A stretch of DNA of 64,000 nucleotides from Tricholomella constricta (Eukaryota; Basidiomycota; Agaricomycetes; Agaricales; Lyophyllaceae). The DNA is taken from positions 248,001 to 312,000 of the forward strand of contig JAACJP010000020.1 of assembly GCA_013368375.1 (NCBI GenBank). The letters run 5' to 3'. A model generated the notes under the pieces. The model saw nothing but the letters and a program-made list of their open reading frames with translations, had not been told where the DNA came from and did no database searches. The position numbers and the translations under genes are program-made. Below are positions 1 through 64,000 of the stretch, in pieces (the first letter of the stretch is position 1; each line of letters opens with the position of its first letter).

Positions 1-5
1 CGATC

Positions 6-2531
6 ATGGACACGGAGCCTGATACGAACAGTATCGAATTTGTAAAGCTAGTTATCGAAGGCATTCGCTTCGAAATAGATAACTATCCTATGGCCACTGT
101 CTTGGAAGCATCGAGGTCTTCGACACCGAAAGCTCCGCAAGTAACAGTAGGAACGACACAAGCAGCCGACAGCATCGGCCCTGTGCTCACCACGCCTGTA
201 AAAATCGAGGATCGTGTGGATGAAACACACGACGGCGTCAAACCGATTGAGGAAAGGCCTGCGCCTGCTCAAACACTACGGTTCACGACTGAGACATCAC
301 CGCCTGTGATACAAGTCCCTGGGAATGCATCCCGTCGATACCCAATGGCAGACTCGTGGGCAGACAGAGTCGCCCTCCAGCGCGAGCGGGATCGAGACTT
401 GCAGCAACAGGGTCATTCGGTTTACGATGACCAGGGAGTGATCTTTATCGGACGTCAGCCCGTCGACCAAATGAAGAGCATTTATTTCGAGTCGATTGGA
501 CAACCTCACGAACAGGATAATAATGTGCAGAGTGCCCCCTACGATGAGCACCTGCAGGGACGTGATCAACAGCAAACATTTGCTAGAGATCGACCTCCTC
601 ATGAGACTCCCGTAGTTCGTACGCATTTTACAAATGCTCGCGGACGCGGTAGGGGAATGAGCATCGTGAACCCTATATCCCGAAACCCAGGTAGATCAAG
701 TGAAACCCCTGGGCGTGGGTTCTCGATGCCTCCGCAAGTGCGGTCAACTTCCCGAAACCCTGGAGTCGCTGAAGCCGTGGAACAACACCGAGATTCTATG
801 CATGTACGCTTGAAAGCGCTGCTAGAAGAACAACTCGGTACACGCCTGCAACTTCCCGAGGGTAGTAAATTGAGGCGATCTGACGCGTCCAAAACTATAA
901 CTCCATACGCTGGAGGAACCAAGTTTAGCGACCTTGAAAGGTGGCTAACGGACGTGTGCGTTCATTTAGCCGCATGCCAGTATGGTGGCGACGAACGCGA
1001 CCGTGAACGCGTGCTCGTTGTACCAGAGTTTCTCAGAGGAGAAGCTAAGACATGGTACCAGCGCCACGTCGTTCATGTAAACCGTCGTCAACGCCATTGG
1101 ACGTTTGAAGACGTCATTCTTGGATTGTATGATCGCTTTGTACAGCCGTCAACAATGCAGGATGCACGAGAGGACTTCTACGATGCTACTTATAATGAGA
1201 GCATCGGAGTTCAAGGGTTTTATGACGAGCTCATGGACCACGCACAAAATATGGCTGTGTTCCCAGACGAATACACCGTGCGTGATACCTTCCTGGAAGG
1301 TATACCCAAAGATATGCTCGTCGCCCTAATTAAGGAAGGTGGATTGTCACCTGAGATAAATACAGTCGATGAGTTTGTCTCCGAGGCGAAGGCGTATGAG
1401 TCTGCCTCTAAGACAGCTGCGCACTACCTTGCTCGAAACTCACGCCGTCGTTCGCGCCGGAATCCCGAAGTAACATCTTCGAGGCCCCGCGGAGGTGGGC
1501 GAATCGGTACCACTTTCATTCGCAAGTCCGCCTTAGCAGGAGGACTACACGCGAGAGTGGTGGCTACGCCACTGCGTGGACGAGGAGGAAAGGTGGGAGT
1601 GCAAGCACGCCCCGACCCGAACTCGGGTGCGCCACCCAATAGACAGTTGGAACGGCCCCAACTGCATTCATCTCCGACACCGAATCCGTCACCAGCGGCA
1701 GATGTCATCTGCTACAAATGCGGAAAGAAAGGTCATTACTCGAGAGAATGTAAACAGAAACCGTACCCCGTGCGTGCTCAGATACGAGCAGCTCGGACCG
1801 CAGTTGATGAAGAGGACGATGATTCGGAAATGGATCAGGAGAATGAGGCTGATGACGAGAGTGGACATACCTCTGCTAATGAAGCGGATAATCCACCTGA
1901 GTCGTTGGTAGACAGCGACAGCGATGAACTCATTGAGGTCGATGTCTATGATAATGACTACTACTCCCGAGACAACGAGACTGAAGTCCTGAGGGCGATA
2001 ACGGCATTACCGTTGGATGAAACTCGCCAGATAAAGATGCGCAAAGTACATCTTCGCGCGTCGAAAGTAGCTAAGGCTCGCCCAGTGCATAAGCGCGACG
2101 ACAAGGAGTGTTTGGCCACATATGTCAATGTAGGCGGACACGACGCGTGGACGCTATGGGACTCGGGTAGTACAACTACGGGCGTAACCCCGGCATTTTC
2201 CCAGGTAGCGGGATTGCGCGTGTTCCCGTTGGACGCGCCAATAACGCTGCAATTGGGAACGATTGGAAGTCGCTCGACAGTGAACTTTGGGTCTGATGCG
2301 TTAGTTAAAACACACGGATCTGAAGAAATGCTGTATGTCGATATAGCAAACTTTGACCGATATGATATGATTATCGGTACACCGTTTATGCGAAAGCATG
2401 GAGTTATCCTTGATTTCGCGACGAATACAGTTGTGGTCAACGGTGTATCAACCGAAGCCACGAAGGTAGACCTCCGGGATACTGATGGACGGCTGCGCCG
2501 CTATCGTACCACGGATAAACCCCGGGATTGA
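6..2531 (+). CDS. Gag-aspartic protease polyprotein of element A
   Basis: An 841-aa ORF from an ATG. Residues about 305-480 form a retrotransposon Gag core (tryptophan-rich helices, WYQRH and YDRFV motifs). A single CCHC zinc knuckle, CYKCGKKGHYSREC, starts near residue 569 and should bind RNA during packaging. An acidic stretch follows, then a retropepsin-like protease with catalytic DSG near residue 719 (LWDSGSTTTG) and a later IIGTPF flap-type motif. The N-terminal 280 residues are low-complexity and arginine/glutamine-rich. The ORF ends in TGA in the same frame as pol, so Pol is probably made as a readthrough fusion. The start could lie further upstream, outside the window. Element B has the homologous ORF at 24746-27319 with its protease at 24233-24745. 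Confidence 0.93.
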   Translation: MDTEPDTNSIEFVKLVIEGIRFEIDNYPMATVLEASRSSTPKAPQVTVGTTQAADSIGPVLTTPVKIEDRVDETHDGVKPIEERPAPAQTLRFTTETSPPVIQVPGNASRRYPMADSWADRVALQRERDRDLQQQGHSVYDDQGVIFIGRQPVDQMKSIYFESIGQPHEQDNNVQSAPYDEHLQGRDQQQTFARDRPPHETPVVRTHFTNARGRGRGMSIVNPISRNPGRSSETPGRGFSMPPQVRSTSRNPGVAEAVEQHRDSMHVRLKALLEEQLGTRLQLPEGSKLRRSDASKTITPYAGGTKFSDLERWLTDVCVHLAACQYGGDERDRERVLVVPEFLRGEAKTWYQRHVVHVNRRQRHWTFEDVILGLYDRFVQPSTMQDAREDFYDATYNESIGVQGFYDELMDHAQNMAVFPDEYTVRDTFLEGIPKDMLVALIKEGGLSPEINTVDEFVSEAKAYESASKTAAHYLARNSRRRSRRNPEVTSSRPRGGGRIGTTFIRKSALAGGLHARVVATPLRGRGGKVGVQARPDPNSGAPPNRQLERPQLHSSPTPNPSPAADVICYKCGKKGHYSRECKQKPYPVRAQIRAARTAVDEEDDDSEMDQENEADDESGHTSANEADNPPESLVDSDSDELIEVDVYDNDYYSRDNETEVLRAITALPLDETRQIKMRKVHLRASKVAKARPVHKRDDKECLATYVNVGGHDAWTLWDSGSTTTGVTPAFSQVAGLRVFPLDAPITLQLGTIGSRSTVNFGSDALVKTHGSEEMLYVDIANFDRYDMIIGTPFMRKHGVILDFATNTVVVNGVSTEATKVDLRDTDGRLRRYRTTDKPRD

Positions 2532-2534
2532 CTC
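2529..2534 (+). promoter_or_regulatory. Candidate UGA readthrough site between Gag-PR and Pol (element A)
   Basis: The Gag-protease ORF stops at TGA and the same frame is open on the far side through the whole pol. The stop is followed by CTC. Element B has TGA-CTA at the homologous place. UGA followed by CU(A/N) is a known leaky context in eukaryotic mRNAs, so readthrough is a reasonable way to make Gag-Pol. It is an inference from position and context. Confidence 0.6.
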
Positions 2535-5500
2535 CCACGAGTCACAGTAGAAGACGTTCCGGAGGAAGAGGTGCACAAAATGCATAGTCTTCCATCGGAC
2601 GCGCCATGTCTACTGATGAGCGAGGAAGAGTATATAGATACTCTTCAGGGGGAGAAAGGGTCAACCGAGTATGAAAAGAAAGCCAAAACGCACAAAATGC
2701 AGCACAAAGAACCCAAATCTTCGCAAATCGATAATTTGGATAGCACTGAGGAGAAGGTAAAATTACCGGAACCACAAGTGTCGCCACAAGTGGCGCAGGA
2801 GAAACCCAAGCGAACATTTTGGGATCGACCTGTACCACATCCGCACGTCGATTGGGCGTACGATCCTCGAATGCCATTTGAATGGAACGAGGTAATTGCG
2901 TCCATGCGTGCATATACGCGAGTCCAAGCGCCTCAAGGCGAGATATATCGCGATGCGCGCCCAGACGAGATATCCGAACCGTCAGTATACGTTGGGACAA
3001 TAGCTGGTAGTACTACAGGAAGTACACCACAGTCACGGCAAGTACGACTGGAAGTACCAGACGAGACGGAAGAACGGATACAAGCCCTCCGCAATAGGTA
3101 TGAGAAACCAACCACGGAAGGGAAGCGACGAAAGGATGGGAATACAAAAATCAAAAGTAAACTCACTACTGAAGATTATCCCCGCCTACGTCAGCAATGG
3201 CATGATGAGTTTCACGATATGGTGAACGGAACTCCTAACACGTTACCACCGTGGAGGGAAGTTAACCATGAGATTCATTTAATCGATGAGAATGCACGGT
3301 ATCACTATCACTTACCGCGGTGCCCAAATTCGCTGAGAGAAGAATTCCACGCGAAGATAAACCGCTATGTGGATGCTAAGTGGTGGGAGCCACGGTCCGT
3401 CAGCCAAGCAGCCCCACTACTGTGCATACCGAAGAAAGATGGTTCGCTACGAACTGCACTCGACGCACGTCAACGAAACGATAACACCGTGAAAGACGTG
3501 ACGCCACTACCCGATCAAGAAATTATTCGGGAAGATGTGGCACGGGCAAAGATTAGATCAAAAATTGATCTAACCGACGCCTATGAGCAAGTGCGTATAC
3601 GACCAGAGGATGTACATAAAACAGCCTTTGCAACTATCGCCGGCACCTATGTCAGCAATATAATGCAGATAGGTGACTGCAATGCACCTGCCACATTCCA
3701 GAGACTCATGACGTCAACCTTTCGAGACTTGATTGGTAGATTCATGCATGTCTACCTGGATGATATCTTTATCTTTTCAGAATCGATAGAAGAGCATGAG
3801 AAACACCTACGAATAGTATTCGAGAGACTCAGAGCTGCTTCTTTGTATCTGAAATGGAAGAAATGCGAATTATACGCTGAACACGTTGATTGCCTTGGAC
3901 ACATTATCGACGATCGCGGTATACACCCTGATGTCGATAAACTAAGCCGCATACGCGAATGGCGAACACCGCGATCATATAATGATATTCAGCGGTTCGT
4001 CGGACTAGTAAATTACTTGGGTAACTTCCTACCTGATATTACTGCGTATACGGGACCCCTCATGTCCATGACGCAAAACGGGTTGCCGTTTCATTGGAGA
4101 CCGATCCATGATCGGTGTTTTCAAATGATAAAACAAATATGTTGTAGGACACCAGTCATACAGCCTATAGACGTTAAGAATAAAGACCCTATATGGCTTA
4201 TATGTGATGCCTCGAAGACCGGCGTCGGAGCCATGTACGGCCAAGGACCCACTTGGCAGACATGTCGGCCTGCTGGGTTCATGTCGAAGAAGTTCACGAG
4301 CGCTCAGCAAAATTATGCTGTACACGAGCTCGAAACTCTTGCAATTCTAGAAGCCCTATTAAAATGGGAAGATAAATTGGTTGGTTACAATATCCATGTA
4401 ATCACAGACCATAAAGCGCTAGAGTTCTTCAAAACTCAAGTAAATCTGTCACCGCGTCAACGACGCTGGAACGATTATATGTCTCGGTTCACCTTTGACA
4501 TTACATATGTAAAAGGAGAACTGAACAAAGTAGCTGATTGCTTATCCCGCTACTTTGAAGGAGACGCACCTAATGAGGTGCAGAGCGTCAACGACTATGT
4601 ACGCGCTGACGCGCGAATAGATCCAGACGGAGAGGATCTCCCACCTTCACGACTGCAAGAAGTGGCTGAACGAGTTATTGAAATTCGAGCCATGCAGGAC
4701 GTGGAAGTGAGGCGTAGTCGCCGCCTCCAGGAACGGCGTGAGGATCGAGAAATCGAAGCCGCCATCCTGGAAGAGTTTCAGCAACCTACCGTACAGTCTG
4801 AATCCTCGACCGGTCAACAACCGGATGGGTTTCCTTCAGAACGCGAACAAACGTTGGGCGAGGCATTGTTTCAACAGCCCGCACCTGCGCTGCGTCCAGA
4901 CCTACACCCACGGAATGGCGATGCTTCATTCCTGGAAGTAGTACGGAAAGGTTACAAAACCGATAAATTGTTCACGGTAATAATGGACAAACCCGGTGAA
5001 TTCACGCATTTTACACACCGAGATGCGTTAATTTGGACAACGAATCCAGCCGGCGTAGAAGTTCTATGTGTTCCTCGTGATCGTAAATTGATCACTCAAC
5101 TCATAGAACAAGCACATACGTCCGTTGGACACTTTGGAGCCCAGCGTACCACGGAATACCTCCGACGCTGGTACTGGTGGCCCACCATTACCGCAGAAGT
5201 TCGCAAGTTCTGTCAAACTTGTGAGTCATGTCAGCGAGCCAAGGGTTTGAATCAAAAACCTGCTGGCAAAATACATTCGCTACCAGTGCCCATTAAACCA
5301 TGGGACTCCATCGGAACGGACTTTATAGGCCCGTTCCCTGAATCAAAAGGCTATAATTACCTGTGGGTTATTATGTGCCGCATGACGAGCATGGTGCATT
5401 TAATTCCAGTACATACGCGCATGACCGCGTCGGAATTGTCCTGGATATACATGCGCGAGATTGTTCGTCTGCATGGTCTTCCTAGTTCCATCGTGAGCGA

Positions 5501-6398
5501 TAGGGACTCGAAGTTCACCTCCAAATGGTGGCGAGAACTTCACAAGATCCTTGGATCGAAACTGCTCATGTCCACATCGTTTCATCCTCAAACAGATGGA
5601 CAGACTGAGCGTGCAAACCGCAGTATCGGACAAATATTCCGTACTGTGGTGCGCCACGACCAGAAAGACTGGGTCGATCGCGTAGATATGACCGAGTTCG
5701 CACTGAATGCGAGTATATCGGAGACAACCAAATACGCGCCATTCGAACTCAACAGCGGATATATGCCCTCTATGATCAAGGAAATTCGCAGTGATAATGT
5801 GATTCCTCGGGGTATTCGCCAGTTCGCAGAACAAGCCCTTTCGAATCTCGCGGAAGCCCACGATGCTATTATCGAGGCCCGCGTATTCCAAGCGCTGAAT
5901 GCGAATAAACGCCGGAGTGATGATCCTAAGATTAGCACTGGTGATTTAGTTTACCTATCTACGAAGAATTTGAATCTTCCAAAGGGTAGAGCACGCAAGT
6001 TGTGTCCCAAGTTCGTGGGGCCTTATCGTGTTTTGAAGGCAGAGCCAGAAACGTCAAATTATACGTTGGAACTGCCTTCCGCGCTTCAGCAGCGCCGCTT
6101 ACACGCGAAGTTTCATGTGTCCGTGCTGAGACCGTATTACGCTACGGAGGACGCACTGTTCCCGAATCGAGCGCACCCAGAGCCTTACGACTTTGGTGCA
6201 CCAGACGACCACGAGTGGTTCGTCGAGGAGATTCTGGGACATAGGTGGTCCGAGGGCGCCATTGAATTTCAAGTTCGATGGTCCCTGGGGGACACTACGT
6301 GGGAGCCGCGTGAGCACTGCGAATCCCTGGCAGCTCTCGATAGATACCTCGAGCTCCAGGGGGTGAAGCGCATATCGCAGCTCGCAAAGCTGCGCTGA
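2532..6398 (+). CDS. Pol of element A (RT, RNase H, integrase, chromodomain)
   Basis: In frame with Gag-PR after one UGA; the first ATG is at 2580. Counting from 2532, reverse transcriptase lies at about residues 240-480 with the YLDD active site near 408. RNase H starts at about 555 (CDASKTGVGAMYG, then ITDHKALEFF). The integrase HHCC zinc domain is near 860-900 (CESCQRAK). The DDE core shows D in TDFIGPFP, D in SDRDSKF and E in QTERANRS. The C-terminal chromodomain (about 1226-1275) reads EWFVEEILGHRW...VRWSLGDTTWEPREH. All catalytic residues are present and no stop breaks the ORF. This is a chromovirus-type pol; the chromodomain probably guides integration to marked chromatin (family knowledge). 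Confidence 0.95.
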   Translation, partial: LPRVTVEDVPEEEVHKMHSLPSDAPCLLMSEEEYIDTLQGEKGSTEYEKKAKTHKMQHKEPKSSQIDNLDSTEEKVKLPEPQVSPQVAQEKPKRTFWDRPVPHPHVDWAYDPRMPFEWNEVIASMRAYTRVQAPQGEIYRDARPDEISEPSVYVGTIAGSTTGSTPQSRQVRLEVPDETEERIQALRNRYEKPTTEGKRRKDGNTKIKSKLTTEDYPRLRQQWHDEFHDMVNGTPNTLPPWREVNHEIHLIDENARYHYHLPRCPNSLREEFHAKINRYVDAKWWEPRSVSQAAPLLCIPKKDGSLRTALDARQRNDNTVKDVTPLPDQEIIREDVARAKIRSKIDLTDAYEQVRIRPEDVHKTAFATIAGTYVSNIMQIGDCNAPATFQRLMTSTFRDLIGRFMHVYLDDIFIFSESIEEHEKHLRIVFERLRAASLYLKWKKCELYAEHVDCLGHIIDDRGIHPDVDKLSRIREWRTPRSYNDIQRFVGLVNYLGNFLPDITAYTGPLMSMTQNGLPFHWRPIHDRCFQMIKQICCRTPVIQPIDVKNKDPIWLICDASKTGVGAMYGQGPTWQTCRPAGFMSKKFTSAQQNYAVHELETLAILEALLKWEDKLVGYNIHVITDHKALEFFKTQVNLSPRQRRWNDYMSRFTFDITYVKGELNKVADCLSRYFEGDAPNEVQSVNDYVRADARIDPDGEDLPPSRLQEVAERVIEIRAMQDVEVRRSRRLQERREDREIEAAILEEFQQPTVQSESSTGQQPDGFPSEREQTLGEALFQQPAPALRPDLHPRNGDASFLEVVRKGYKTDKLFTVIMDKPGEFTHFTHRDALIWTTNPAGVEVLCVPRDRKLITQLIEQAHTSVGHFGAQRTTEYLRRWYWWPTITAEVRKFCQTCESCQRAKGLNQKPAGKIHSLPVPIKPWDSIGTDFIGPFPESKGYNYLWVIMCRMTSMVHLIPVHTRMTASELSWIYMREIVRLHGLPSSIVSDRDSKFTSKWWRELHKILGSKLLMSTSFHPQTDGQTERANRSIGQIFRTVVRHDQKDWVDRVDMTEFALNASISETTKYAPFELNSGYMPSMIKEIRSDNVIPRGIRQFAEQALSNLAEAHDAIIEARVFQALNANKRRSDDPKISTGDLVYLSTKNLNLPKGRARKLCPKFVGPYRVLKAEPETSNYTLELPSALQQRRLHAKFHVSVLRPYYATEDALFPNRAHPEPYDFGAPDDHEWFVEEILGHRWSEGAIEFQVRWSLGDTTWEPREHCESLAALDRYLELQGVKRISQLAKLR

Positions 6399-6539
6399 GG
6401 TGTGGCATGCAATGTGCGCCACACAGCCACAGCGTGGCTGGACTCGATCACTTCGATCGAGTGGAGCTCCGATCGGGGGAGCGAAAAATTTTCTCTCTGC
6501 CCCCTTGTGCACTACCACTATCACTAAAAATCGCACCTA
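6399..6539 (+). other. Pol-ORF3 spacer with hairpin
   Basis: A 141-bp noncoding gap between pol and ORF3. It contains an 8-bp inverted repeat (6442-6462) of the form ACTCGATC-loop-GATCGAGT. ORF3 is in the pol frame but further stops lie between them, so ORF3 needs its own initiation or a subgenomic or spliced mRNA. Confidence 0.5.
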
Positions 6540-9188
6540 ATGTCGTCTGGACAAGAATCAATGAGTTTTCGAGGAAACTCAAGAGGGGGAGGAACGCGTG
6601 GACGCCGCGGTCGCAATAACCGCAGCGCTACGAGTAATTCACCTCGCGTACAACATGCGCAACAAACTACACAACCGCAAAACCAAGCACAGTCTCCACT
6701 GTCGTTTGGATCGATAGCATACCAGCCAACAATGGTACCGAGCTATCAGCCGTTCGAAGGACAGAATCCTTCCAACACAGGCGAGACGCCTGCTCCTGGA
6801 CCCGCCGTTGAGCGCCTGCACGCTCCAATGGATGTCGATGGACATGGAGCAGGGCAACTCGAGCCTGGACAGCTGCCTGATGCTAAGAACAGAAGCGTCG
6901 AGATGGGACGCCCCTCACAACAGCGTGGTGGTAACAAACCACACCGCCCAAAGGGGGGTGAACGAGCCGTCGAAGAGAAGGAAGGAAATCCCTCGAACTC
7001 TCACGGAAATACTCGAGGTACACATGCTGCGCCACGCAACGCACCACATGCTAATATGGGAACGAACCCAGACGGTATATTCAACCGCCTCGAGACCGTC
7101 GGAGTAGCACCCGACTTTGTAGTCGACTTTATCCATGATGGAATGGCAAGGGTCGTGATAGGACAACTACTCGACACCATTGACCGCCTTCAACGAGAAG
7201 TTGACCAGCAAACTATGGCTAAACGCCACATCACCGAGGAGCTGCAACGTGCGCTACGTAAGCGCCCCGCATCGCCGAACGCGATGCCTTATACCGACAA
7301 GCGTAGTCGGACGCAGGGTCCTCAGACTGCACCCACATCGGTGCAGTCCACGGCGCCAGCGCAAGAAATAGGATCTGCGCCCACAAGCGCCGCCAAAGTA
7401 CCTCTAGTGATCCCCACTATTGAGGTACCCTTTCCTCTTGGCGTACCTCCGCACATTGATGCTGGACGTATTGTACTTACGATACGTCAGGCCTTTGCGG
7501 TGCCTGAGCAGATGCCCGTCGACGATGTACGATTGGTCGACGCTAGCTCGCCTGCCGATGAACCGATGCAAGAGACTGTAGAGCCCTCTACCATCGGTAC
7601 GCTGAAGGAGGAACCAGCAAGCGAAACCGCCGACGAGCGTAGCTTACGAATGAAGCACAACGCCTCAGTCCGCCGCGACCGCCTTGCTGCAGACCGAGAA
7701 GCCAACGAACGCTTGAAGTATAACTTCGAGACATTCGTCGGACGCATTCCAGATACTATTGGCGTACTACACATCAATGGTACTCCCGAACGCCACAACG
7801 CGTTTGGTGGACTACTTCACCGACGCCTGTACTGGTCACCGTACAGTAATACGGTGTTTGCCTCTCAGAGCGCTAGTCGCGCTCTAGAATACGAACGTGA
7901 ACACAAAACCGCATTCAATGCGACAGGTTCACCTTTGTACAAGTGTGCACTTCGCGGGTTCCCTATGTCCCCTCGAGACATCCGCAATCTGGTTCAGTTC
8001 CGTGACGATAACTTCAACATGGATACCGACCGTGTGGAAGCCCACTACCTACTCTGGGACTTCTATCGTATCGCTTCACGATACGCCGAACCCCACAGAG
8101 ACCGGACTATGAAGTTTATCCTTCAACGAGAATACTTCGATCCGGCTCACAAACCATCGATACGCGATGACGCTGCGTGGACACGACCTGTGTTACCACC
8201 GCCCGCTGGAGTATTGTCCACTTCAGCGCGCAACCCTCGAACCCGAGGTGCGGGTTTACCCATACCATCGGTATCGCAAGCCCTGGACTTCAACGTGTGG
8301 GGACAATATATTGTACACCACGGAAGGCCAGGCCTAGACAACGTATACAGCGGTCTAGTGATCGACTACAATTTCTCGATCCACTTCCGCACTGTGGTCG
8401 GGTACGCCCTTGGTCGTGCCATGAGCCCTACCCGAGCCGCATCTCGAGTCGCGTTCATGCGCCTATACGCCATGATCATTGCTCGACCGAACCTCTATCG
8501 AGAAGCGGTGGACTCGTGGAATGCCATTCACCCATTGGATCGCATCCCCGACCACTTACCTTCTACGGCAAGCCTTGGTCGCTTAGCTCTTCCTGAGGAG
8601 CATGCCGCCAACTTAACCGAAACGGATGTAATCCGTACTCTTCTTGCCAATCGACTACCCGTCGCTTGGATTGATCACGCCTATCCCTACGGCCTCCACT
8701 ACTGGGATGCGCATTATACGGGAACCACAATTGATCGTACACTATACGACAATGTGGACGACGACCGACTTGTTCGGCTATGTCGTTACGGGATACCCCC
8801 GGCCATTCCTCAATGGGAGGGATGGCGACAGCCGACCCGCGATGATATCGCTAGACTCCACGTACTACTCGACTGCGAGAAAGAGCGAGGACTGGACACT
8901 GCGCACGCTCGCGGCCTACACCCTGTAGGATACGACATCACGTCGATGAAATTCATCACCGGACGAGACCGCGAAGCTACTGTACTCTACGACGGCGATC
9001 TGGTGTTTAACGATACCACTGACCCGCCTGCGCCACCACCTATGGTGGAAGGTCCTCCGCTCCCAACTCTCGAGTCCACTACGTCGCCAGCACCCTCTGC
9101 TCCATCTAGTTCATCCGCACCACTGGTCCTTCTACCAGAGGCTAACGCTTCTGATGACCATGCGATGGATGTAGTCGAGAAGGCTTAA
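6540..9188 (+). CDS. Third ORF of element A, conserved, function unknown
   Basis: An 882-aa ORF from an ATG 141 bp after pol. It has no recognised domain, signal peptide or membrane segment, so it does not look like an envelope protein. Residues 1-190 are low-complexity (Q, G, R, P). Residues about 190-240 form a predicted coiled coil (FIHDGMARVVIGQLLDTIDR). The C-terminal half contains blocks shared with the ORF at 17235-20207 in element B: RGFPMSPRD (near 472), TRGAGLP (near 567), HHGR, GYALGRAMSP, RPNLYREAV, NVDDDR (near 737) and PPAIPQWEGW. The tail is proline/serine-rich. Strong conservation between two diverged elements, in the same position after pol, argues for a real retroelement protein. 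The role is not known. Confidence 0.85.
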   Translation: MSSGQESMSFRGNSRGGGTRGRRGRNNRSATSNSPRVQHAQQTTQPQNQAQSPLSFGSIAYQPTMVPSYQPFEGQNPSNTGETPAPGPAVERLHAPMDVDGHGAGQLEPGQLPDAKNRSVEMGRPSQQRGGNKPHRPKGGERAVEEKEGNPSNSHGNTRGTHAAPRNAPHANMGTNPDGIFNRLETVGVAPDFVVDFIHDGMARVVIGQLLDTIDRLQREVDQQTMAKRHITEELQRALRKRPASPNAMPYTDKRSRTQGPQTAPTSVQSTAPAQEIGSAPTSAAKVPLVIPTIEVPFPLGVPPHIDAGRIVLTIRQAFAVPEQMPVDDVRLVDASSPADEPMQETVEPSTIGTLKEEPASETADERSLRMKHNASVRRDRLAADREANERLKYNFETFVGRIPDTIGVLHINGTPERHNAFGGLLHRRLYWSPYSNTVFASQSASRALEYEREHKTAFNATGSPLYKCALRGFPMSPRDIRNLVQFRDDNFNMDTDRVEAHYLLWDFYRIASRYAEPHRDRTMKFILQREYFDPAHKPSIRDDAAWTRPVLPPPAGVLSTSARNPRTRGAGLPIPSVSQALDFNVWGQYIVHHGRPGLDNVYSGLVIDYNFSIHFRTVVGYALGRAMSPTRAASRVAFMRLYAMIIARPNLYREAVDSWNAIHPLDRIPDHLPSTASLGRLALPEEHAANLTETDVIRTLLANRLPVAWIDHAYPYGLHYWDAHYTGTTIDRTLYDNVDDDRLVRLCRYGIPPAIPQWEGWRQPTRDDIARLHVLLDCEKERGLDTAHARGLHPVGYDITSMKFITGRDREATVLYDGDLVFNDTTDPPAPPPMVEGPPLPTLESTTSPAPSAPSSSSAPLVLLPEANASDDHAMDVVEKA

Positions 9189-9342
9189 CGACAACGTCGA
9201 GTGTACGCCACAGTCATGGTAGTCGTCGAAATACATACGCGATCACTAATTGAGCGGGAGTTGTATACTCACGCTTTGTACTTATACTAATAACCATGCA
9301 CATCCATCTGCTGAGATCATACATTGATCTCAAAGGGGGGTG
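9189..9342 (+). other. Element A 3' noncoding region with hairpin and polypurine tract
   Basis: A perfect 8-bp hairpin, TGAGATCA-TACAT-TGATCTCA (9312-9332), abuts the polypurine tract AAAGGGGGG (9332-9340), two bases before the LTR. The polypurine tract should prime plus-strand DNA synthesis. Element B has the same arrangement with different stem bases. Confidence 0.75.
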
Positions 9343-9575
9343 TGTAACGACGGCGCGTTACAATACATTATATTGAGACGCGACCTGTTTGGCATTACCT
9401 TCTGGTAATGCACGACCATCTTTGTTATGCGTATATAAATGTCCTGTACAGTTTATGCTTAGATAATCCTTGGCACCCTCACCCTGTACACGTACTTAGC
9501 AGAATCCCACAGATTGGTCTAGCTTAACGTGTCTGGTGTCTCGCAAGGATCCCCCAACCCCGTACAACCGTTACA
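9343..9575 (+). repeat. 3' LTR of element A (233 bp)
   Basis: The LTR begins TGTAACG and ends CGTTACA, so the ends are inverted repeats. It starts two bases after the polypurine tract. A TATATAAA promoter box lies at 9432. The right end is fixed by the return of D1 pol coding sequence at 9576. Only this copy is in the window, so its age cannot be judged. Confidence 0.88.
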
Positions 9576-11595
9576 CGACTCGTCCGACTTCGCAACGGGC
9601 GCAGTCCTGTCGCAAGAGTCGCCGTCCGATGGCAAGTGGCACCCGGTCGCGTTCTACTCGAAGAGCTTGAACGCCGTCGAGCGGAACTACGAGATCCATG
9701 ACAAAGAGATGCTGGCGATCATCCGGTCTCTGGAGGAATGGCGACACTTCGTAGAAGGCGCAAAGCACAAGGTGGAGATCTGGACCGACCACAAGAACCT
9801 CGAGTACTTCCTCACCGCGAAGAAACTCAATCGGCGTCAAGCCCGATGGTCGCTTTACCTCGCTAACTTCGACTTCGCCCTCCACCACCGTCCTGGCCGT
9901 AGCATGGGCAAACCCGACGCGTTATCGCGTCGTCCCGACCATGGCGACGGAAGCGCCGACAACGCCAACATCGTGCTGCTCAAACCAGAATTCTTCGCCG
10001 TTCGTGCAACTGAAGGCCTGGCACTGGTCGGAGAGGAGGATGATGTGCTGAAAGCGATCCGCAAGGGCAATCGCGATGGGGCTCAGGAGGATGCGGTCGC
10101 GAAAGCGGCGCAACTGGTCAAAGCATCCAAGATCGCCGGCCGCTCCCTTCGCTTTGGCGAGTGGGGAGAGGAAGGCGGTCTGCTCACGTTCCGTGGACGG
10201 ATCTATGTCCCGAACGTCCCAGACCTTCGCCGACGCATTGTGGAGCAGCACCACGACTCCAAGGTCGCCGGTCACCCCGGTCGCTGGAAGACGCTCGAAC
10301 TGGTGTCGCGCAACTACTGGTGGCCCCAGATGTCGCGCTTCATCGGTTCGTACACCAGCACCTGTGACATGTGTCTGCGCACGAAACCTCGCCGCCAACT
10401 CCCCGTCGGACAGCTGCAGCCGCTTCCCATCCCCGAAGGCCGATGGAATGTCGTATCGGTCGACTTCATCACCAAACTTCCAGAGTCCAACGGCCACGAC
10501 GCGATCATGAATGTCGTGGATTCAGTTGGAAAGCGCGCGCACTTCATCGCGTCGCACACGACTTGTTCGGCCCTGGGAGCTGCGAACCTCTACCGTCGCC
10601 ACGTCTGGAAGCTGCACGGTCTCCCCGACGCATTCGTCTCCGATCGAGGTCCACAGTTCGTCGCCGAGTTCACGCGCGAACTGTACAGACTCCTGGGTAT
10701 CAAGCTGTCGGCCTCGACGGCGTACCACCCACAGACCGACGGACAGACAGAGCGTGTCAACCAGGAACTGGAACAGTTCTTGCGAGTCTTCTGCAATGAG
10801 CGCCAGAACGATTGGGAGGACCTCCTGCCCGACGCCGAATTCAGTTACAACAACCATGTACATTCGGCGACGCAGCAGACCCCCTTCCTGCTTGACACTG
10901 GTCGGCATCCGCGCATGGGCTTTGAGCCGCGTCGGGGCGCTTCCAAGAACGAGTCAGCAGACGAGTTCGTGGAGCGCATGAAGGAAGCACAGGAGGAAGC
11001 CAAGGCAGCGCTTTCAAAGGCCAAAGACGACATGGAGCGGTATTACAACCAGCGGCACGCCCCAACGCCCGACTACCAGCCTGGCGACAAGGTATACTTG
11101 GACGCGACCGACATTTCTACGACCCGACCGTCTAAGAAGTTGTCGCATCGCTACCTTGGCCCTTTCGTCGTGCAAAGGCGAGTCGGCCCGCTGGCATACC
11201 GCCTCCTGCTGCCTCAGTCCATGAAGCGCATCCACCCAGTCTTCCACGTCGTGAAGCTCATCCCCGCCATTGCTGATCCGATCGAAGGTCGTCGATCCGA
11301 TCCCCCTCCGCCCCCCGACATAATCGACGACGAACCCCATTACGAAGTTGAAAAGATCCTCGATAGCCGAACCTTCCGCAAAAAACTACAGTACAAGGTC
11401 CTGTGGAAGGGCTATGGTTACGAAGAAGCTTCTTGGGAACCTCGCGAAAATGTCGCCGCCCCCGATCTGGTACGCAAATTTCACCGCGACAACCCCGACG
11501 CCCCACGCCACATTCGTGGCATCTTCACTCTATCCCCCGCCATCTTCGCCACCGTCACCCCGCACCGAGTCGTTGCGATTCAAAAGGGGGGGTGA
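9576..11595 (+). CDS. Pol C-terminal half of D1 (RNase H, integrase, chromodomain)
   Basis: Open from the right edge of element A. It starts inside RNase H (DSSDFATGAVLSQE; a TDHKNLEYF motif follows). The integrase HHCC domain is at about 10240-10390 (CDMCLRTKPRR). The DDE residues are in VDFITKLP, SDRGPQF and TERVNQE. The chromodomain (about 11336-11500) contains YEVEKILDSR and VLWKGYGYEEASWEPREN. The RT, protease and Gag part is cut off by element A. The reading continues upstream into the A LTR only by chance. The polypurine run AAAAGGGGGGG lies inside the last codons and the TGA stop directly touches the LTR. Confidence 0.93.
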
Positions 11596-12092
11596 TGTTA
11601 GGGGAACACCTGTTTGGTGATCACGTGACCATCCGATTCCTCGGACGAGCACGTGACCGACCGCTCCCCAGATGATCGCGATCCCGACCCCGACGCTCCG
11701 CCCCAAGCATCGGTGTACATACTTATAACTTCCTGTCGTTACTTCCCCTTCCAGCGCGCGCCCGATCCCGATTCCCGACATCCCGACGTCGGTCACCCGA
11801 CCTCGTGCGCCTGCACCCTGAGCCACGAGGATCGGACAGCGTCGGGAACGTGTACATACACGCGCCGCTGCCCATCCGTTATCATTTACGTACCATACAC
11901 CCCAGAGAGCCGGCCCTCAAGTAGTTACTCGTATATAGTCATCCTCCTGACATGGGGGAATCCTTTACTCTATTCTCATTGGATTCCCCTCTGCCAGGTA
12001 GGTCTACTTACGTTCTCTCTAATCGTACATAATATAACATTGGATTCCCCTCTGCCAGCACGACTAAGCTCTGCGCTGAGGTCGCCCTAACA
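11596..12092 (+). repeat. 3' LTR of D1 (497 bp)
   Basis: Begins TGTTAGGGGAAC and ends GCCCTAACA. Two CACGTG E-box motifs lie 28 bp apart (11622 and 11650). A TATATA box is at 11932. A repeated GGATTCCCCTCTGCCAG segment lies near the 3' end. Element C coding context resumes at 12093. Confidence 0.9.
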
Positions 12093-12129
12093 AGGACAGC
12101 TATCAGCGAACGCGAACCCGACCGAAAGC

Positions 12130-13377
12130 ATGATGTTGGAAATACTACAGTTTAACGACGTCACCGACCATGACCTGAAAATCGAAGATTGCATGATCGT
12201 GTTAGAACGAGAACTCAACACCCTGCGCGCAAGGAAAGAGGTATTCGACGGCGTAGAACTTATTAGCCGCGCACCTCAAAAGCGACCCGTCACGGTCGAA
12301 ACCGTTCAAGACGCCGACCAACCAAGGATCGCACCGATCAACAAGTCAGCGCCCGCATCGCAACCCGTCTCGGATGCAACGAAAGGCCAAGCCAAGGCTC
12401 CCCCGCCACCGTCCAACATACCTCTGATCCCCAGTACCAAGACCGACGCCACAGTCGATGCACGCGACCAGACTCCAGTACACCCTTTCTCTAACATTCC
12501 TGAGAACCGATACGTCCCCCCTACCACGCGAAACTTAGCCGCCACAGAGAAGGCGAAAGCCGACAGTGCGTACCGCACACAGGCGCCCATTACAGATCCA
12601 ACCAAATCAACGACTCTATTCGAACGCGCACTCGACGCCACCATACCGGTCACAGTTCGGGAACTCTGCGGGGTAGCACCAGAGGTTCGCGGAAAGTTTA
12701 GGGAAGCTAATACACCGAAGCGCATCGTCGCCAGCAACCTCGCAACTGTGTACCAAGAAGTCCCCACGTCAGCGTTTATCGAGGAACTCGACGCGCTCCC
12801 CTGTGAGTCCAACAGCAACAACGCGACGCCACCGCCCGGAGCACTAGTCACCGGCGACATCTACGACACGTATTACCAGACCCTACTACCCGGCGAACAC
12901 CCGGATCGATTGATCGTCGCAATGGAATCGCACGCACTCAGATCGATCATGATAATGGTCGACGCAAGGGAACAGATAGAAAGCATCATCGACAGCGGAT
13001 GTCAAATCATCGCAATGTCGGAAGAAGTCTGCCATGGACTGGGAGTTAAATACGACCCGACTATCGTTCTCCAGATGCAATCAGCGAATGGAACAACCGA
13101 CCCGTCGCTCGGTCTAGCAAGAAACGTACCCTGTACGATAGGCGACGTCACGCTCTACCTCCAGATGCACGTCATTCGCAACCCCGCATACGATATACTC
13201 CTTGGCCGTCCGTTCGACGTACTTACTTGTTCTAACGTAAAGACAAGATCCGCCGACGATACGATAATAACCATCACCGACCCAAACACTCGAGAGGTCA
13301 TCGCGATACCGACCTTCGCGCGTGGACAACGTCGCCCCAAGACCGACGTAAATTTTCGTATACTCTCGAGGAAATAA
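12130..13377 (+). CDS. Gag-protease remnant of element C
   Basis: A 415-aa ORF, probably lacking its true N-terminus because D1 cuts the element 37 bp upstream. The first 250 residues are weakly structured and may be the end of Gag. An aspartic protease follows: DSGCQIIAMSEE near residue 288, then a conserved NPAYDILLGRPF block and the ITDPNTREVIAIPT tail typical of this agaricomycete gypsy family (recognised from general family knowledge). No zinc knuckle is seen. The next ORF overlaps it in the -1 frame. Confidence 0.8.
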   Translation: MMLEILQFNDVTDHDLKIEDCMIVLERELNTLRARKEVFDGVELISRAPQKRPVTVETVQDADQPRIAPINKSAPASQPVSDATKGQAKAPPPPSNIPLIPSTKTDATVDARDQTPVHPFSNIPENRYVPPTTRNLAATEKAKADSAYRTQAPITDPTKSTTLFERALDATIPVTVRELCGVAPEVRGKFREANTPKRIVASNLATVYQEVPTSAFIEELDALPCESNSNNATPPPGALVTGDIYDTYYQTLLPGEHPDRLIVAMESHALRSIMIMVDAREQIESIIDSGCQIIAMSEEVCHGLGVKYDPTIVLQMQSANGTTDPSLGLARNVPCTIGDVTLYLQMHVIRNPAYDILLGRPFDVLTCSNVKTRSADDTIITITDPNTREVIAIPTFARGQRRPKTDVNFRILSRK

Positions 13378-13379
13378 GT

Positions 13380-15665
13380 CGAGATCACGGCGATCTTGCA
13401 CTCCTCCTCGAGTACGACCCACTAAGCTATACCCCGACTGTCCTTTCTTTCTGCGAACTACCGACCGAATTTAATAGCGACACCACCTACGACGCGCAAC
13501 TAGCCTCACTCTACGTCGCGGCATCCGAACTAACCACACCAGCAATCGCCGACCAATCCGTTAATACCAGCTCTACCCCTCTTGAACGAACAACCCTCTG
13601 CACTATTTTACCGAACAACGAGCGCCATAGTGGACGCCACACCCAAACTCTGACCAACGCCGCCACCGACACCTTCGTTGTGAAAATCAAAGGCGTACAA
13701 ACCAAAAAGAAGTACAAACCAGTGGCACAGAAAGTACGATCGATCGTAGCAAGTTGTCCCGACCACTTCCGCATCGAGCGCAAAATATTGGGCGACCCTC
13801 TCGCCGACATGCCGACTCTGCTCCCCAACCCGCCACCTTTCCAACCCACCGGCCGCTACACTCTAGAGCGAAAAGAAGACTTAGACCGTGAACACCCAGA
13901 CTTCCTAACGCCCTCCGAACGCGCAATTATGCACGACCTCATGTGTAAGCAGAATCTCGCCTTCGCATGGGACGATTCCGAATGCGGTAGTTTTCGGTCG
14001 GATTTCTTTCCCCCTATCGATATCCCGGTCGTCGCACACACACCCTGGATCGAACGTAATATCCCCATACCGCCTGGCATCTACAACGAAGTTTGCGACA
14101 TTATCAAAACTAAGCTCGCCGCCGGCGTTTACGAACCGTCCAACTCCAGCTACCGATCGCGTTGGTTTTGCACTCTAAAGAAAAATGGCAAGTTCCGCCT
14201 CGTCCACAGCCTCGAACCGCTCAACCGAGTAACCATCCGACACTCGGGTGTCACTCCGATACCAGACCATGTTGCTGAACAATTCGCCGGTCACATTTGT
14301 GGCGCAATGTTGGACCTGTTTGTCGGCTACGACGAACGGCTAATCGCACCATCATCGCGCGACCTTACCACTTTCCAAACACCTTTCGGCGCGTTACGCC
14401 TAGTCACCTTACCTATGGGCTGGACCAACTCTGTCCCAATCTTCCACGACGACGTCACTCACATCCTGCAACCGGAGATCCCGGACTATACACTGCCTTA
14501 TATCGATGACGCTGCTATAAAGGGACCAGCAACTTGGTACCCCGACCCGGACACAGGATTGCCGAAAACACACCCTGACAATGCCGACGTGCGATTCGCG
14601 ATCTGGGAGTTCTTCAACGACGTCAACCGAATCCTCCAGTGCATGAAGTACTGCGGCGGCACCTTCTCCGGCAAGAAGCTGATTTTATGCGCACCACAAT
14701 TTAAAGTCCTCGGACACGTCTGCACGTCCAATGGTTGCATACCCGACGCAGACCGACTTGCTTTGCTGCACAATTGGAAGTCGTGCGCCACCCTGTCGGA
14801 CTTACGCGCGTTCTTAGGAACGGTCGGAGTGCTAAGGATATTCGTCAAAAACTTTGCTCATCGCGCACACCACCTCGTGAAACTAACCCGCAAGGATGCC
14901 GTCTTCGAGTTCGGCCCCGACCAGATCGCAGCGCAGCGTGACATCGTTGAGGCAATCGCAGAAGCGAAACCCCTCGTACCTATCGACTACGCCTCGGACG
15001 ACCCCGTCATCCTGGCCGTCAACACTTCCCACATAGCAGTCGGATTCTACCTCTGTCAAGCCGACCCCGTCGATCGGAAACGACGCAGATACAATCGGTT
15101 CGGTTCCATTACACTGAACGACCGCGAATCACGATTCTCTCAACCAAAACTCGAATTTTATGGCCTATTTCGGGCGCTTGGCGCTTTACGACTGTACGTT
15201 ATAGGCGTCCGCAACCTAGTCGTCGAAGTCGACGCGCGCTACATTAAAGGCATGCTCTCCAACCCCGATATTCAACCATCAGCTTCCATAAACAGGTGGA
15301 TCGTGTCCGTCCTCATGTTCCACTTCGAGCTCGTCCACGTTAAAGGCACGTTCCACGGACCCGACGGATTATCTCGTCGCCCTCGTCAACCCGACGACCC
15401 GACTGACAACTATGACGCAGAAGAAGCCAACTTTGAGGATTGGGTCGATCGGATGCAAGGCCTCATGCACATTATCCAACCACTGCCGCAACCGCCGTCG
15501 CCCTTGCATGTTCGACAGATCTTCGCCATGGCACAGATCTCAAGTAAGGAGGAAATGGTGGCCGTATACACCGACGTGGTGCCACCAGACCCAACGACTC
15601 ACGAACTCGCAACCGACTCCCCACGACAACCCCGAATCCGTACCGACACGATGATACAGGAATAA
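13380..15665 (+). CDS. Pol part 1 of element C (RT and RNase H)
   Basis: This frame is open through the end of the protease ORF, in the -1 frame relative to it, and runs to TAA at 15663. RT contains RSRWFCTLKKNGKFRLVHS, PMGWTNSVPIF and the YIDD active site followed by AAIKG. The RNase H-like part contains NTSHIAVGFYLCQ and ends with FHGPDGLSRRP. No ATG is clear near the start, so a frameshift fusion with protease is likely. The next segment, integrase, is again in the -1 frame, which may be a second programmed shift or a single-base indel. Confidence 0.85.
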   Translation, partial: RDHGDLALLLEYDPLSYTPTVLSFCELPTEFNSDTTYDAQLASLYVAASELTTPAIADQSVNTSSTPLERTTLCTILPNNERHSGRHTQTLTNAATDTFVVKIKGVQTKKKYKPVAQKVRSIVASCPDHFRIERKILGDPLADMPTLLPNPPPFQPTGRYTLERKEDLDREHPDFLTPSERAIMHDLMCKQNLAFAWDDSECGSFRSDFFPPIDIPVVAHTPWIERNIPIPPGIYNEVCDIIKTKLAAGVYEPSNSSYRSRWFCTLKKNGKFRLVHSLEPLNRVTIRHSGVTPIPDHVAEQFAGHICGAMLDLFVGYDERLIAPSSRDLTTFQTPFGALRLVTLPMGWTNSVPIFHDDVTHILQPEIPDYTLPYIDDAAIKGPATWYPDPDTGLPKTHPDNADVRFAIWEFFNDVNRILQCMKYCGGTFSGKKLILCAPQFKVLGHVCTSNGCIPDADRLALLHNWKSCATLSDLRAFLGTVGVLRIFVKNFAHRAHHLVKLTRKDAVFEFGPDQIAAQRDIVEAIAEAKPLVPIDYASDDPVILAVNTSHIAVGFYLCQADPVDRKRRRYNRFGSITLNDRESRFSQPKLEFYGLFRALGALRLYVIGVRNLVVEVDARYIKGMLSNPDIQPSASINRWIVSVLMFHFELVHVKGTFHGPDGLSRRPRQPDDPTDNYDAEEANFEDWVDRMQGLMHIIQPLPQPPSPLHVRQIFAMAQISSKEEMVAVYTDVVPPDPTTHELATDSPRQPRIRTDTMIQE

Positions 15666-15682
15666 CCGACCCAAATGCGAAT

Positions 15683-16638
15683 TTGACCGACATGTCATAC
15701 GACGACGTGCCCAGAACCGACGCCGCTAAAGCCCAAGACCAACGCATAGTTGCTGTCAGACAATGGTTGGCCGACCTCGAACGACCAGAAGGTATGTCCG
15801 ACGATCAGTACGCCACTTTCATTCGATACGCCACCGGGTTCTTCCTAGACGGAACACGACTATGGAGAAGAGACAGGCAAGGAGCACATAAACTGGTCGC
15901 CCGCCCTAGCGTGCGATTAGAGATTCTGCGATCGGTCCACGACAACCTCGGACACAAGCGCTTCTACGCGACACGCGCAACCCTGCTCGAACGCTTTTGG
16001 TGGCCTAACGTTAGGGCCGACGTCGTGTGGTTCGTACAGACATGCCACATATGCCAGATTCAACAAACGACCAAGGTCCTGATTCCCCCGGTCGTTGCGA
16101 CACCTGCGCCACTGTTCGCGAAAATGTACATCGACACTATGCACCTACCGGCATCAAATGGTTTTAAATACATTGTCCAAGGCCGTTGCTCCTTAATCCA
16201 CTTTCCCGAATGGCTGCTCCGAAAGGAAAACAGTCGCACACTCGGTGACTGGATGTACGAAGACATCATCTGCCGGTGGGGCGGACTGCGCGAAATCGTA
16301 ACCAACAACGGTCCAGCCTTCATCAAAGCCGCCGAACACCTCACAAAGAAATACCACATACACAATATTCGAATCTCGGGCTATAACTCTAGAGCCAACG
16401 GGCTCGTCGAGCGATCCCATTTCAACGTACGACAATCCCTTTTCAAAGCTGCCGACGGAAACGAAAGCAAATGGTCGCAATCCGCGTATTCAGTCTTCTG
16501 GGCTGAACGCGTCACGATCCGCAAGCGAATGGGATGCTCTCCCTATTACGCCGCGACAGGAACCCAACCCCTTCTCCCACTCGATATCGTTGAAGCCACG
16601 TACCTACAACCACCGCCCGACTCTATCCTGTCCTCCAC
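15683..16638 (+). pseudogene. Integrase N-part of element C, truncated by element B
   Basis: Contains the HHCC domain (HDNLGHKRFYATR...CHICQ) and most of the DDE core. The first aspartate is in YIDTMHLP and the glutamate is in GLVERSH. The second catalytic aspartate is replaced: the usual TDNG reads TNNG (asparagine codon AAC at 16304-16306). The ORF runs on to 16681 only by reading into the B LTR. It is frame-shifted relative to the RT ORF. With insertion, frameshift and active-site change, this copy is dead. Confidence 0.9.
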
Positions 16639-16859
16639 TGTAACGGGGTTACAAGATTGGGGACCTTGCTGTGCACGCTAGACGTAAGCTTGACAAGTCT
16701 GTCGATTGCTACGTATAGGTGTACAAGGTCTACTAGTTAATTATGTAATGTAAAGGATTAAATAGGCAACACCGGAAGGTGTTGCCAAACAATAGCATAA
16801 TCGTGTCGATAAGATACGATTATATCAGATTAGTCGATAAGATAGTAAGCGCCCTTACA
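16639..16859 (-). repeat. 3' LTR of element B (221 bp)
   Basis: On the minus strand it starts TGTAAGGGCGC and ends CCCCGTTACA. It appears identical base for base to the copy at 27427-27647. A TATTTAAT promoter-like box lies at about 16757-16764. A GGCAACACC...GGTGTTGCC inverted repeat lies in the middle. It directly follows TCCAC, the left target-site copy. Confidence 0.96.
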
Positions 16860-17234
16860 TACCCCCCTTTAAGATCGCTAGTAGCGATCTTCACCAGGGA
16901 GTAATGCAATAAGTAATAATAAATTAAGGCAAGAGGGAGGGTGTAGGTCCCGGCGACCTACACCCAATATTGCCTGCACAGAAATACGTATTACTGGTAC
17001 GTATTCATGACCGAATACATAGTGGAGACAATAGTTCCACTACACGGCCTCCAAGTGCCGCTCGAGGTGGCCTGGGATTGAGGACATCCGGTGTTGCGTA
17101 TATTTGAGTACGCGACCTGCGGTTTGCTCCTCGGGAGTAAGGTGGTCTACACCTGACAATGGCGGTCGTCCCGACGATACCTCCTGCGTGTCGAGGTCGG
17201 TTCGTTGACGGGGGGATTAAGTTGTCTCCCCGAC
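16860..17234 (-). other. Element B 3' noncoding region with polypurine tract and hairpin
   Basis: The polypurine tract (minus-strand AAAGGGGGG, 16862-16870) sits two bases from the LTR. It is preceded by a near-perfect palindrome (16871-16891) with stems AAGATCGCTA and TAGCGATCTT. The other 340 bp hold short inverted repeats but no gene. Confidence 0.75.
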
Positions 17235-20207
17235 CTATGACTCCATCACTGTGTCGGGGTCGGTGGGGTTGGATTCCACCGGACCCTGGCTAGTGGTAAT
17301 CACTGCCAGTGATAGAGGCCCTGTGAGGGCCGACACGGGGTCCACTTGGGTTTCGGTAGCTCCTATTGGAGCTGCCACGACTGTGGAGGGTGTCGCGGGG
17401 GCAGGTGTGAGTGCCGCCGGGTCCGCCATTTCGACGTTGGTAGACGTCGATCCCGATGGAGCGGGAGTGTGCAGGTCCGGAGGGGGAAACTCCCCTCTCC
17501 GAACACGGAGTTCTCGGAAATGTGGGTCTTCACCCACAAACATCCATTCCACGCTGGATAAACAATCCAGCCCCTCGTTCTGAAACTCCAAGCGCATTAA
17601 CGTTTGAATGCGCGTGATGTCGTCGGTAGTGGGATGGTACCACCCGTCCCATTCCGGAATGGCGGGTGGCACGCCCAATTGATCGAGTCGACGAACGCGA
17701 TCGTCGTCAACATTGTGGAACAGGTCCTTATGAGGACCTGCAGTAGAGTAGTTATGGTCTAAATAGTGTAGACCATAAGTATAGCTGTGGTTTATCCAAC
17801 TAATTGGAATACCACTGTTAATAAGGTGTTGTAGGACACCTTGTTCCGTCAACCGCCCTTCGGGAGCGGTAGGTTGGATCCGAGGGATAATAACCTCGGG
17901 TCCGGTAATCGGCGTGAACGGCCGATCAGGGTTGGCCTCGTTATGGGCCGCCACCGCTTCTGCATAGAAGTATGGCCGTGCGGTAATGGTTGCGAAAATT
18001 CGCATAAACCATGCCCGCATACTATGAGTTACTGGCGACAATACGTTCGCCAGTAAGTAGCCCCAGGTCCCGCGACGATGAACGCGGAACCGGTAGTCCA
18101 TTACGATACCTCCATATTGGTTCTTAGAACCAATACGCCCATGGTGAATCATATGTCGACACCAATGTTCGACATCCAATGCATGAGCTGGGCCGGGTTG
18201 GGGGAGACCAGCTCCTCGTGTCGGCTTGTCATGCCGATATTCGAATGCTTTACCCGGCCTTCTAATGACCGGGGCATTCCAAATGGGTGACCGTTCACTG
18301 AACGGTCGTGAGACGCTGCGGAATTCGTCCATGGCTGCACGAGCCATGGCTCGGTCGCGCAAGTGAGGCGCGACCGATAGGGTGATCCGACGGAATTCTC
18401 TGAAGAGCATAAAGGCCTCGGCCCGCTCTTCATCCCTCACCCCATGGCGTCGGTTATTGATCAGCTCATAGAGCTGATCAACTTCACGGGGGTTCATTGG
18501 GAACCCACGTGGTGCGACGGCATACAGCCGTCCATCTGAGGGACGGGAGTTTTGTCCCGTCCCTAGCTCGCTCTCTGAGACGCGAGCTGCTGTGCCTAGC
18601 GCAAAGGCACGATTCTGGGCGGACGACACATATACCGTCCGCGACACCATATCCCAGAAGCGGTTGTCCCGCTCGTGGCGGCCGTTGATAAAGACCACCC
18701 CAAGCTCTTCAGGGATCCGTCCCGGCGCCTCCTTCTCAGCTTTGCGAGCCATATTCTCGCGATGCTGCTTTTGCCCGGCAGCCTTCTTCTTGCTGACGGG
18801 TTTCTCGTCGTCGGAGGACTCGCCGTAGTCCGACTCGTCCATAAATTCGGCGTACGGGTCAGACGCCTTTTGTTTGCCTTTGCCCTTTGGCGGAGGCGAT
18901 GGGGGCTGCACCATCGTAGTGGGTGGTGCAGGCGATGGTGCCGGCAAGGTATACTTGCCAACAGGTTCCTTCTTTTGGGAACCTCTCTCTGGGTTCCGTA
19001 CCCGGCTTTCTCCCGGGGTCGGTAGTGGGAGTAATGCTCCCGCTGTCTGTTGCTGTTGCGGTGCCTGCACCGCGGATGTCGACGATGTCGACGCCCTTCG
19101 TTCGACTTCTCGAGCCGGTAAGGGACGCACTTCGCGCGTCCCTCGGTCCTCGCGACGCTCCTCTCGTTGAGGACCATAATCAAGTGGGCGCTCATCACGC
19201 CACACTTCTTGGTCGGGATGGCGGTCGAACCGCCGATACTCTTGTTCCGGGCGTCGTTCCTGACGCCTGGGTTCATATAAGGTGCGTTCTTCTCGCCGCA
19301 CCTCGGTCTGCTGTCTTTTCATGGGTCGGGACGATGGTCCCTCCCCGCGATCTGGCGACGCCACTGCCGGTCGCTTTTTTGCCAGGCTGAGTTGCTCAGC
19401 CATGGCCGACTCTCTCGCCTTCACGCGTCTCAAGTCCGCGCGAACTCCATCGTACGCATCAAGCAGCTGGGTTACAACCAGCTGCGCCATCCCGTCGTCC
19501 AAGAAATCACAAAACTCGCGGTGAATACCCGCGTCTTCCAATCGGTCCAAGATAGACGAAAGGAGACCATCATCTGCGAATGGTCTCCTCGAACTTGACG
19601 CAGACGACGCTGCGCGATCGTCTGCCGGCCTCCGCGAACTCGACGCAAACGAACCTCTTTGTTCGTCTGCATATGGCGCGGCATATTGCCGCGCCGGTTC
19701 GCTGCGCGCCACTTGCGCCGGTGGAGTAGGTGTTTTTTGACGACTTTGGTCGTCCACCTCCATTTTCTCTGACTCGTTGTACCGCGTATTTTGCGGTACG
19801 ATTGGGGCGGGCATTTGGGGGTACCACGTCGGTGGTGGGTACCCCATGAAGCTCTGCATTGATGGCATATGTTGATATGCCATCGACGGTGGGTAGAACC
19901 CACCCGTCTGTGGTTGTTGCCCCTGCTGGGGCGGTTGGCTCATGTGGCCAACCATAGGGTATAGTTGTTGCCCCTGATGGGGCGGTTGCCCCTGGTGGGG
20001 CAGTTGGCTCATGTGGCCAACCGATGGGTATTGAAATGTTTGGGGCTGCACGCCCATATAGGTTGGGGGCGGGGGCGCGCTTTCCGCGCGTCCCTGCACC
20101 TCCTCCCCTTTTGGACTCGATCCCGAGGCCATATTTTGATAGTCGGTGCGGCTGTCGCCGCCCCGAGTCGCGTCGTTGCTTGAATTTGCTCCTGCGGTTG
20201 GGTACAT
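17235..20207 (-). CDS. Third ORF of element B, conserved, function unknown
   Basis: About 990 aa from the ATG at 20207; a longer frame upstream lacks an ATG. The N-terminal 200 residues are repetitive (Q, P, H, G). A coiled-coil block resembling that of the A ORF lies near residue 232 (FCDFLDDGMAQLVVTQLLDA). The middle is charged and rich in R, E and K, with KKR-type basic runs. The C-terminal half matches the element A ORF block by block: INGRHERDNRFW, RGFPMNPRE, TRGAGLPQP, HHGR, LSPVTHSMRAWFMR, YGLHYLDHNY, NVDDDR and PPAIPEWDGW. No membrane segment or known catalytic motif was found. It lies 125 bp after pol. Confidence 0.85.
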   Translation of the reverse strand: MYPTAGANSSNDATRGGDSRTDYQNMASGSSPKGEEVQGRAESAPPPPTYMGVQPQTFQYPSVGHMSQLPHQGQPPHQGQQLYPMVGHMSQPPQQGQQPQTGGFYPPSMAYQHMPSMQSFMGYPPPTWYPQMPAPIVPQNTRYNESEKMEVDDQSRQKTPTPPAQVARSEPARQYAAPYADEQRGSFASSSRRPADDRAASSASSSRRPFADDGLLSSILDRLEDAGIHREFCDFLDDGMAQLVVTQLLDAYDGVRADLRRVKARESAMAEQLSLAKKRPAVASPDRGEGPSSRPMKRQQTEVRREERTLYEPRRQERRPEQEYRRFDRHPDQEVWRDERPLDYGPQREERREDRGTREVRPLPAREVERRASTSSTSAVQAPQQQQTAGALLPLPTPGESRVRNPERGSQKKEPVGKYTLPAPSPAPPTTMVQPPSPPPKGKGKQKASDPYAEFMDESDYGESSDDEKPVSKKKAAGQKQHRENMARKAEKEAPGRIPEELGVVFINGRHERDNRFWDMVSRTVYVSSAQNRAFALGTAARVSESELGTGQNSRPSDGRLYAVAPRGFPMNPREVDQLYELINNRRHGVRDEERAEAFMLFREFRRITLSVAPHLRDRAMARAAMDEFRSVSRPFSERSPIWNAPVIRRPGKAFEYRHDKPTRGAGLPQPGPAHALDVEHWCRHMIHHGRIGSKNQYGGIVMDYRFRVHRRGTWGYLLANVLSPVTHSMRAWFMRIFATITARPYFYAEAVAAHNEANPDRPFTPITGPEVIIPRIQPTAPEGRLTEQGVLQHLINSGIPISWINHSYTYGLHYLDHNYSTAGPHKDLFHNVDDDRVRRLDQLGVPPAIPEWDGWYHPTTDDITRIQTLMRLEFQNEGLDCLSSVEWMFVGEDPHFRELRVRRGEFPPPDLHTPAPSGSTSTNVEMADPAALTPAPATPSTVVAAPIGATETQVDPVSALTGPLSLAVITTSQGPVESNPTDPDTVMES

Positions 20208-20332
20208 GTTGTGGTTGTTGGTTGAAAATTTGGTTGCACGTCCTAGCGCCAAAACATATTTAACCTTCTGTCATAACTTTTGATGGTTATGTAATTTTTC
20301 TGATCGCCGTGATCACATGACCGCGCCACATT

Positions 20333-23300
20333 CTAGGTTCGTCGCGGCAACCTCGATGCGCTGCCCACCCCTTGCAATTCCAAGTAGCGGTCCAATGCCG
20401 CTAACTTGTTACAATTGTTGTGCGATTCCCAGGTGGTGTCACCTAGACTCCACCTAACTTGGTATTCCACTTTATTATTTTGGGTCCATCTATGGCCCAA
20501 AATCTCTTCGACAAACCATTCGTGATCGTCCGGCGCCCCAAAATCATAGGGCTCCGGGTGAGTTCTATTCGGGAACATTGCATCGTTTGTTGCGTAGTAT
20601 GGGCGCAACAGCGATATGTGAAATGTTGGATGTATTCGACGCTCCATAAGCGCCGTAGGTAATTCCAGCGTATAGTTCGACGTGTCTGGCATGGCCTTCA
20701 ATACTTTGTAGGGCCCGACGAATTTCGGACATAATTTCCGGGCGCGTCCCTTGGGGAGGTTCAAGTTCTTGGTAGATAAATATACCAAGTCACCCCCCTT
20801 TATTTCCGGACCAGTGGATCGACGCCTGTTTGCCTCGCGCGTTTGAAATACGCGCGTTTCGATTATAGCGTCATGCGCCTCCGCTATGTTCTGCAATGCG
20901 CGTTCAGCGTATTCCCGAATTCCCTTTGGTATTACGCTGTCTGAGCGTATCTCTTTCAACATGGATGGCATGTATCCACCATTCAACTCAAATGGAGCGA
21001 ACTTGGTGGTAGCCGATACGCTCGCATTTATCGCAAACTCGGCCATGGGTATACGATCTACCCAATCCTTTTGGTCATGCCGTACAACGGCGCGAAATAT
21101 CTGGCCAATACTACGATTGGCGCGCTCCGTCTGTCCATCCGTCTGAGGGTGGAAAGATGTCGACATTAGAAGCTTAGCTCCTAATAATTTATGTAGTTCG
21201 CGCCACCAGCGCGAGGTAAACTTAGAGTCTCGGTCGCTTACGATCGAGCTTGGAAGGCCATGTAACCTGACGATTTCCCGTAGGTATACCCATGATAATT
21301 GGGCTGCCGTCATCGTCGTATGTATGGGTATCATATGCACCATACTCGTCATACGACAAATTACTACCCATAGGTAGTTATATCCCTTTGATTCTGGAAA
21401 TGGACCGATAAAGTCCATTCCGATAGAATCCCAAGGCTTAGTGGGTACTGGCAGGGAATGTAGTTTCCCTAACGGTTTCTGATTTGACGTCTTGATCTGT
21501 TGGCAATACTCGCACGTTTTACAAAACGTACGAACAGTCGTGGCTAGTGATGGCCACCAATACCATCGTCGAATATATTCAGTAGTCCGTTCGGCACCGA
21601 AATGGCCCATAGTTTTATGGGCTTGCTCAACAATTGACGTGATGATCTCGGGTTCTCGCGGTATGCATAGAACGCTATCATTTATAGCGTTCGTGGTCCA
21701 AATCAGATTGTCTTTCGTAGTGAACGTACGAAAATCCGTTGGGTTAGTGAGAATCACTGAAAAAAGTTTGTCCTTTGGGTATCCCAGGATAACGTCGTTA
21801 CGGATCTTTTCGTCCGTTTTGTCTGGGGGAGGGGCAACTGTGTCCCTTCCGAGGACCATATCTCCAACCGTACGTTCCAGTTCGGTTGGCCTCTGGCTTT
21901 TTTGAAGGTGTGACGATGGTCCGGATGCGATACTTGGTGCCGCAGCCTCCATTATCTGGGCTTCTACATCTCGATCCTCCTGGCGTTCTTGAAGACGCTT
22001 GCTTCGACGTATTTCTACGTCCTTCATCGCTCGAATTTCAACTACTTTTTCCACGATTTCATGGTATCGTGGTACTGGTAAATCTTCACCAGTAGGATCG
22101 ATTCTAGCATCGGCAGCTACGAAGTCGTGGACGTCGTAACGATCGTGATGGTTATCGCTCTCGAAATATCGCGATAGGCAGTCGGCGACTTTATTCAGTT
22201 CGCCTTTCACATAGGTAATGTCGAAGTTAAATCGCGACATGTATTCCATCCATCGACGCTGCCTAGGTGATAAATTCACCTGGGTCTTAAAGAATTCGAG
22301 GGCTTTGTGGTCGGTAATGATGTGGATTTTATAGCCCACAAGTTTATCCTCCCACTTAAGTAATGCTTCGAGGATAGCTAAGGTTTCGAGTTCATGCACG
22401 GCGTAATTCTGCTGTGCATTCGTGAATTTTTTGGACATGAATCCAGCCGGCTGAGCTTGGATCCACGTAGGTCCTTGACCATACATCGCGCCGACGCCTG
22501 ACTTGGAGGCGTCACATATAATCCAAATTGGTTCGTCTGTCTTCGGTTGAATAGGCCGAATAATTGGCGTCGTGCAACATATATGCTTTATCATTTCAAA
22601 GCATCGTTGATGAATTGGTCTCCAATAGAATGGCGACCCATTCTCGGTCATCGCCATTAGTGGCCCAGTGTACGCGGATATATCTGGGAGGAATTGACCC
22701 AGATAATTAACCAGTCCAACGAATCGCTGTATATCGTTGTAATTCCGTGGAACCCTCCAATCGCGAATCCGTGCCAATTTATCGGCGTCAGGGTGAATTC
22801 CTTGGTCGTCGATTATATGACCAAGGCAATCGACGCGATCCGAATATAGTTCGCATTTCTTCCACTTCAAATAAAGGGACTGTTCGCGTAATCGTTCGAA
22901 CACTACTCGAAGATGATCTTCATGTTCTTCGATGGAGTTCGAAAATATGAATATGTCGTCCAAGTACACATGCATAAATTTCCCAATGACGTCCCGAAAA
23001 ATTGACGTCATTAATCGTTGAAATGTTGCGGGGGCGTTACAGTCCCCGATCTGCATTATGTTGCTAACGTACGTTCCCGCTATCGTTGCAAAGGCGGTCT
23101 TGTGTACGTCCTTCTCGAGGATGCGTACTTGTTCGTACGCATCCGTTAAGTCAATTTTGGACCGTATTTTTCCCCTAGCGACATCTTCGCGAATAACTTC
23201 CTGGTCTGGCAAGGGCGTAACGTCCTTGATCGTGTTATCGTTACGCTGGCGTGCGTCCAAGGGTGTTCTCAGGGAGCCGTCTTTTTTCGGGATACATAGC

Positions 23301-24232
23301 AGCGGCGCTGCTTGCTTCACCGAACGAGGCTCCCACCATTTAGAATCCGTATACCGATTGACCTTCGCGTAGAATTCCTCGCGAAGGGACATTGGGCACC
23401 TCGGCGCGTGGTACTGGTACTGTTTCTCATCGTCGACGAGAGTAATCTCGTGATTGACTTCCCGCCAGGGTGGTAGCTGTTGTTTCGTACCACCCACCAT
23501 ATCTTCGAATTCGTCATGCCATTGCTGTCGAAGTCGTGGATAATCTTCCGCGGTAAGGCCTCCATTGGGTGCCTTACCTTTTCCGTTCACCGTTCTTGCA
23601 GCGCGAATGTGCGCTGTGTCTTTATTGCTGGGTTTAACATCAAACCTAGCTCGTAGTTTTACGAGAGCAAAGTCACTCTCATCCTTCACTGGTAACCGAT
23701 ACAACGGCCGTTTAGCCCGTTGTATATTCACCGGAAAATTCATTTCCGTTGGCTCCGATACTTCCTCAGGCCGTGGATTTCGGTACGCTTGTCCTCGCGT
23801 GCCTACATTTCTTCCTTCGTGAGCCCGCATTGACGCTATTACTGCGTTCCATTCTTGCGGCATCCGTGGGTCGAACATCCACTCATATTGTGGATGTGGG
23901 TTTGGTCTATCCCAAAATGATCGATTACTCGCATTCGTATACGGCTCTGATTCCGTATCCTTATCGGCCCCGCTCGTCTTACGCGCTTCATTATCGCGCT
24001 GGCGTTCTTCGCATGGCTCGTGAGTCCGTGCTCGTTCGTTCGAAGGCTCGTGTTGTGCCTTCTGCTGTTGTCGTTGGGGTTTTCTCTTCTTCGGAGGTGG
24101 CTTATCTCCCTCCTTAAGAGTTTCTTGAAACTCTTCATCGGATAATAGAAGTGCTGGGTGATCCTTTGGTAGGCTGTTTATCGGCCTACCCTCGTTATCA
24201 GGATCATCATCATCTTCTACTGTGACTTTTAG
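20333..24232 (-). CDS. Pol of element B (RT, RNase H, integrase, chromodomain)
   Basis: Open from directly after the UGA at 24235-24233, in the same frame as Gag and protease; the first long ATG-started frame begins at 23878. RT carries the YLDD motif (about 22960). RNase H begins ICDASKSGVGAMYG. The integrase has the HHCC domain (CEYCQQIK) and DDE residues in MDFIGPFP, SDRDSKF and QTERANRS. The chromodomain near the end has EWFVEEILGHRW and VRWSLGDTTWESHNN. The frame is complete with no internal stop and all catalytic residues are present. The RT region is nearly identical to the B-type segment at 62702-64000. Confidence 0.95.
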   Translation of the reverse strand, partial: LKVTVEDDDDPDNEGRPINSLPKDHPALLLSDEEFQETLKEGDKPPPKKRKPQRQQQKAQHEPSNERARTHEPCEERQRDNEARKTSGADKDTESEPYTNASNRSFWDRPNPHPQYEWMFDPRMPQEWNAVIASMRAHEGRNVGTRGQAYRNPRPEEVSEPTEMNFPVNIQRAKRPLYRLPVKDESDFALVKLRARFDVKPSNKDTAHIRAARTVNGKGKAPNGGLTAEDYPRLRQQWHDEFEDMVGGTKQQLPPWREVNHEITLVDDEKQYQYHAPRCPMSLREEFYAKVNRYTDSKWWEPRSVKQAAPLLCIPKKDGSLRTPLDARQRNDNTIKDVTPLPDQEVIREDVARGKIRSKIDLTDAYEQVRILEKDVHKTAFATIAGTYVSNIMQIGDCNAPATFQRLMTSIFRDVIGKFMHVYLDDIFIFSNSIEEHEDHLRVVFERLREQSLYLKWKKCELYSDRVDCLGHIIDDQGIHPDADKLARIRDWRVPRNYNDIQRFVGLVNYLGQFLPDISAYTGPLMAMTENGSPFYWRPIHQRCFEMIKHICCTTPIIRPIQPKTDEPIWIICDASKSGVGAMYGQGPTWIQAQPAGFMSKKFTNAQQNYAVHELETLAILEALLKWEDKLVGYKIHIITDHKALEFFKTQVNLSPRQRRWMEYMSRFNFDITYVKGELNKVADCLSRYFESDNHHDRYDVHDFVAADARIDPTGEDLPVPRYHEIVEKVVEIRAMKDVEIRRSKRLQERQEDRDVEAQIMEAAAPSIASGPSSHLQKSQRPTELERTVGDMVLGRDTVAPPPDKTDEKIRNDVILGYPKDKLFSVILTNPTDFRTFTTKDNLIWTTNAINDSVLCIPREPEIITSIVEQAHKTMGHFGAERTTEYIRRWYWWPSLATTVRTFCKTCEYCQQIKTSNQKPLGKLHSLPVPTKPWDSIGMDFIGPFPESKGYNYLWVVICRMTSMVHMIPIHTTMTAAQLSWVYLREIVRLHGLPSSIVSDRDSKFTSRWWRELHKLLGAKLLMSTSFHPQTDGQTERANRSIGQIFRAVVRHDQKDWVDRIPMAEFAINASVSATTKFAPFELNGGYMPSMLKEIRSDSVIPKGIREYAERALQNIAEAHDAIIETRVFQTREANRRRSTGPEIKGGDLVYLSTKNLNLPKGRARKLCPKFVGPYKVLKAMPDTSNYTLELPTALMERRIHPTFHISLLRPYYATNDAMFPNRTHPEPYDFGAPDDHEWFVEEILGHRWTQNNKVEYQVRWSLGDTTWESHNNCNKLAALDRYLELQGVGSASRLPRRT

Positions 24233-24235
24233 TCA
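24230..24235 (-). promoter_or_regulatory. Candidate UGA-CUA readthrough site (element B)
   Basis: The protease frame ends TGA and continues CTA, with pol in the same frame. The homologous site in element A is TGA-CTC (2529-2534). The bases downstream are conserved in both (GTCACAGTAGAAGA, starting 6 nt after the stop in B and in A). UGA-CUA is the best-known leaky stop context in eukaryotes. Use of the site is inferred. Confidence 0.65.
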
Positions 24236-24745
24236 TTCTCTTCGTTTCTCCAATGACCGATGGCGTCTAACTCGGCCATCGGTATCATCCATTTTTACTT
24301 TAGTCGCTGGTGTAGCGACTCCATTGACGACAACTTCGTCACGGTTAAAGTCCAGCACGACGTTGTTTGCGCGCATAAACGGCGTGCCTATAATCACGTC
24401 GTATCGATCAAAGTTAGCAAGGTCCATGTAAACCTTGCCTTTAAACCCTGGAAGAACGGCTTCCACCGTCGTGCCAAAATTTACTGTGGCCCGACTTCCT
24501 TTAGTTCCGAGCTGGAGGATTAATGGATCCTCCAACGGAAACACTCGAATATCGGCCACTTGAGCGAATGACGGCGTAAGTCCGGTAGTCGTACTCCCGG
24601 AATCCCAGAGGGTCCAAGCCTCATGTCCACCTACATTAATGTAGGTGACCAGGCACTCCTTGTCCTTTATCGGTACTACGGGACGAGCAATCTTGTCCCT
24701 ACCCGTCCGCACTTTCACTTTACGACTTGGTGGTTTATCATTGCG
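24233..24745 (-). CDS. Protease segment of element B
   Basis: In frame with Gag but separated from it by one TGA (24748-24746). It carries a retropepsin-type LWDSGSTTTG, and VIIGTPFMR near the end. In element A the same protease is continuous with Gag, so the extra TGA here is either a recent nonsense change or another readthrough site. The first usable ATG is at about 24718, giving 161 aa, but initiation there is doubtful. Confidence 0.85.
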   Translation of the reverse strand, partial: RNDKPPSRKVKVRTGRDKIARPVVPIKDKECLVTYINVGGHEAWTLWDSGSTTTGLTPSFAQVADIRVFPLEDPLILQLGTKGSRATVNFGTTVEAVLPGFKGKVYMDLANFDRYDVIIGTPFMRANNVVLDFNRDEVVVNGVATPATKVKMDDTDGRVRRHRSLEKRRE

Positions 24746-27319
24746 TCAGAAGAATGCAATGACTTCTGTCATTGCAAACATACGCTCGGTCTCATCGTCC
24801 CGAGCATAGTATTCATTTTCGTAGACCTCCATATCTACGAACTCATCGCCTTCGTCTTCATTGTCCGCCTCGGTCTCAGGGCGTCCATTGTCTCGCCCGT
24901 CCGGGTCCTCGGGAGAAGTATCTTCGTCGTCCGCCTCACTTGCTGCGTCAGGTGCCGCTGTACGTGCGGCCCGTAGGAACGCTCGCTGTTTCTTGGGCTG
25001 TTTGCAATCTTTTGCAAAATGCCCTAGTTTCCCACAATTAAAGCACACTTCCCCCGGGGGGTGGTTGTGATGACCGTGGTTTTTGGTTTGATCGTAATGC
25101 GGACGATCTCCCGTCTTCATCGCTGGTTTCTCGACGTGGAGCTTTTGCTCTCCACGTCCCGGTTGATCCTGATACGCTAGCTTGGCGTATGGTTTTTCAT
25201 TAAGTGCGCCAAACACACGTCGAGTCCTGTTGAAATTGTTTTGTGGGGTGTTCACTCGCCCCCCATCTGGTTTCCGCGGTTGACTCGGTTGATTTCGCTG
25301 AGCGGTTATGTTCCGCTCAAAGTAATCAGCCGTCTTCTGGGTGGCTTGGTGTGCTAAGCCCACCGCTAGGAACTCTTGGACCGTGTTGATTTCGGGTGAT
25401 AGCCCGTCATCGAATAATGCCTTCCGCATCTCACGCGGAAGTGTCTTGAGGAATTTCTCCAGGAACGTCCAATCGTCCGTTCTTGCTGCCATATTCATGG
25501 CATGGTCCACAAGGTCATCATATAAACCTTGTATTCCTTTGCTCGCCGAGTAAGTAACGGCATTAAAGTCGTTACGAGCATCTTGCATGGTTGAGGGTAG
25601 CACGAACCGGTCATACAATCCAAGTACGACGTCTTCAAACGTCCAGAACTGCTTCTCGCGGTTTACATGTATAACGTGGCGATTGTACCACTTTCGAGCT
25701 TCGCCATCGAGAAACTCGGATGTTATCAGAACGCGCTCTTGGTCGCGTTCTTCTCCTCCAAACTGGCTTACTGCCAGCATCACGACGAGGCTCGACAGCC
25801 ATTCTTCAAGGTCGCCGAACTTTGCACTTCCACTATAAGTGCCTACGGACTTTGAGTCCGCACGCCGAGATTTCATCCCGTCCGGAAGCGACAGTCGTAC
25901 CGACAAACGCTCGTGCATTAATTGATGCAATCGCTCATGCATCTTAGTTTTATGCTGCTCTCCGGCAGCATGTATTCCGTCCGCAATTGATTGACTCCGG
26001 CGGATCGGAGCAGGCATTGAATAGCCTCGAGTCTGAGCTCGAGGCTGCGCATATTCCGCGGGTTCACTTATTCGAACCCGCATGTCTCGACGACCGTTAG
26101 CTATCGCCGTCGAATTATTCTTTTCGACGGCTTCCAATCCAGTTACTAACCCACCATCCGAACCTTGAGTTTGCGAGGCCCATTGCCTCGCCATCTCATC
26201 CACAGGCATATGTCCTTCAAAGACGACTCCTTGGTCGTCATAATTCGTGAACTTGCTCCGTGATAGATCAGCATTTCTCAGACGCTGGTAAGCGATCCGG
26301 TTGTTCCACTCTTTCGCTAATGGAACACGGCCATCCTTAGCCTCCGGAGGTACTTGAATAGCTGGCACGCTTTCAGTGCCAGCTAGTTGCGAATTCGTTT
26401 CCTTACGCTCAGTGGGTGGGTCTAATGTAGACTCACTAACAGGGGCCCATCGGGAACCTTGTGGTTGCGCAAGGTGCTCTTCGCGAGTCATTCTTTCGCG
26501 TTTCGCTGCCGCGGCCCGACGACGATAATCGTCGTCAGATTCTCCTAACTGGCGCGCTTGGTGCAGCGCAGATACTGCCATAGCAGCCTCATCAAGAGGC
26601 TGGTTCGATCCCGAGGCCACTGCTTGCGGGGTGAAAAGGTCATCCCAACGACCTTTTCCTTTGTTGAGCGGAGCTTTCTTAGGTATAGGAGTCCCAGCGA
26701 TCGAGCTGACTGCTGAATTCGAAGTTCCCTTAGGGTACTTCTTCCTGTATTCCGTAACTACTACGGACAGCGCTTCCAAGTATCGGTCGGCATACTCCTG
26801 TACGACCATTTCTGCAACGGACTGTGCTCCGGTTGATCGTAGAACGAGCCTATCCGCTCGTTCCTCTAGTCGTCTTCGTCGATGTTCGCTAACAACATCG
26901 GTGGTATCCCAGAATTGCTTCACTTTTAGCGCCAGCAATTCCCTATCGCTGGCTTCTTCTTCATTGGCCTCGGGGTCGGACAAGTCGTCTTCGTCCGACT
27001 CCATCTTGACTATGCTCAGGGTGGACGCCCCGAACGCTCTACTTGACAGACGGCTGTCTGGCCATCTGCTTCCTGCCGTGGGGCCAGGTCGATATGACCT
27101 GGCCAATTCGTCGGCCAAGCTCCCCGGCACATTGGTGCTTGCTATCGGCCAAGGTTCCTCCGATTCTAATCCTAGTGTATTCTGCGCTGGTGGACTTTGT
27201 CCACCAGCGACTGATCCGACTTCCACTGGTTGCAGTGGAAGTTGTGATGGAGGATGCGCTGCGAGCGCATCCTCGAGGACCGGAGTTCGGCTCTTTCCGG
27301 ATGTGGGAGTTGGTGTCAT
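24746..27319 (-). CDS. Gag of element B
   Basis: An 857-aa ORF from an ATG 108 bp after the 5' LTR. The N-terminal 470 residues are charged and low-complexity. The Gag core lies at about 495-690 (FGDLEEWLSS, WYNRHVIHV, LYDRFVLPSTMQDAR). One CCHC knuckle, CFNCGKLGHFAKDC, starts near residue 756. An acidic tail precedes the TGA. The block containing KTKMHERLHQLMHERL (about residue 460-495) also appears as a fragment in D2 and D4 (ending at 36178 and 62225). Confidence 0.94.
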   Translation of the reverse strand: MTPTPTSGKSRTPVLEDALAAHPPSQLPLQPVEVGSVAGGQSPPAQNTLGLESEEPWPIASTNVPGSLADELARSYRPGPTAGSRWPDSRLSSRAFGASTLSIVKMESDEDDLSDPEANEEEASDRELLALKVKQFWDTTDVVSEHRRRRLEERADRLVLRSTGAQSVAEMVVQEYADRYLEALSVVVTEYRKKYPKGTSNSAVSSIAGTPIPKKAPLNKGKGRWDDLFTPQAVASGSNQPLDEAAMAVSALHQARQLGESDDDYRRRAAAAKRERMTREEHLAQPQGSRWAPVSESTLDPPTERKETNSQLAGTESVPAIQVPPEAKDGRVPLAKEWNNRIAYQRLRNADLSRSKFTNYDDQGVVFEGHMPVDEMARQWASQTQGSDGGLVTGLEAVEKNNSTAIANGRRDMRVRISEPAEYAQPRAQTRGYSMPAPIRRSQSIADGIHAAGEQHKTKMHERLHQLMHERLSVRLSLPDGMKSRRADSKSVGTYSGSAKFGDLEEWLSSLVVMLAVSQFGGEERDQERVLITSEFLDGEARKWYNRHVIHVNREKQFWTFEDVVLGLYDRFVLPSTMQDARNDFNAVTYSASKGIQGLYDDLVDHAMNMAARTDDWTFLEKFLKTLPREMRKALFDDGLSPEINTVQEFLAVGLAHQATQKTADYFERNITAQRNQPSQPRKPDGGRVNTPQNNFNRTRRVFGALNEKPYAKLAYQDQPGRGEQKLHVEKPAMKTGDRPHYDQTKNHGHHNHPPGEVCFNCGKLGHFAKDCKQPKKQRAFLRAARTAAPDAASEADDEDTSPEDPDGRDNGRPETEADNEDEGDEFVDMEVYENEYYARDDETERMFAMTEVIAFF

Positions 27320-27426
27320 CGGGTCTGGGTCTCGTGGGTTCTTTTGATGATGGTTGTTCTAAATGGAATGTGATTCTGCGTATGTCGTGGGTACGCAGCA
27401 ATAGAAAGCAAGGTAGCTTAAAAAAA
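27320..27426 (-). other. Element B 5' leader
   Basis: 107 bp between LTR and Gag. It starts TTTTTTTAAGCTACC on the minus strand. There is no TGG next to the LTR, so an ordinary tRNA primer-binding site is not evident. ACCTTGCT in the leader can pair with AGCAAGGT in the LTR end, an 8-bp stem. Confidence 0.5.
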
Positions 27427-27647
27427 TGTAACGGGGTTACAAGATTGGGGACCTTGCTGTGCACGCTAGACGTAAGCTTGACAAGTCTGTCGATTGCTAC
27501 GTATAGGTGTACAAGGTCTACTAGTTAATTATGTAATGTAAAGGATTAAATAGGCAACACCGGAAGGTGTTGCCAAACAATAGCATAATCGTGTCGATAA
27601 GATACGATTATATCAGATTAGTCGATAAGATAGTAAGCGCCCTTACA
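27427..27647 (-). repeat. 5' LTR of element B (221 bp)
   Basis: Identical to the LTR at 16639-16859. It is followed at 27648 by TCCAC, the second copy of the target duplication, and then by integrase coding sequence of element C. Confidence 0.96.
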
Positions 27648-28133
27648 TCCACCGACCTCTTGACGCGATGCGCGATCGCCTTACAAAAACGAACGACCGA
27701 CCTAGAGAGACTACATTCAGACGTATACGCGGCGCGACGACAAGCGGCGATTCGCTTTGAACTTAAACACGCCAGAATCTTGCGCGACTATAACTTTAAA
27801 CGCGGAGACCTCATCCTCATGCGCAACACGAAAATCGAGAAGTCGCTCAACCACAAAATGCGATCTAGATACCTAGGACCGCTCGTCGTGATCTCACGCA
27901 ACTGCGGGGGCGCCTACATCCTCTGTGAACTGGACGGCACCGTCTTACACCGGCCTGTAGCAGCGTTCAGACTTGCTCCCTACTTCGCGCGAAACAACAT
28001 CCTCCTACCCGACAGCGCTCTGGACATAGACACCAAGCGACTCAGAGAACTGGAAGCAACAACAATCACCGACGACAAAGACCGACCCGAAGTCGTAGGC
28101 GACGACTCCGAATCGGAAAACGAGCAAAACTAG
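27648..28133 (+). pseudogene. Integrase C-terminal part of element C
   Basis: Resumes the C integrase beyond element B, starting at the right TCCAC. It contains the GPY/F-type C-terminal module of gypsy integrases (FKRGDLILMRNTKIEK, SRYLGPLVVI, YAL-like YILCELDGT) and ends at TAG after an acidic tail. It has no start of its own. The open frame seen upstream inside the LTR is accidental. Confidence 0.9.
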
Positions 28134-28551
28134 CTGCTCAACCTCCGACTACCCGTATACCCCCCTCTTTTAATGATATTTCGACATCTATCCTTCTCTG
28201 GTTTCTACTCAACGTCCCACGACCCAACCGTTCGCGAAGTCCAGCACCCCGAACGACAGTTTGGCCTTTCGTTCTTTTAAACCCCCACTCAATTTTCAGA
28301 ACACACACTTAATACCGGACTCCGCAGAAGAACCGCACAACGAATATTACATTTTTTTTGCCCATTTTACGGGCACCGACAAGTCCAAGTACAAAAAAGA
28401 AAAACGCGACGCCTCTAGCGGAGGAACGACGCGGCCACAACACCAAGACAAACCAAACTGACAACCACCGACACCATGCGACGCCTCTAGCGGAGGAACG
28501 ACGCGACCACGACCCCAAGACAAACGACGCGACACCACCCGCCGCCTACCT
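28134..28551. repeat. Spacer after element C with a 72-bp direct repeat
   Basis: No gene. A direct repeat unit starting GCGACGCCTCTAGCGGAGG occurs at 28406 and 28478 (72-bp period). It also contains a T8 run and pyrimidine-rich CCCCCCTCTTTTA. A 3' LTR of C might lie here but no second copy exists in the window to define it. Confidence 0.5.
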
Positions 28552-30681
28552 CTACTCCCCTTCCACCAAGTCACCTTCCACCTCCTCTTCGTTGCCCTCT
28601 TCGCCAGTCTCCACCGCTTCTTCCTCTGACGCCGCGCAGCTGTCACTCTCCGAAAGCTCGACACCGTCCGCTCGCATTAACTGAGAACGTCGCCTGCGGA
28701 GCGCAGTGATCGCGCTTGCGGTGCCGGCGAATTGTTCGCGCACTCGGATGAGGCTCCAACAGGCGATCTCCTGCCGCGATTCCCAAAGGTGCAGCTCTTG
28801 AATTAGCGAACGCAACATGGCGTTGCGCGACATTAGAGCCCGGTCGACGTCCACCAGGGGAAGCGAGGCGACACGCGACAAATCGGTGGCGTAGCCTAAG
28901 CCATCCAAGTCACGGTTGCGTGGAAGACTAGTTCCTCGGGGTATACGACCACCATGGACGGCGCTGGCGCCCATGCCCGACCCCTCGATGGCGTATTGAG
29001 CTTCCTGCAGGGCCCCTACAGTCGGCCCCCAGTCTTCGTCACTGAGCGCAGTCAGGGCGCGCACCCGACGACACGAGACAGAAGGCGACACGATCTCCAC
29101 GTCCTCCTCTGAGTCCTCCACGATGGACTTAGAGGCGACGCGACGACGACTCCGCGGACGCGAATTCTTGACAACTTTCGCGTCGGTCTTGTGCTTCACA
29201 GTTTCGCACCGCTTGGAGAAGATCTTGCACCGCGCACAGATCCCGCCCTCAGGTTTCTGAAAGCAGTCGATGGCGGCGTCCACACAGCGGTCACACTACA
29301 GCGTCATCAGAATACGACCGACCCGACAGAGCACACAACGACTTACCGGCTCGTCGCGAATGAAGTGGTTCGGGTGGGCGACTTTGAACTTCTCTAGTCG
29401 CTCCAACCACTTAAACTCAGCGGCGGCCTTCCTCGCCGCCGTAGCCTGCTCCCGCTTCTTAGCCGCCGTGGCCCCCTTCTTGCCAGTCGCCTTCCCCGCC
29501 TTGACCGCCCCAGGCACCTTCTCGGCCTTGATTACCACCTCCACAACCTCAGGCACGGACCCCTCGCCTTCATCGTCGACAGCGCGCTTCCGCTTGCGGC
29601 TAGCTGACGCTGGCACCGTGTTGATGAGAACGACGGGTGGTCCACCTACTGAAGGTGTCAGAGGGAGCCCGTCGATCGGACTAAAAACGACGGGCAAAAC
29701 AAACGCGAACTCACCCGCGGCACCCGCTTTCGGACGTCCACCTCCGACCGACATATGGGGTAGCGTCAATGGGCGATACTCGGGGTCGCGCACGCTCGCC
29801 ACCTTGGCCCTAGCGTTAGCCTTCCCCTTTGGAGGAGCGGAAGCGACGGGCGATGCGGGGGGTGCCAGATCAAGCATGACGACGTCGGACGCCGGAGATG
29901 AGCGTGACAGGAGGGGGTCTCGCATTGGCTCCAGGACTTCCCGCCCCATCCGCTCCGCCATCGCCATAACTCTCGCCACTTCGGCTTCCTGCACGACACC
30001 CGCTACGGTACGGGTATCTCCTCCAGCCGTGCCAGCGATACCACTTGGTGGCGCACCCGACTCCGGACGAAGGGGCACGTCGTCGGCCGTCGCAGACACT
30101 GGGAGGGCACTACCAGTTCCCACAGGGACCCCTGCTACAGTAGCAGCCGGACTCGGTGCAGCCGCAGTCGCAGCGGTAGCCTCGGCATCGGTCGTGGGCG
30201 GACGCAGGTCGATTGGTGGGGCCGCCACAGTCGACGACGCTGGCAGGTCCTCGGGCGCCACCGACTGTGAGGCGCGTATGTTGGCCGCCGCCCCTAGGCG
30301 AGCAAGACGTGCGCGATGAGGGCGCGCGTTCTCACTCTGGGGAGGCTGGATGAGCAGCCCACCCACGGGCCAGTCAAAAACAACTACACAACGACATACC
30401 TCAGGCTCTAGGCCACCAAAGGGCACCTTCCATTCAGCATCCCCTCCTATGACGGCCCAGATGGCCCGCAACGCAGGCTCCTCCTCTTCCCACACCCAAC
30501 GCGGTTCATCGCCCCCCTGGGCACGTAACACCGTAACTCCCTCTAACAAACCTTCGAGGATGGCGAGGCGTGCTTTACGCGACGCATCGGGAGGCAGTGC
30601 TCGCCAGTCGTCCCAGTCGCCCTGCAGGTCCTCGAGGACGAGTGAGTAGTTCGGCGGGAGGCTAGCCATACCTACGGACAT
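28552..30681 (-). CDS. Gene X: protein with C-terminal Zn(2)Cys(6) cluster
   Basis: Minus strand, ATG at 30681. A clear 51-nt intron lies at 29296-29346 (GTAAGT...TAG); a second, in-frame possible intron starts GTATGT shortly after GLEPE. The N-terminal about 90 residues form a module shared with gene Y (W-rich: DWDDWRALPPD, RWVWEEEEPALRAIW). The middle is low-complexity (A, P, V). Then comes a K/A-rich stretch and ERLEKFKVAHPNHF. Exon 2 opens with CDRC and gives C-x2-C-x6-C-x8-C-x2-C-x6-C, a perfect fungal Zn(2)Cys(6) pattern. The last 100 residues look helical. Such clusters bind DNA in fungal regulators, usually near the N-terminus; here it is C-terminal. The specific function is unknown. 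Confidence 0.8.
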
Positions 30682-31074
30682 GGTGGGAGGGAGAAAGAGG
30701 GAGCCGAGAAAGACAGAGGGTCCTTGGGAACTTGACGCGCGGTCAAATTCTGTTGCACCGCCACCGCCATCTCACGCCACACACGCGTCAGTTCTAGAAT
30801 CTTCGACCGGTCTCCGGGCCGACTGAGGACAGTCGGCATTTCAAGTAAGGAGGAGACATGAACTACAGATGAAACGACAGCCGATACTAGCAACCGACAC
30901 CGCCAACCACAAAACCGACCGACACAACGAACCGACCTGCGCCACCTAAAAACACGAAAAGTTCGAATTATAAAGAACGACCCAATTTTAGGGCCCGAAC
31001 AACAAAATAGGTATATACGGAATACGCGACCGGTAACGAACGCAACCCGACCGCAAAACACGACAAACCCGAAG
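30682..31074 (-). other. Upstream region of gene X
   Basis: No gene. On the minus strand it is G/T-rich over about 200 bp, then carries a conserved 37-39-bp motif (30819-30855) and a short untranslated stretch before the ATG. It also separates gene X from the end of gene Y, so X and Y are tandem paralogues. Confidence 0.55.
30819..30855 (-). promoter_or_regulatory. Conserved leader motif with hairpin (copy X)
   Basis: On the minus strand it reads TCTCCTCCTTACTTGAAATG, then CCGACTGTCCTCAGTCGG, a 7-bp stem with a TCCT loop. The same motif occurs upstream of gene Y (54867-54905) and at 56138-56176, with unlike flanks. It could be a splice acceptor region (CTTAC branch, CTCAG) or an RNA/DNA element. 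Confidence 0.55.
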
Positions 31075-32045
31075 TCAAGGCGACGAACCCTCGCCACTAT
31101 CGTCGCGTATGCCACCGTCGACACCGCTTCCACTGCCGCTGCCCCCACTCCTCGAATTACCCATCGCAGACGCGCCAACTAACTCTACGCGCCGGGCCTG
31201 AAGCAAGTCAAGGGCCGACGACGTAGACCCGACCTGCTCGTAAAGCTGACGGGACGACGAACGCATGATCTCTTGGCGCGATTCAAGGACTTGAATTTCC
31301 TGGACCAAAGTACGCAAGAAAACGGTGCGCGCCGATAACACCCGATCTACATCTGCAAGACCGAACCGCGAAATAACCGACAATGGCTGGGAGAAGCCCA
31401 AACCGCGCAAATCTTCGTTACGAAGGAAGTCCTCAGGGCGAAACACCGGGCCCTGATAAAGGAGACCCGCACCCCGGTCTACCGAACCCGCAGAACGAGC
31501 TACGACAAGGCGCCGAGTGGCCCTTGCCAGATCGGGCAAACGGACCTCGTCGAACAGCGGAGGGGGCATACACGCGTCGCAAAAGTGGCCCTCTACTGAA
31601 CACGACACGAACTGGTGCGGAGCTGGCCGAAACGACCCCACTTCGTTCATCTCGCATCGTCTAGATTGAATCTCGCAAACCGCGCAAACATCAATGTCGC
31701 TGCGCTGAACGCAGTCCAAGCCGTAGCTCGCACAACGATCGCACTAGCCAATAGATGAACAAAAGAACAAGGACGCAAGAGGACCGACGACTTACCGCTT
31801 CGCTACGAGTGTAATGCTCAGGGTACTCCTTCTTAAATTCCTCGAGACGTTCCAGCCACAAACGGTGTCGCATCCCTTGTGCCGCCAATACCGACTCCCC
31901 GGAGATCTCGACGACAGACTCTTCTTCATCCCCGTCCCCAACAGAGGAAGCGCACGAACGCTCCCGAAAGACAGACCCTGCCCCTTCTTCAGCAAAGGCG
32001 GCGCACATATGGGCGACCGTCTCGCGGTGAGGGTAATCGGACTAC
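31075..32045 (-). pseudogene. Gene Y, 3' part (Zn(2)Cys(6) protein), cut by D2
   Basis: Minus strand. The exon 31796-32045 contains RLWLERLEEFKKEYPEHYTRSEA, matching gene X. A 52-nt intron (31744-31795) is at the same place as in X. The last exon, 31075-31743, begins CDRC and again gives C-x2-C-x6-C-x8-C-x2-C-x6-C. It lacks the long A/P-rich middle of X. The rest of the gene is at 54414-54739, on the far side of D2. The D2 insertion disrupts it, unless the whole element were removed from the transcript, which is unlikely. Confidence 0.8.
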
Positions 32046-32050
32046 CAACT

Positions 32051-32553
32051 TGTCAGGGGAACTCTCGTTCACGCTCTCCGATGCTCACAGATCGCTCCCG
32101 ACTCACGCGCTCGCCCCCGACCGACCGATCGCGATCCCGACCCGACGCTCCGACCCAAGCGTCGGTGTACATACTTACTCACTTCCTGTCATTTCCCCTC
32201 ACTCCCTGCGCGCGCCCGACGCCAATCCCGACCACCCAACATCCCGACGTCGGCTGCCCCGCCTCGTGCCCGTACCCTGAGCCACGAGGATCGGACAGCG
32301 TCGGGAACGTGTCCATACACGCGCCGCACACCATTCGTTATTATTACATGTACAGTACACTCTAGAGGACCGGCCCTCACGTCCTACACTCGTATATAGT
32401 CGGCCCCCTGGCATTTGGGAATCCTTTACACTATTCTCTTCGGATTCCCCCTTGCCAGGTAAGCCTTACTTACCTTCGTTACTGTACATCAATATAACTT
32501 CGGATTCCCCCTTGCCAGTGTGATAGCGCTCCACTGTAAGGGTTGCCCTAACA
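32051..32553 (+). repeat. 5' LTR of D2 (503 bp)
   Basis: Begins TGTCAGGGGAAC and ends GCCCTAACA. It is preceded by CAACT. It contains a TATATA box (32393) and a direct repeat of TTCGGATTCCCCCTTGCCAG near the 3' end. It is almost identical to the 3' LTR and to the D4 LTR, and more distant from the D1 and D3 LTRs. Confidence 0.95.
32393..32437 (+). promoter_or_regulatory. LTR promoter: TATA box and predicted mRNA start
   Basis: TATATA at 32393-32398 is followed 32 bp downstream by TTTACACTATTCT (32425-32437). That 13-mer is the exact reverse complement of the primer-binding site just after the LTR. In Tf1-type self-priming elements the mRNA 5' end pairs with this site, so the mRNA start (U3/R border) is predicted at about 32425. 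Confidence 0.7.
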
Positions 32554-32555
32554 GC

Positions 32556-32568
32556 AGAATAGTGTAAA
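32556..32568 (+). promoter_or_regulatory. Self-priming primer-binding site
   Basis: AGAATAGTGTAAA, starting two bases after the LTR, is complementary over 13 nt to the predicted mRNA 5' end (32425-32437). No tRNA-type TGG start is present. This is the arrangement of Tf1/sushi self-primed retrotransposons. The same pair occurs in D4 (58603-58615 with 58472-58484). Confidence 0.75.
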
Positions 32569-32679
32569 CCGGAGACCCGACGAAGCCGACCGATCAGCCT
32601 CCGCGCCGAAACACGTGTCTGCTACACGCAACCCGTCCAGCGCGCGCCTGCTCCGATCGTCGCCCAGTCCCGTCTCGAG

Positions 32680-33900
32680 ATGTCCGACTTCGGTGAATTT
32701 GACACGCCTCCGTCTCCTGCTGCGCTCACGCCAGAGGAACGACTGGTGAGCCTTGAAACCGCAATGTCGGCTCTCTCGCAATCCAACACCACCAACTCGG
32801 CCACCATGGACCGCATCGCCGCTCTTTTAGATACCATCGTTTTGGGGAACCCCTCCGCTGCCTCCCCAGCAGCACCTACGACCCCCGCGACGCCGGCGCA
32901 GCCCCTGCCGACGTCCCCTCCCCTTCCGCGATCGGGATCGCACATTCGGCCGTCGCCCCCTCCCGTGTACGACGGCGCTCGATCGGGCGGCCGCGCCTTC
33001 TGGAACGCGTGCCAGCTCTACTTCTCCCTGAGCGTCGGACAGTTCGCCGATGACCACGCCCGAATCAGCTGGGTGTTGTCATACATGCAACACGGTCGCG
33101 CCGCCGACTTCGTCGGTCGGGTCTTTCAGTATGGGTCGGTAAAGCGCGCATTCCCGACCTGGAAGGACTTCGCGTCGAACTTCGAAAAGGAGTTCTTCCT
33201 GTTCGACGAAGTCGCCGACGCTGCGCTCACCCTCGAGTCGACAGCGTACTTCCAGAATGGGCGCACCATCGACGAGTACATCGACTCGTTCAAGGCGCTG
33301 TGGATCAAGGCCGATTACCCAGACGGCCGCCATCTGGTCCTCAAATTCCGTCGGGGCATGGACCCGAAGCTCTCAAGGAGGCTTGGGAGCATCACCACGG
33401 GTCGGCCCGACGACTCCAAGATCGAGGACTGGCTAGCGATCGCCCGCTCCCAGGACTTCATCATGAGGACCGAGGAGGACTTCCACCGTCGGTCGGCTCC
33501 GACAGTTCTGACTGCGAGTCGCCCGACTGCCCCCGTTCCGATGCCTGTGGTCGCGCCCATGCTCCAATGGCGACCTACTGCCCCACCGACTGCTCCCGTT
33601 CGTGTGTCGGCACCGGCGCACTCTCTCAGCACGCCCGTGACGCCGTCTCTTCCCCCAGGTGTCCCTATGGACATCGACCGGCTCCGCGGACGTCCTGTTC
33701 AGGACGACACCTGTCGTCGATGCAAGCAGCCGGGGCACTTCTGGCGTGACTGCCCAAAGCGCTTTGACCTGCGCCACATCATGCCAGAGGAACTGGATGA
33801 GCTGATCATGCAGCTACTGGCGCGCAAGGATGCGATCCCCGCTGACCCGACTCCCGAGTCGGCCGACCCGACCGCCTTGGCCACGGAAGAGGATTTTTAG
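32680..33900 (+). CDS. Gag of D2
   Basis: A 406-aa ORF from an ATG 127 bp after the LTR. Residues 1-100 are S/P/T-rich with a heptad-like region. The Gag core lies at about 100-260 (FWNACQLYFSLSVGQF, WKDFASNFEKEFFLFDE, YIDSFKALW). A P-rich linker follows, then one CCHC knuckle near residue 345 (CRRCKQPGHFWRDC). It ends GAT TTT TAG. The D4 copy (58727-59947) differs at only two residues that I could see. Pol lies in the -1 frame directly after. Confidence 0.95.
   Translation: MSDFGEFDTPPSPAALTPEERLVSLETAMSALSQSNTTNSATMDRIAALLDTIVLGNPSAASPAAPTTPATPAQPLPTSPPLPRSGSHIRPSPPPVYDGARSGGRAFWNACQLYFSLSVGQFADDHARISWVLSYMQHGRAADFVGRVFQYGSVKRAFPTWKDFASNFEKEFFLFDEVADAALTLESTAYFQNGRTIDEYIDSFKALWIKADYPDGRHLVLKFRRGMDPKLSRRLGSITTGRPDDSKIEDWLAIARSQDFIMRTEEDFHRRSAPTVLTASRPTAPVPMPVVAPMLQWRPTAPPTAPVRVSAPAHSLSTPVTPSLPPGVPMDIDRLRGRPVQDDTCRRCKQPGHFWRDCPKRFDLRHIMPEELDELIMQLLARKDAIPADPTPESADPTALATEEDF
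33892..33900 (+). promoter_or_regulatory. Candidate -1 frameshift site at the Gag stop
   Basis: GA TTTTT AG: the last sense codon TTT lies in a run of five T followed by the stop TAG. A -1 slip on the T run reads TTA and continues open into pol with no intervening stop. The site is identical in D4 (59939-59947). It is not a perfect X XXY YYZ heptamer. Confidence 0.5.
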
Positions 33901-35686
33901 TCGCACAACGGGTGAAAAGTACGCCCCCGTTGTCTAGTCGTAATCGGTTCACCCCCCTATCTGTAGAGTACCCCAATATACTTAATATTGCTGCTACTTC
34001 TACGGGTGAACCAATCGACGAAGACGTACAATCCTCTCCTGACCAAACGCCATCTCCTTCGGTCGCTCCGACCAAGCCGACTGTACCATCGCGTCGCGGA
34101 CTACCGCGCTGGGAAAAGCGACTGCCCCATCGCTTTGTGATCGCCGCCTCCCCCGACTCCTTATCCCTGTCGCTCAAGGTCGAGCTCGAGACCACCGACA
34201 CCCAAGAGACACATTCGCTCGCTGCCCTCGTTGACAGCGGGGCATCGGCCTGCTTCATCAACACTGCCTTCGTTGAAAAGCACAAGCTGAAGACGCGACG
34301 GCTGAATTGCCCGACACGTGCCTACAATGTTGACGGAACCCCTAATGAGGTGGGCGCCATTGAATACGTCGTGGACGCAGTCTTACGTTACGACGGTCAC
34401 TCCGAGCGCGTTCTGTTCGCGGTCGCGGGTATTGGGAAGCAGGATCTCATTCTCGGATTCACCTGGCTCCGAGACCACAACCCCGACATTGATTGGGCGA
34501 CGGGAAAGGTGAAAATGAGTCGAGCGCCGACACGTTGCGACACCTGCAAGGTTGAAGTCAAGGAGGAGCGTCGTTCACGCACCAAGCTGCGAGCCGCCAT
34601 TCGGGCTTGTCGGGCAGAAGGAATCCCGACAGTCGAGCCCGACCTGCGAGCCCTGACCTGCCCCTACGTCGAAGACGACTCCGACACCGACGAGTTCCTC
34701 CCCTACACTCCGATCATGGAGGAACCCGATCCAGAGTCGGACGACTTCCTGGTGGAGACCTTCCTGAATGGCGATCGCATCTTTGCGACTGCGATCCACC
34801 CCCCTCCGACCGAAATGCACATTCGCGCCAGTCAAACGACATCGCAGCGACTCGCTGAGGCGCACACCGCGAACTCTGCGCCTAAGTCGTTCCGCGACGC
34901 CGTTCCGACCCACCTCCATGACTTTGAGGACGTTTTCTCCAAGGTCGCGTTCGACGAACTCCCCGATCGCAAACAGTGGGATCACGCAATTGAGTTGGAG
35001 CCGGGCGCTTCGCCGTCCGGCACCAAAGTCTACCCACTGTCGCCAGCGGAGCAAGTCGAGCTCGATGCGTTCCTCAAGGAGAACCTCGAGTCGGGTCGGA
35101 TCCGTCCGTCGAAGTCACCCATGGCTTCGCCAGTGTTCTTCATCAAGAAGAAGGATGGTGCGCTCCGGCTGGTGCAGGACTATCGGACGCTCAACGCGCT
35201 TACGGTGAAGAACCGGTACCCACTGCCGCTCATTAGCGAACTGGTGAACAACCTCCGCGGCGCGCGGTACTTCACCAAGCTGGACGTCCGATGGGGGTAC
35301 AACAACGTTCGGATCAAGGAAGGCGACGAGTGGAAGGCAGCGTTTCGGACGAACCGCGGTCTCTTCGAGCCGCTCGTCATGTTCTTCGGCCTCACGAACA
35401 GCCCCGCCACATTCCAGACCATGATGAATGACATCTTCCGCGATCTGATCGCCGAGGGTGTTGTTTGCATGTACCTCGACGATATCTTGATTTACACCAA
35501 GACTCTCGAGGAACACCGTCGGGTCGCGCGACTCGTCCTGGACCGACTCCGCCAACATAAGTTGTTTTTAAAGCCCGAGAAATGCGAATTCGAACAGACC
35601 AAGATCGAGTATCTCGGGCTGATCATTTCGCAAGGGCAAGCGGAGATGGACCCGGTTAAAGTCGCTGGGGTGTTGGAATGGCCGGC
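33901..35686 (+). pseudogene. Pol part 1 of D2 (protease and RT), 3' end replaced
   Basis: Open in the -1 frame from the Gag stop; the first listed start is a GTG at 33912. The protease has LVDSGASACFIN near residue 110 and LILGFTWLRDH. A linker of acidic character follows. RT contains PVFFIKKKDG, FGLTNSPATFQ and CMYLDDILIYT (about 35460). It ends naturally at ...GVLEWPAVRTP. From 35687 the reading runs into a B-family LTR and stops at 35789. RNase H is missing, so the Pol is not functional by itself, although the chimera was mobilised. Confidence 0.9.
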
Positions 35687-36178
35687 TGTAAGGACGCCCA
35701 CTATCTTATCTAATATTGGTTATCTAATCGTATCTTATCGAGACGATTACGCTATTGTTTGGCAACACCTTCTGGTGTTGCCTATTTAATTCATTACATT
35801 AACTAAGTATAAACAACCTTGTACACCTATACGTAGCAATCGACAGACTTGTCAAGCTTACGTCTAGTGTGAACAACAAGGTCCCCAAAATCTGTAACTC
35901 CGTTACATTTTTTTAAGCTACCTTGCTTTCTATTGCTGCGTACCCACGACGTTACGCAGACCCACATTCCATTTAGAACTCCCATCATCAAAAGAACCAC
36001 GAGACCCAGACCCGATTCGCAGGAGTCAATCAATTGCGGACGGAATACATGCTGCCGGAGAGCAGCATAAAACTAAGATGCACGAACGGTTGCATCAACT
36101 GATACACGAGCGACTGGCTGTACGCCTATCGCTCCCTGATGGTATGAAATCTTGTCGTGCGGACTCAAAGTCCGTAGG
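35687..36178 (+). repeat. B-family fragment inside D2: LTR, leader and gag piece
   Basis: 35687-35907 is a 221-bp B-type LTR (diverged from the one in B: TGTAAGGACGCCC versus TGTAAGGGCGCTT). It continues as B leader (T7AAGCTACC) up to about 36020, skips most of the B gag N-terminus, and resumes in gag (IHAAGEQHKTKMHERLHQL) to 36178. D pol returns at 36182 after a few filler bases. The same fragment with the same ends lies in D4 (61734-62225). Confidence 0.93.
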
Positions 36179-36237
36179 GTACTGCTCAAGCCCGAGTTCT
36201 TCGCTGTTCGTGCGACCGAAGGACTTGCACTGGTCGG

Positions 36238-36244
36238 AGAGGAG
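36238..36244. repeat. Left 7-bp target duplication of element E
   Basis: AGAGGAG directly before the left inverted repeat; the matching copy is at 52346-52352. The D4 sequence at about 62284 shows the site without the insertion and with one copy, which confirms the length. Confidence 0.9.
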
Positions 36245-36589
36245 CACTTCAGTCAACCCCCTGGAGACCCCTTATTAGGGTAGTCAGTCCCACTGTGAAA
36301 GACTACCCTAACTAGGCCCTAGACCATGGTTCAGGACCACCCCCCCTGGGAATCCCATAATTAGGCATGGTCTTCCCATATTGGTCTTTCCCGACCATGC
36401 CCAGGGAGTGCCAAGTATTGTAATCTTGCCCAACTGTAATGTGGGGCTGCCCAAGAAATATGGGCAAGCCCAGCATGTCACGTCACACTTATCGCCAAGA
36501 CTATACACAATAAAACATGGTTCATCCAAGCACTTGGAAAGTTTCAATGAGCATCATGTCAGTTTTCTGGACAAACAAATGAAAATTTG
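36245..36589 (+). repeat. Left terminal inverted repeat of E
   Basis: About 345 bp matching the right end in reverse complement with few differences. Its inner end is AGTTTTCTGGACAAACAAAT. It carries GGGCAAGCCC, related to the subterminal GGGCAAGACC motif. Confidence 0.92.
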
Positions 36590-37451
36590 ATTAGATACAA
36601 AAAAATGAAAGCAAGTAGAAGAATAAGGTGTCTTATTGGAATAATTAGGTTAACAAAAAATATCTTGTCAGTTAGTAAAATATCTTTTGACCAGCATATA
36701 TTTTGTACATTCAAAACTTACACTCCATGCTCTTCACCTTGGGCAGAGCAACATCCATCCAGTCAATTTGAAGTGTATTTGCATGTTCACTGTGTATTTG
36801 GTAGCATATTGTACTATTTGTATTTAATAACATATAAAGGAGGGCCAAGTTTATATGCGAGCAACTATATTTGAACCACTCAGCAACTTTAGTAGTGCTG
36901 AATTACAGACCGTTAGGCAAGACCACACCTCACAAATGTGGTAGTTGGGAGTCCCAATACAGATGCAACTTCTTTTGGTAATCCCATCTTTGATGGTCCT
37001 AGACCAGTTGGGCAAGACCACACCTCACAAATGTGGTAGGTGGGAGTCCCAATTCAGATGCAACTTCTTTTGGTACTCCCATCTTTGATGGTCCTAGACC
37101 AGTTGGGCAAGACCACACCTCACAAATGTGGTGAGTGGGAGTCCCAATACAGGTGCAACTTCTTTTGGTACTCCCATCTTTGATGGTCCTAGACCAGTTG
37201 GGCAAGACCACACCTCACAAATATGTTTGGTGGGAGTCCCAATTGGGGTGTTCCACACTACCTGGGCAAGACCTTAGCTCAAATGGGAGTCCCAGTATTC
37301 AGTTTTTACAGTCTTGGGAGAATTGACATTCAAACAGATATAGTTCATGAATGCATTTAAGATGTCAAGCACAGTCCATGTATGGGTATAAAAATATGAT
37401 ATAAAGGAGCACATATAATCTATGGGCATAAGTTCTGAAAAGGCTAAGAAA
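36590..37451. repeat. Left subterminal region with a 95-bp tandem array
   Basis: AT-rich to 36911 with no gene. From 36912 to about 37300 there are nearly four copies of a 95-bp unit (starts 36912, 37007, 37102, 37197), each with AGACCAGTTGGGCAAGACC at the junction and CACACCTCACAAATGTGG inside. 37301-37451 is the 3' flank of the minus-strand gene. Confidence 0.85.
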
Positions 37452-40400
37452 CTAGTACTCGTACTCATCATCATCATCAGCATCATATTGGTTTTGATAA
37501 GTGGGAGGCTGATGTTGCATCACATACCCTCTTTCTGCACCTCCACGTGATGGGCCAGCTACAGGTTCCCTACTGCCATGCTGTGCACGTGCTCGTTGTG
37601 GAATTGGAGCAATTACACGAGGGTCCTGTTGTATGTCGCGAAGCTTTCGTTTCTTCACTGGAGGCTCCATGCCTTGAGAATCCCGAGCACGATGGGCACC
37701 AAAGTGGTGAGCGCGACCATCGGCTATCTCCAGATCAGCATCTTCATCTTCAGGGTATGGTTGGCGATGTAGCGGGGCTTGGTCATAGTGATTGCGTGGA
37801 TCCCTGTCACTGGTGTACTGGTGACGTCGAGCAGACTTCGCAGTCCGATTCCATGAGTGGTGATGTCTACCGCGGGATGGTGCTCGGAGATCAAGATGTG
37901 GGTGTTCTGCATGTGACTTTTGCAGGGGTGGCGGACGTTCGGACTGATGGCTCTCGCCAGGGGGGCGACCAACACGGGGCTTGTTTAGTGTCTGGGAGTG
38001 CTGAGCAGGGTGGCCACTGGTGTCATCTTCTGATTCTGAACGGTCTTCAGGATCTAAACGGTGCTCCTTAGTTTTGGAAAGCTCTCGCTTGTACTTCTTA
38101 GAATCCAGGAGCGTCAAGAGCACTACTCCATCGGTATTGATCACCAGTGGAACATTCTCTTGCTCACGCAGAGGCAATGCCTTTTCCTCTGAAGGCTGCC
38201 GTTAGTTTACATCTTAACGGTCAGAAATGTGACAACATACCATCATCCCAAGAAACAATCCTCACAATCTCATCAAAGTCCTCGTCCTCTGTTGACTTGA
38301 CTCGGTTATCAATCATGGCCTTCAGTTGCTTACTCCCGAAGTTCTTTGGCTCGCAATCAAGGCCTGGAGAGACAAGATCGATGGGCCAGCCTTCGAGGCG
38401 CATTTGATGGGTATATGCCATGTCGGCCCAGTGCTTCCACTGCATGGTGAGACTGTTGGCCTCTCTGTCCGAGAGTTTGTGACCAATAATATGACCTGAA
38501 GTCAAGACAGTGTCAGGATATTGTGGTGTGTACAGAGGTAACAACATACCTATGTCACTTCGCATAATCTCCCCCAAAAGGCGGCGATGGTGGTCTCTCA
38601 AGGCCGTCCCTTTGGTTTGTTCCCAGTTGACGGGGAACCGACTTCTTGCAACTGCGACGTGGCGACTGCGTACTTCAGCATTTCTAGAAATTATCTATGT
38701 TAGGCTAACATTAGGAGGCATTTATATGCGACGTACTTGAACATTCCTTCGTAGTCACCGAGTTGCGAGTTGATCGACGTCTTGTATTCGTTTCGTACTG
38801 CTACGTATCCAGGTGAACCACCCCATGCAACACTGGCACTTGCTCCTCGAAGATCTCGCTCCGTGTCGACACCAAAGCCAAAGACATGGACGCCGTATTG
38901 ATCCCAGGCTTGAATGCTCTGATTTTAGGTCATCAGACACGTCACTATGTTGAGAATACAAGGTGTTTACTTACCAAGTTGATGAACGGTTCAAGTATCC
39001 GGCTCATAACTGCCTTAAAATTCCCTGTATCCCGTTTACCTTCAACATAGACAGACAGACGCTCCTTGTACCAGTCTAACTGCTCCTTGAAGTGTGCTTC
39101 CCGTGCATCGGCACCGTGCGAGCCATCGAGTTCTTGGAGGTGCTTGTTGTACTCCTCTTTGACAAAAGACTGCCAGTCGCGTGCTGTGACTGTAGCGTAT
39201 TCATGTTAGTGACGGCGAAGCCTAAAGGTTCTGAAAAATGTACCATCATCGCTGCGCTTTGTCTTCCCATGCTCGCCGTACCAGGCTTGAAACACGTTCC
39301 AAGGATTTAGACGGCGAGGACGCTTCACGTCCTCGCCCACAGCTCGCTGTAAAACAAGCACTGACTTTCTGTACTTGACAGAAAGCTCTTCCAGGCTGTC
39401 GCGGTAGACCTGGTAACTCGCCAACGCAGCAGCGACTGCTTCTTTGGGCAGAGGACCAGAGGTGAGATCACCCTCCCCTCGGTCACTGTTCCCTCCTGCC
39501 CTGTCCCATCCCTCTCCCTCTACTTCTCCCTCTCTGATACTATCCCTGCCTCCCTGCTCGTCATCAGGTGCCTGCAGAGCAATCTGAGACTGAGCCCGCT
39601 GCTTGCCTTTCTGTTGAGCAGTCAAGCGCTCAGGAGACATATTTGCCTCCTTCAGGAATGCTTCCTCGTCTTCTTGGTCCTGTTCTTCGATGGTGGGGGT
39701 TGTCACGCGTCCGCGTTTGCGTTCACGAGCAAGAGCAGCTGTTTGCAATGCTGCCGCCTCCTCAAAGTCTGATGCACTAAGATCACTCTCCGGCGCGGGG
39801 CTCTCCAGTGAGGAAGAATCTGCGATGCCTCCCCATTCCTCCTCATCATTGTTTTCACCGCTGGCAGAGTCCTCATCTCCACCACCTGTGCCCTTGCCTT
39901 CGCCACCACTACCCTGACCTCTGCCGCCACTATTCTCATCCCCGCCATCCTCATCCCTGCCACCCTCATCCCTGCCACCATCATCCCCGCCACTCTCATT
40001 TCCACCACCGTCATCCCTGCCACCCTCATTCCCGCCACCCTCATTCCCGTCACCCTCATTCCCGCCACCCTCATTTCCGCCACCCTCATTCTGATGCTCT
40101 GCACTATCCTTGTCGCCACCACTCATACCATCTACATCCCCGCCGCCACCATTGCCATCTATATCATAATTGTTGAGTTCGTCGTCAAGCTCCAATTCGG
40201 CAGGGAGCATCAGGGTCAACGGAGAACTGGGCTCTTGTAACTCGACCTCATCAATGGATCCAAACGTGTCCTTCAACCCGGATCCCCATACCCGATTAGA
40301 AATGAACTGATTATCGTCGTTGTCGCGTAGTGCAGAGGATCTGTAGGTCTTCAAATGACGTGGACGTGGACGGTCCAAGGAAGGGGCCAACACAGACGCA

Positions 40401-40738
40401 GCCGCATTTGGAGGCGAGCATGGATGAGAAGGAGTGTCAGTAGCAGAAGATGCGTCAGGAATACTCTGAGCATCAGGTGGAAGGGAATTGGTGCTGCCAG
40501 ATGTGTCAGGAATAGCAGGAGTCTCGAGTGCTGTCTCCGAATTCCCTGGCGCAAATGCTGCATTCTCAGGAGGTGCAGAGTTGGCACCAAATGCTGCATT
40601 CAACGCATTTTCCAGACCGGCAGTAGCTAACGATGAGGCAGAGTGCGGAGTATCAGGTTTTTTGCGTTTGCCTGATGACCGACTACCCAGAGGCAGCTGA
40701 TGAAATGTACCCGATGGTTTCGAACGAGTAGTACGCAT
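37452..40738 (-). CDS. Uncharacterised agaricomycete protein encoded in E (six exons)
   Basis: Predicted exons (minus): 39244-40738, 38975-39189, 38737-38918, 38550-38683, 38241-38495, 37452-38188. All introns are 52-56 nt with GT-AG ends and every junction keeps frame, giving 1005 aa. The ATG at 40738 is used because a frame start further up lacks ATG. Residues 1-430 are low-complexity, with a G/N/E/D repeat tract (NEGGG units). Then comes YRDSLEELSVKYRKSV and NPWNVFQAWYGEHGK. Later exons contain YGVHVFGFGVDT, AWGGSPGYVAVRNEYK, HQMRLEGWP and EEKALPLREQ. This layout recurs in uncharacterised agaricomycete proteins (general knowledge). No enzyme motif is seen. It is divergent from the Spt5-like gene. 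Confidence 0.82.
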
Positions 40739-41784
40739 TGGTAGTTTCAACTACAAAGGGACGATACATTTGTTAGAACACGTAGACGTAGAATGAACAA
40801 CTTGTAACATACTTATTGAAAGCGAAAATGTCAGATTGGCCTTACAAGCAAGATCTAAACCGCACAAGATTAGTCTTGAAATCCATCAATCCGGGAATAC
40901 AACTGTCAGTAAGTACTGTTTACATATATATGAAGGCAATTATTTGGAACTCATAACTTCAGTCTTATTTATATGTGTAATATTGTCGTCAATTCAGGCT
41001 GATTCAATCAAACTTACAATCATTATAACGAACTATTCTATTCTATCCAATGTGTCCAAATTCAAAGTAATAATGGTCTACATTGCGTAAAGGTAACCTG
41101 GCTCATGTAATATACGACGAAAGCGGTCAACACAAGGAAACTACCAGAAGGCCCCAGGGCAGAGCACACAGCTTTCAGCACAGAGGGCAAGTGATGACGA
41201 GGCAGGCGACGACGGGGTACAGAAATTGGGTTGACTTTACCTGAAAACGGCAGGCGGGGTTGTCAGAAGCGCGTAAAAACATAAAATGGACGAGACTTAC
41301 CAGTGGGGCAGCACTCACAGCTGGCACATACGTAGGGCAGGCAATGACGATGAACAGGGGGGAGGGGGGTAATGATGACGAGCACCGTGGCCGACGATGA
41401 CGAGCAGAGGGGGGCCGGCCGGCAATGGGCAGCGAAGTCGACGGGTATCCATGCAAACTTGTCAGTAGGTGGTAGATGGATGAATGAGATACTTACTTGG
41501 GGGGAAGCAAACACAGCTGCAGGCAGGCAGAGAGGGCGATGGGCGGGGAAGGCGATGGGCGGGGAGGGTGACGAGCCTGAGAAAGGCGTTCAGAATTGTC
41601 GGGAACATAATGAGAACGGGGGAATGCTTACCTGGGGGGCGGGCGGCGATGACGAGCAGGGCAACGGCAATCGCGATGGGGAGAGGGTGACGAGCAGCCT
41701 GGAAAATAGCGTGCATCAACAGGAGACGAAGGAAACGAATAAAAAAAAAACTTACCGCGACGACGAGGAGCAGAGAGGGTGTAA
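40739..41784 (-). other. Leader-like region of the minus-strand gene
   Basis: No convincing ORF. 40750-41150 is AT-rich and plain. From about 41230 to 41760 the minus strand shows several consensus GTAAGT donors (near 41300, 41495, 41630, 41750), each followed after 40-60 nt by a CAG or TAG acceptor. Short GC-rich CCCTCTGCTCGTC-type stretches lie between them. This could be a multi-intron 5' untranslated leader. Confidence 0.4.
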
Positions 41785-42312
41785 CGATGAGCAGAGGGCA
41801 GGCGACGACGAGCAGAGGCCAACAGACGACGAGCAGAGAGGGCCGAGACGACGAGCAGAGGGGCAGGTGATGAGATGGTGGAAGAACGGGAAAGAAAACA
41901 ATAATTACAAGTGCACGCTCTTGCAGGGGGGATGTTTAGGGCAGGCCATAGCCACCCGTTACATAAACTGTACAGTCGCGGAATTTGCCGCGCTTTGGCC
42001 TGGGTTCGGACGAGCAAGAGCCCATCAACCGGATGTGGCCCAGACCAGTGCACGTGCCTTGCATCCGGTTGACGGGCTCTTGCTCATCCGCAGGTCAAAG
42101 TGCGGCAAGTTCCGCAACTGTACAGTTTATGTAACGGGTGGCTATGGCCTGCCCTAAACATCCCCCCTGCAAGAGCGTGCACTTGTAATTATTGTTTTCT
42201 TTCCCGTTCTTCCACCATCTCATCACCTGCCCCTCTGCTCGTCGTCTCGGCCCTCTCTGCTCGTCGTCTGTTGGCCTCTGCTCGTCGTCGCCTGCCCTCT
42301 GCTCGTCGTCGC
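41785..42312. repeat. Large imperfect palindrome between divergent genes
   Basis: Two inverted arms of about 250 bp (41785-42035 and 42062-42312) with a 26-bp spacer. The arms share GAGCAAGAGCCC near the centre, CTGTACAGT, CCACCCGTTACATAAACTG and CTGCTCGTCGTC repeats. Differences are small indels and several C/T or G/A changes. It sits where the minus-strand gene and the plus-strand Spt5-like gene diverge. It could be a shared promoter, a foldback element, or a source of hairpin RNA. Confidence 0.8.
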
Positions 42313-42330
42313 CCGCCCCTTCTGCCTCTT

Positions 42331-43334
42331 GTAAGTTTTTTTTTTTCCATTCATATGTTTTCTACCACCTGCTGACAATTCTGTACACTGCCCACCTGCC
42401 CCACTCTCATCTTCTTCTGCTCGTTGTCGTCGCCTGCGCCCATGTAAGTCCCGTCTTTGTCTAGTACACCTCTGGCTAATTCTTGTTTTCCAGGTTGCTC
42501 GTCGCCCTCCCTGCCCGTCGCCCTCCCTGCCCGTCGCCCTCCCTGCCCGTCGCCCTCCCTGCCCGTCGCCCTCCCTGCTCATCGCCCTCGCTGCCCATCG
42601 TCCTGTCCCTGCCCATTGCGCTCCCTGCCCGTCGCGCTCCCTGCTCGTGTCCATGTCCATGTAAGTCCCGTCTTTGTCTAGTACACCTCTGGCTAATTCT
42701 TGTTTTCCAGGTTGCTCGTCGCCCTCCCTGCTCGTCGCCCTCTCTCCTTGCCCGTCGCCCTCCCTGCTCGTGTCCATGTCCATGTAAGTCTTTTCTTTAT
42801 CGAGTACACCTCTGGCTAATTCTTGTTTTCCAGGTTGCTCGTCGCCCTCCCTGCTCGTTCCCTTCCCTGCTCGTCGCCCTGCCGCAATCCCTGTTTAAAG
42901 TGAGTATCTTCTTCTTTGTGTACTTATCACCTGTTAATGTTTCTGTACGCTATTTTGCAGGCTCCTCCTTGCCCGTCACCTGCTCATTATTGTCTGCTCT
43001 GCCCGCCGTTGCCCTCGGTAAGCCTTGCCATAACTGTCCTCTTCATTCCAATGTTGACTTGAATTACTTTAGGTTAGTTCTCAATCTTGATTTGATTTGT
43101 AGGTAAGTTTCAACATGACTATACCAGTATGTATTGCCGCTGATTGATCTTTGCTGTCCTTAGGTCACCATAGATTAACTAGTTTTCTTCCCTCTCTACA
43201 ATATTTGTTATTATGTCGCTTAGAGTAGCTTACATATGTATAATTTGAATGAAGATCTGCCCGAGCATGAGCGAGGAGTACAGTACTCCTCGCTGCTTCT
43301 AAGATTTTGTCACGCCTGATGGTGCCTTCTACAG
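42331..43334 (+). repeat. Repeated intron-like cassettes upstream of the Spt5-like gene
   Basis: Three near-identical 50-nt segments with GTAAGT, GCTAAT and TTTTCCAG occur at 42444-42493, 42661-42710 and 42784-42833. Further GT...AG pairs lie at 42331, at about 42900-42960 and in the region after 43016. Between them are arrays of GCCCGTCGCCCTCCCT-like 16-bp units. It mirrors the region left of the palindrome. A long plus-strand ORF crosses it (42483-43106) but ignores the splice signals and is probably not coding. Confidence 0.55.
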
Positions 43335-45848
43335 GCAAATGTGCAAACTCCCGCATCACAACGAAACAACCTGAAACGTCCACGGCTTGAGGTAAATACA
43401 TAGATCTCGCCTTGAACCACTGTCGTAGATGCCTAATGTCAGTTAAATAAATTCCAGAGAAATAGTGCCCATCAATTTCTGGACATAGAGGCCACGGTGG
43501 ACGGCGGCAATGAGACCGACGACGATGAGGACGACAGTGATTTAGGTTTACTATCTTCTCTTTTGTTATAATTTGTATAATGACACATATCCTTGCAGAA
43601 TTCATTGACGAAGGGGAGTCTGCTGCAGCTGACCGATCAACGTCACACCGCCGTCTCTTTCGGGAGTACCAGCGCATAGTAGAGACCTCGGATGATTGGG
43701 ATGAACTGGTACTCCGTGCACGTGAACGAGCACAGCACGACAGGATACCAGTGCCTTCACAACCAACGGATGATGAGCGACCGTTCGCTGAGAATGCACG
43801 TCTGTGGCGTGTCGCTGTCAAGGTGCGCCACATGCCAGAACATTGTGGAAAAACAACTAATCAAATGTAGTCCGGCTGTGAGGAAACCATAGTTTCCATA
43901 TTGATGGAAAAGGTCTTCCGTTCAGCAGGTCAATACTTGTCTGTGGCATCCATTGTTGGGAGAGTTTCTCGACCCGGCTGGATAGTGGTAGAAGCCACTC
44001 AGCTCAACGATGTCCGGGAACTATGTCAAGGTGTATCAAACATTTTCCCCCAGCGTGTCCATTTCGTTGAGCCATCGGACGCACCGGCCTGGCTCCAGGA
44101 AACTCCTGCATTTACTCCTCGCTCGCAATCGTGGATTCGCTTAACAAAGTACCCATATAAAGGTGTTTTTATAATTTCAATTCAAGTCTCGATCTGACAA
44201 ATTATCACAAAAGGCGATCTTGCCTACGTCCAACACTTCGGCGAGATGTGGCCTGGGCAGGCAAGGATCCTTGTCGTGCCACGTCTCAAACTCCAACCAC
44301 CATCCTCAGTTTCTGCTGGTAAGCGCAAGCGTACAGGACGCCCTCCCCAGGCCCTTTTCGATGCCAACTTTGTGAGATCAATTTATGGTGACGGTTCGGT
44401 AGAGACACGCAATCAAGTGTTTGTCTTCAAAGGACAAGTTTATCAAGATGGTTACCTACAGACGGACACCGACCTTTTTTATCCTCAGGAGGCGACACCG
44501 ACACCTGCAGAACTTGACCGCTTCCAACATGCTCAGGAAATTCCGAAAGGTTTCCTCGAGCACTCCTTGGAAGTGGCAGCTTCCAAGCGTCTACGTATTG
44601 GTGATCATGTCAAGGTAACGACTGGGCAGGCTCAAGGTTCTCTTGGAACGATTGAGAGCATTTCAGGGAATGAGGCTAGCCTGATCCTAAGGAACGGATC
44701 ATTACGTCTCTCTGTAGCTCTTGACGCGCTGCGCAAGGACCTCTCAATCGGAGATGAGATCATTGTTAGAGATGGCCCCAAGGCAGGTACTGTTGGTTGG
44801 GTGATAGCAGTCAGTGGAGAAGGCTTGGTTATTTATGATCGTGAACATGCACAGGAGGTTCGTCACTTCATTTATTTTTCGACCGAGAGGTATTGATGTA
44901 CTTTTAGATAGTAGTTGCTGCCCACTGCGTCGACTTTTTTGAGGCCGACTTTGTCAGAGCCTCGGGTAGTACAACGGTAGCCCAGAAAGTAAAGTTCAAA
45001 CGAGATCCACACCTCCACCTGTATGGAAAACATGTCCGGGTCATAAGGGGTAGCCGGTGGAAAGACTATGTAGGCATTGTGAAATCGGGTCTAGACGATG
45101 AGCATGTCCTTGTTGAATTCCAAGCAACCATGCGAAAAGAACGGATCCCTGTTTCGCAACTTAGTCTTCGGTATGTTCTAACATTCAAAACTAATCTGTA
45201 CTGACACATTCTACAGTAGTGATGCTGAACTTCGGCCGCTACAGGGACCAACTCTTCCTGTGGTTCCCTTACCCTCAAGCTCGCGTCAGCCATTAAATGC
45301 ACTGAGTCGTGCAGTTCCATCAACCCCGTTCCCAACACCGTCTACTGTAGAGCTCAGCCCAGCCTGGAATCCGTCTTCTCGGACACCAAACCCATTTACT
45401 GCATTCTGTAAGATTCTATTGACAAGTTGTTTCTTTGATTACTGACGCTTTTGTCGCAGCTTGTAATCTGTGGATAGAAAATCCTTTACTGGCAGGCAAG
45501 CGAATCAAAATGATAGTGAAGGATACACGACCTATGATCGGCAAACCAGGATGGGAAAATGGAAATTTCGAGGGAAGGCTAGGAATATGGGCGGGGGTCG
45601 AGGGAGGATTGGTCAAGCTTACTACTATCCAGTCTACACTTCTAGTCCCTGATAAGTACGTGCGACCCCTCAGACCTACTGTCAAGGGCCAGACTGCTGT
45701 CGTCCTTGAAGATGGCTCTATCACAGGCGTCGAGTACTATATCATCAGCTTAGATGGAGATCGGTGTATAGTACGACCTCGGAATGCAAAGAATGATCCT
45801 AAGAATAGACTAGATGTAGATATCAGTTCTTTAGGAGTCGTTGCTTGA
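43335..45848 (+). CDS. Spt5-like protein (NGN and KOW domains) carried by element E
   Basis: Predicted exons: 43335-43391 (start uncertain), 43458-43545, 43599-43822, 43871-44162, 44214-44857, 44908-45170, 45217-45407, 45460-45848. Introns are 46-66 nt, all GT-AG and frame-consistent; about 715 aa, N-terminus incomplete. The order matches Spt5. An acidic start holds QFLDIEATVDGG and FIDEGE. An NGN-like domain runs from WRVAVK to GVSNIFPQRVHFVEP. KOW1 follows with SWIRLTKYPYKGDLAYV. Further KOW units contain GDHVKVTTGQAQGSLGTI and KHVRVIRGSRWKDYVGIV. A single SPAWNPSSRTP resembles the Spt5 C-terminal repeat, and a last KOW-like unit begins GKRIKMIVKDTRP. Spt5 is a general transcription elongation factor. 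Here it is inferred to be captured transposon cargo; activity is unknown. Confidence 0.85.
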
Positions 45849-47157
45849 TTTTACATGCTCTAATTCTTCACTCGTTATTATATACTTCCTACAAACTACA
45901 TACTTAGCCTTGAAATAACCTTACTCGTATGCCCCCGCTCACATGTGAGCGGGGATGGTGTGAACATGAGTCGCCAGTTCATTTTGATGTCCACAAACCA
46001 GCCTCTGCAGTTGGAGCTACTGGAGTGTTACCCAGTGGACTTGGCGCCCTGGGAACCAGAGTGCGACATCAATTTTCAGGTGCTCCATGGACTATGGTTC
46101 GACACACACCTGACCTTTAAGTTGTTGTTGCAGCCTTATTAAGGTGTATGCACTACTTAAAGATGCACGAATCCTGCAGCCCAATATGGGTGAATGAGAG
46201 TGCAGTATGTCTGTGTGCGCCATCACATCCTTAAAATCTTTATTCTCGTATGGCCTTGGAAGTTCAAGGTGTGTATAAATCATTATCTAGTGTCCGCTTT
46301 TACTGAACTATGAGTACAAGAGGTGAATTGCGAGCTCCAGCTTGACCCGCAGCTACACCTTTGTCGAGTTCCGCTCCCAACGTTAATGTGACGCCGAAGA
46401 TGCCTACTATGAAATGTATGTCGTCCCCCCCCCCCCCTTTACCCTTCACTCAACTGCCTCTACCAGGCACAGCTGCTACTTTGAAGGCTCCCGCCTAAGC
46501 ATCCAGGTATATATACATCCCCTGCCGCTTTCGTTGGCTACTAACCACACTCGCAGTGGGCCAAAAATCCCCCCTCCTCTGTCTGGCGCTACGAGCGCCA
46601 TGCGTCCCCCCCACTGCCACCCCCAATACCGAGAGCACTGTGACCATGATCGCGACTGCTCCCGCAGCCCCCGCTGCCACATCCGCTGGGATGACCGCCA
46701 TGATGACCGCGACCGCCGGTGCTCCCGGAGCCCCGAACACCGCCGCCGCGACGACCGCACCAGTACACCGCTCCCACCGCTCACTGAGGATGTTATTATG
46801 AGCTCCAAGGACATCGTGGCACCCCGACAGGAGTGCCCTGCCCCTTTTCAATATCACAATGCACGTCGAGCTGTGTTGGTAGGTGCCGCATCCTCGCCAT
46901 TATGCAATAGCTAATTTTCACTCTCCTATAGCTGTGCCCCTACTTAATGCGAAGGGCGAGTGAGGAATTTTGATATATAATCTACCGTAATGTCGCACAG
47001 CAAGGCCTGCATCAGAGCGCAATGTACTTTTGTAGTGTATTTTTGTGTTGTACCGCGTCGGTCATGTGCAAACCCGATCAATTCTGGGCTTGCTGCACTG
47101 TTACCGCGACACGCTGCCCTCATTTCTCGGTCCTTGTTGCTGATTTTTTTTGGCAAT
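45849..47157 (+). other. Spacer between Spt5-like gene and transposase
   Basis: No well-supported gene. It contains a pure C tract (about 46426-46437). A 166-aa ORF at 46414-46914 is rich in R, D, H, S and P and has no relative I recognise; it could be a chance frame. An ORF frame continuing upstream of the transposase ATG to 46990 is possible but the chosen start at 47158 fits better. Confidence 0.5.
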
Positions 47158-50100
47158 ATGCGGCCTAGGCTAAGCAAAAAGATGAAGAGTGCAACTTCAA
47201 GTCCCAGCACACCACGATCTTACACACCAATCCCTGGTCCTAGCCGTCCTCATCATCTTAGCCGTCCTGACGGCATTCGTCCCCTTGTGTATCTACACCA
47301 TGGAGAATCTCTCATTCAGCAGCCTAACCTCCTGCGAATCCCTGGACAGGTCGGATTTGCAGGTGATCGTCCCCTCGACACAAACACATCCCCCGCTCCA
47401 CCCGCTGAGAATGCTGATCCATTTTCTGAAAACATGCTGGAGGATGATCTCACATACGTTCTCCCTTCAACTGTAGACCCCGCGCAGACTCGTTATCGCA
47501 AGAAGCGGTTCAATCAGTCCAATCGCTGGATGGTGGAGGTCATTCCAAGCCTTGTTATTCCCTATATGCATTATCTCAGCATGTCCTTGTCTTTGCGGCT
47601 TGACGTGACACCAGAGGTGTCGTGCATATGCGAAGGCCCCAGGAGGGTATTTGGCATTATAGTAGTCAAATTTTCAGGTGTGTTGCAATGTGATCTGGAC
47701 GTTTGCAAGTCACTAATCAAATTTATCAGTTCTCGAGTCCACAAGAATCAATACCTGTGAATGTGCGCCGGCCGCATTGCAACTCATCAAAATGGGACTT
47801 TTTCCATGCTCGCCCATCGCTCCTACTCTGGCTGTTGATGTTCGAGTTTTGGACTTTGTTACCCGTCTTTTTGTCCACATTCCACCCAATAATACAGCAT
47901 GGTGTCGTACAGTGGAGGAATTCCTTGATTCGCAGGGCTACAAGCTCACAACACAGGTCGGTGTCTCATACATCAAAGATTTTACATGTCCTGACAAACC
48001 TAACGTGCAGGGCTCACTACGAAGGCGGTTTTCAAATGCGTTGCAGTGGTATAACATGCTCCAGGACGCCACCACCAAACATGTCGATATGGAGCTCACA
48101 CAAGTGCGGAGGGTGGTAACCGGTGACCGACATGGTAGTCTGGTAGACGGCAGTGCCAACATTGAACATTCCACGGCCCCTCCTACACCAAGTCGTCACC
48201 GTGTAACTGTTGAGGCCTTGGACACCGAGGATGAAGAAATCTATGAACCCCACTCTCCCTCAAAACGACGACGAGCAGCCGAAGAGGAAGATCCATTTAG
48301 CATGTCTTCTCAGCCTTTTCCTGTACCAGTTGCTCGAGGACGGCCCAGTGATTATCTTCGAACTCGATGCCCTCTTTGCTTTGGAGGAGAGTATCCACGA
48401 CAGGAAAACTCAGGGTAGGTGGTATCTTGCACATCAGAATCAATATATATTCAAATTTTCTTCAGTCCAGACGCTATTGTATGTGTCGATGCATGCTTCA
48501 CGCAGAAACGCAATAAGCAGGCACGAGACCCAGTCCGCACCCACCCAAGGACAGTTTTCGTTCCCGAGTCAGACACAATTCACATGGCCCGCTATGTTGA
48601 GAGTGTTCGCCCAACCAGATCTAAACCACGCAAGCAGAGCCGTCGACAGGATGATGAACAGGATGACAAATATGAGGGACCTTTACGTGTTCCAAAGTCA
48701 GTGCTGGATGGGTGTGAGGCAGGATTCACGGCAGCTGATGATGCAAGGACCAAGGCGAGCACCCAGTTCTTTGATGATACTGCACTGATGGCTTTGCTTT
48801 GCCGTCACGACCGAGTACTCTGGATTGTCAATATGCGGTCTGCTGGCGAGAAACAGCACTACACCCTGGTCCTCATTGAGACCCTCTTTCAACACCTACC
48901 TCTCTCCTTTCAGATCGGGCTCCTCTACGACATTGGCTGCCAGCTCCACCGCAGCTGTATCAAATGGGGTTTTCTTGACCGTTATCTTCATCGTTTGACC
49001 TTTGCGATCTCTGTCTTCCATGCATTTGGTCACCAATGGGCATGTCAAATTATTTACCATCCACGCAAATGTGAAGGGTTTGGACTTTCGGATGGTGAAG
49101 GCTGTGAGCGCTTCTGGCACTCAATCAGTAAGCTTATTTCTTACCTGCGAGTCTGCGGTGTAAGTTTTCTGATATTCATAATTTTCTTTTTGACTGATAA
49201 TACAATTTTTAGTACCATCAACGGATCTACACCCTTGATCGTCAGGTCCAGCAAGCAGACAGAGAAGGCCTCGTAAAGCTAGTAACATGGCTGTTGCGTC
49301 GTACCAGACATTGTCAAGAAAAACGTTGTACAGCTGAAGAAGTCTTGCATGCCTGCGGAAAATCGGAGGAGCTTCTTCGGAATGAGTGGAACTCACAAGT
49401 TGAGGCACAAACAAAGCCATTACCACGTGAGTCACCCACCAAACAACTTCCACAATATCTGAGCACCTTTTCCAGGTCGATCAAAAAACCAAGGCAAGAA
49501 TGCAGTCGAGGAGGCAATCCGCCAGCGGAAGGCACGTGACATTCTCAAGCAACGTGTGACAGATTCAGAAAACATCATCTTGGATCCTCATGTTGACTTT
49601 GTTGATATTGGCCGTGCTGAGATGCAAATAGCTGACTTGCGCACCCAGCTGGAGCATGCAGAAGCTGCTGTCAGGAGCAAAGAACGTGCTCTGGGGGTTG
49701 ACGAGCGGGCAGAGTTGCGTCGTCTGGCTGGCAATCCATTTATTGCAGCCCGGATGAATGCTCGTGCATTGAAGATGCGCTTACGGGAGAAACTGCGGGC
49801 CCGCAAGTTTGAGATGGACCGTGTAGAGCGATCATTTCGCAAGCAGGTGAACGGTAAGTGTTTTTCAAAGCAATTTGATCACAGCAGGCTTATAGGATAT
49901 TTAGAGCAGAAGGTCCACTCACATACTGAGGCCTCTGTTCGAAGGCGTGATCCTAGCATTCAACAGCTGGCACGTGACTACAACAAGCTTTGTGATGTCA
50001 TGCAGTCTTTGATAGACTCTAGGAAGGCTCCCCATGGTGCTATCTGCCCACCTCATATTGAAACAAAAGGGCTGTTTGCTCTGGATGTTGATGATGAGAT

Positions 50101-50669
50101 CTGGCAAGATGTGGGCTTGGAAGAGGACATATCAAATGAGCCACCCCTCTGGCTGTCTGATGACCATGTGAGAGATGGAATCAAAGCTCGCCTTGAGCTT
50201 GATCGATGTGTAGAAGAGGAAAGAAGGCTGGTACATGAGCGAAGAGCACTTCAAATCTGGTTTTCTGAGGAATGGAAGGTAATCTGTAATGCAATCAACT
50301 CCACTGGTATTTTCTTTTTGATTTCATTGTGATTGGGCCTTTGTTAACCTTCTTTTTTCAGACTCTTCATCTCTCAAATATCAATTTGAAGTCAGAAGAC
50401 GTGACCTTCTTCGCCTCTACGTTACATGGCAATTGCCCCTGCGCACTCTTCATACAGGTCAAGATCCACTTCCAGAATGGGGACCTACACAGCAAGAGCT
50501 GCTCAATGCCAGCATTGATCAGGTAACAGCTGCATCTGTTGATCAGAATGATAATGAATCTTCTGAAGATGAACTCAATGAAGAGTTTGATATTGATATT
50601 GACAATTACTTGGTGGAGACTTTAGATGCATTAGATTTTGCAGCCTCATATCGTAATGAGACAGAGTAA
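47158..50669 (+). CDS. KDZ (Kyakuja-Dileera-Zisupton) transposase with CxC cluster
   Basis: Predicted exons: 47158-47677, 47730-48414, 48466-49159, 49213-49426, 49476-49853, 49896-50306, 50362-50669; introns 42-55 nt, all frame-consistent, 1069 aa. The N-terminus has a basic MRPRLSKKMK start. A region with RWMVEVIPSLVIPYM leads into the CxC cysteine cluster: CIC...CEC...GLFPC. The following LAVDVRVLDFVTRLF and TAWCRTVEEFL blocks are typical. The RNase H-fold catalytic part shows aspartates in VCVDACFTQKR and LLYDIGCQL, with GLSDGEGCERFW as the probable glutamate region. The C-terminus is coiled-coil-rich (many E/R/A heptads) and ends in an acidic tail. No stop or frameshift is seen, so it may be functional. 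Confidence 0.92.
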
Positions 50670-51914
50670 CTAGAAGATCAATTGACACTTATGGCCTGTT
50701 TGCCCCTTTTCCAATATTCCTAACAATTACTAAATACCCTGTACCATGTGTAACCTTATATATGAGAAGCTCATGTGTTATATAAACCATATATGGTCTT
50801 GCCCAGTTATATTGGCCTTGCCCATACTGAAATATGGGAGTCCCATATATGATATTCAAACACATTGGTCTTGCCCATCTGGTCAAGTACCACTGCATGT
50901 TGGGAATCCCATGTGCTGTATAAATTACATATGGTCTTGCCCAGTTGTAGTGGTCTTGCCCATCTGGTCCAGTACTACTGCATGTTGGGAATCCCATGTG
51001 CTGTATAAATTACATATGGTCTTGCCCAGTTGTAGTGGTCTTGCCCATCTGGTCCAGTACCACTGCATGCTGGGAATCCCGCATGTTGTATAAATTACAT
51101 ATGGTCTTGCCCAGTTGTAGTGGTCTTGCCCATCTGGTCCAGTACCACTGCATGTTGGGAATCCCGCATGCTGTATAAATTACATATGGTCTTGCCCAGT
51201 TGTAGTGGTCTTGCCCATACTGAGATATGGGAGTCCCATATATGATGATTAAACACATTGGTCTTGCCCATCTGGTCCAGTACCACTGCATGTCGGGAAT
51301 CCCATGTGCTGTATAAATTACATATGGTCTTGCCCAGTTGTAGTGGTCTTGCCCATGGGAGTCCCATATATGATAATTAAACACATTGGTCTTGCCCATC
51401 TGGTCCAGTACCATTGCATGTTGGGAATCCCGCATGCTTATAATATGTAACCATACTGGAATATGAGAGTCGCATGTATGATAATTAAACATATTGATCT
51501 TGCTCATCTGCAGTACCACTGTACATATACACTTTAATGAACCCCTTCCCAGATGAATAGCACATGTCTTGCATCAGGAGTAAATAACATGTAGTCTTAT
51601 TATCTCCTCACAATCTCGTCTGGACACATGTGAACATATTGCAAACTTGAGTATTGTATATGGAACCAAATATTTGATTACCCATCACATGGAGCACTGA
51701 ACAGAACATTGTGCCATAATCACACGTAGTTGAAATACATTTTGAAATGCATGCAATTGCTGTGGTGCTTACAAAGAAAAAATTCTCACTGTGTGGCGCG
51801 ACAGCTTAAAGAATGTGTCTTAATCACTTAATACCTCCAAATACATCAACAGTTGTTTAAGGCATGTCGCACTCAAAAGAGGATTACCACAGACAGCCTT
51901 GGCTTTTTTGTATG
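50670..51914. repeat. Right subterminal region with an 85-bp tandem array
   Basis: No gene. From about 50793 to 51515 an 85-bp unit repeats (for example starts 50867, 50952, 51037, 51122, 51207), with some units altered by a CATACTGAAATATGGGAGTC insert. The core GGTCTTGCCCATCTGGTCCAG is the reverse complement of the left-end core. 51516-51914 is plain AT-rich sequence. Confidence 0.85.
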
Positions 51915-52345
51915 CAAATTTTTATTTGTTTGTCCAGGACTATGCCTGCTTGACAAAACTGACATGATGCTCATTGAAACTTTCCAAGTGCCTGGATGAA
52001 CTATGTTTTATTGTGTACGGCCTTGGCTATAAGTGTGACATGACAAGCCCAGTTCCAAGTGCCTGATTGAACCATGTTTTATTCTATGGTCTTGGCTATA
52101 AGTGTGACGTGACATGCTGGGCTTGCCCATATTTCTTGGGCAGCCCCACATTACAGTTGGACAAGATTACAATACTTGGCACTCCCTGGGCATGGTTGGG
52201 AAAGACCAATGTGGGAGGACCATGCCTAATTATGGGATTCCCAGGGGGGGTGGTCCCGAACCATGGTCTAGGGCCTAGTTAGGGTAGTCTTTCACAGTGG
52301 GACTGACTACCCTAATAAGGGGTCTCCAGGGGGTTGACTGAAGTG
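51915..52345 (-). repeat. Right terminal inverted repeat of E
   Basis: About 431 bp, longer than the left arm because a roughly 80-bp segment (around CACTTGGAA and GTGACATGACA, about 51985-52085) is duplicated. The terminal GGTTGACTGAAGTG is followed by the AGAGGAG duplication at 52346-52352. Confidence 0.92.
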
Positions 52346-52352
52346 AGAGGAG

Positions 52353-53909
52353 GACGATGTGCTGAAAGCAATCCGCAAGGGCAATCGCGACGGAGCACAG
52401 GAGGATGCGGTCGCGAAAGCAGCGCAACTGGTCAAGGCATCCAACATCGCCGGTCGCTCCCTACGCTTCGGCGAGTGGGGAGAGGAAGGCGGTCTGCTCA
52501 CGTTCCGTGGACGGATCTATGTCCTGAACGTTCCTGACCTCCGCCGACGCATTGTGGAGCAGCATCATGACTCCAAGGTCGCCGGTCACCCGGGTCGCTG
52601 GAAGACGCTCGAGCTGGTGTCGCGCAACTACTGGTGGCCCCAGATGTCGCGCTTCATCGGTTCATACACCAGCACCTGCGACATGTGCTTGCGCACGAAA
52701 CCCCGCCGCCAACTCCCCGTCGGACAGCTGCAGCCGCTCCCAATTCCCGAAGGCCGATGGAATGTCGTATCGGTCGACTTCATCACCGAACTCCCAGAGT
52801 CCAACGGCCATGACGCGATCATGAACGTCGTGGATTCAGTCGGAAAACGCGCGCATTTCATCGCGTCGCACATGACCTGTTCGGCCTTGGGAGCTGCGAA
52901 TCTCTACCGTCGCCACGTCTGGAAGCTGCACGGTCTCCCCGACGCATTCGTCTCCGATCGAGGTCCACAGTTTGTTGCCGAGTTCACGCGCGAACTGTAC
53001 CGGCTCCTGGGTATCAAGCTGTCGGCCTCGACGGCCTACCACCCTCAGACCGACGGACAGACTGAGCGCGTCAACCAGGAGCTGGAACAGTTCTTGCGGG
53101 TCTTCTGCAACGAGCGTCAGAACGACTGGGAGGACCTTCTGCCCGACGCCGAATTCAGTTACAACAACCATGTACATTCGGCGACGCAGCAGACCCCCTT
53201 CTTGCTCGACACTGGTCGGCATCCGCGCATGGGCTTCGAGCCTCGTCGGGGCGCTTCCAAGAACGAGTCGGCCGACGAGTTCGTGGAGCGCATGAAGGAA
53301 GCACAGGAGGAAGCCAAGGCGGCGCTTTCAAAGGCCAAAGATGACATGGAGCGGTATTACAATCAGCGACACGCCCCGACACCCGACTACCAGCCGGGTG
53401 ACAAGGTGTACTTGGACGCGACCGACATTTCTACGACCCGACCGTCTAAGAAATTATCGCATCGCTACCTTGGCCCTTTCGTCGTGCAAAGGCAAGTCGG
53501 CCCGCTCGCATACCGCCTCCTGCTGCCTCAGTCCATGAAGCGCATCCACCCAGTCTTCCACGTCATAAAGCTTGTCCCCGCCGTCGCTGACCCGATTGAA
53601 GGTCGACAGTCCGACCCTCCGCCGCCACCAGACATCATCGATGACGAACCCCACTACGAAGTCCACAAAATCCTCGACAGTCGCATCTTCCGCAAGAAAC
53701 TTCAGTACAAGATCTTGTGGAAAGGCTACGGCTATGAAGAAGCTTCGTGGGAGCCCAGGGAGAACGTCGCCGCACCCGACCTGGTTCGCAAGTTCCACCG
53801 CGACAATCCTGATGCTGCGCGCCACATCCGTGGCATCTTCACTCTATCCCCCGCCGTCTTCGCCACCGTCACCCCGCACCGAGCCGTTGCGATTCAAAAG
53901 GGGGGGTGA
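52353..53909 (+). pseudogene. Pol C-part of D2 (integrase and chromodomain) beyond element E
   Basis: Continues D pol after E; the short preceding piece is at 36182-36244. It holds the integrase HHCC domain (HHDSKVAGHPGRWKT, CDMCLRTKPRR), the DDE residues (VDFITELP, SDRGPQF, TERVNQE), the GDKVYLD C-terminal module, and a chromodomain (YEVHKILDSR, ILWKGYGYEEASWEPREN). It is close to D1 throughout. The stop TGA touches the LTR and the polypurine run is inside the last codons. It is separated from its RT by the B fragment and by E. Confidence 0.93.
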
Positions 53910-54413
53910 TGTCAGGGGAACTCTCGTTCACGCTCTCCGACGCTCACAGATCGCTCCCCGACTCACGCGCTCGCCCCCGACCGACCGATCGCGATCCCGA
54001 CCCGACGCTCCGACCCAAGCGTCGGTGTACATACTTACTCACTTCCTGTCGTTTCCCCTCACTCCCTGCGCGCGCCCGACGCCAATCCCGACCACCCGAC
54101 ATCCCGACGTCGGCTGTCCCGCCTCGTGCCCGTACCCTGAGCCACGAGGATCGGACAGCGTCGGGAACGTGTCCATACACGCGCTGCACACCATTCGTTA
54201 TTATTACATGTACAGTACACTCTAGAGGACCGGCCCTCACGTCCTACACTCGTATATAGTCGGCCCCCTGGCATTTGGGAATCCTTTACACTATTCTCTT
54301 CGGATTCCCCCTTGCCAGGTAAGCCTTACTTACCTTCGTTACTGTACATCAATATAACTTCGGATTCCCCCTTGCCAGTGTGATAGCGCTCCACTGTAAG
54401 GGTTGCCCTAACA
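53910..54413 (+). repeat. 3' LTR of D2 (504 bp)
   Basis: Starts directly after the pol TGA and ends CCCTAACA. It is followed by CAACT (54414-54418), the right target copy. Compared with the 5' LTR there is one extra C and a few transitions, mostly at CG or CA/TG sites. Confidence 0.95.
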
Positions 54414-54739
54414 CAACTAGCGCATTAGTACTCTGCAGAAACGACCAAATAACCAGCAAGCGAACGCACACTCGGTTCTAGATCCGCGAACCGCTCGGAC
54501 CACTCGGGGTCGGACTCGATCGTAGACCATATGTTAGACAATGCCTCTTCCTTGTCGCTCCACATCCAACGCCAGGGACTAGCCACCGGCGACCTAAGCA
54601 CTTCGAGGCTGTTTGACAAGTATTGTAGCACACGGGTGCGCGCGTAGCGAGGCGAGTCGGCCGACAGCAATTGCCATTCGTCCCAATCTCGTTCCAAGAA
54701 GCGGAGAGTGCGCTGAAGATCGACAGGAGGTCTCGACAT
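54414..54739 (-). pseudogene. Gene Y, 5' part, cut by D2
   Basis: ATG at 54739 on the minus strand. The first about 90 residues match the start of gene X (FLERDWDEWQLLSADS, WRWMWSDKEEALSNIWS, SERFADLEPS). An intron is likely, starting near 54469 (GTGCGT) with a TACTAAT branch and a TAG just before the D2 insertion point; the exact frame across this junction is not resolved. If unspliced the frame stops at 54425. The gene continues at 32045 on the other side of D2. Confidence 0.75.
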
Positions 54740-56137
54740 AACGATGGGTAAACCAAACGAGAACCTGGATATATATATAGGTCGCCAGCGCGTCGGCACC
54801 GCCACTTCCTCCTATCCCAGTCCCCCCCCCTTTCCAAGACATACGCCCCCTGACCGATGCACGGGACCGACTGAGGACAGTCGGTATTTCAAGTAAGGAG
54901 GAGATGATGAGCACCGTCCCGCGCTATACACAGAACCAGCCCATAATACGGACATCAACCGCCGCGCCACGACGAACACGCTCCCGAATACGACCAAAGC
55001 GCTAAACCGACCGACCAACAATACGACCGACCGACCGACAATACGACCGACCGACCGACAATACGACCAAATGACCGACGCACCGACCAAGAGACAGAGT
55101 AACTTGAAACGCCAGTCCTCCTCTCTGGGCGCACGGAGCACGGAACGCCGTATAACCTGTCAGCGACCGCGCATGTTTGTATGCCAAGGTCTCAACCCGG
55201 CGACAACCAAACCCGATTTGAAATCACCCTAGGAAACCCCTTGCCCAGCCATTCGCAGAGAGGATCCGGCCGCACCACGGAGTTCCGCCTCCAAGAGCCA
55301 CTACCGATCGCAAATCTCCCACCGATCACACATCCGACCCGACGCCTCGAACCGATCAAAAGCCCCTTTGCCGAGCCAAAGAGCGCCACACTCTCTAAAA
55401 AGTGTCGCGTGGTACCAAGCTTGGCGACGCTTCTCTCAATAAACCAGTAAAACACCTGCCTCGCCGGCTCGCGAGAGGCGAGTCGGTCGCATAGTATAAA
55501 ACATACCCATGTAGTACCCATTTCTCCCAGTGAATTACAGCCCGTATTTTCCCTCACACTCAGAGTGAATAGCTCAAAATCATCGTCTCTGTCGTCTCTG
55601 CTCCGTTCCCATCGTATAAACCGTCGCCGCCATCGTAAAACTCGTAACCGCCGTCTCTGTCACCTCGTATTCGTCGCCCGAACCCGTGAGTTCTCCGTAT
55701 TAACCTCGTCCGTCTCGTTGTCGCACGACCGACACCGAAAGTCGCGTCGTCGACCCGTTCCATCTGGGAACGTCGTACCCCATCGCCTTCATCGTATCAC
55801 CGTCGGTTCGACTACTTACGAGTCGGATCGCCTTTTACCTACATCAAACAACCCTTACAAACCCTGCACACTCGCGTGTTTGGGAACTTTTAACACTTCT
55901 CGCCCCCCATAGTTGTTAGTTGTTTTGTTGTTGTGCACAGCACCTACAGGCCTTCTAGCTCTATCATCGCATTTGGTCGGTGCGTCGGCCGGTGTTGTCG
56001 CGCGCGTCTTTGAGTGGTCGGTCGAGTCGAGTAAGTCGCGTTGGGTCGTGAGTCAGTCGGTGTCGTCGCGTGCGCTTTTGAGCGGTTTATTGTGGTCGGA
56101 ACGGCTGGTCGGTGACCAGCCGGAGAGGGTGCATATC
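54740..56137. other. Spacer with leader motif and a tandem simple repeat
   Basis: No convincing gene. It contains the Y-copy leader motif (54867-54905) and a short tandem repeat of ACCGACCGACAATACG-like units (about 54995-55075). There is a serine/arginine-type CGTCTCTG-rich stretch (55570-55700), whose ORFs look like chance frames. On the plus strand, 55910-56137 is G/T-rich, like the region upstream of gene X, and leads into a third leader motif. Confidence 0.5.
54867..54905 (-). promoter_or_regulatory. Conserved leader motif with hairpin (copy Y)
   Basis: Minus strand; same 7-bp stem CCGACTG/CAGTCGG with TCCT loop and the same CTCCTCCTTACTTGAAATA arm as upstream of gene X. It lies about 130 bp before the Y start codon. 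Confidence 0.55.
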
Positions 56138-56225
56138 ATCTCCTCTTTACTTGAAATACCGACTGTCCTCAGTCGGCCTCGAGGTACCGGATCGGCATCC
56201 TAGTTGGCATGGCACTAGACGGGGT
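56138..56225 (+). pseudogene. Third leader motif and stub of a paralogue Z
   Basis: The 39-bp motif (56138-56176) occurs here on the plus strand. Only about 50 bp follow before the D3 LTR starts at 56226, so if a third Zn(2)Cys(6)-type gene began here, its body is beyond D3 or deleted. No coding match to X or Y is visible in the stub, so this is only inferred from the motif. Confidence 0.35.
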
Positions 56226-56609
56226 TGTTAGGGCGACCTCAGAGCAGAGCTTAGTCGTGCTGGCAGAGGGGAATCCAACGTTATATTATGTATGATAGAG
56301 AGAGCGTAAGTATGACCTACCTGGCAGAGGGGAATCCAACGAGAATAGAGTAAAGGATTCCCCCATGTCAGGAGGTTGACTATATACAAATATGATACTT
56401 GAGGGCCGGCAGTATGATACTTGAGGGCCGGCAGTATGACACTTGAGGGCCGGCTCTCTGGGGTGTATGTACAAATCGGTCGTTCGGTCACGTGATCACC
56501 CGAGGAATCGGTCGGTCACGTGATTGCCTGAGGACTTGGTCGGTCACGTGATCACAATCGGGGGACAGTTGGTGAGCGTCGGAGGGCGCGAACGGGTGTT
56601 CCCCTAACA
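56226..56609 (-). repeat. 3' LTR of D3 (384 bp)
   Basis: On the minus strand it starts TGTTAGGGGAACACC and ends GCCCTAACA, like D1, but a central part is missing. Three CACGTG boxes lie exactly 28 bp apart (56489, 56517, 56545). A 22-bp unit with CTTGAGGGCCGGCAGTATGA is present three times (about 56391-56455). Confidence 0.9.
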
Positions 56610-58096
56610 TCACCCCCCCTTTTGAATCGCAACGACTCGGTGCGGGGTAGCAGTGGCGAAGACGGCCGGGGATAACGTGAATATGCCACGAATGTGGCGA
56701 GCAGCGTCGGGGTTGTCGCGGTGGAACTTGCGTACCAGATCGGGGGCAGCAACATTTTCGCGAGGTTCCCATGAAGCTTCTTCGTAACCGTAGCCTTTCC
56801 ACAGGACCTTGTACTGTAGTTTCTTGCGGAAGGTTCAGCTGTCAAGGATCTTTTCAACTTTGTAATGGGGTTCATCATCGATTATGTCGGGGGGCGGAGG
56901 GGGATCGGACCGACGACCTTCGATCGGATCGGGCGTCCTTACAGCCGGCCATTCCAACACCCCAGCGACTTTAACCGGGTCCATCTCCGCTTGCCCTTGC
57001 GAAATGATCAGCCCGAGATACTCGATCTTGGTCTGTTCGAATTCGCATTTCTCGGGCTTTAAGAACAGCTGATGTTCGCGGAGTCGGTCCAGTACCAGTC
57101 GCGCGACCCGACGGTGTTCCTCTAGAGTCTTGGTATAAATCAAGATGTCGTCGAGGTACACGCAAACGACACCTTCGGCGATCAGATCACGGAAGATATC
57201 ATTCATCATGGTCTGGAATGTGGCGGGACTGTTTGTGAGGCCGAAGAACATGACGAGCGGCTCAAAGAGACCGCGGTTCGTCCTAAACGCTGCCTTCCAC
57301 TCGTCGCCTTCCTTGATCCGAACATTGTTGTACCCCCATCGGACGTCCAACTTGGTGAAATACCGTGCACCTCGGAGGTTATTCACCAGCTCGCTAATGA
57401 GGGGCAATGGGTATCGGTTCTTCACCGTGAGCGCATTGAGTGTCCGATAGTCCTGAACCAGTCGGAGCGACCCATCCTTCTTCTTGATGAAGAAGACCGG
57501 CGACGCCATGGGCGACTTGGACGGTCGGATGCGACCCGTCTCGAGGTTCTCTTTGAGGAACGCGTCGAGTTCGACCTGCTCTGCCCGTGACAGCGGGTAG
57601 ACCTTCGTGCCGGTCGGCGACGCGCCCGGTTCCAATTCGATGGCATGGTCCCATTGCTTGCGTTCTGGGAGCTCATCGAACGCGACTTTGGAGGAGACAT
57701 CTTCGAAGTCATGGAGGTGGGCCGGTACGGCATCGCGGAACGTTTTGGGCACGGAGTTAGCAGCGTGCGCTTCCGCAAGTTGCTGCGATGTCGTTTGGCT
57801 GGCCCGAATATGTTCGGCGGTGGGGGTTGGGTGGATCGCAGTCGCGAAGATGCGATCTCCATTCAGGAAGGTTTCCACCAGGAAGTCGTCGGACTCTGGG
57901 TCGGGTTCCTCCAGGATCGGAGTGTAAGGGGGGAACTCGTCGTCGTCAGAATCATCCTCAACATACGGGTTGGTTGGAGCTCGCAGATCGGGTTCGGTTA
58001 TCGGGATACCATCAGCTCGACAGGCGCAGATCGCTGCGCGCACTTTGGTGCGTGCGCGCCGATCGGCTTTGACCTCATCCTTGCAGGTGTCGCACT
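56610..58096 (-). pseudogene. Pol remnant of D3 (RT joined to chromodomain)
   Basis: Minus strand. It contains the linker after protease (CDTCKDEVKAD...) and RT with CVYLDDILIYT. At ...GVLEWPAVRTP it jumps directly to DPIEGRRSDPPPPPD, deleting RNase H and nearly all integrase. The chromodomain is then broken by a TGA in place of a CGA arginine codon (near 56835). The rest can be followed to the stop beside the LTR. The element is non-functional. Confidence 0.92.
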
Positions 58097-58600
58097 TGTC
58101 AGGGGAACTCTCGTTCACGCTCTCCGACGCTCACAGATCGCTCCCCGACTCACGCGCTCGCCCCCGACCGACCGATCGCGATCCCGACCCGACGCTCCGA
58201 CCCAAGCGTCGGTGCACATACTTACTCACTTCCTGTCGCTTCCCCTCACTCCCCGCGCGCGCCCGACGCCGATCCCGACCACCCGACATCCCGACGTCGG
58301 CTGCCCCGCCTCGTGCCCGTACCCTGGGCCACGAGGATCGGACAGCGTCGGGAACGTGTCCATACACGCGCCGCACACCATTCGTTATTATTACATGTAC
58401 AGTACACTCTGGAGGACCGGCCCTCACGTCCTACACTCGTATATAGTCGGCCCCCTGGCATTTGGGAATCCTTTACACTATTCTCTTCGGATTCCCCCTT
58501 GCCAGGTAAGCCTTACTTACCTTTGTTACTGTACATCAATATAACTTTGGATTCCCCCTTGCCAGTGTGATAGCGCTCCACTGTAAGGGTTGCCCTAACA
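58097..58600 (+). repeat. 5' LTR of D4 (504 bp)
   Basis: Nearly identical to the D2 LTRs. TATATA is at 58440. The predicted mRNA start TTTACACTATTCT is at 58472-58484, and the complementary primer-binding site AGAATAGTGTAAA is at 58603-58615, just after the LTR. Confidence 0.94.
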
Positions 58601-58726
58601 GCAGAATAGTGTAAACCGGAGACCCGACGAAGCCGACCAATCAGCCTCCGCGCCGAAACACGTGTCTGCTACACGCAACCCGTCCAGCGCGCGCCTGCTC
58701 CGATCGTCGCCCAGTCCCGTCTCGAG

Positions 58727-59947
58727 ATGTCCGACTTCGGTGAATTTGACACGCCTCCGTCTCCTGCTGCGCTCACGCCAGAGGAACGACTGGTGAGCCT
58801 TGAAACCGCAATGTCGGCTCTCTCGCAATCCAACACCACCAACTCGGCCACCATGGACCGCATCGCCGCTCTTTTAGATACCATCGTTTTGGGGAACCCC
58901 TCCGCTGCCTCCCCAGCAGCACCTACGACCCCCGCGACGCCGGCGCAGCCCCTGCCGACGTCCCCTCCCCTTCCGCGATCGGGATCGCACATTCGGCCGT
59001 CGGCCCCTCCCGTGTACGACGGCGCTCGATCGGGCGGCCGCGCCTTCTGGAACGCGTGCCAGCTCTACTTCTCCCTGAGCGTCGGACAGTTCGCCGACGA
59101 CCACGCCCCAATCAGCTGGGTGTTGTCATACATGCAACACGGTCGCGCCGCCGACTTCGTCGGTCGGGTCTTTCAGTATGGGTCGGTAAAGCGCGCATTC
59201 CCGACCTGGAAGGACTTCGCGTCGAACTTCGAAAAGGAGTTCTTCCTGTTCGACGAAGTCGCCGACGCTGCGCTCACCCTCGAGTCGACAGCGTACTTCC
59301 AGAATGGGCGCACCATCGACGAGTACATCGACTCGTTCAAGGCGCTGTGGATCAAGGCCGATTACCCAGACGGCCGCCATCTGGTCCTCAAATTCCGTCG
59401 GGGCATGGACCCGAAGCTCTCAAGGAGGCTTGGGAGCATCACCACGGGTCGGCCCGACGACTCCAAGATCGAGGACTGGCTAGCGATCGCCCGCTCCCAG
59501 GACTTCATCATGAGGACCGAGGAGGACTTCCACCGTCGGTCGGCTCCGACAGTTCTGACTGCGAGTCGCCCGACTGCCCCCGTTCCGATGCCTGTGGTCG
59601 CGCCCATGCTCCAATGGCGACCTACTGCCCCACCGACTGCTCCCGTTCGTGTGTCGGCACCGGCGCACTCTCTCAGCACGCCCGTGACGCCGTCTCTTCC
59701 CCCAGGTGTCCCTATGGACATCGACCGGCTCCGCGGACGTCCTGTTCAGGACGACACCTGTCGTCGATGCAAGCAGCCGGGGCACTTCTGGCGTGACTGC
59801 CCAAAGCGCTTTGACCTGCGCCACATCATGCCAGAGGAACTGGATGAGCTGATCATGCAGCTACTGGCGCGCAAGGATGCGATCCCCGCTGACCCGACTC
59901 CCGAGTCGGCCGACCCGACCGCCTTGGCCACGGAAGAGGATTTTTAG
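58727..59947 (+). CDS. Gag of D4
   Basis: 406 aa, ATG 127 bp after the LTR. It has the same Gag core and CCHC knuckle (CRRCKQPGHFWRDC) as D2. Visible differences from D2 are RPSA for RPSP and HAPI for HARI. It ends GAT TTT TAG with the same T5 slip site. Intact. Confidence 0.95.
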   Translation: MSDFGEFDTPPSPAALTPEERLVSLETAMSALSQSNTTNSATMDRIAALLDTIVLGNPSAASPAAPTTPATPAQPLPTSPPLPRSGSHIRPSAPPVYDGARSGGRAFWNACQLYFSLSVGQFADDHAPISWVLSYMQHGRAADFVGRVFQYGSVKRAFPTWKDFASNFEKEFFLFDEVADAALTLESTAYFQNGRTIDEYIDSFKALWIKADYPDGRHLVLKFRRGMDPKLSRRLGSITTGRPDDSKIEDWLAIARSQDFIMRTEEDFHRRSAPTVLTASRPTAPVPMPVVAPMLQWRPTAPPTAPVRVSAPAHSLSTPVTPSLPPGVPMDIDRLRGRPVQDDTCRRCKQPGHFWRDCPKRFDLRHIMPEELDELIMQLLARKDAIPADPTPESADPTALATEEDF

Positions 59948-61733
59948 TCGCACAACGGGTGAAAAGTACGCCCCCGTTGTCTAGTCGTAATCGGTTCACC
60001 CCCCTATCTGTAGAGTACCCCAATATACTTAATATTGCTGCTACTTCTACGGGTGAACCAATCGACGAAGACGTACAATCCTCTCCTGACCAAACGCCAT
60101 CTCCTTCGGTCGCTCCGACCAAGCCGACTGTACCATCGCGTCGCGGACTACCGCGCTGGGAAAAGCGACTGCCCCATCGCTTTGTGATCGCCGCCTCCCC
60201 CGACTCCTTATCCCTGTCGCTCAAGGTCGAGCTCGAGACCACCGACACCCAAGAGACACATTCGCTCGCTGCCCTCGTTGACAGCGGGGCATCGGCCTGC
60301 TTCATCAACACTGCCTTCGTTGAAAAGCACAAGCTGAAGACGCGACGGCTGAATTGCCCGACACGTGCCTACAATGTTGACGGAACCCCTAATGAGGTGG
60401 GCGCCATTGAATACGTCGTGGACGCAGTCTTACGTTACGACGGTCACTCCGAGCGCGTTCTGTTCGCGGTCGCGGGTATTGGGAAGCAGGATCTCATTCT
60501 CGGATTCACCTGGCTCCGAGACCACAACCCCGACATTGATTGGGCGACGGGAAAGGTGAAAATGAGTCGAGCGCCGACACGTTGCGACACCTGCAAGGTT
60601 GAAGTCAAGGAGGAGCGTCGTTCACGCACCAAGCTGCGAGCCGCCATTCGGGCTTGTCGGGCAGAAGGAATCCCGACAGTCGAGCCCGACCTGCGAGCCC
60701 TGACCTGCCCCTACGTCGAAGACGACTCCGACACCGACGAGTTCCTCCCCTACACTCCGATCATGGAGGAACCCGATCCAGAGTCGGACGACTTCCTGGT
60801 GGAGACCTTCCTGAATGGCGATCGCATCTTTGCGACTGCGATCCACCCCCCTCCGACCGAAATGCACATTCGCGCCAGTCAAACGACATCGCAGCGACTC
60901 GCTGAGGCGCACACCGCGAACTCTGCGCCTAAGTCGTTCCGCGACGCCGTTCCGACCCACCTCCATGACTTTGAGGACGTTTTCTCCAAGGTCGCGTTCG
61001 ACGAACTCCCCGATCGCAAACAGTGGGATCACGCAATTGAGTTGGAGCCGGGCGCTTCGCCGTCCGGCACCAAAGTCTACCCACTGTCGCCAGCGGAGCA
61101 AGTCGAGCTCGATGCGTTCCTCAAGGAGAACCTCGAGTCGGGTCGGATCCGTCCGTCGAAGTCACCCATGGCTTCGCCAGTGTTCTTCATCAAGAAGAAG
61201 GATGGTGCGCTCCGGCTGGTGCAGGACTATCGGACGCTCAACGCGCTTACGGTGAAGAACCGGTACCCACTGCCGCTCATTAGCGAACTGGTGAATAACC
61301 TTGGCGGCGCGCGGTACTTCACCAAGCTGGACGTCCGATGGGGGTACAACAATGTTCGGATCAAGGAAGGCGACGAGTGGAAGGCAGCGTTTCGGACGAA
61401 CCGCGGTCTCTTTGAGCCGCTCGTCATGTTCTTCGGCCTCACGAACAGCCCCGCCACATTTCAGACCATGATGAATGTTATTTTCCGCGATCTGATCGCC
61501 GAAGGTGTTGTTTGCGTGTACCTCGACGACATCTTGATTTATACCAAGACTCTAGAGGAACACCGTCGGGTCGCGCGATTAGTACTGGACCGACTCCGCG
61601 AACATCAGCTGTTCTTAAAGCCCGAGAAATGCGAATTCGAACAGACCAAGATCGAGTATCTCGGGCTGATCATTTCGCAAGGGCAAGCGGAGATGGACCC
61701 GGTTAAAGTCGCTGGGGTGTTGGAATGGCCGGC
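59948..61733 (+). pseudogene. Pol part 1 of D4 (protease and RT)
   Basis: In the -1 frame after Gag. The protease (LVDSGASACFIN) and the first part of RT match D2. From about 61295 the RT matches D3 better (CVYLDDILIYT, LREHQLFLKP, where D2 has CMYLDD and LRQHKLF), so this copy is a patchwork. It differs from D2 at NVIF (D2 NDIF) and NNLGG. From 61734 the frame enters the B fragment and stops at 61836. Confidence 0.9.
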
Positions 61734-62225
61734 TGTAAGGACGCCCACTATCTTATCTAATATTGGTTATCTAATCGTATCTTATCGAGACGATTACGCT
61801 ATTGTTTGGCAACACCTTCTGGTGTTGCCTATTTAATTCATTACATTAACTAAGTATAAACAACCTTGTACACCTATACGTAGCAATCGACAGACTTGTC
61901 AAGCTTACGTCTAGTGTGAACAACAAGGTCCCCAAAATCTGTAACTCCGTTACATTTTTTTAAGCTACCTTGCTTTCTATTGCTGCGTACCCACGACGTT
62001 ACGCAGACCCACATTCCATTTAGAACTCCCATCATCAAAAGAACCACGAGACCCAGACCCGATTCGCAGGAGTCAATCAATTGCGGACGGAATACATGCT
62101 GCCGGAGAGCAGCATAAAACTAAGATGCACGAACGGTTGCATCAACTGATACACGAGCGACTGGCTGTACGCCTATCGCTCCCTGATGGTATGAAATCTT
62201 GTCGTGCGGACTCAAAGTCCGTAGG
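61734..62225 (+). repeat. B-family LTR/leader/gag fragment inside D4
   Basis: Same 492-bp fragment and same end points as in D2 (35687-36178): a 221-bp LTR (61734-61954), leader, then the gag piece ending TCCGTAGG. The filler GTA leads to D pol at 62229. Confidence 0.93.
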
Positions 62226-62228
62226 GTA

Positions 62229-62700
62229 CTGCTCAAGCCCGAGTTCTTCGCTGTTCGTGTGACCGAAGGACTTGCACTGGTCGGAGAGGAGGACGATGTG
62301 CTGAAAGCGATCCGCAAGGGCAATCGCGACGGAGCACAGGAGGATGCGGTCGCGAAAGCAGCGCAACTGGTCAAGGCATCCAACATCGCCGGTCGCTCCC
62401 TACGCTTCGGCGAGTGGGGAGAGGAAGGCGGTCTGCTCACGTTCCGTGGACGGATCTATGTCCTGAACGTTCCTGACCTCCGCCGACGCATTGTGGAGCA
62501 GCATCATGACTCCAAGGTCGCCGGTCACCCGGGTCGCTGGAAGACGCTCGAGCTGGTGTCGCGCAACTACTGGTGGCCCCAGATGTCGCGCTTCATCGGT
62601 TCATACACCAGCACCTGCGACATGTGCTTGCGCATGAAACCCCGCCGCCAACTCCCCGTCGGACAGCTGCAGCCGCTCCCAATTCCCGAAGGCCGATGGA
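62229..62700 (+). pseudogene. D4 integrase N-part, ends in a second switch to B
   Basis: Starts CTGCTCAAGCCCGAG (LLKPEFFAV...) and runs through the HHCC domain (CDMCLRMKPRR) to EGRWN. It then switches to B pol at 62700/62702 with about 2-3 bp of shared sequence. The uninterrupted target of element E (one AGAGGAG followed by GACGATG) lies at about 62284-62297. Confidence 0.9.
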
Positions 62701-62701
62701 A

Positions 62702-64000
62702 CAACAGCTACCACCCTGGCAGGAAGTCAATCACGAGATTACTCTCGTCGATGATGAGAAACAGTACCAGTACCACGCGCCGAGGTGCCCAATGTCCCTT
62801 CGCGAGGAATTCTACGCGAAGGTCAATCGGTATACGGATTCTAAATGGTGGGAGCCTCGTTCGGTGAAGCAAGCAGCGCCGCTGCTATGTATCCCGAAAA
62901 AAGACGGCTCCCTGAGAACACCCTTGGATGCACGCCAGCGTAACGATAACACGATCAAGGACGTTACGCCCTTGCCAGACCAGGAAGTTATTCGCGAAGA
63001 TGTCGCTAGGGGAAAAATACGTTCAAAAATTGACTTAACAGATGCGTATGAACAAGTACGCATCCTTGAAAAAGATGTACATAAAACCGCCTTCGCAACG
63101 ATAGCGGGAACATACATCAGTAACATCATGCAAATCGGAGACTGCAATGCTCCCACGACATTTCAACGATTAATGACGTCCATCTTTCGGGACGTCATTG
63201 GGAAGTTCATGCATGTGTACTTGGACGATATATTCATATTCTCGAACTCTATTGAGGAACATGAAGACCACTTACGAGTTGTGTTCGAACGATTACGCGA
63301 ACAATCACTCTACCTTAAATGGAAGAAATGCGAATTGTATTCGGACCGCGTTGATTGCCTTGGTCACATTATTGACGACCAAGGAATTCACCCTGACGCT
63401 GACAAACTGGCACGGATCCGTGACTGGAGGAGACCACGGAATTACAACGATATCCAACGATTCGTTGGACTTGTTAATTATCTGGGACAGTTTCTCCCAG
63501 ATATATCTGCGTACACTGGTCCACTAATGGCGATGACCGAGAATGGGTCGCCATTTTATTGGAGACCAATTCATCAACGATGCTTTGAAATGATAAAGCA
63601 TATATGCTGCACAACGCCAATTATTCGGCCGATTCAACCGAAGACAGGCGAACCAATTTGGATTATCTGTGATGCCTCCAAGTCAGGCGTCGGTGCGATG
63701 TATGGACAAGGACCTACATGGATCCAAGCCCAGCCGGCTGGATTCATGTCCAAAAAATTCACTAATGCACAGCAGAATTATGCTGTGCATGAGCTCGAGA
63801 CCTTAGCTATTCTCGAAGTGTTACTTAAGTGGGAGGATAAACTTGTGGGCTATAAAATCCACATCATTACCGACCATAAAGCCCTCGAATTCTTTAAGAC
63901 CCAGGTGAATTTATCACCTAGGCAGCGTCGATGGATGGAATACATGTCGCGATTTAACTTCGACATAACCTATGTGAAAGGCGAACTGAATAAAGTCGCC
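62702..64000 (+). CDS. B-type pol segment (RT and start of RNase H), runs off window
   Basis: Plus strand, frame starting CAA CAG CTA at 62702, open to the window end. It is nearly identical to B pol: PPWQEVNHEI, WWEPRSVKQAAPLLCIPKK, the YLDDIFIFS active site (about 63219-63245), then RNase H starting ICDASKSGVGAMYG and ITDHKALEFF. Differences from B include PTTF for PATF and WRRP for WRVP. It is out of frame with the D part before it and lacks B protease and the RT N-terminus, so it was acquired as a fragment. Confidence 0.9.

What the first reader, a model, noticed from the sequence alone, without database searches (positions are those of the whole stretch)
43335..45848. An Spt5-like elongation factor gene carried inside a KDZ DNA transposon
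Between inverted repeats that end in CACTTCAG and a 7-bp target duplication lies a multi-exon gene with the Spt5 order: acidic N-terminus, NGN-like domain, KOW units, and one SPAWNPSSRTP that resembles the Spt5 C-terminal repeat. KDZ elements are known for carrying TET/JBP DNA-modifying genes; none is visible here. A captured elongation factor could help transcribe silenced or methylated copies, or interfere with host Spt5 (inference). I know of no described transposon of this kind.
Basis: partly seen in the sequence, partly recalled or inferred. Interest (0 to 1): 0.9.

Follow-up and report, generated by a model that had tools for sequence, protein, structure and literature searches.

The report
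Transposon carrying an Spt5-like elongation gene
A 16-kb jumping gene in a mushroom carries, next to its own transposase, a slimmed-down version of Spt5, a factor that keeps RNA polymerase II moving, and spreads it around the genome, which suggests that the parasite brings its own transcription helper.

Summary
The window is from Tricholomella constricta (name). The element spans 36245-52345 (16,101 bp): TIRs of at least 250 nt (6 mismatches), CACTTCAG ends, TSD AGAGGAG. Another Ty3 copy in the window holds the empty target (398 of 400 bases). It encodes a KDZ transposase (1,069 aa), an unknown 1,005-aa protein and an Spt5-like protein (about 729 aa; NGN 7e-12). Of 10 transposase-bearing copies found, 9 hold the Spt5-like gene; 5 are intact. 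dN/dS between diverged copies is 0.25-0.44, one pair 0.79 and not significant. Other KDZ families here lie beside TET/JBP-like hits, all below the Pfam cut-off; this one does not. The protein is no recent copy of host Spt5: it belongs to a fast-evolving, multi-copy Spt5-like clade that I found only in Lyophyllaceae, in searches that scored about 8,000 candidates. KOW4 seems lost; one C-terminal repeat remains. Most likely mechanism (inferred): with host Spt4 it drives Pol II through the element's own silenced genes. Expression is untested; KDZ linkage in other species could not be tested.

The parts
36238..36244 (.). left target-site duplication AGAGGAG
36245..36494 (+). left terminal inverted repeat (at least 250 nt), begins CACTTCAG
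   Evidence: 6 mismatches in 250 to the right arm; 23 matches to its first 196 nt in the genome
37009..37273 (-). left subterminal repeats, 4 copies of TGGGCAAGACC
37452..40738 (-). unknown 1,005-aa protein, 6 exons, acidic and Gly-rich first half
   Evidence: spliced; no Pfam match up to E 0.1; a 392-aa piece of it matches 11 places in this genome, all in elements or left-end fragments of this family
41784..42309 (.). large palindrome (219-nt arms, 98%) between the two divergent genes
42444..42833 (+). three near-identical 50-nt GTAAGT...TTTCCAG intron-like units upstream of the Spt5-like gene
43236..43277 (+). candidate first exon (MYNLNEDLPEHERG), uncertain
   Evidence: in frame; ATG and splice sites kept in the 4 further intact copies and in C11, stop inside it in C1; NCBI models use other upstream exons
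43335..45848 (+). Spt5-like gene, exons 43335-43391, 43458-43545, 43599-43822, 43871-44162, 44214-44857, 44908-45170, 45217-45407, 45460-45848
   Evidence: fold of the C35 copy
43799..44089 (+). NGN domain (residues 130-210, one intron)
45356..45388 (+). single C-terminal-repeat-like motif SPAWNPSSRTP
47158..50669 (+). KDZ transposase, 7 exons, 1,069 aa
   Evidence: spliced; Pfam KDZ 1e-57 and CxC1 6.2e-8 on its open stretches
50795..51398 (+). right subterminal repeats, 14 copies of GGTCTTGCCCA, inverted relative to the left set
52096..52345 (-). right terminal inverted repeat, ends CTGAAGTG
52346..52352 (.). right target-site duplication AGAGGAG
62092..62491 (+). uninterrupted (empty) target in another copy of the retrotransposon into which the element is inserted
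   Evidence: 398 of 400 bases; the ORF beside the insertion (52347-53906) has integrase zinc-binding, Tf2-1 SH3 and chromo domains

Best explanation
A KDZ-superfamily DNA transposon that has recruited a member of a diverged Spt5-like family as a working accessory gene. Shown: one TIR- and TSD-bounded unit with transposase, Spt5-like gene and an unknown third gene; spread of that unit to many sites; protein-level selection on the Spt5-like gene. Inferred: the product pairs with host Spt4, binds Pol II through its NGN and KOW domains and raises processivity on the element's own intron-rich genes in methylated or repressed chromatin, so that transposase is made despite silencing. Losing the KOW4 region and all but one C-terminal repeat would loosen its control by host kinases and partners. 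It would fill the place that TET/JBP-like genes fill beside other KDZ families of this genome. I hold the anatomy at above 0.95; the score below is for anatomy and mechanism together.
For: Unit: TIR pairs bracket the gene or its pieces in 8 copies, and a ninth is split between contigs C31 and C51; exact 7-bp TSD in 5 of 9 TIR pairs, 8 bp in C35, an 8-bp match between the C31 and C51 ends; empty site. Linkage: 8 of 20 NGN hits belong to this family, 4.6-5.1 kb from its KDZ hit in 7 and 11 kb in C16, where the gene is split; remnants in C18, so 9 of 10 transposase copies. Selection: dN/dS window-C31 0.34 (p 5e-4), window-C35 0.36 (4e-6), C31-C35 0.31 (5e-7), window-C1 0.43 (3e-6). Introns: all 8 GT-AG pairs kept in the 6 other copies that span them. 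Fold: best Foldseek hits are Pol II-bound Spt5 chains. The NGN Glu that I recall as the Spt4 contact is kept in 17 of 17 rows that cover it, 3 of them canonical Spt5. One Spt4 locus found.
Against: No expression, binding or transposition data. dN/dS pairs share copies and are not independent; C35-C1 gives 0.79 (p 0.46), and pairs of near-identical copies give 0.64-1.26 or undefined values, without power. Four of 9 gene copies are broken (C11, C1, C16, C18), and one of 10 transposase copies (C20:353858-360757) lacks the gene. Whole-chain fold overlap is poor (TM 0.25 by model, 0.40 by target; rmsd 38 for the best hit): single domains match, not their arrangement. The target of the protein could be host Pol II in general rather than the element.
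Confidence: 0.45

Rival explanations
1. Decoy or dominant negative: the shortened protein occupies Spt4 or the Spt5 site on Pol II and blocks a host Spt5-like factor that works in silencing, as plant SPT5L/KTF1 does with Pol V.
For: T. constricta has 11 other NGN hits outside this family besides canonical Spt5, and relatives occur several times in other Lyophyllaceae; KTF1 works with Pol V in DNA methylation (PMC10229537, passages). The KOW4 region and the repeats are reduced, as in a truncated competitor.
Against: No GW/WG-rich stretch such as I recall for KTF1: 3 isolated GW and no WG in 729 aa. The NGN-KOW order and a C-terminal domain are kept, more than a decoy needs. No silencing role of the host paralogs is known to me.
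Confidence: 0.2
2. Transposition cofactor: the protein acts on DNA or RNA during transposition, or on host replication or repair, not on transcription.
For: KOW domains bind nucleic acid (general knowledge); the gene is kept with the transposase.
Against: The NGN fold and the recalled Spt4-contact Glu are conserved, which a mere nucleic-acid binder would not need.
Confidence: 0.1
3. Passenger: a chance captured gene without benefit to the element, or one kept because it serves the fungus.
For: Four of 9 copies are broken; the host paralogs C46 and C20:51k are also under selection (dN/dS 0.30), so the family has a role outside the transposon.
Against: dN/dS well under 1 between most diverged copies, and exon indels in intact copies are multiples of three. 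The gene is kept in 9 of 10 transposase copies.
Confidence: 0.2

Closest known systems
TET/JBP-carrying KDZ (Kyakuja, Dileera, Zisupton) transposons of fungi (Kojima 2025, PMC12730594; Iyer et al. 2014, recalled, not held)
   Same: KDZ transposase, CA..TG ends, 7-8-bp TSDs, and an accessory gene linked to chromatin or transcription.
   Different: The accessory gene is an Spt5-like factor, not a dioxygenase; long TIRs, whereas Kojima reports none for two Laccaria Kyakuja families; an extra 1,005-aa protein.
VANDAL elements with the anti-silencing protein VANC (PMC5735166, abstract)
   Same: A DNA transposon encoding a separate protein that defeats silencing; VANC targets often form tandem repeats, and this element has subterminal repeats.
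   Different: VANC causes sequence-specific methylation loss and is not an elongation factor (the latter is my knowledge); no binding site was tested here.
Spt5 (DSIF large subunit)
   Same: NGN, KOW1, KOW2-3, a KOW5-like domain, one C-terminal repeat and a C-terminal domain in the same order.
   Different: KOW4 region apparently missing, one repeat, 28% identity over 57% of the query to mushroom Spt5 P0018, fast evolving.
Plant SPT5L/KTF1 and Paramecium Spt5m (PMC10229537, passages; PMC8934623, abstract)
   Same: Second, specialised Spt5 proteins tied to silencing or to germline transcription before DNA elimination.
   Different: Those are host genes; here the gene is in the transposon, and there is no GW/WG-rich region.

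Membership tests
KDZ superfamily DNA transposon | KDZ transposase domain | tested here: met
   1e-57, 195.8 bits, cut-off 26.6
KDZ superfamily DNA transposon | CxC cysteine cluster before the catalytic domain | tested here: met
   CxC1 33.2 bits, cut-off 26.9
KDZ superfamily DNA transposon | 7-8-bp TSD, CA..TG ends, multi-copy mobility | tested here: met
   no TSD for C20:353858-360757, 6 of 7 bases for C11, a 7-bp match one base off the end for C7
Kyakuja as described by Kojima 2025 | no TIRs | tested here: not met
   TIR of 250 nt or more; the transposase was not placed on a subfamily tree
TET/JBP-carrying transposon | TET/JBP gene inside the element | tested here: not met
   no Tet_JBP hit at E 0.001 in any copy
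Spt5 | NGN and several KOW domains in order | tested here: met
   fold of the C35 copy
Spt5 | acidic N-terminal domain (Spt5_N) | tested here: inconclusive
   14.6 bits, cut-off 24.2; 21 acidic and 7 basic among the first 75 residues
Spt5 | multiple C-terminal repeats | tested here: not met
   1 PAWN motif; of 3 canonical rows P0018 has 3, P0019 and P0020 have none of this form
Spt5 | KOW4 region | tested here: inconclusive
   gap in the pairwise alignment to P0018, but the KOW4_SPT5 profile just passes its cut-off, on residues 358-385, where KOW2 also matches
Spt5 | binds Spt4 and Pol II | not testable with these tools
   Glu at the recalled Spt4 contact kept in 17 of 17 covering rows
SPT5L/KTF1 | GW/WG-rich Argonaute-binding region (recalled) | tested here: not met
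   3 GW, 0 WG in 729 aa

The most novel reading that the evidence does not exclude
A eukaryotic transposon encodes its own RNA polymerase II elongation factor as an anti-silencing device: it does not erase the silencing mark, it pushes polymerase through it. The fast-evolving Spt5-like clade of Lyophyllaceae would then be the product of an arms race over who controls Pol II elongation on repeats, with members shuttling between host and transposons.
Probability: 0.35. Interest if true: 0.92.

Novelty: new variant of a known kind. Interest (0 to 1): 0.8.

Why it matters
Transposons are known or thought to fight silencing by removing marks (TET/JBP, VANC). A transposon-borne elongation factor would be a different strategy, aimed at the transcription step itself, and it gives a sharply defined natural protein with which to ask whether elongation control decides the expression of silenced repeats. 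It also offers a natural reduced Spt5 with a single C-terminal repeat.

Tried and rejected
Spurious domain match: rejected; profiles, PDB sequences and fold agree. Recent copy of host Spt5: rejected; the host Spt5 piece (C5) falls with canonical Spt5, the KDZ copies with the Spt5-like clade. Recent copy of a T. constricta paralog: not supported; the KDZ copies form their own clade (100/100) on a stem of 0.53-0.58, though deep forks are weakly supported and warns of long branches meeting. KDZ linkage in other species: I compared the contig lengths of Spt5-like and KDZ hits and found no match between the two in another species; the KDZ listing shows 120 of 308 hits, so this is no proof of absence. 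Other paralogs as KDZ cargo: of the 11 other NGN hits only C59 lies about 8 kb from a listed KDZ hit, little beyond chance (116 listed positions put 4% of the genome within 8 kb; I copied those positions by hand from a printed list that was itself cut). The C46, C4 and C74 copies are near-identical 9.5-kb blocks near contig ends; C62, C59, C42, C20:50656 and C38 share 2.8-3.5 kb with them at 78-91%; their flanks were not seen. Third gene: no Pfam match; the one PDB hit (0.0027) falls on a glycine-rich linker protein. Paper on the Spt4-contact Glu338: none found, so that role is recalled. Iyer 2014 is not held. One search (KDZ transpos, fungal, cargo) listed nothing on this point by title.

Full report
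What is there. The window is G000:C20:248001-312000 of a 44-Mb genome. Proteins on contigs of exactly the lengths of C35, C7, C11 and C1 are named Tricholomella constricta, family Lyophyllaceae. Inverted repeats beginning CACTTCAG lie at 36245 and 52345, flanked by AGAGGAG. The first 250 nt of the arms differ at 6 sites. The insertion sits beside an ORF with integrase zinc-binding, Tf2-1 SH3 and chromo domains, that is, in a Ty3-type retrotransposon. A second copy of that retrotransposon in the window has the same sequence without the insertion: 398 of 400 joined bases. The element is therefore 16,101 bp, inserted with a 7-bp duplication.

Genes. (1) KDZ transposase, 47158-50669 +, 7 exons, 1,069 aa, KDZ 1e-57 and CxC1 6.2e-8. 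(2) Spt5-like gene, 43335-45848 + with an uncertain upstream exon at 43236, 729 aa as I spliced it. (3) An unknown 1,005-aa protein, 40738-37452 -, no Pfam match. Genes 2 and 3 diverge from either side of a palindrome at 41784-42309. Subterminal repeats, 14 right and 4 left in opposite orientation, hold all 18 exact copies of GGTCTTGCCC in the window.

Copies. A search with the first 196 nt of the TIR gave 23 matches. With they define 10 elements with transposase: C20:284245-300345 (window), C20:112662-128726, C7:675016-691080, C31 with C51 (one element across a contig break, inferred from an 8-bp TSD), C11:48782-71377, C35:65651-82247, C1:824307-851564, C16:627401-654581, C18:173841-201620 and C20:353858-360757. 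The last, 6.9 kb, lacks the Spt5-like gene; the other 9 hold it whole or in part. Two further left-end fragments (C15, C16:717693) match gene 3 and have no listed transposase hit. Of 9 TIR pairs, 5 have exact 7-bp TSDs; C35 has 8 bp; C7 and C11 are imperfect; C20:353858-360757 has none. The Spt5-like gene is open in 5 of 9 (window, C20:119k, C7, C31, C35), frameshifted in C11, with premature stops in C1, split in C16 (a hit of the joined retrotransposon flanks lies in the gap) and largely deleted in C18. In the 6 other copies that span all 8 introns every GT-AG is kept.

Selection. Between diverged copies dN/dS is 0.34 (window-C31), 0.33 (window-C11), 0.36 (window-C35), 0.31 (C31-C35) and 0.43 (window-C1), each p below 0.001; over all such pairs 0.25-0.44, except C35-C1 with 0.79 (p 0.46); pairs within the near-identical groups have too few changes (0.64-1.26 or undefined). 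For the transposase (up to 578 codons of three stretches, whose ends include a few intron codons) window against C35, C31, C11 and C1 gives 0.10-0.15 and against C18 0.19; window-C20:356k 0.30 (p 0.23), C35-C1 0.49, C18-C1 0.48 and C35-C18 1.36 are not significant, and the other window pairs have no synonymous change. Pairs share copies and are not independent.

Cargo compared. Tet_JBP has 23 hits in the genome; 12 lie within 8 kb of a listed KDZ hit, none of them in this family. Those 12 score 24.0-31.7 bits, below the Pfam cut-off of 34.9; the 6 hits over the cut-off are not near a listed KDZ hit. So they are TET/JBP-like, read as TET cargo because of their spacing (2.4-4.8 kb) and the published link. 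NGN has 20 hits; 7 lie within 8 kb of a listed KDZ hit, all in this family, C16 at 11 kb is the eighth, and C59 lies 8.0 kb from another KDZ hit.

Origin. Protein searches gave 20 and 23 hits. All named hits other than Spt5 of Volvariella and Sanghuangporus are from Tricholomella, Lyophyllum, Sphagnurus, Termitomyces, Arthromyces and Tephrocybe, all Lyophyllaceae; three unnamed hits (P0020, P0031, P0032) have the domain list of canonical Spt5. About 8,000 candidates were scored each time, so wider spread is possible. Trees put the KDZ copies in one clade (100/100) within the Spt5-like clade (100/99, 100/100), apart from the T. constricta paralogs. Most rows of the other genera have end branches of 0.6-1.0 (two Lyophyllum and two Tephrocybe rows pair on short ones), the three canonical mushroom rows 0.06-0.32; the unnamed P0020 has 1.7-1.8. 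Paralogs C46 and C20:51k give dN/dS 0.30 (p 1e-4). The first KDZ transposases listed outside T. constricta are from Flammula, Hypsizygus and Lyophyllum. Hypsizygus is Lyophyllaceae too and gave no Spt5-like hit.

How it may work. Shown: a mobile, selected, structurally Spt5-like protein; one Spt4 locus in the genome. Inferred: it pairs with Spt4, binds Pol II and helps transcription of the element through repressive chromatin. Kojima 2025 (PMC12730594; abstract, Introduction, section 3.2, first part of the Discussion and passages seen) argues for escape from silencing for TET/JBP and has no word beginning elongation in its main text. Plant KTF1 binds Pol V by KOW5 (PMC10229537, passages), and Paramecium Spt5m with Spt4 serves germline transcription (PMC8934623, abstract): second Spt5 proteins do become specialised around transposon control.

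Novelty. Searches for Spt5 with KDZ (0 papers), transposon-encoded with elongation factor and Spt5 (1 unrelated paper) and KOW, Spt5, Basidiomycota, transposable element (7 papers with 3 of the 4 terms, none of this kind by title and start of abstract) found no such element in the held open-access library; most subscription papers are not held. UniRef already calls several of these proteins chromatin elongation factor (names cut in the listing).

Noticed in passing
window 41374-42974: Large palindrome with CTCGTCG-rich repeats between two divergent genes; three near-identical 50-nt GT-AG intron-like units in tandem (42444, 42661, 42784), as if the leader had multiplied exon plus intron.
   Followed up: partly
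window 37452-40738 (-): Unknown 1,005-aa protein; a 392-aa piece matches 11 places in this genome (58 matches), all in elements or left-end fragments of this family.
   Followed up: partly
window 37009-37273 and 50795-51398: Inverted sets of subterminal GGTCTTGCCCA repeats (4 left, 14 right), candidate transposase or regulator sites.
   Followed up: partly
L078; G000 C46, C4, C74: Near-identical 9.5-kb blocks near three contig ends hold another Spt5-like gene; related 2.8-3.5-kb units are dispersed in C62, C59, C42, C20:50656 and C38. Perhaps mobile on their own.
   Followed up: partly
L077 3166-3315: 71-nt near-perfect hairpin upstream of a non-KDZ Spt5-like gene; a stretch matching both strands also lies in L078 near 6490-6657.
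   Followed up: no
G000 C67, C5, C33, C10, C42, C27, C14, C29, C56, C50, C22, C51: Tet_JBP hits 2.4-4.8 kb from KDZ hits, 12 of 23, all below the Pfam cut-off: TET-like KDZ families seem to coexist with the Spt5-carrying one.
   Followed up: partly
P0024, P0025 (Lyophyllum atratum): Near-identical Spt5-like proteins; P0025 stands for 2 sequences on 2 contigs, a hint that relatives are repeated in that genome too.
   Followed up: no
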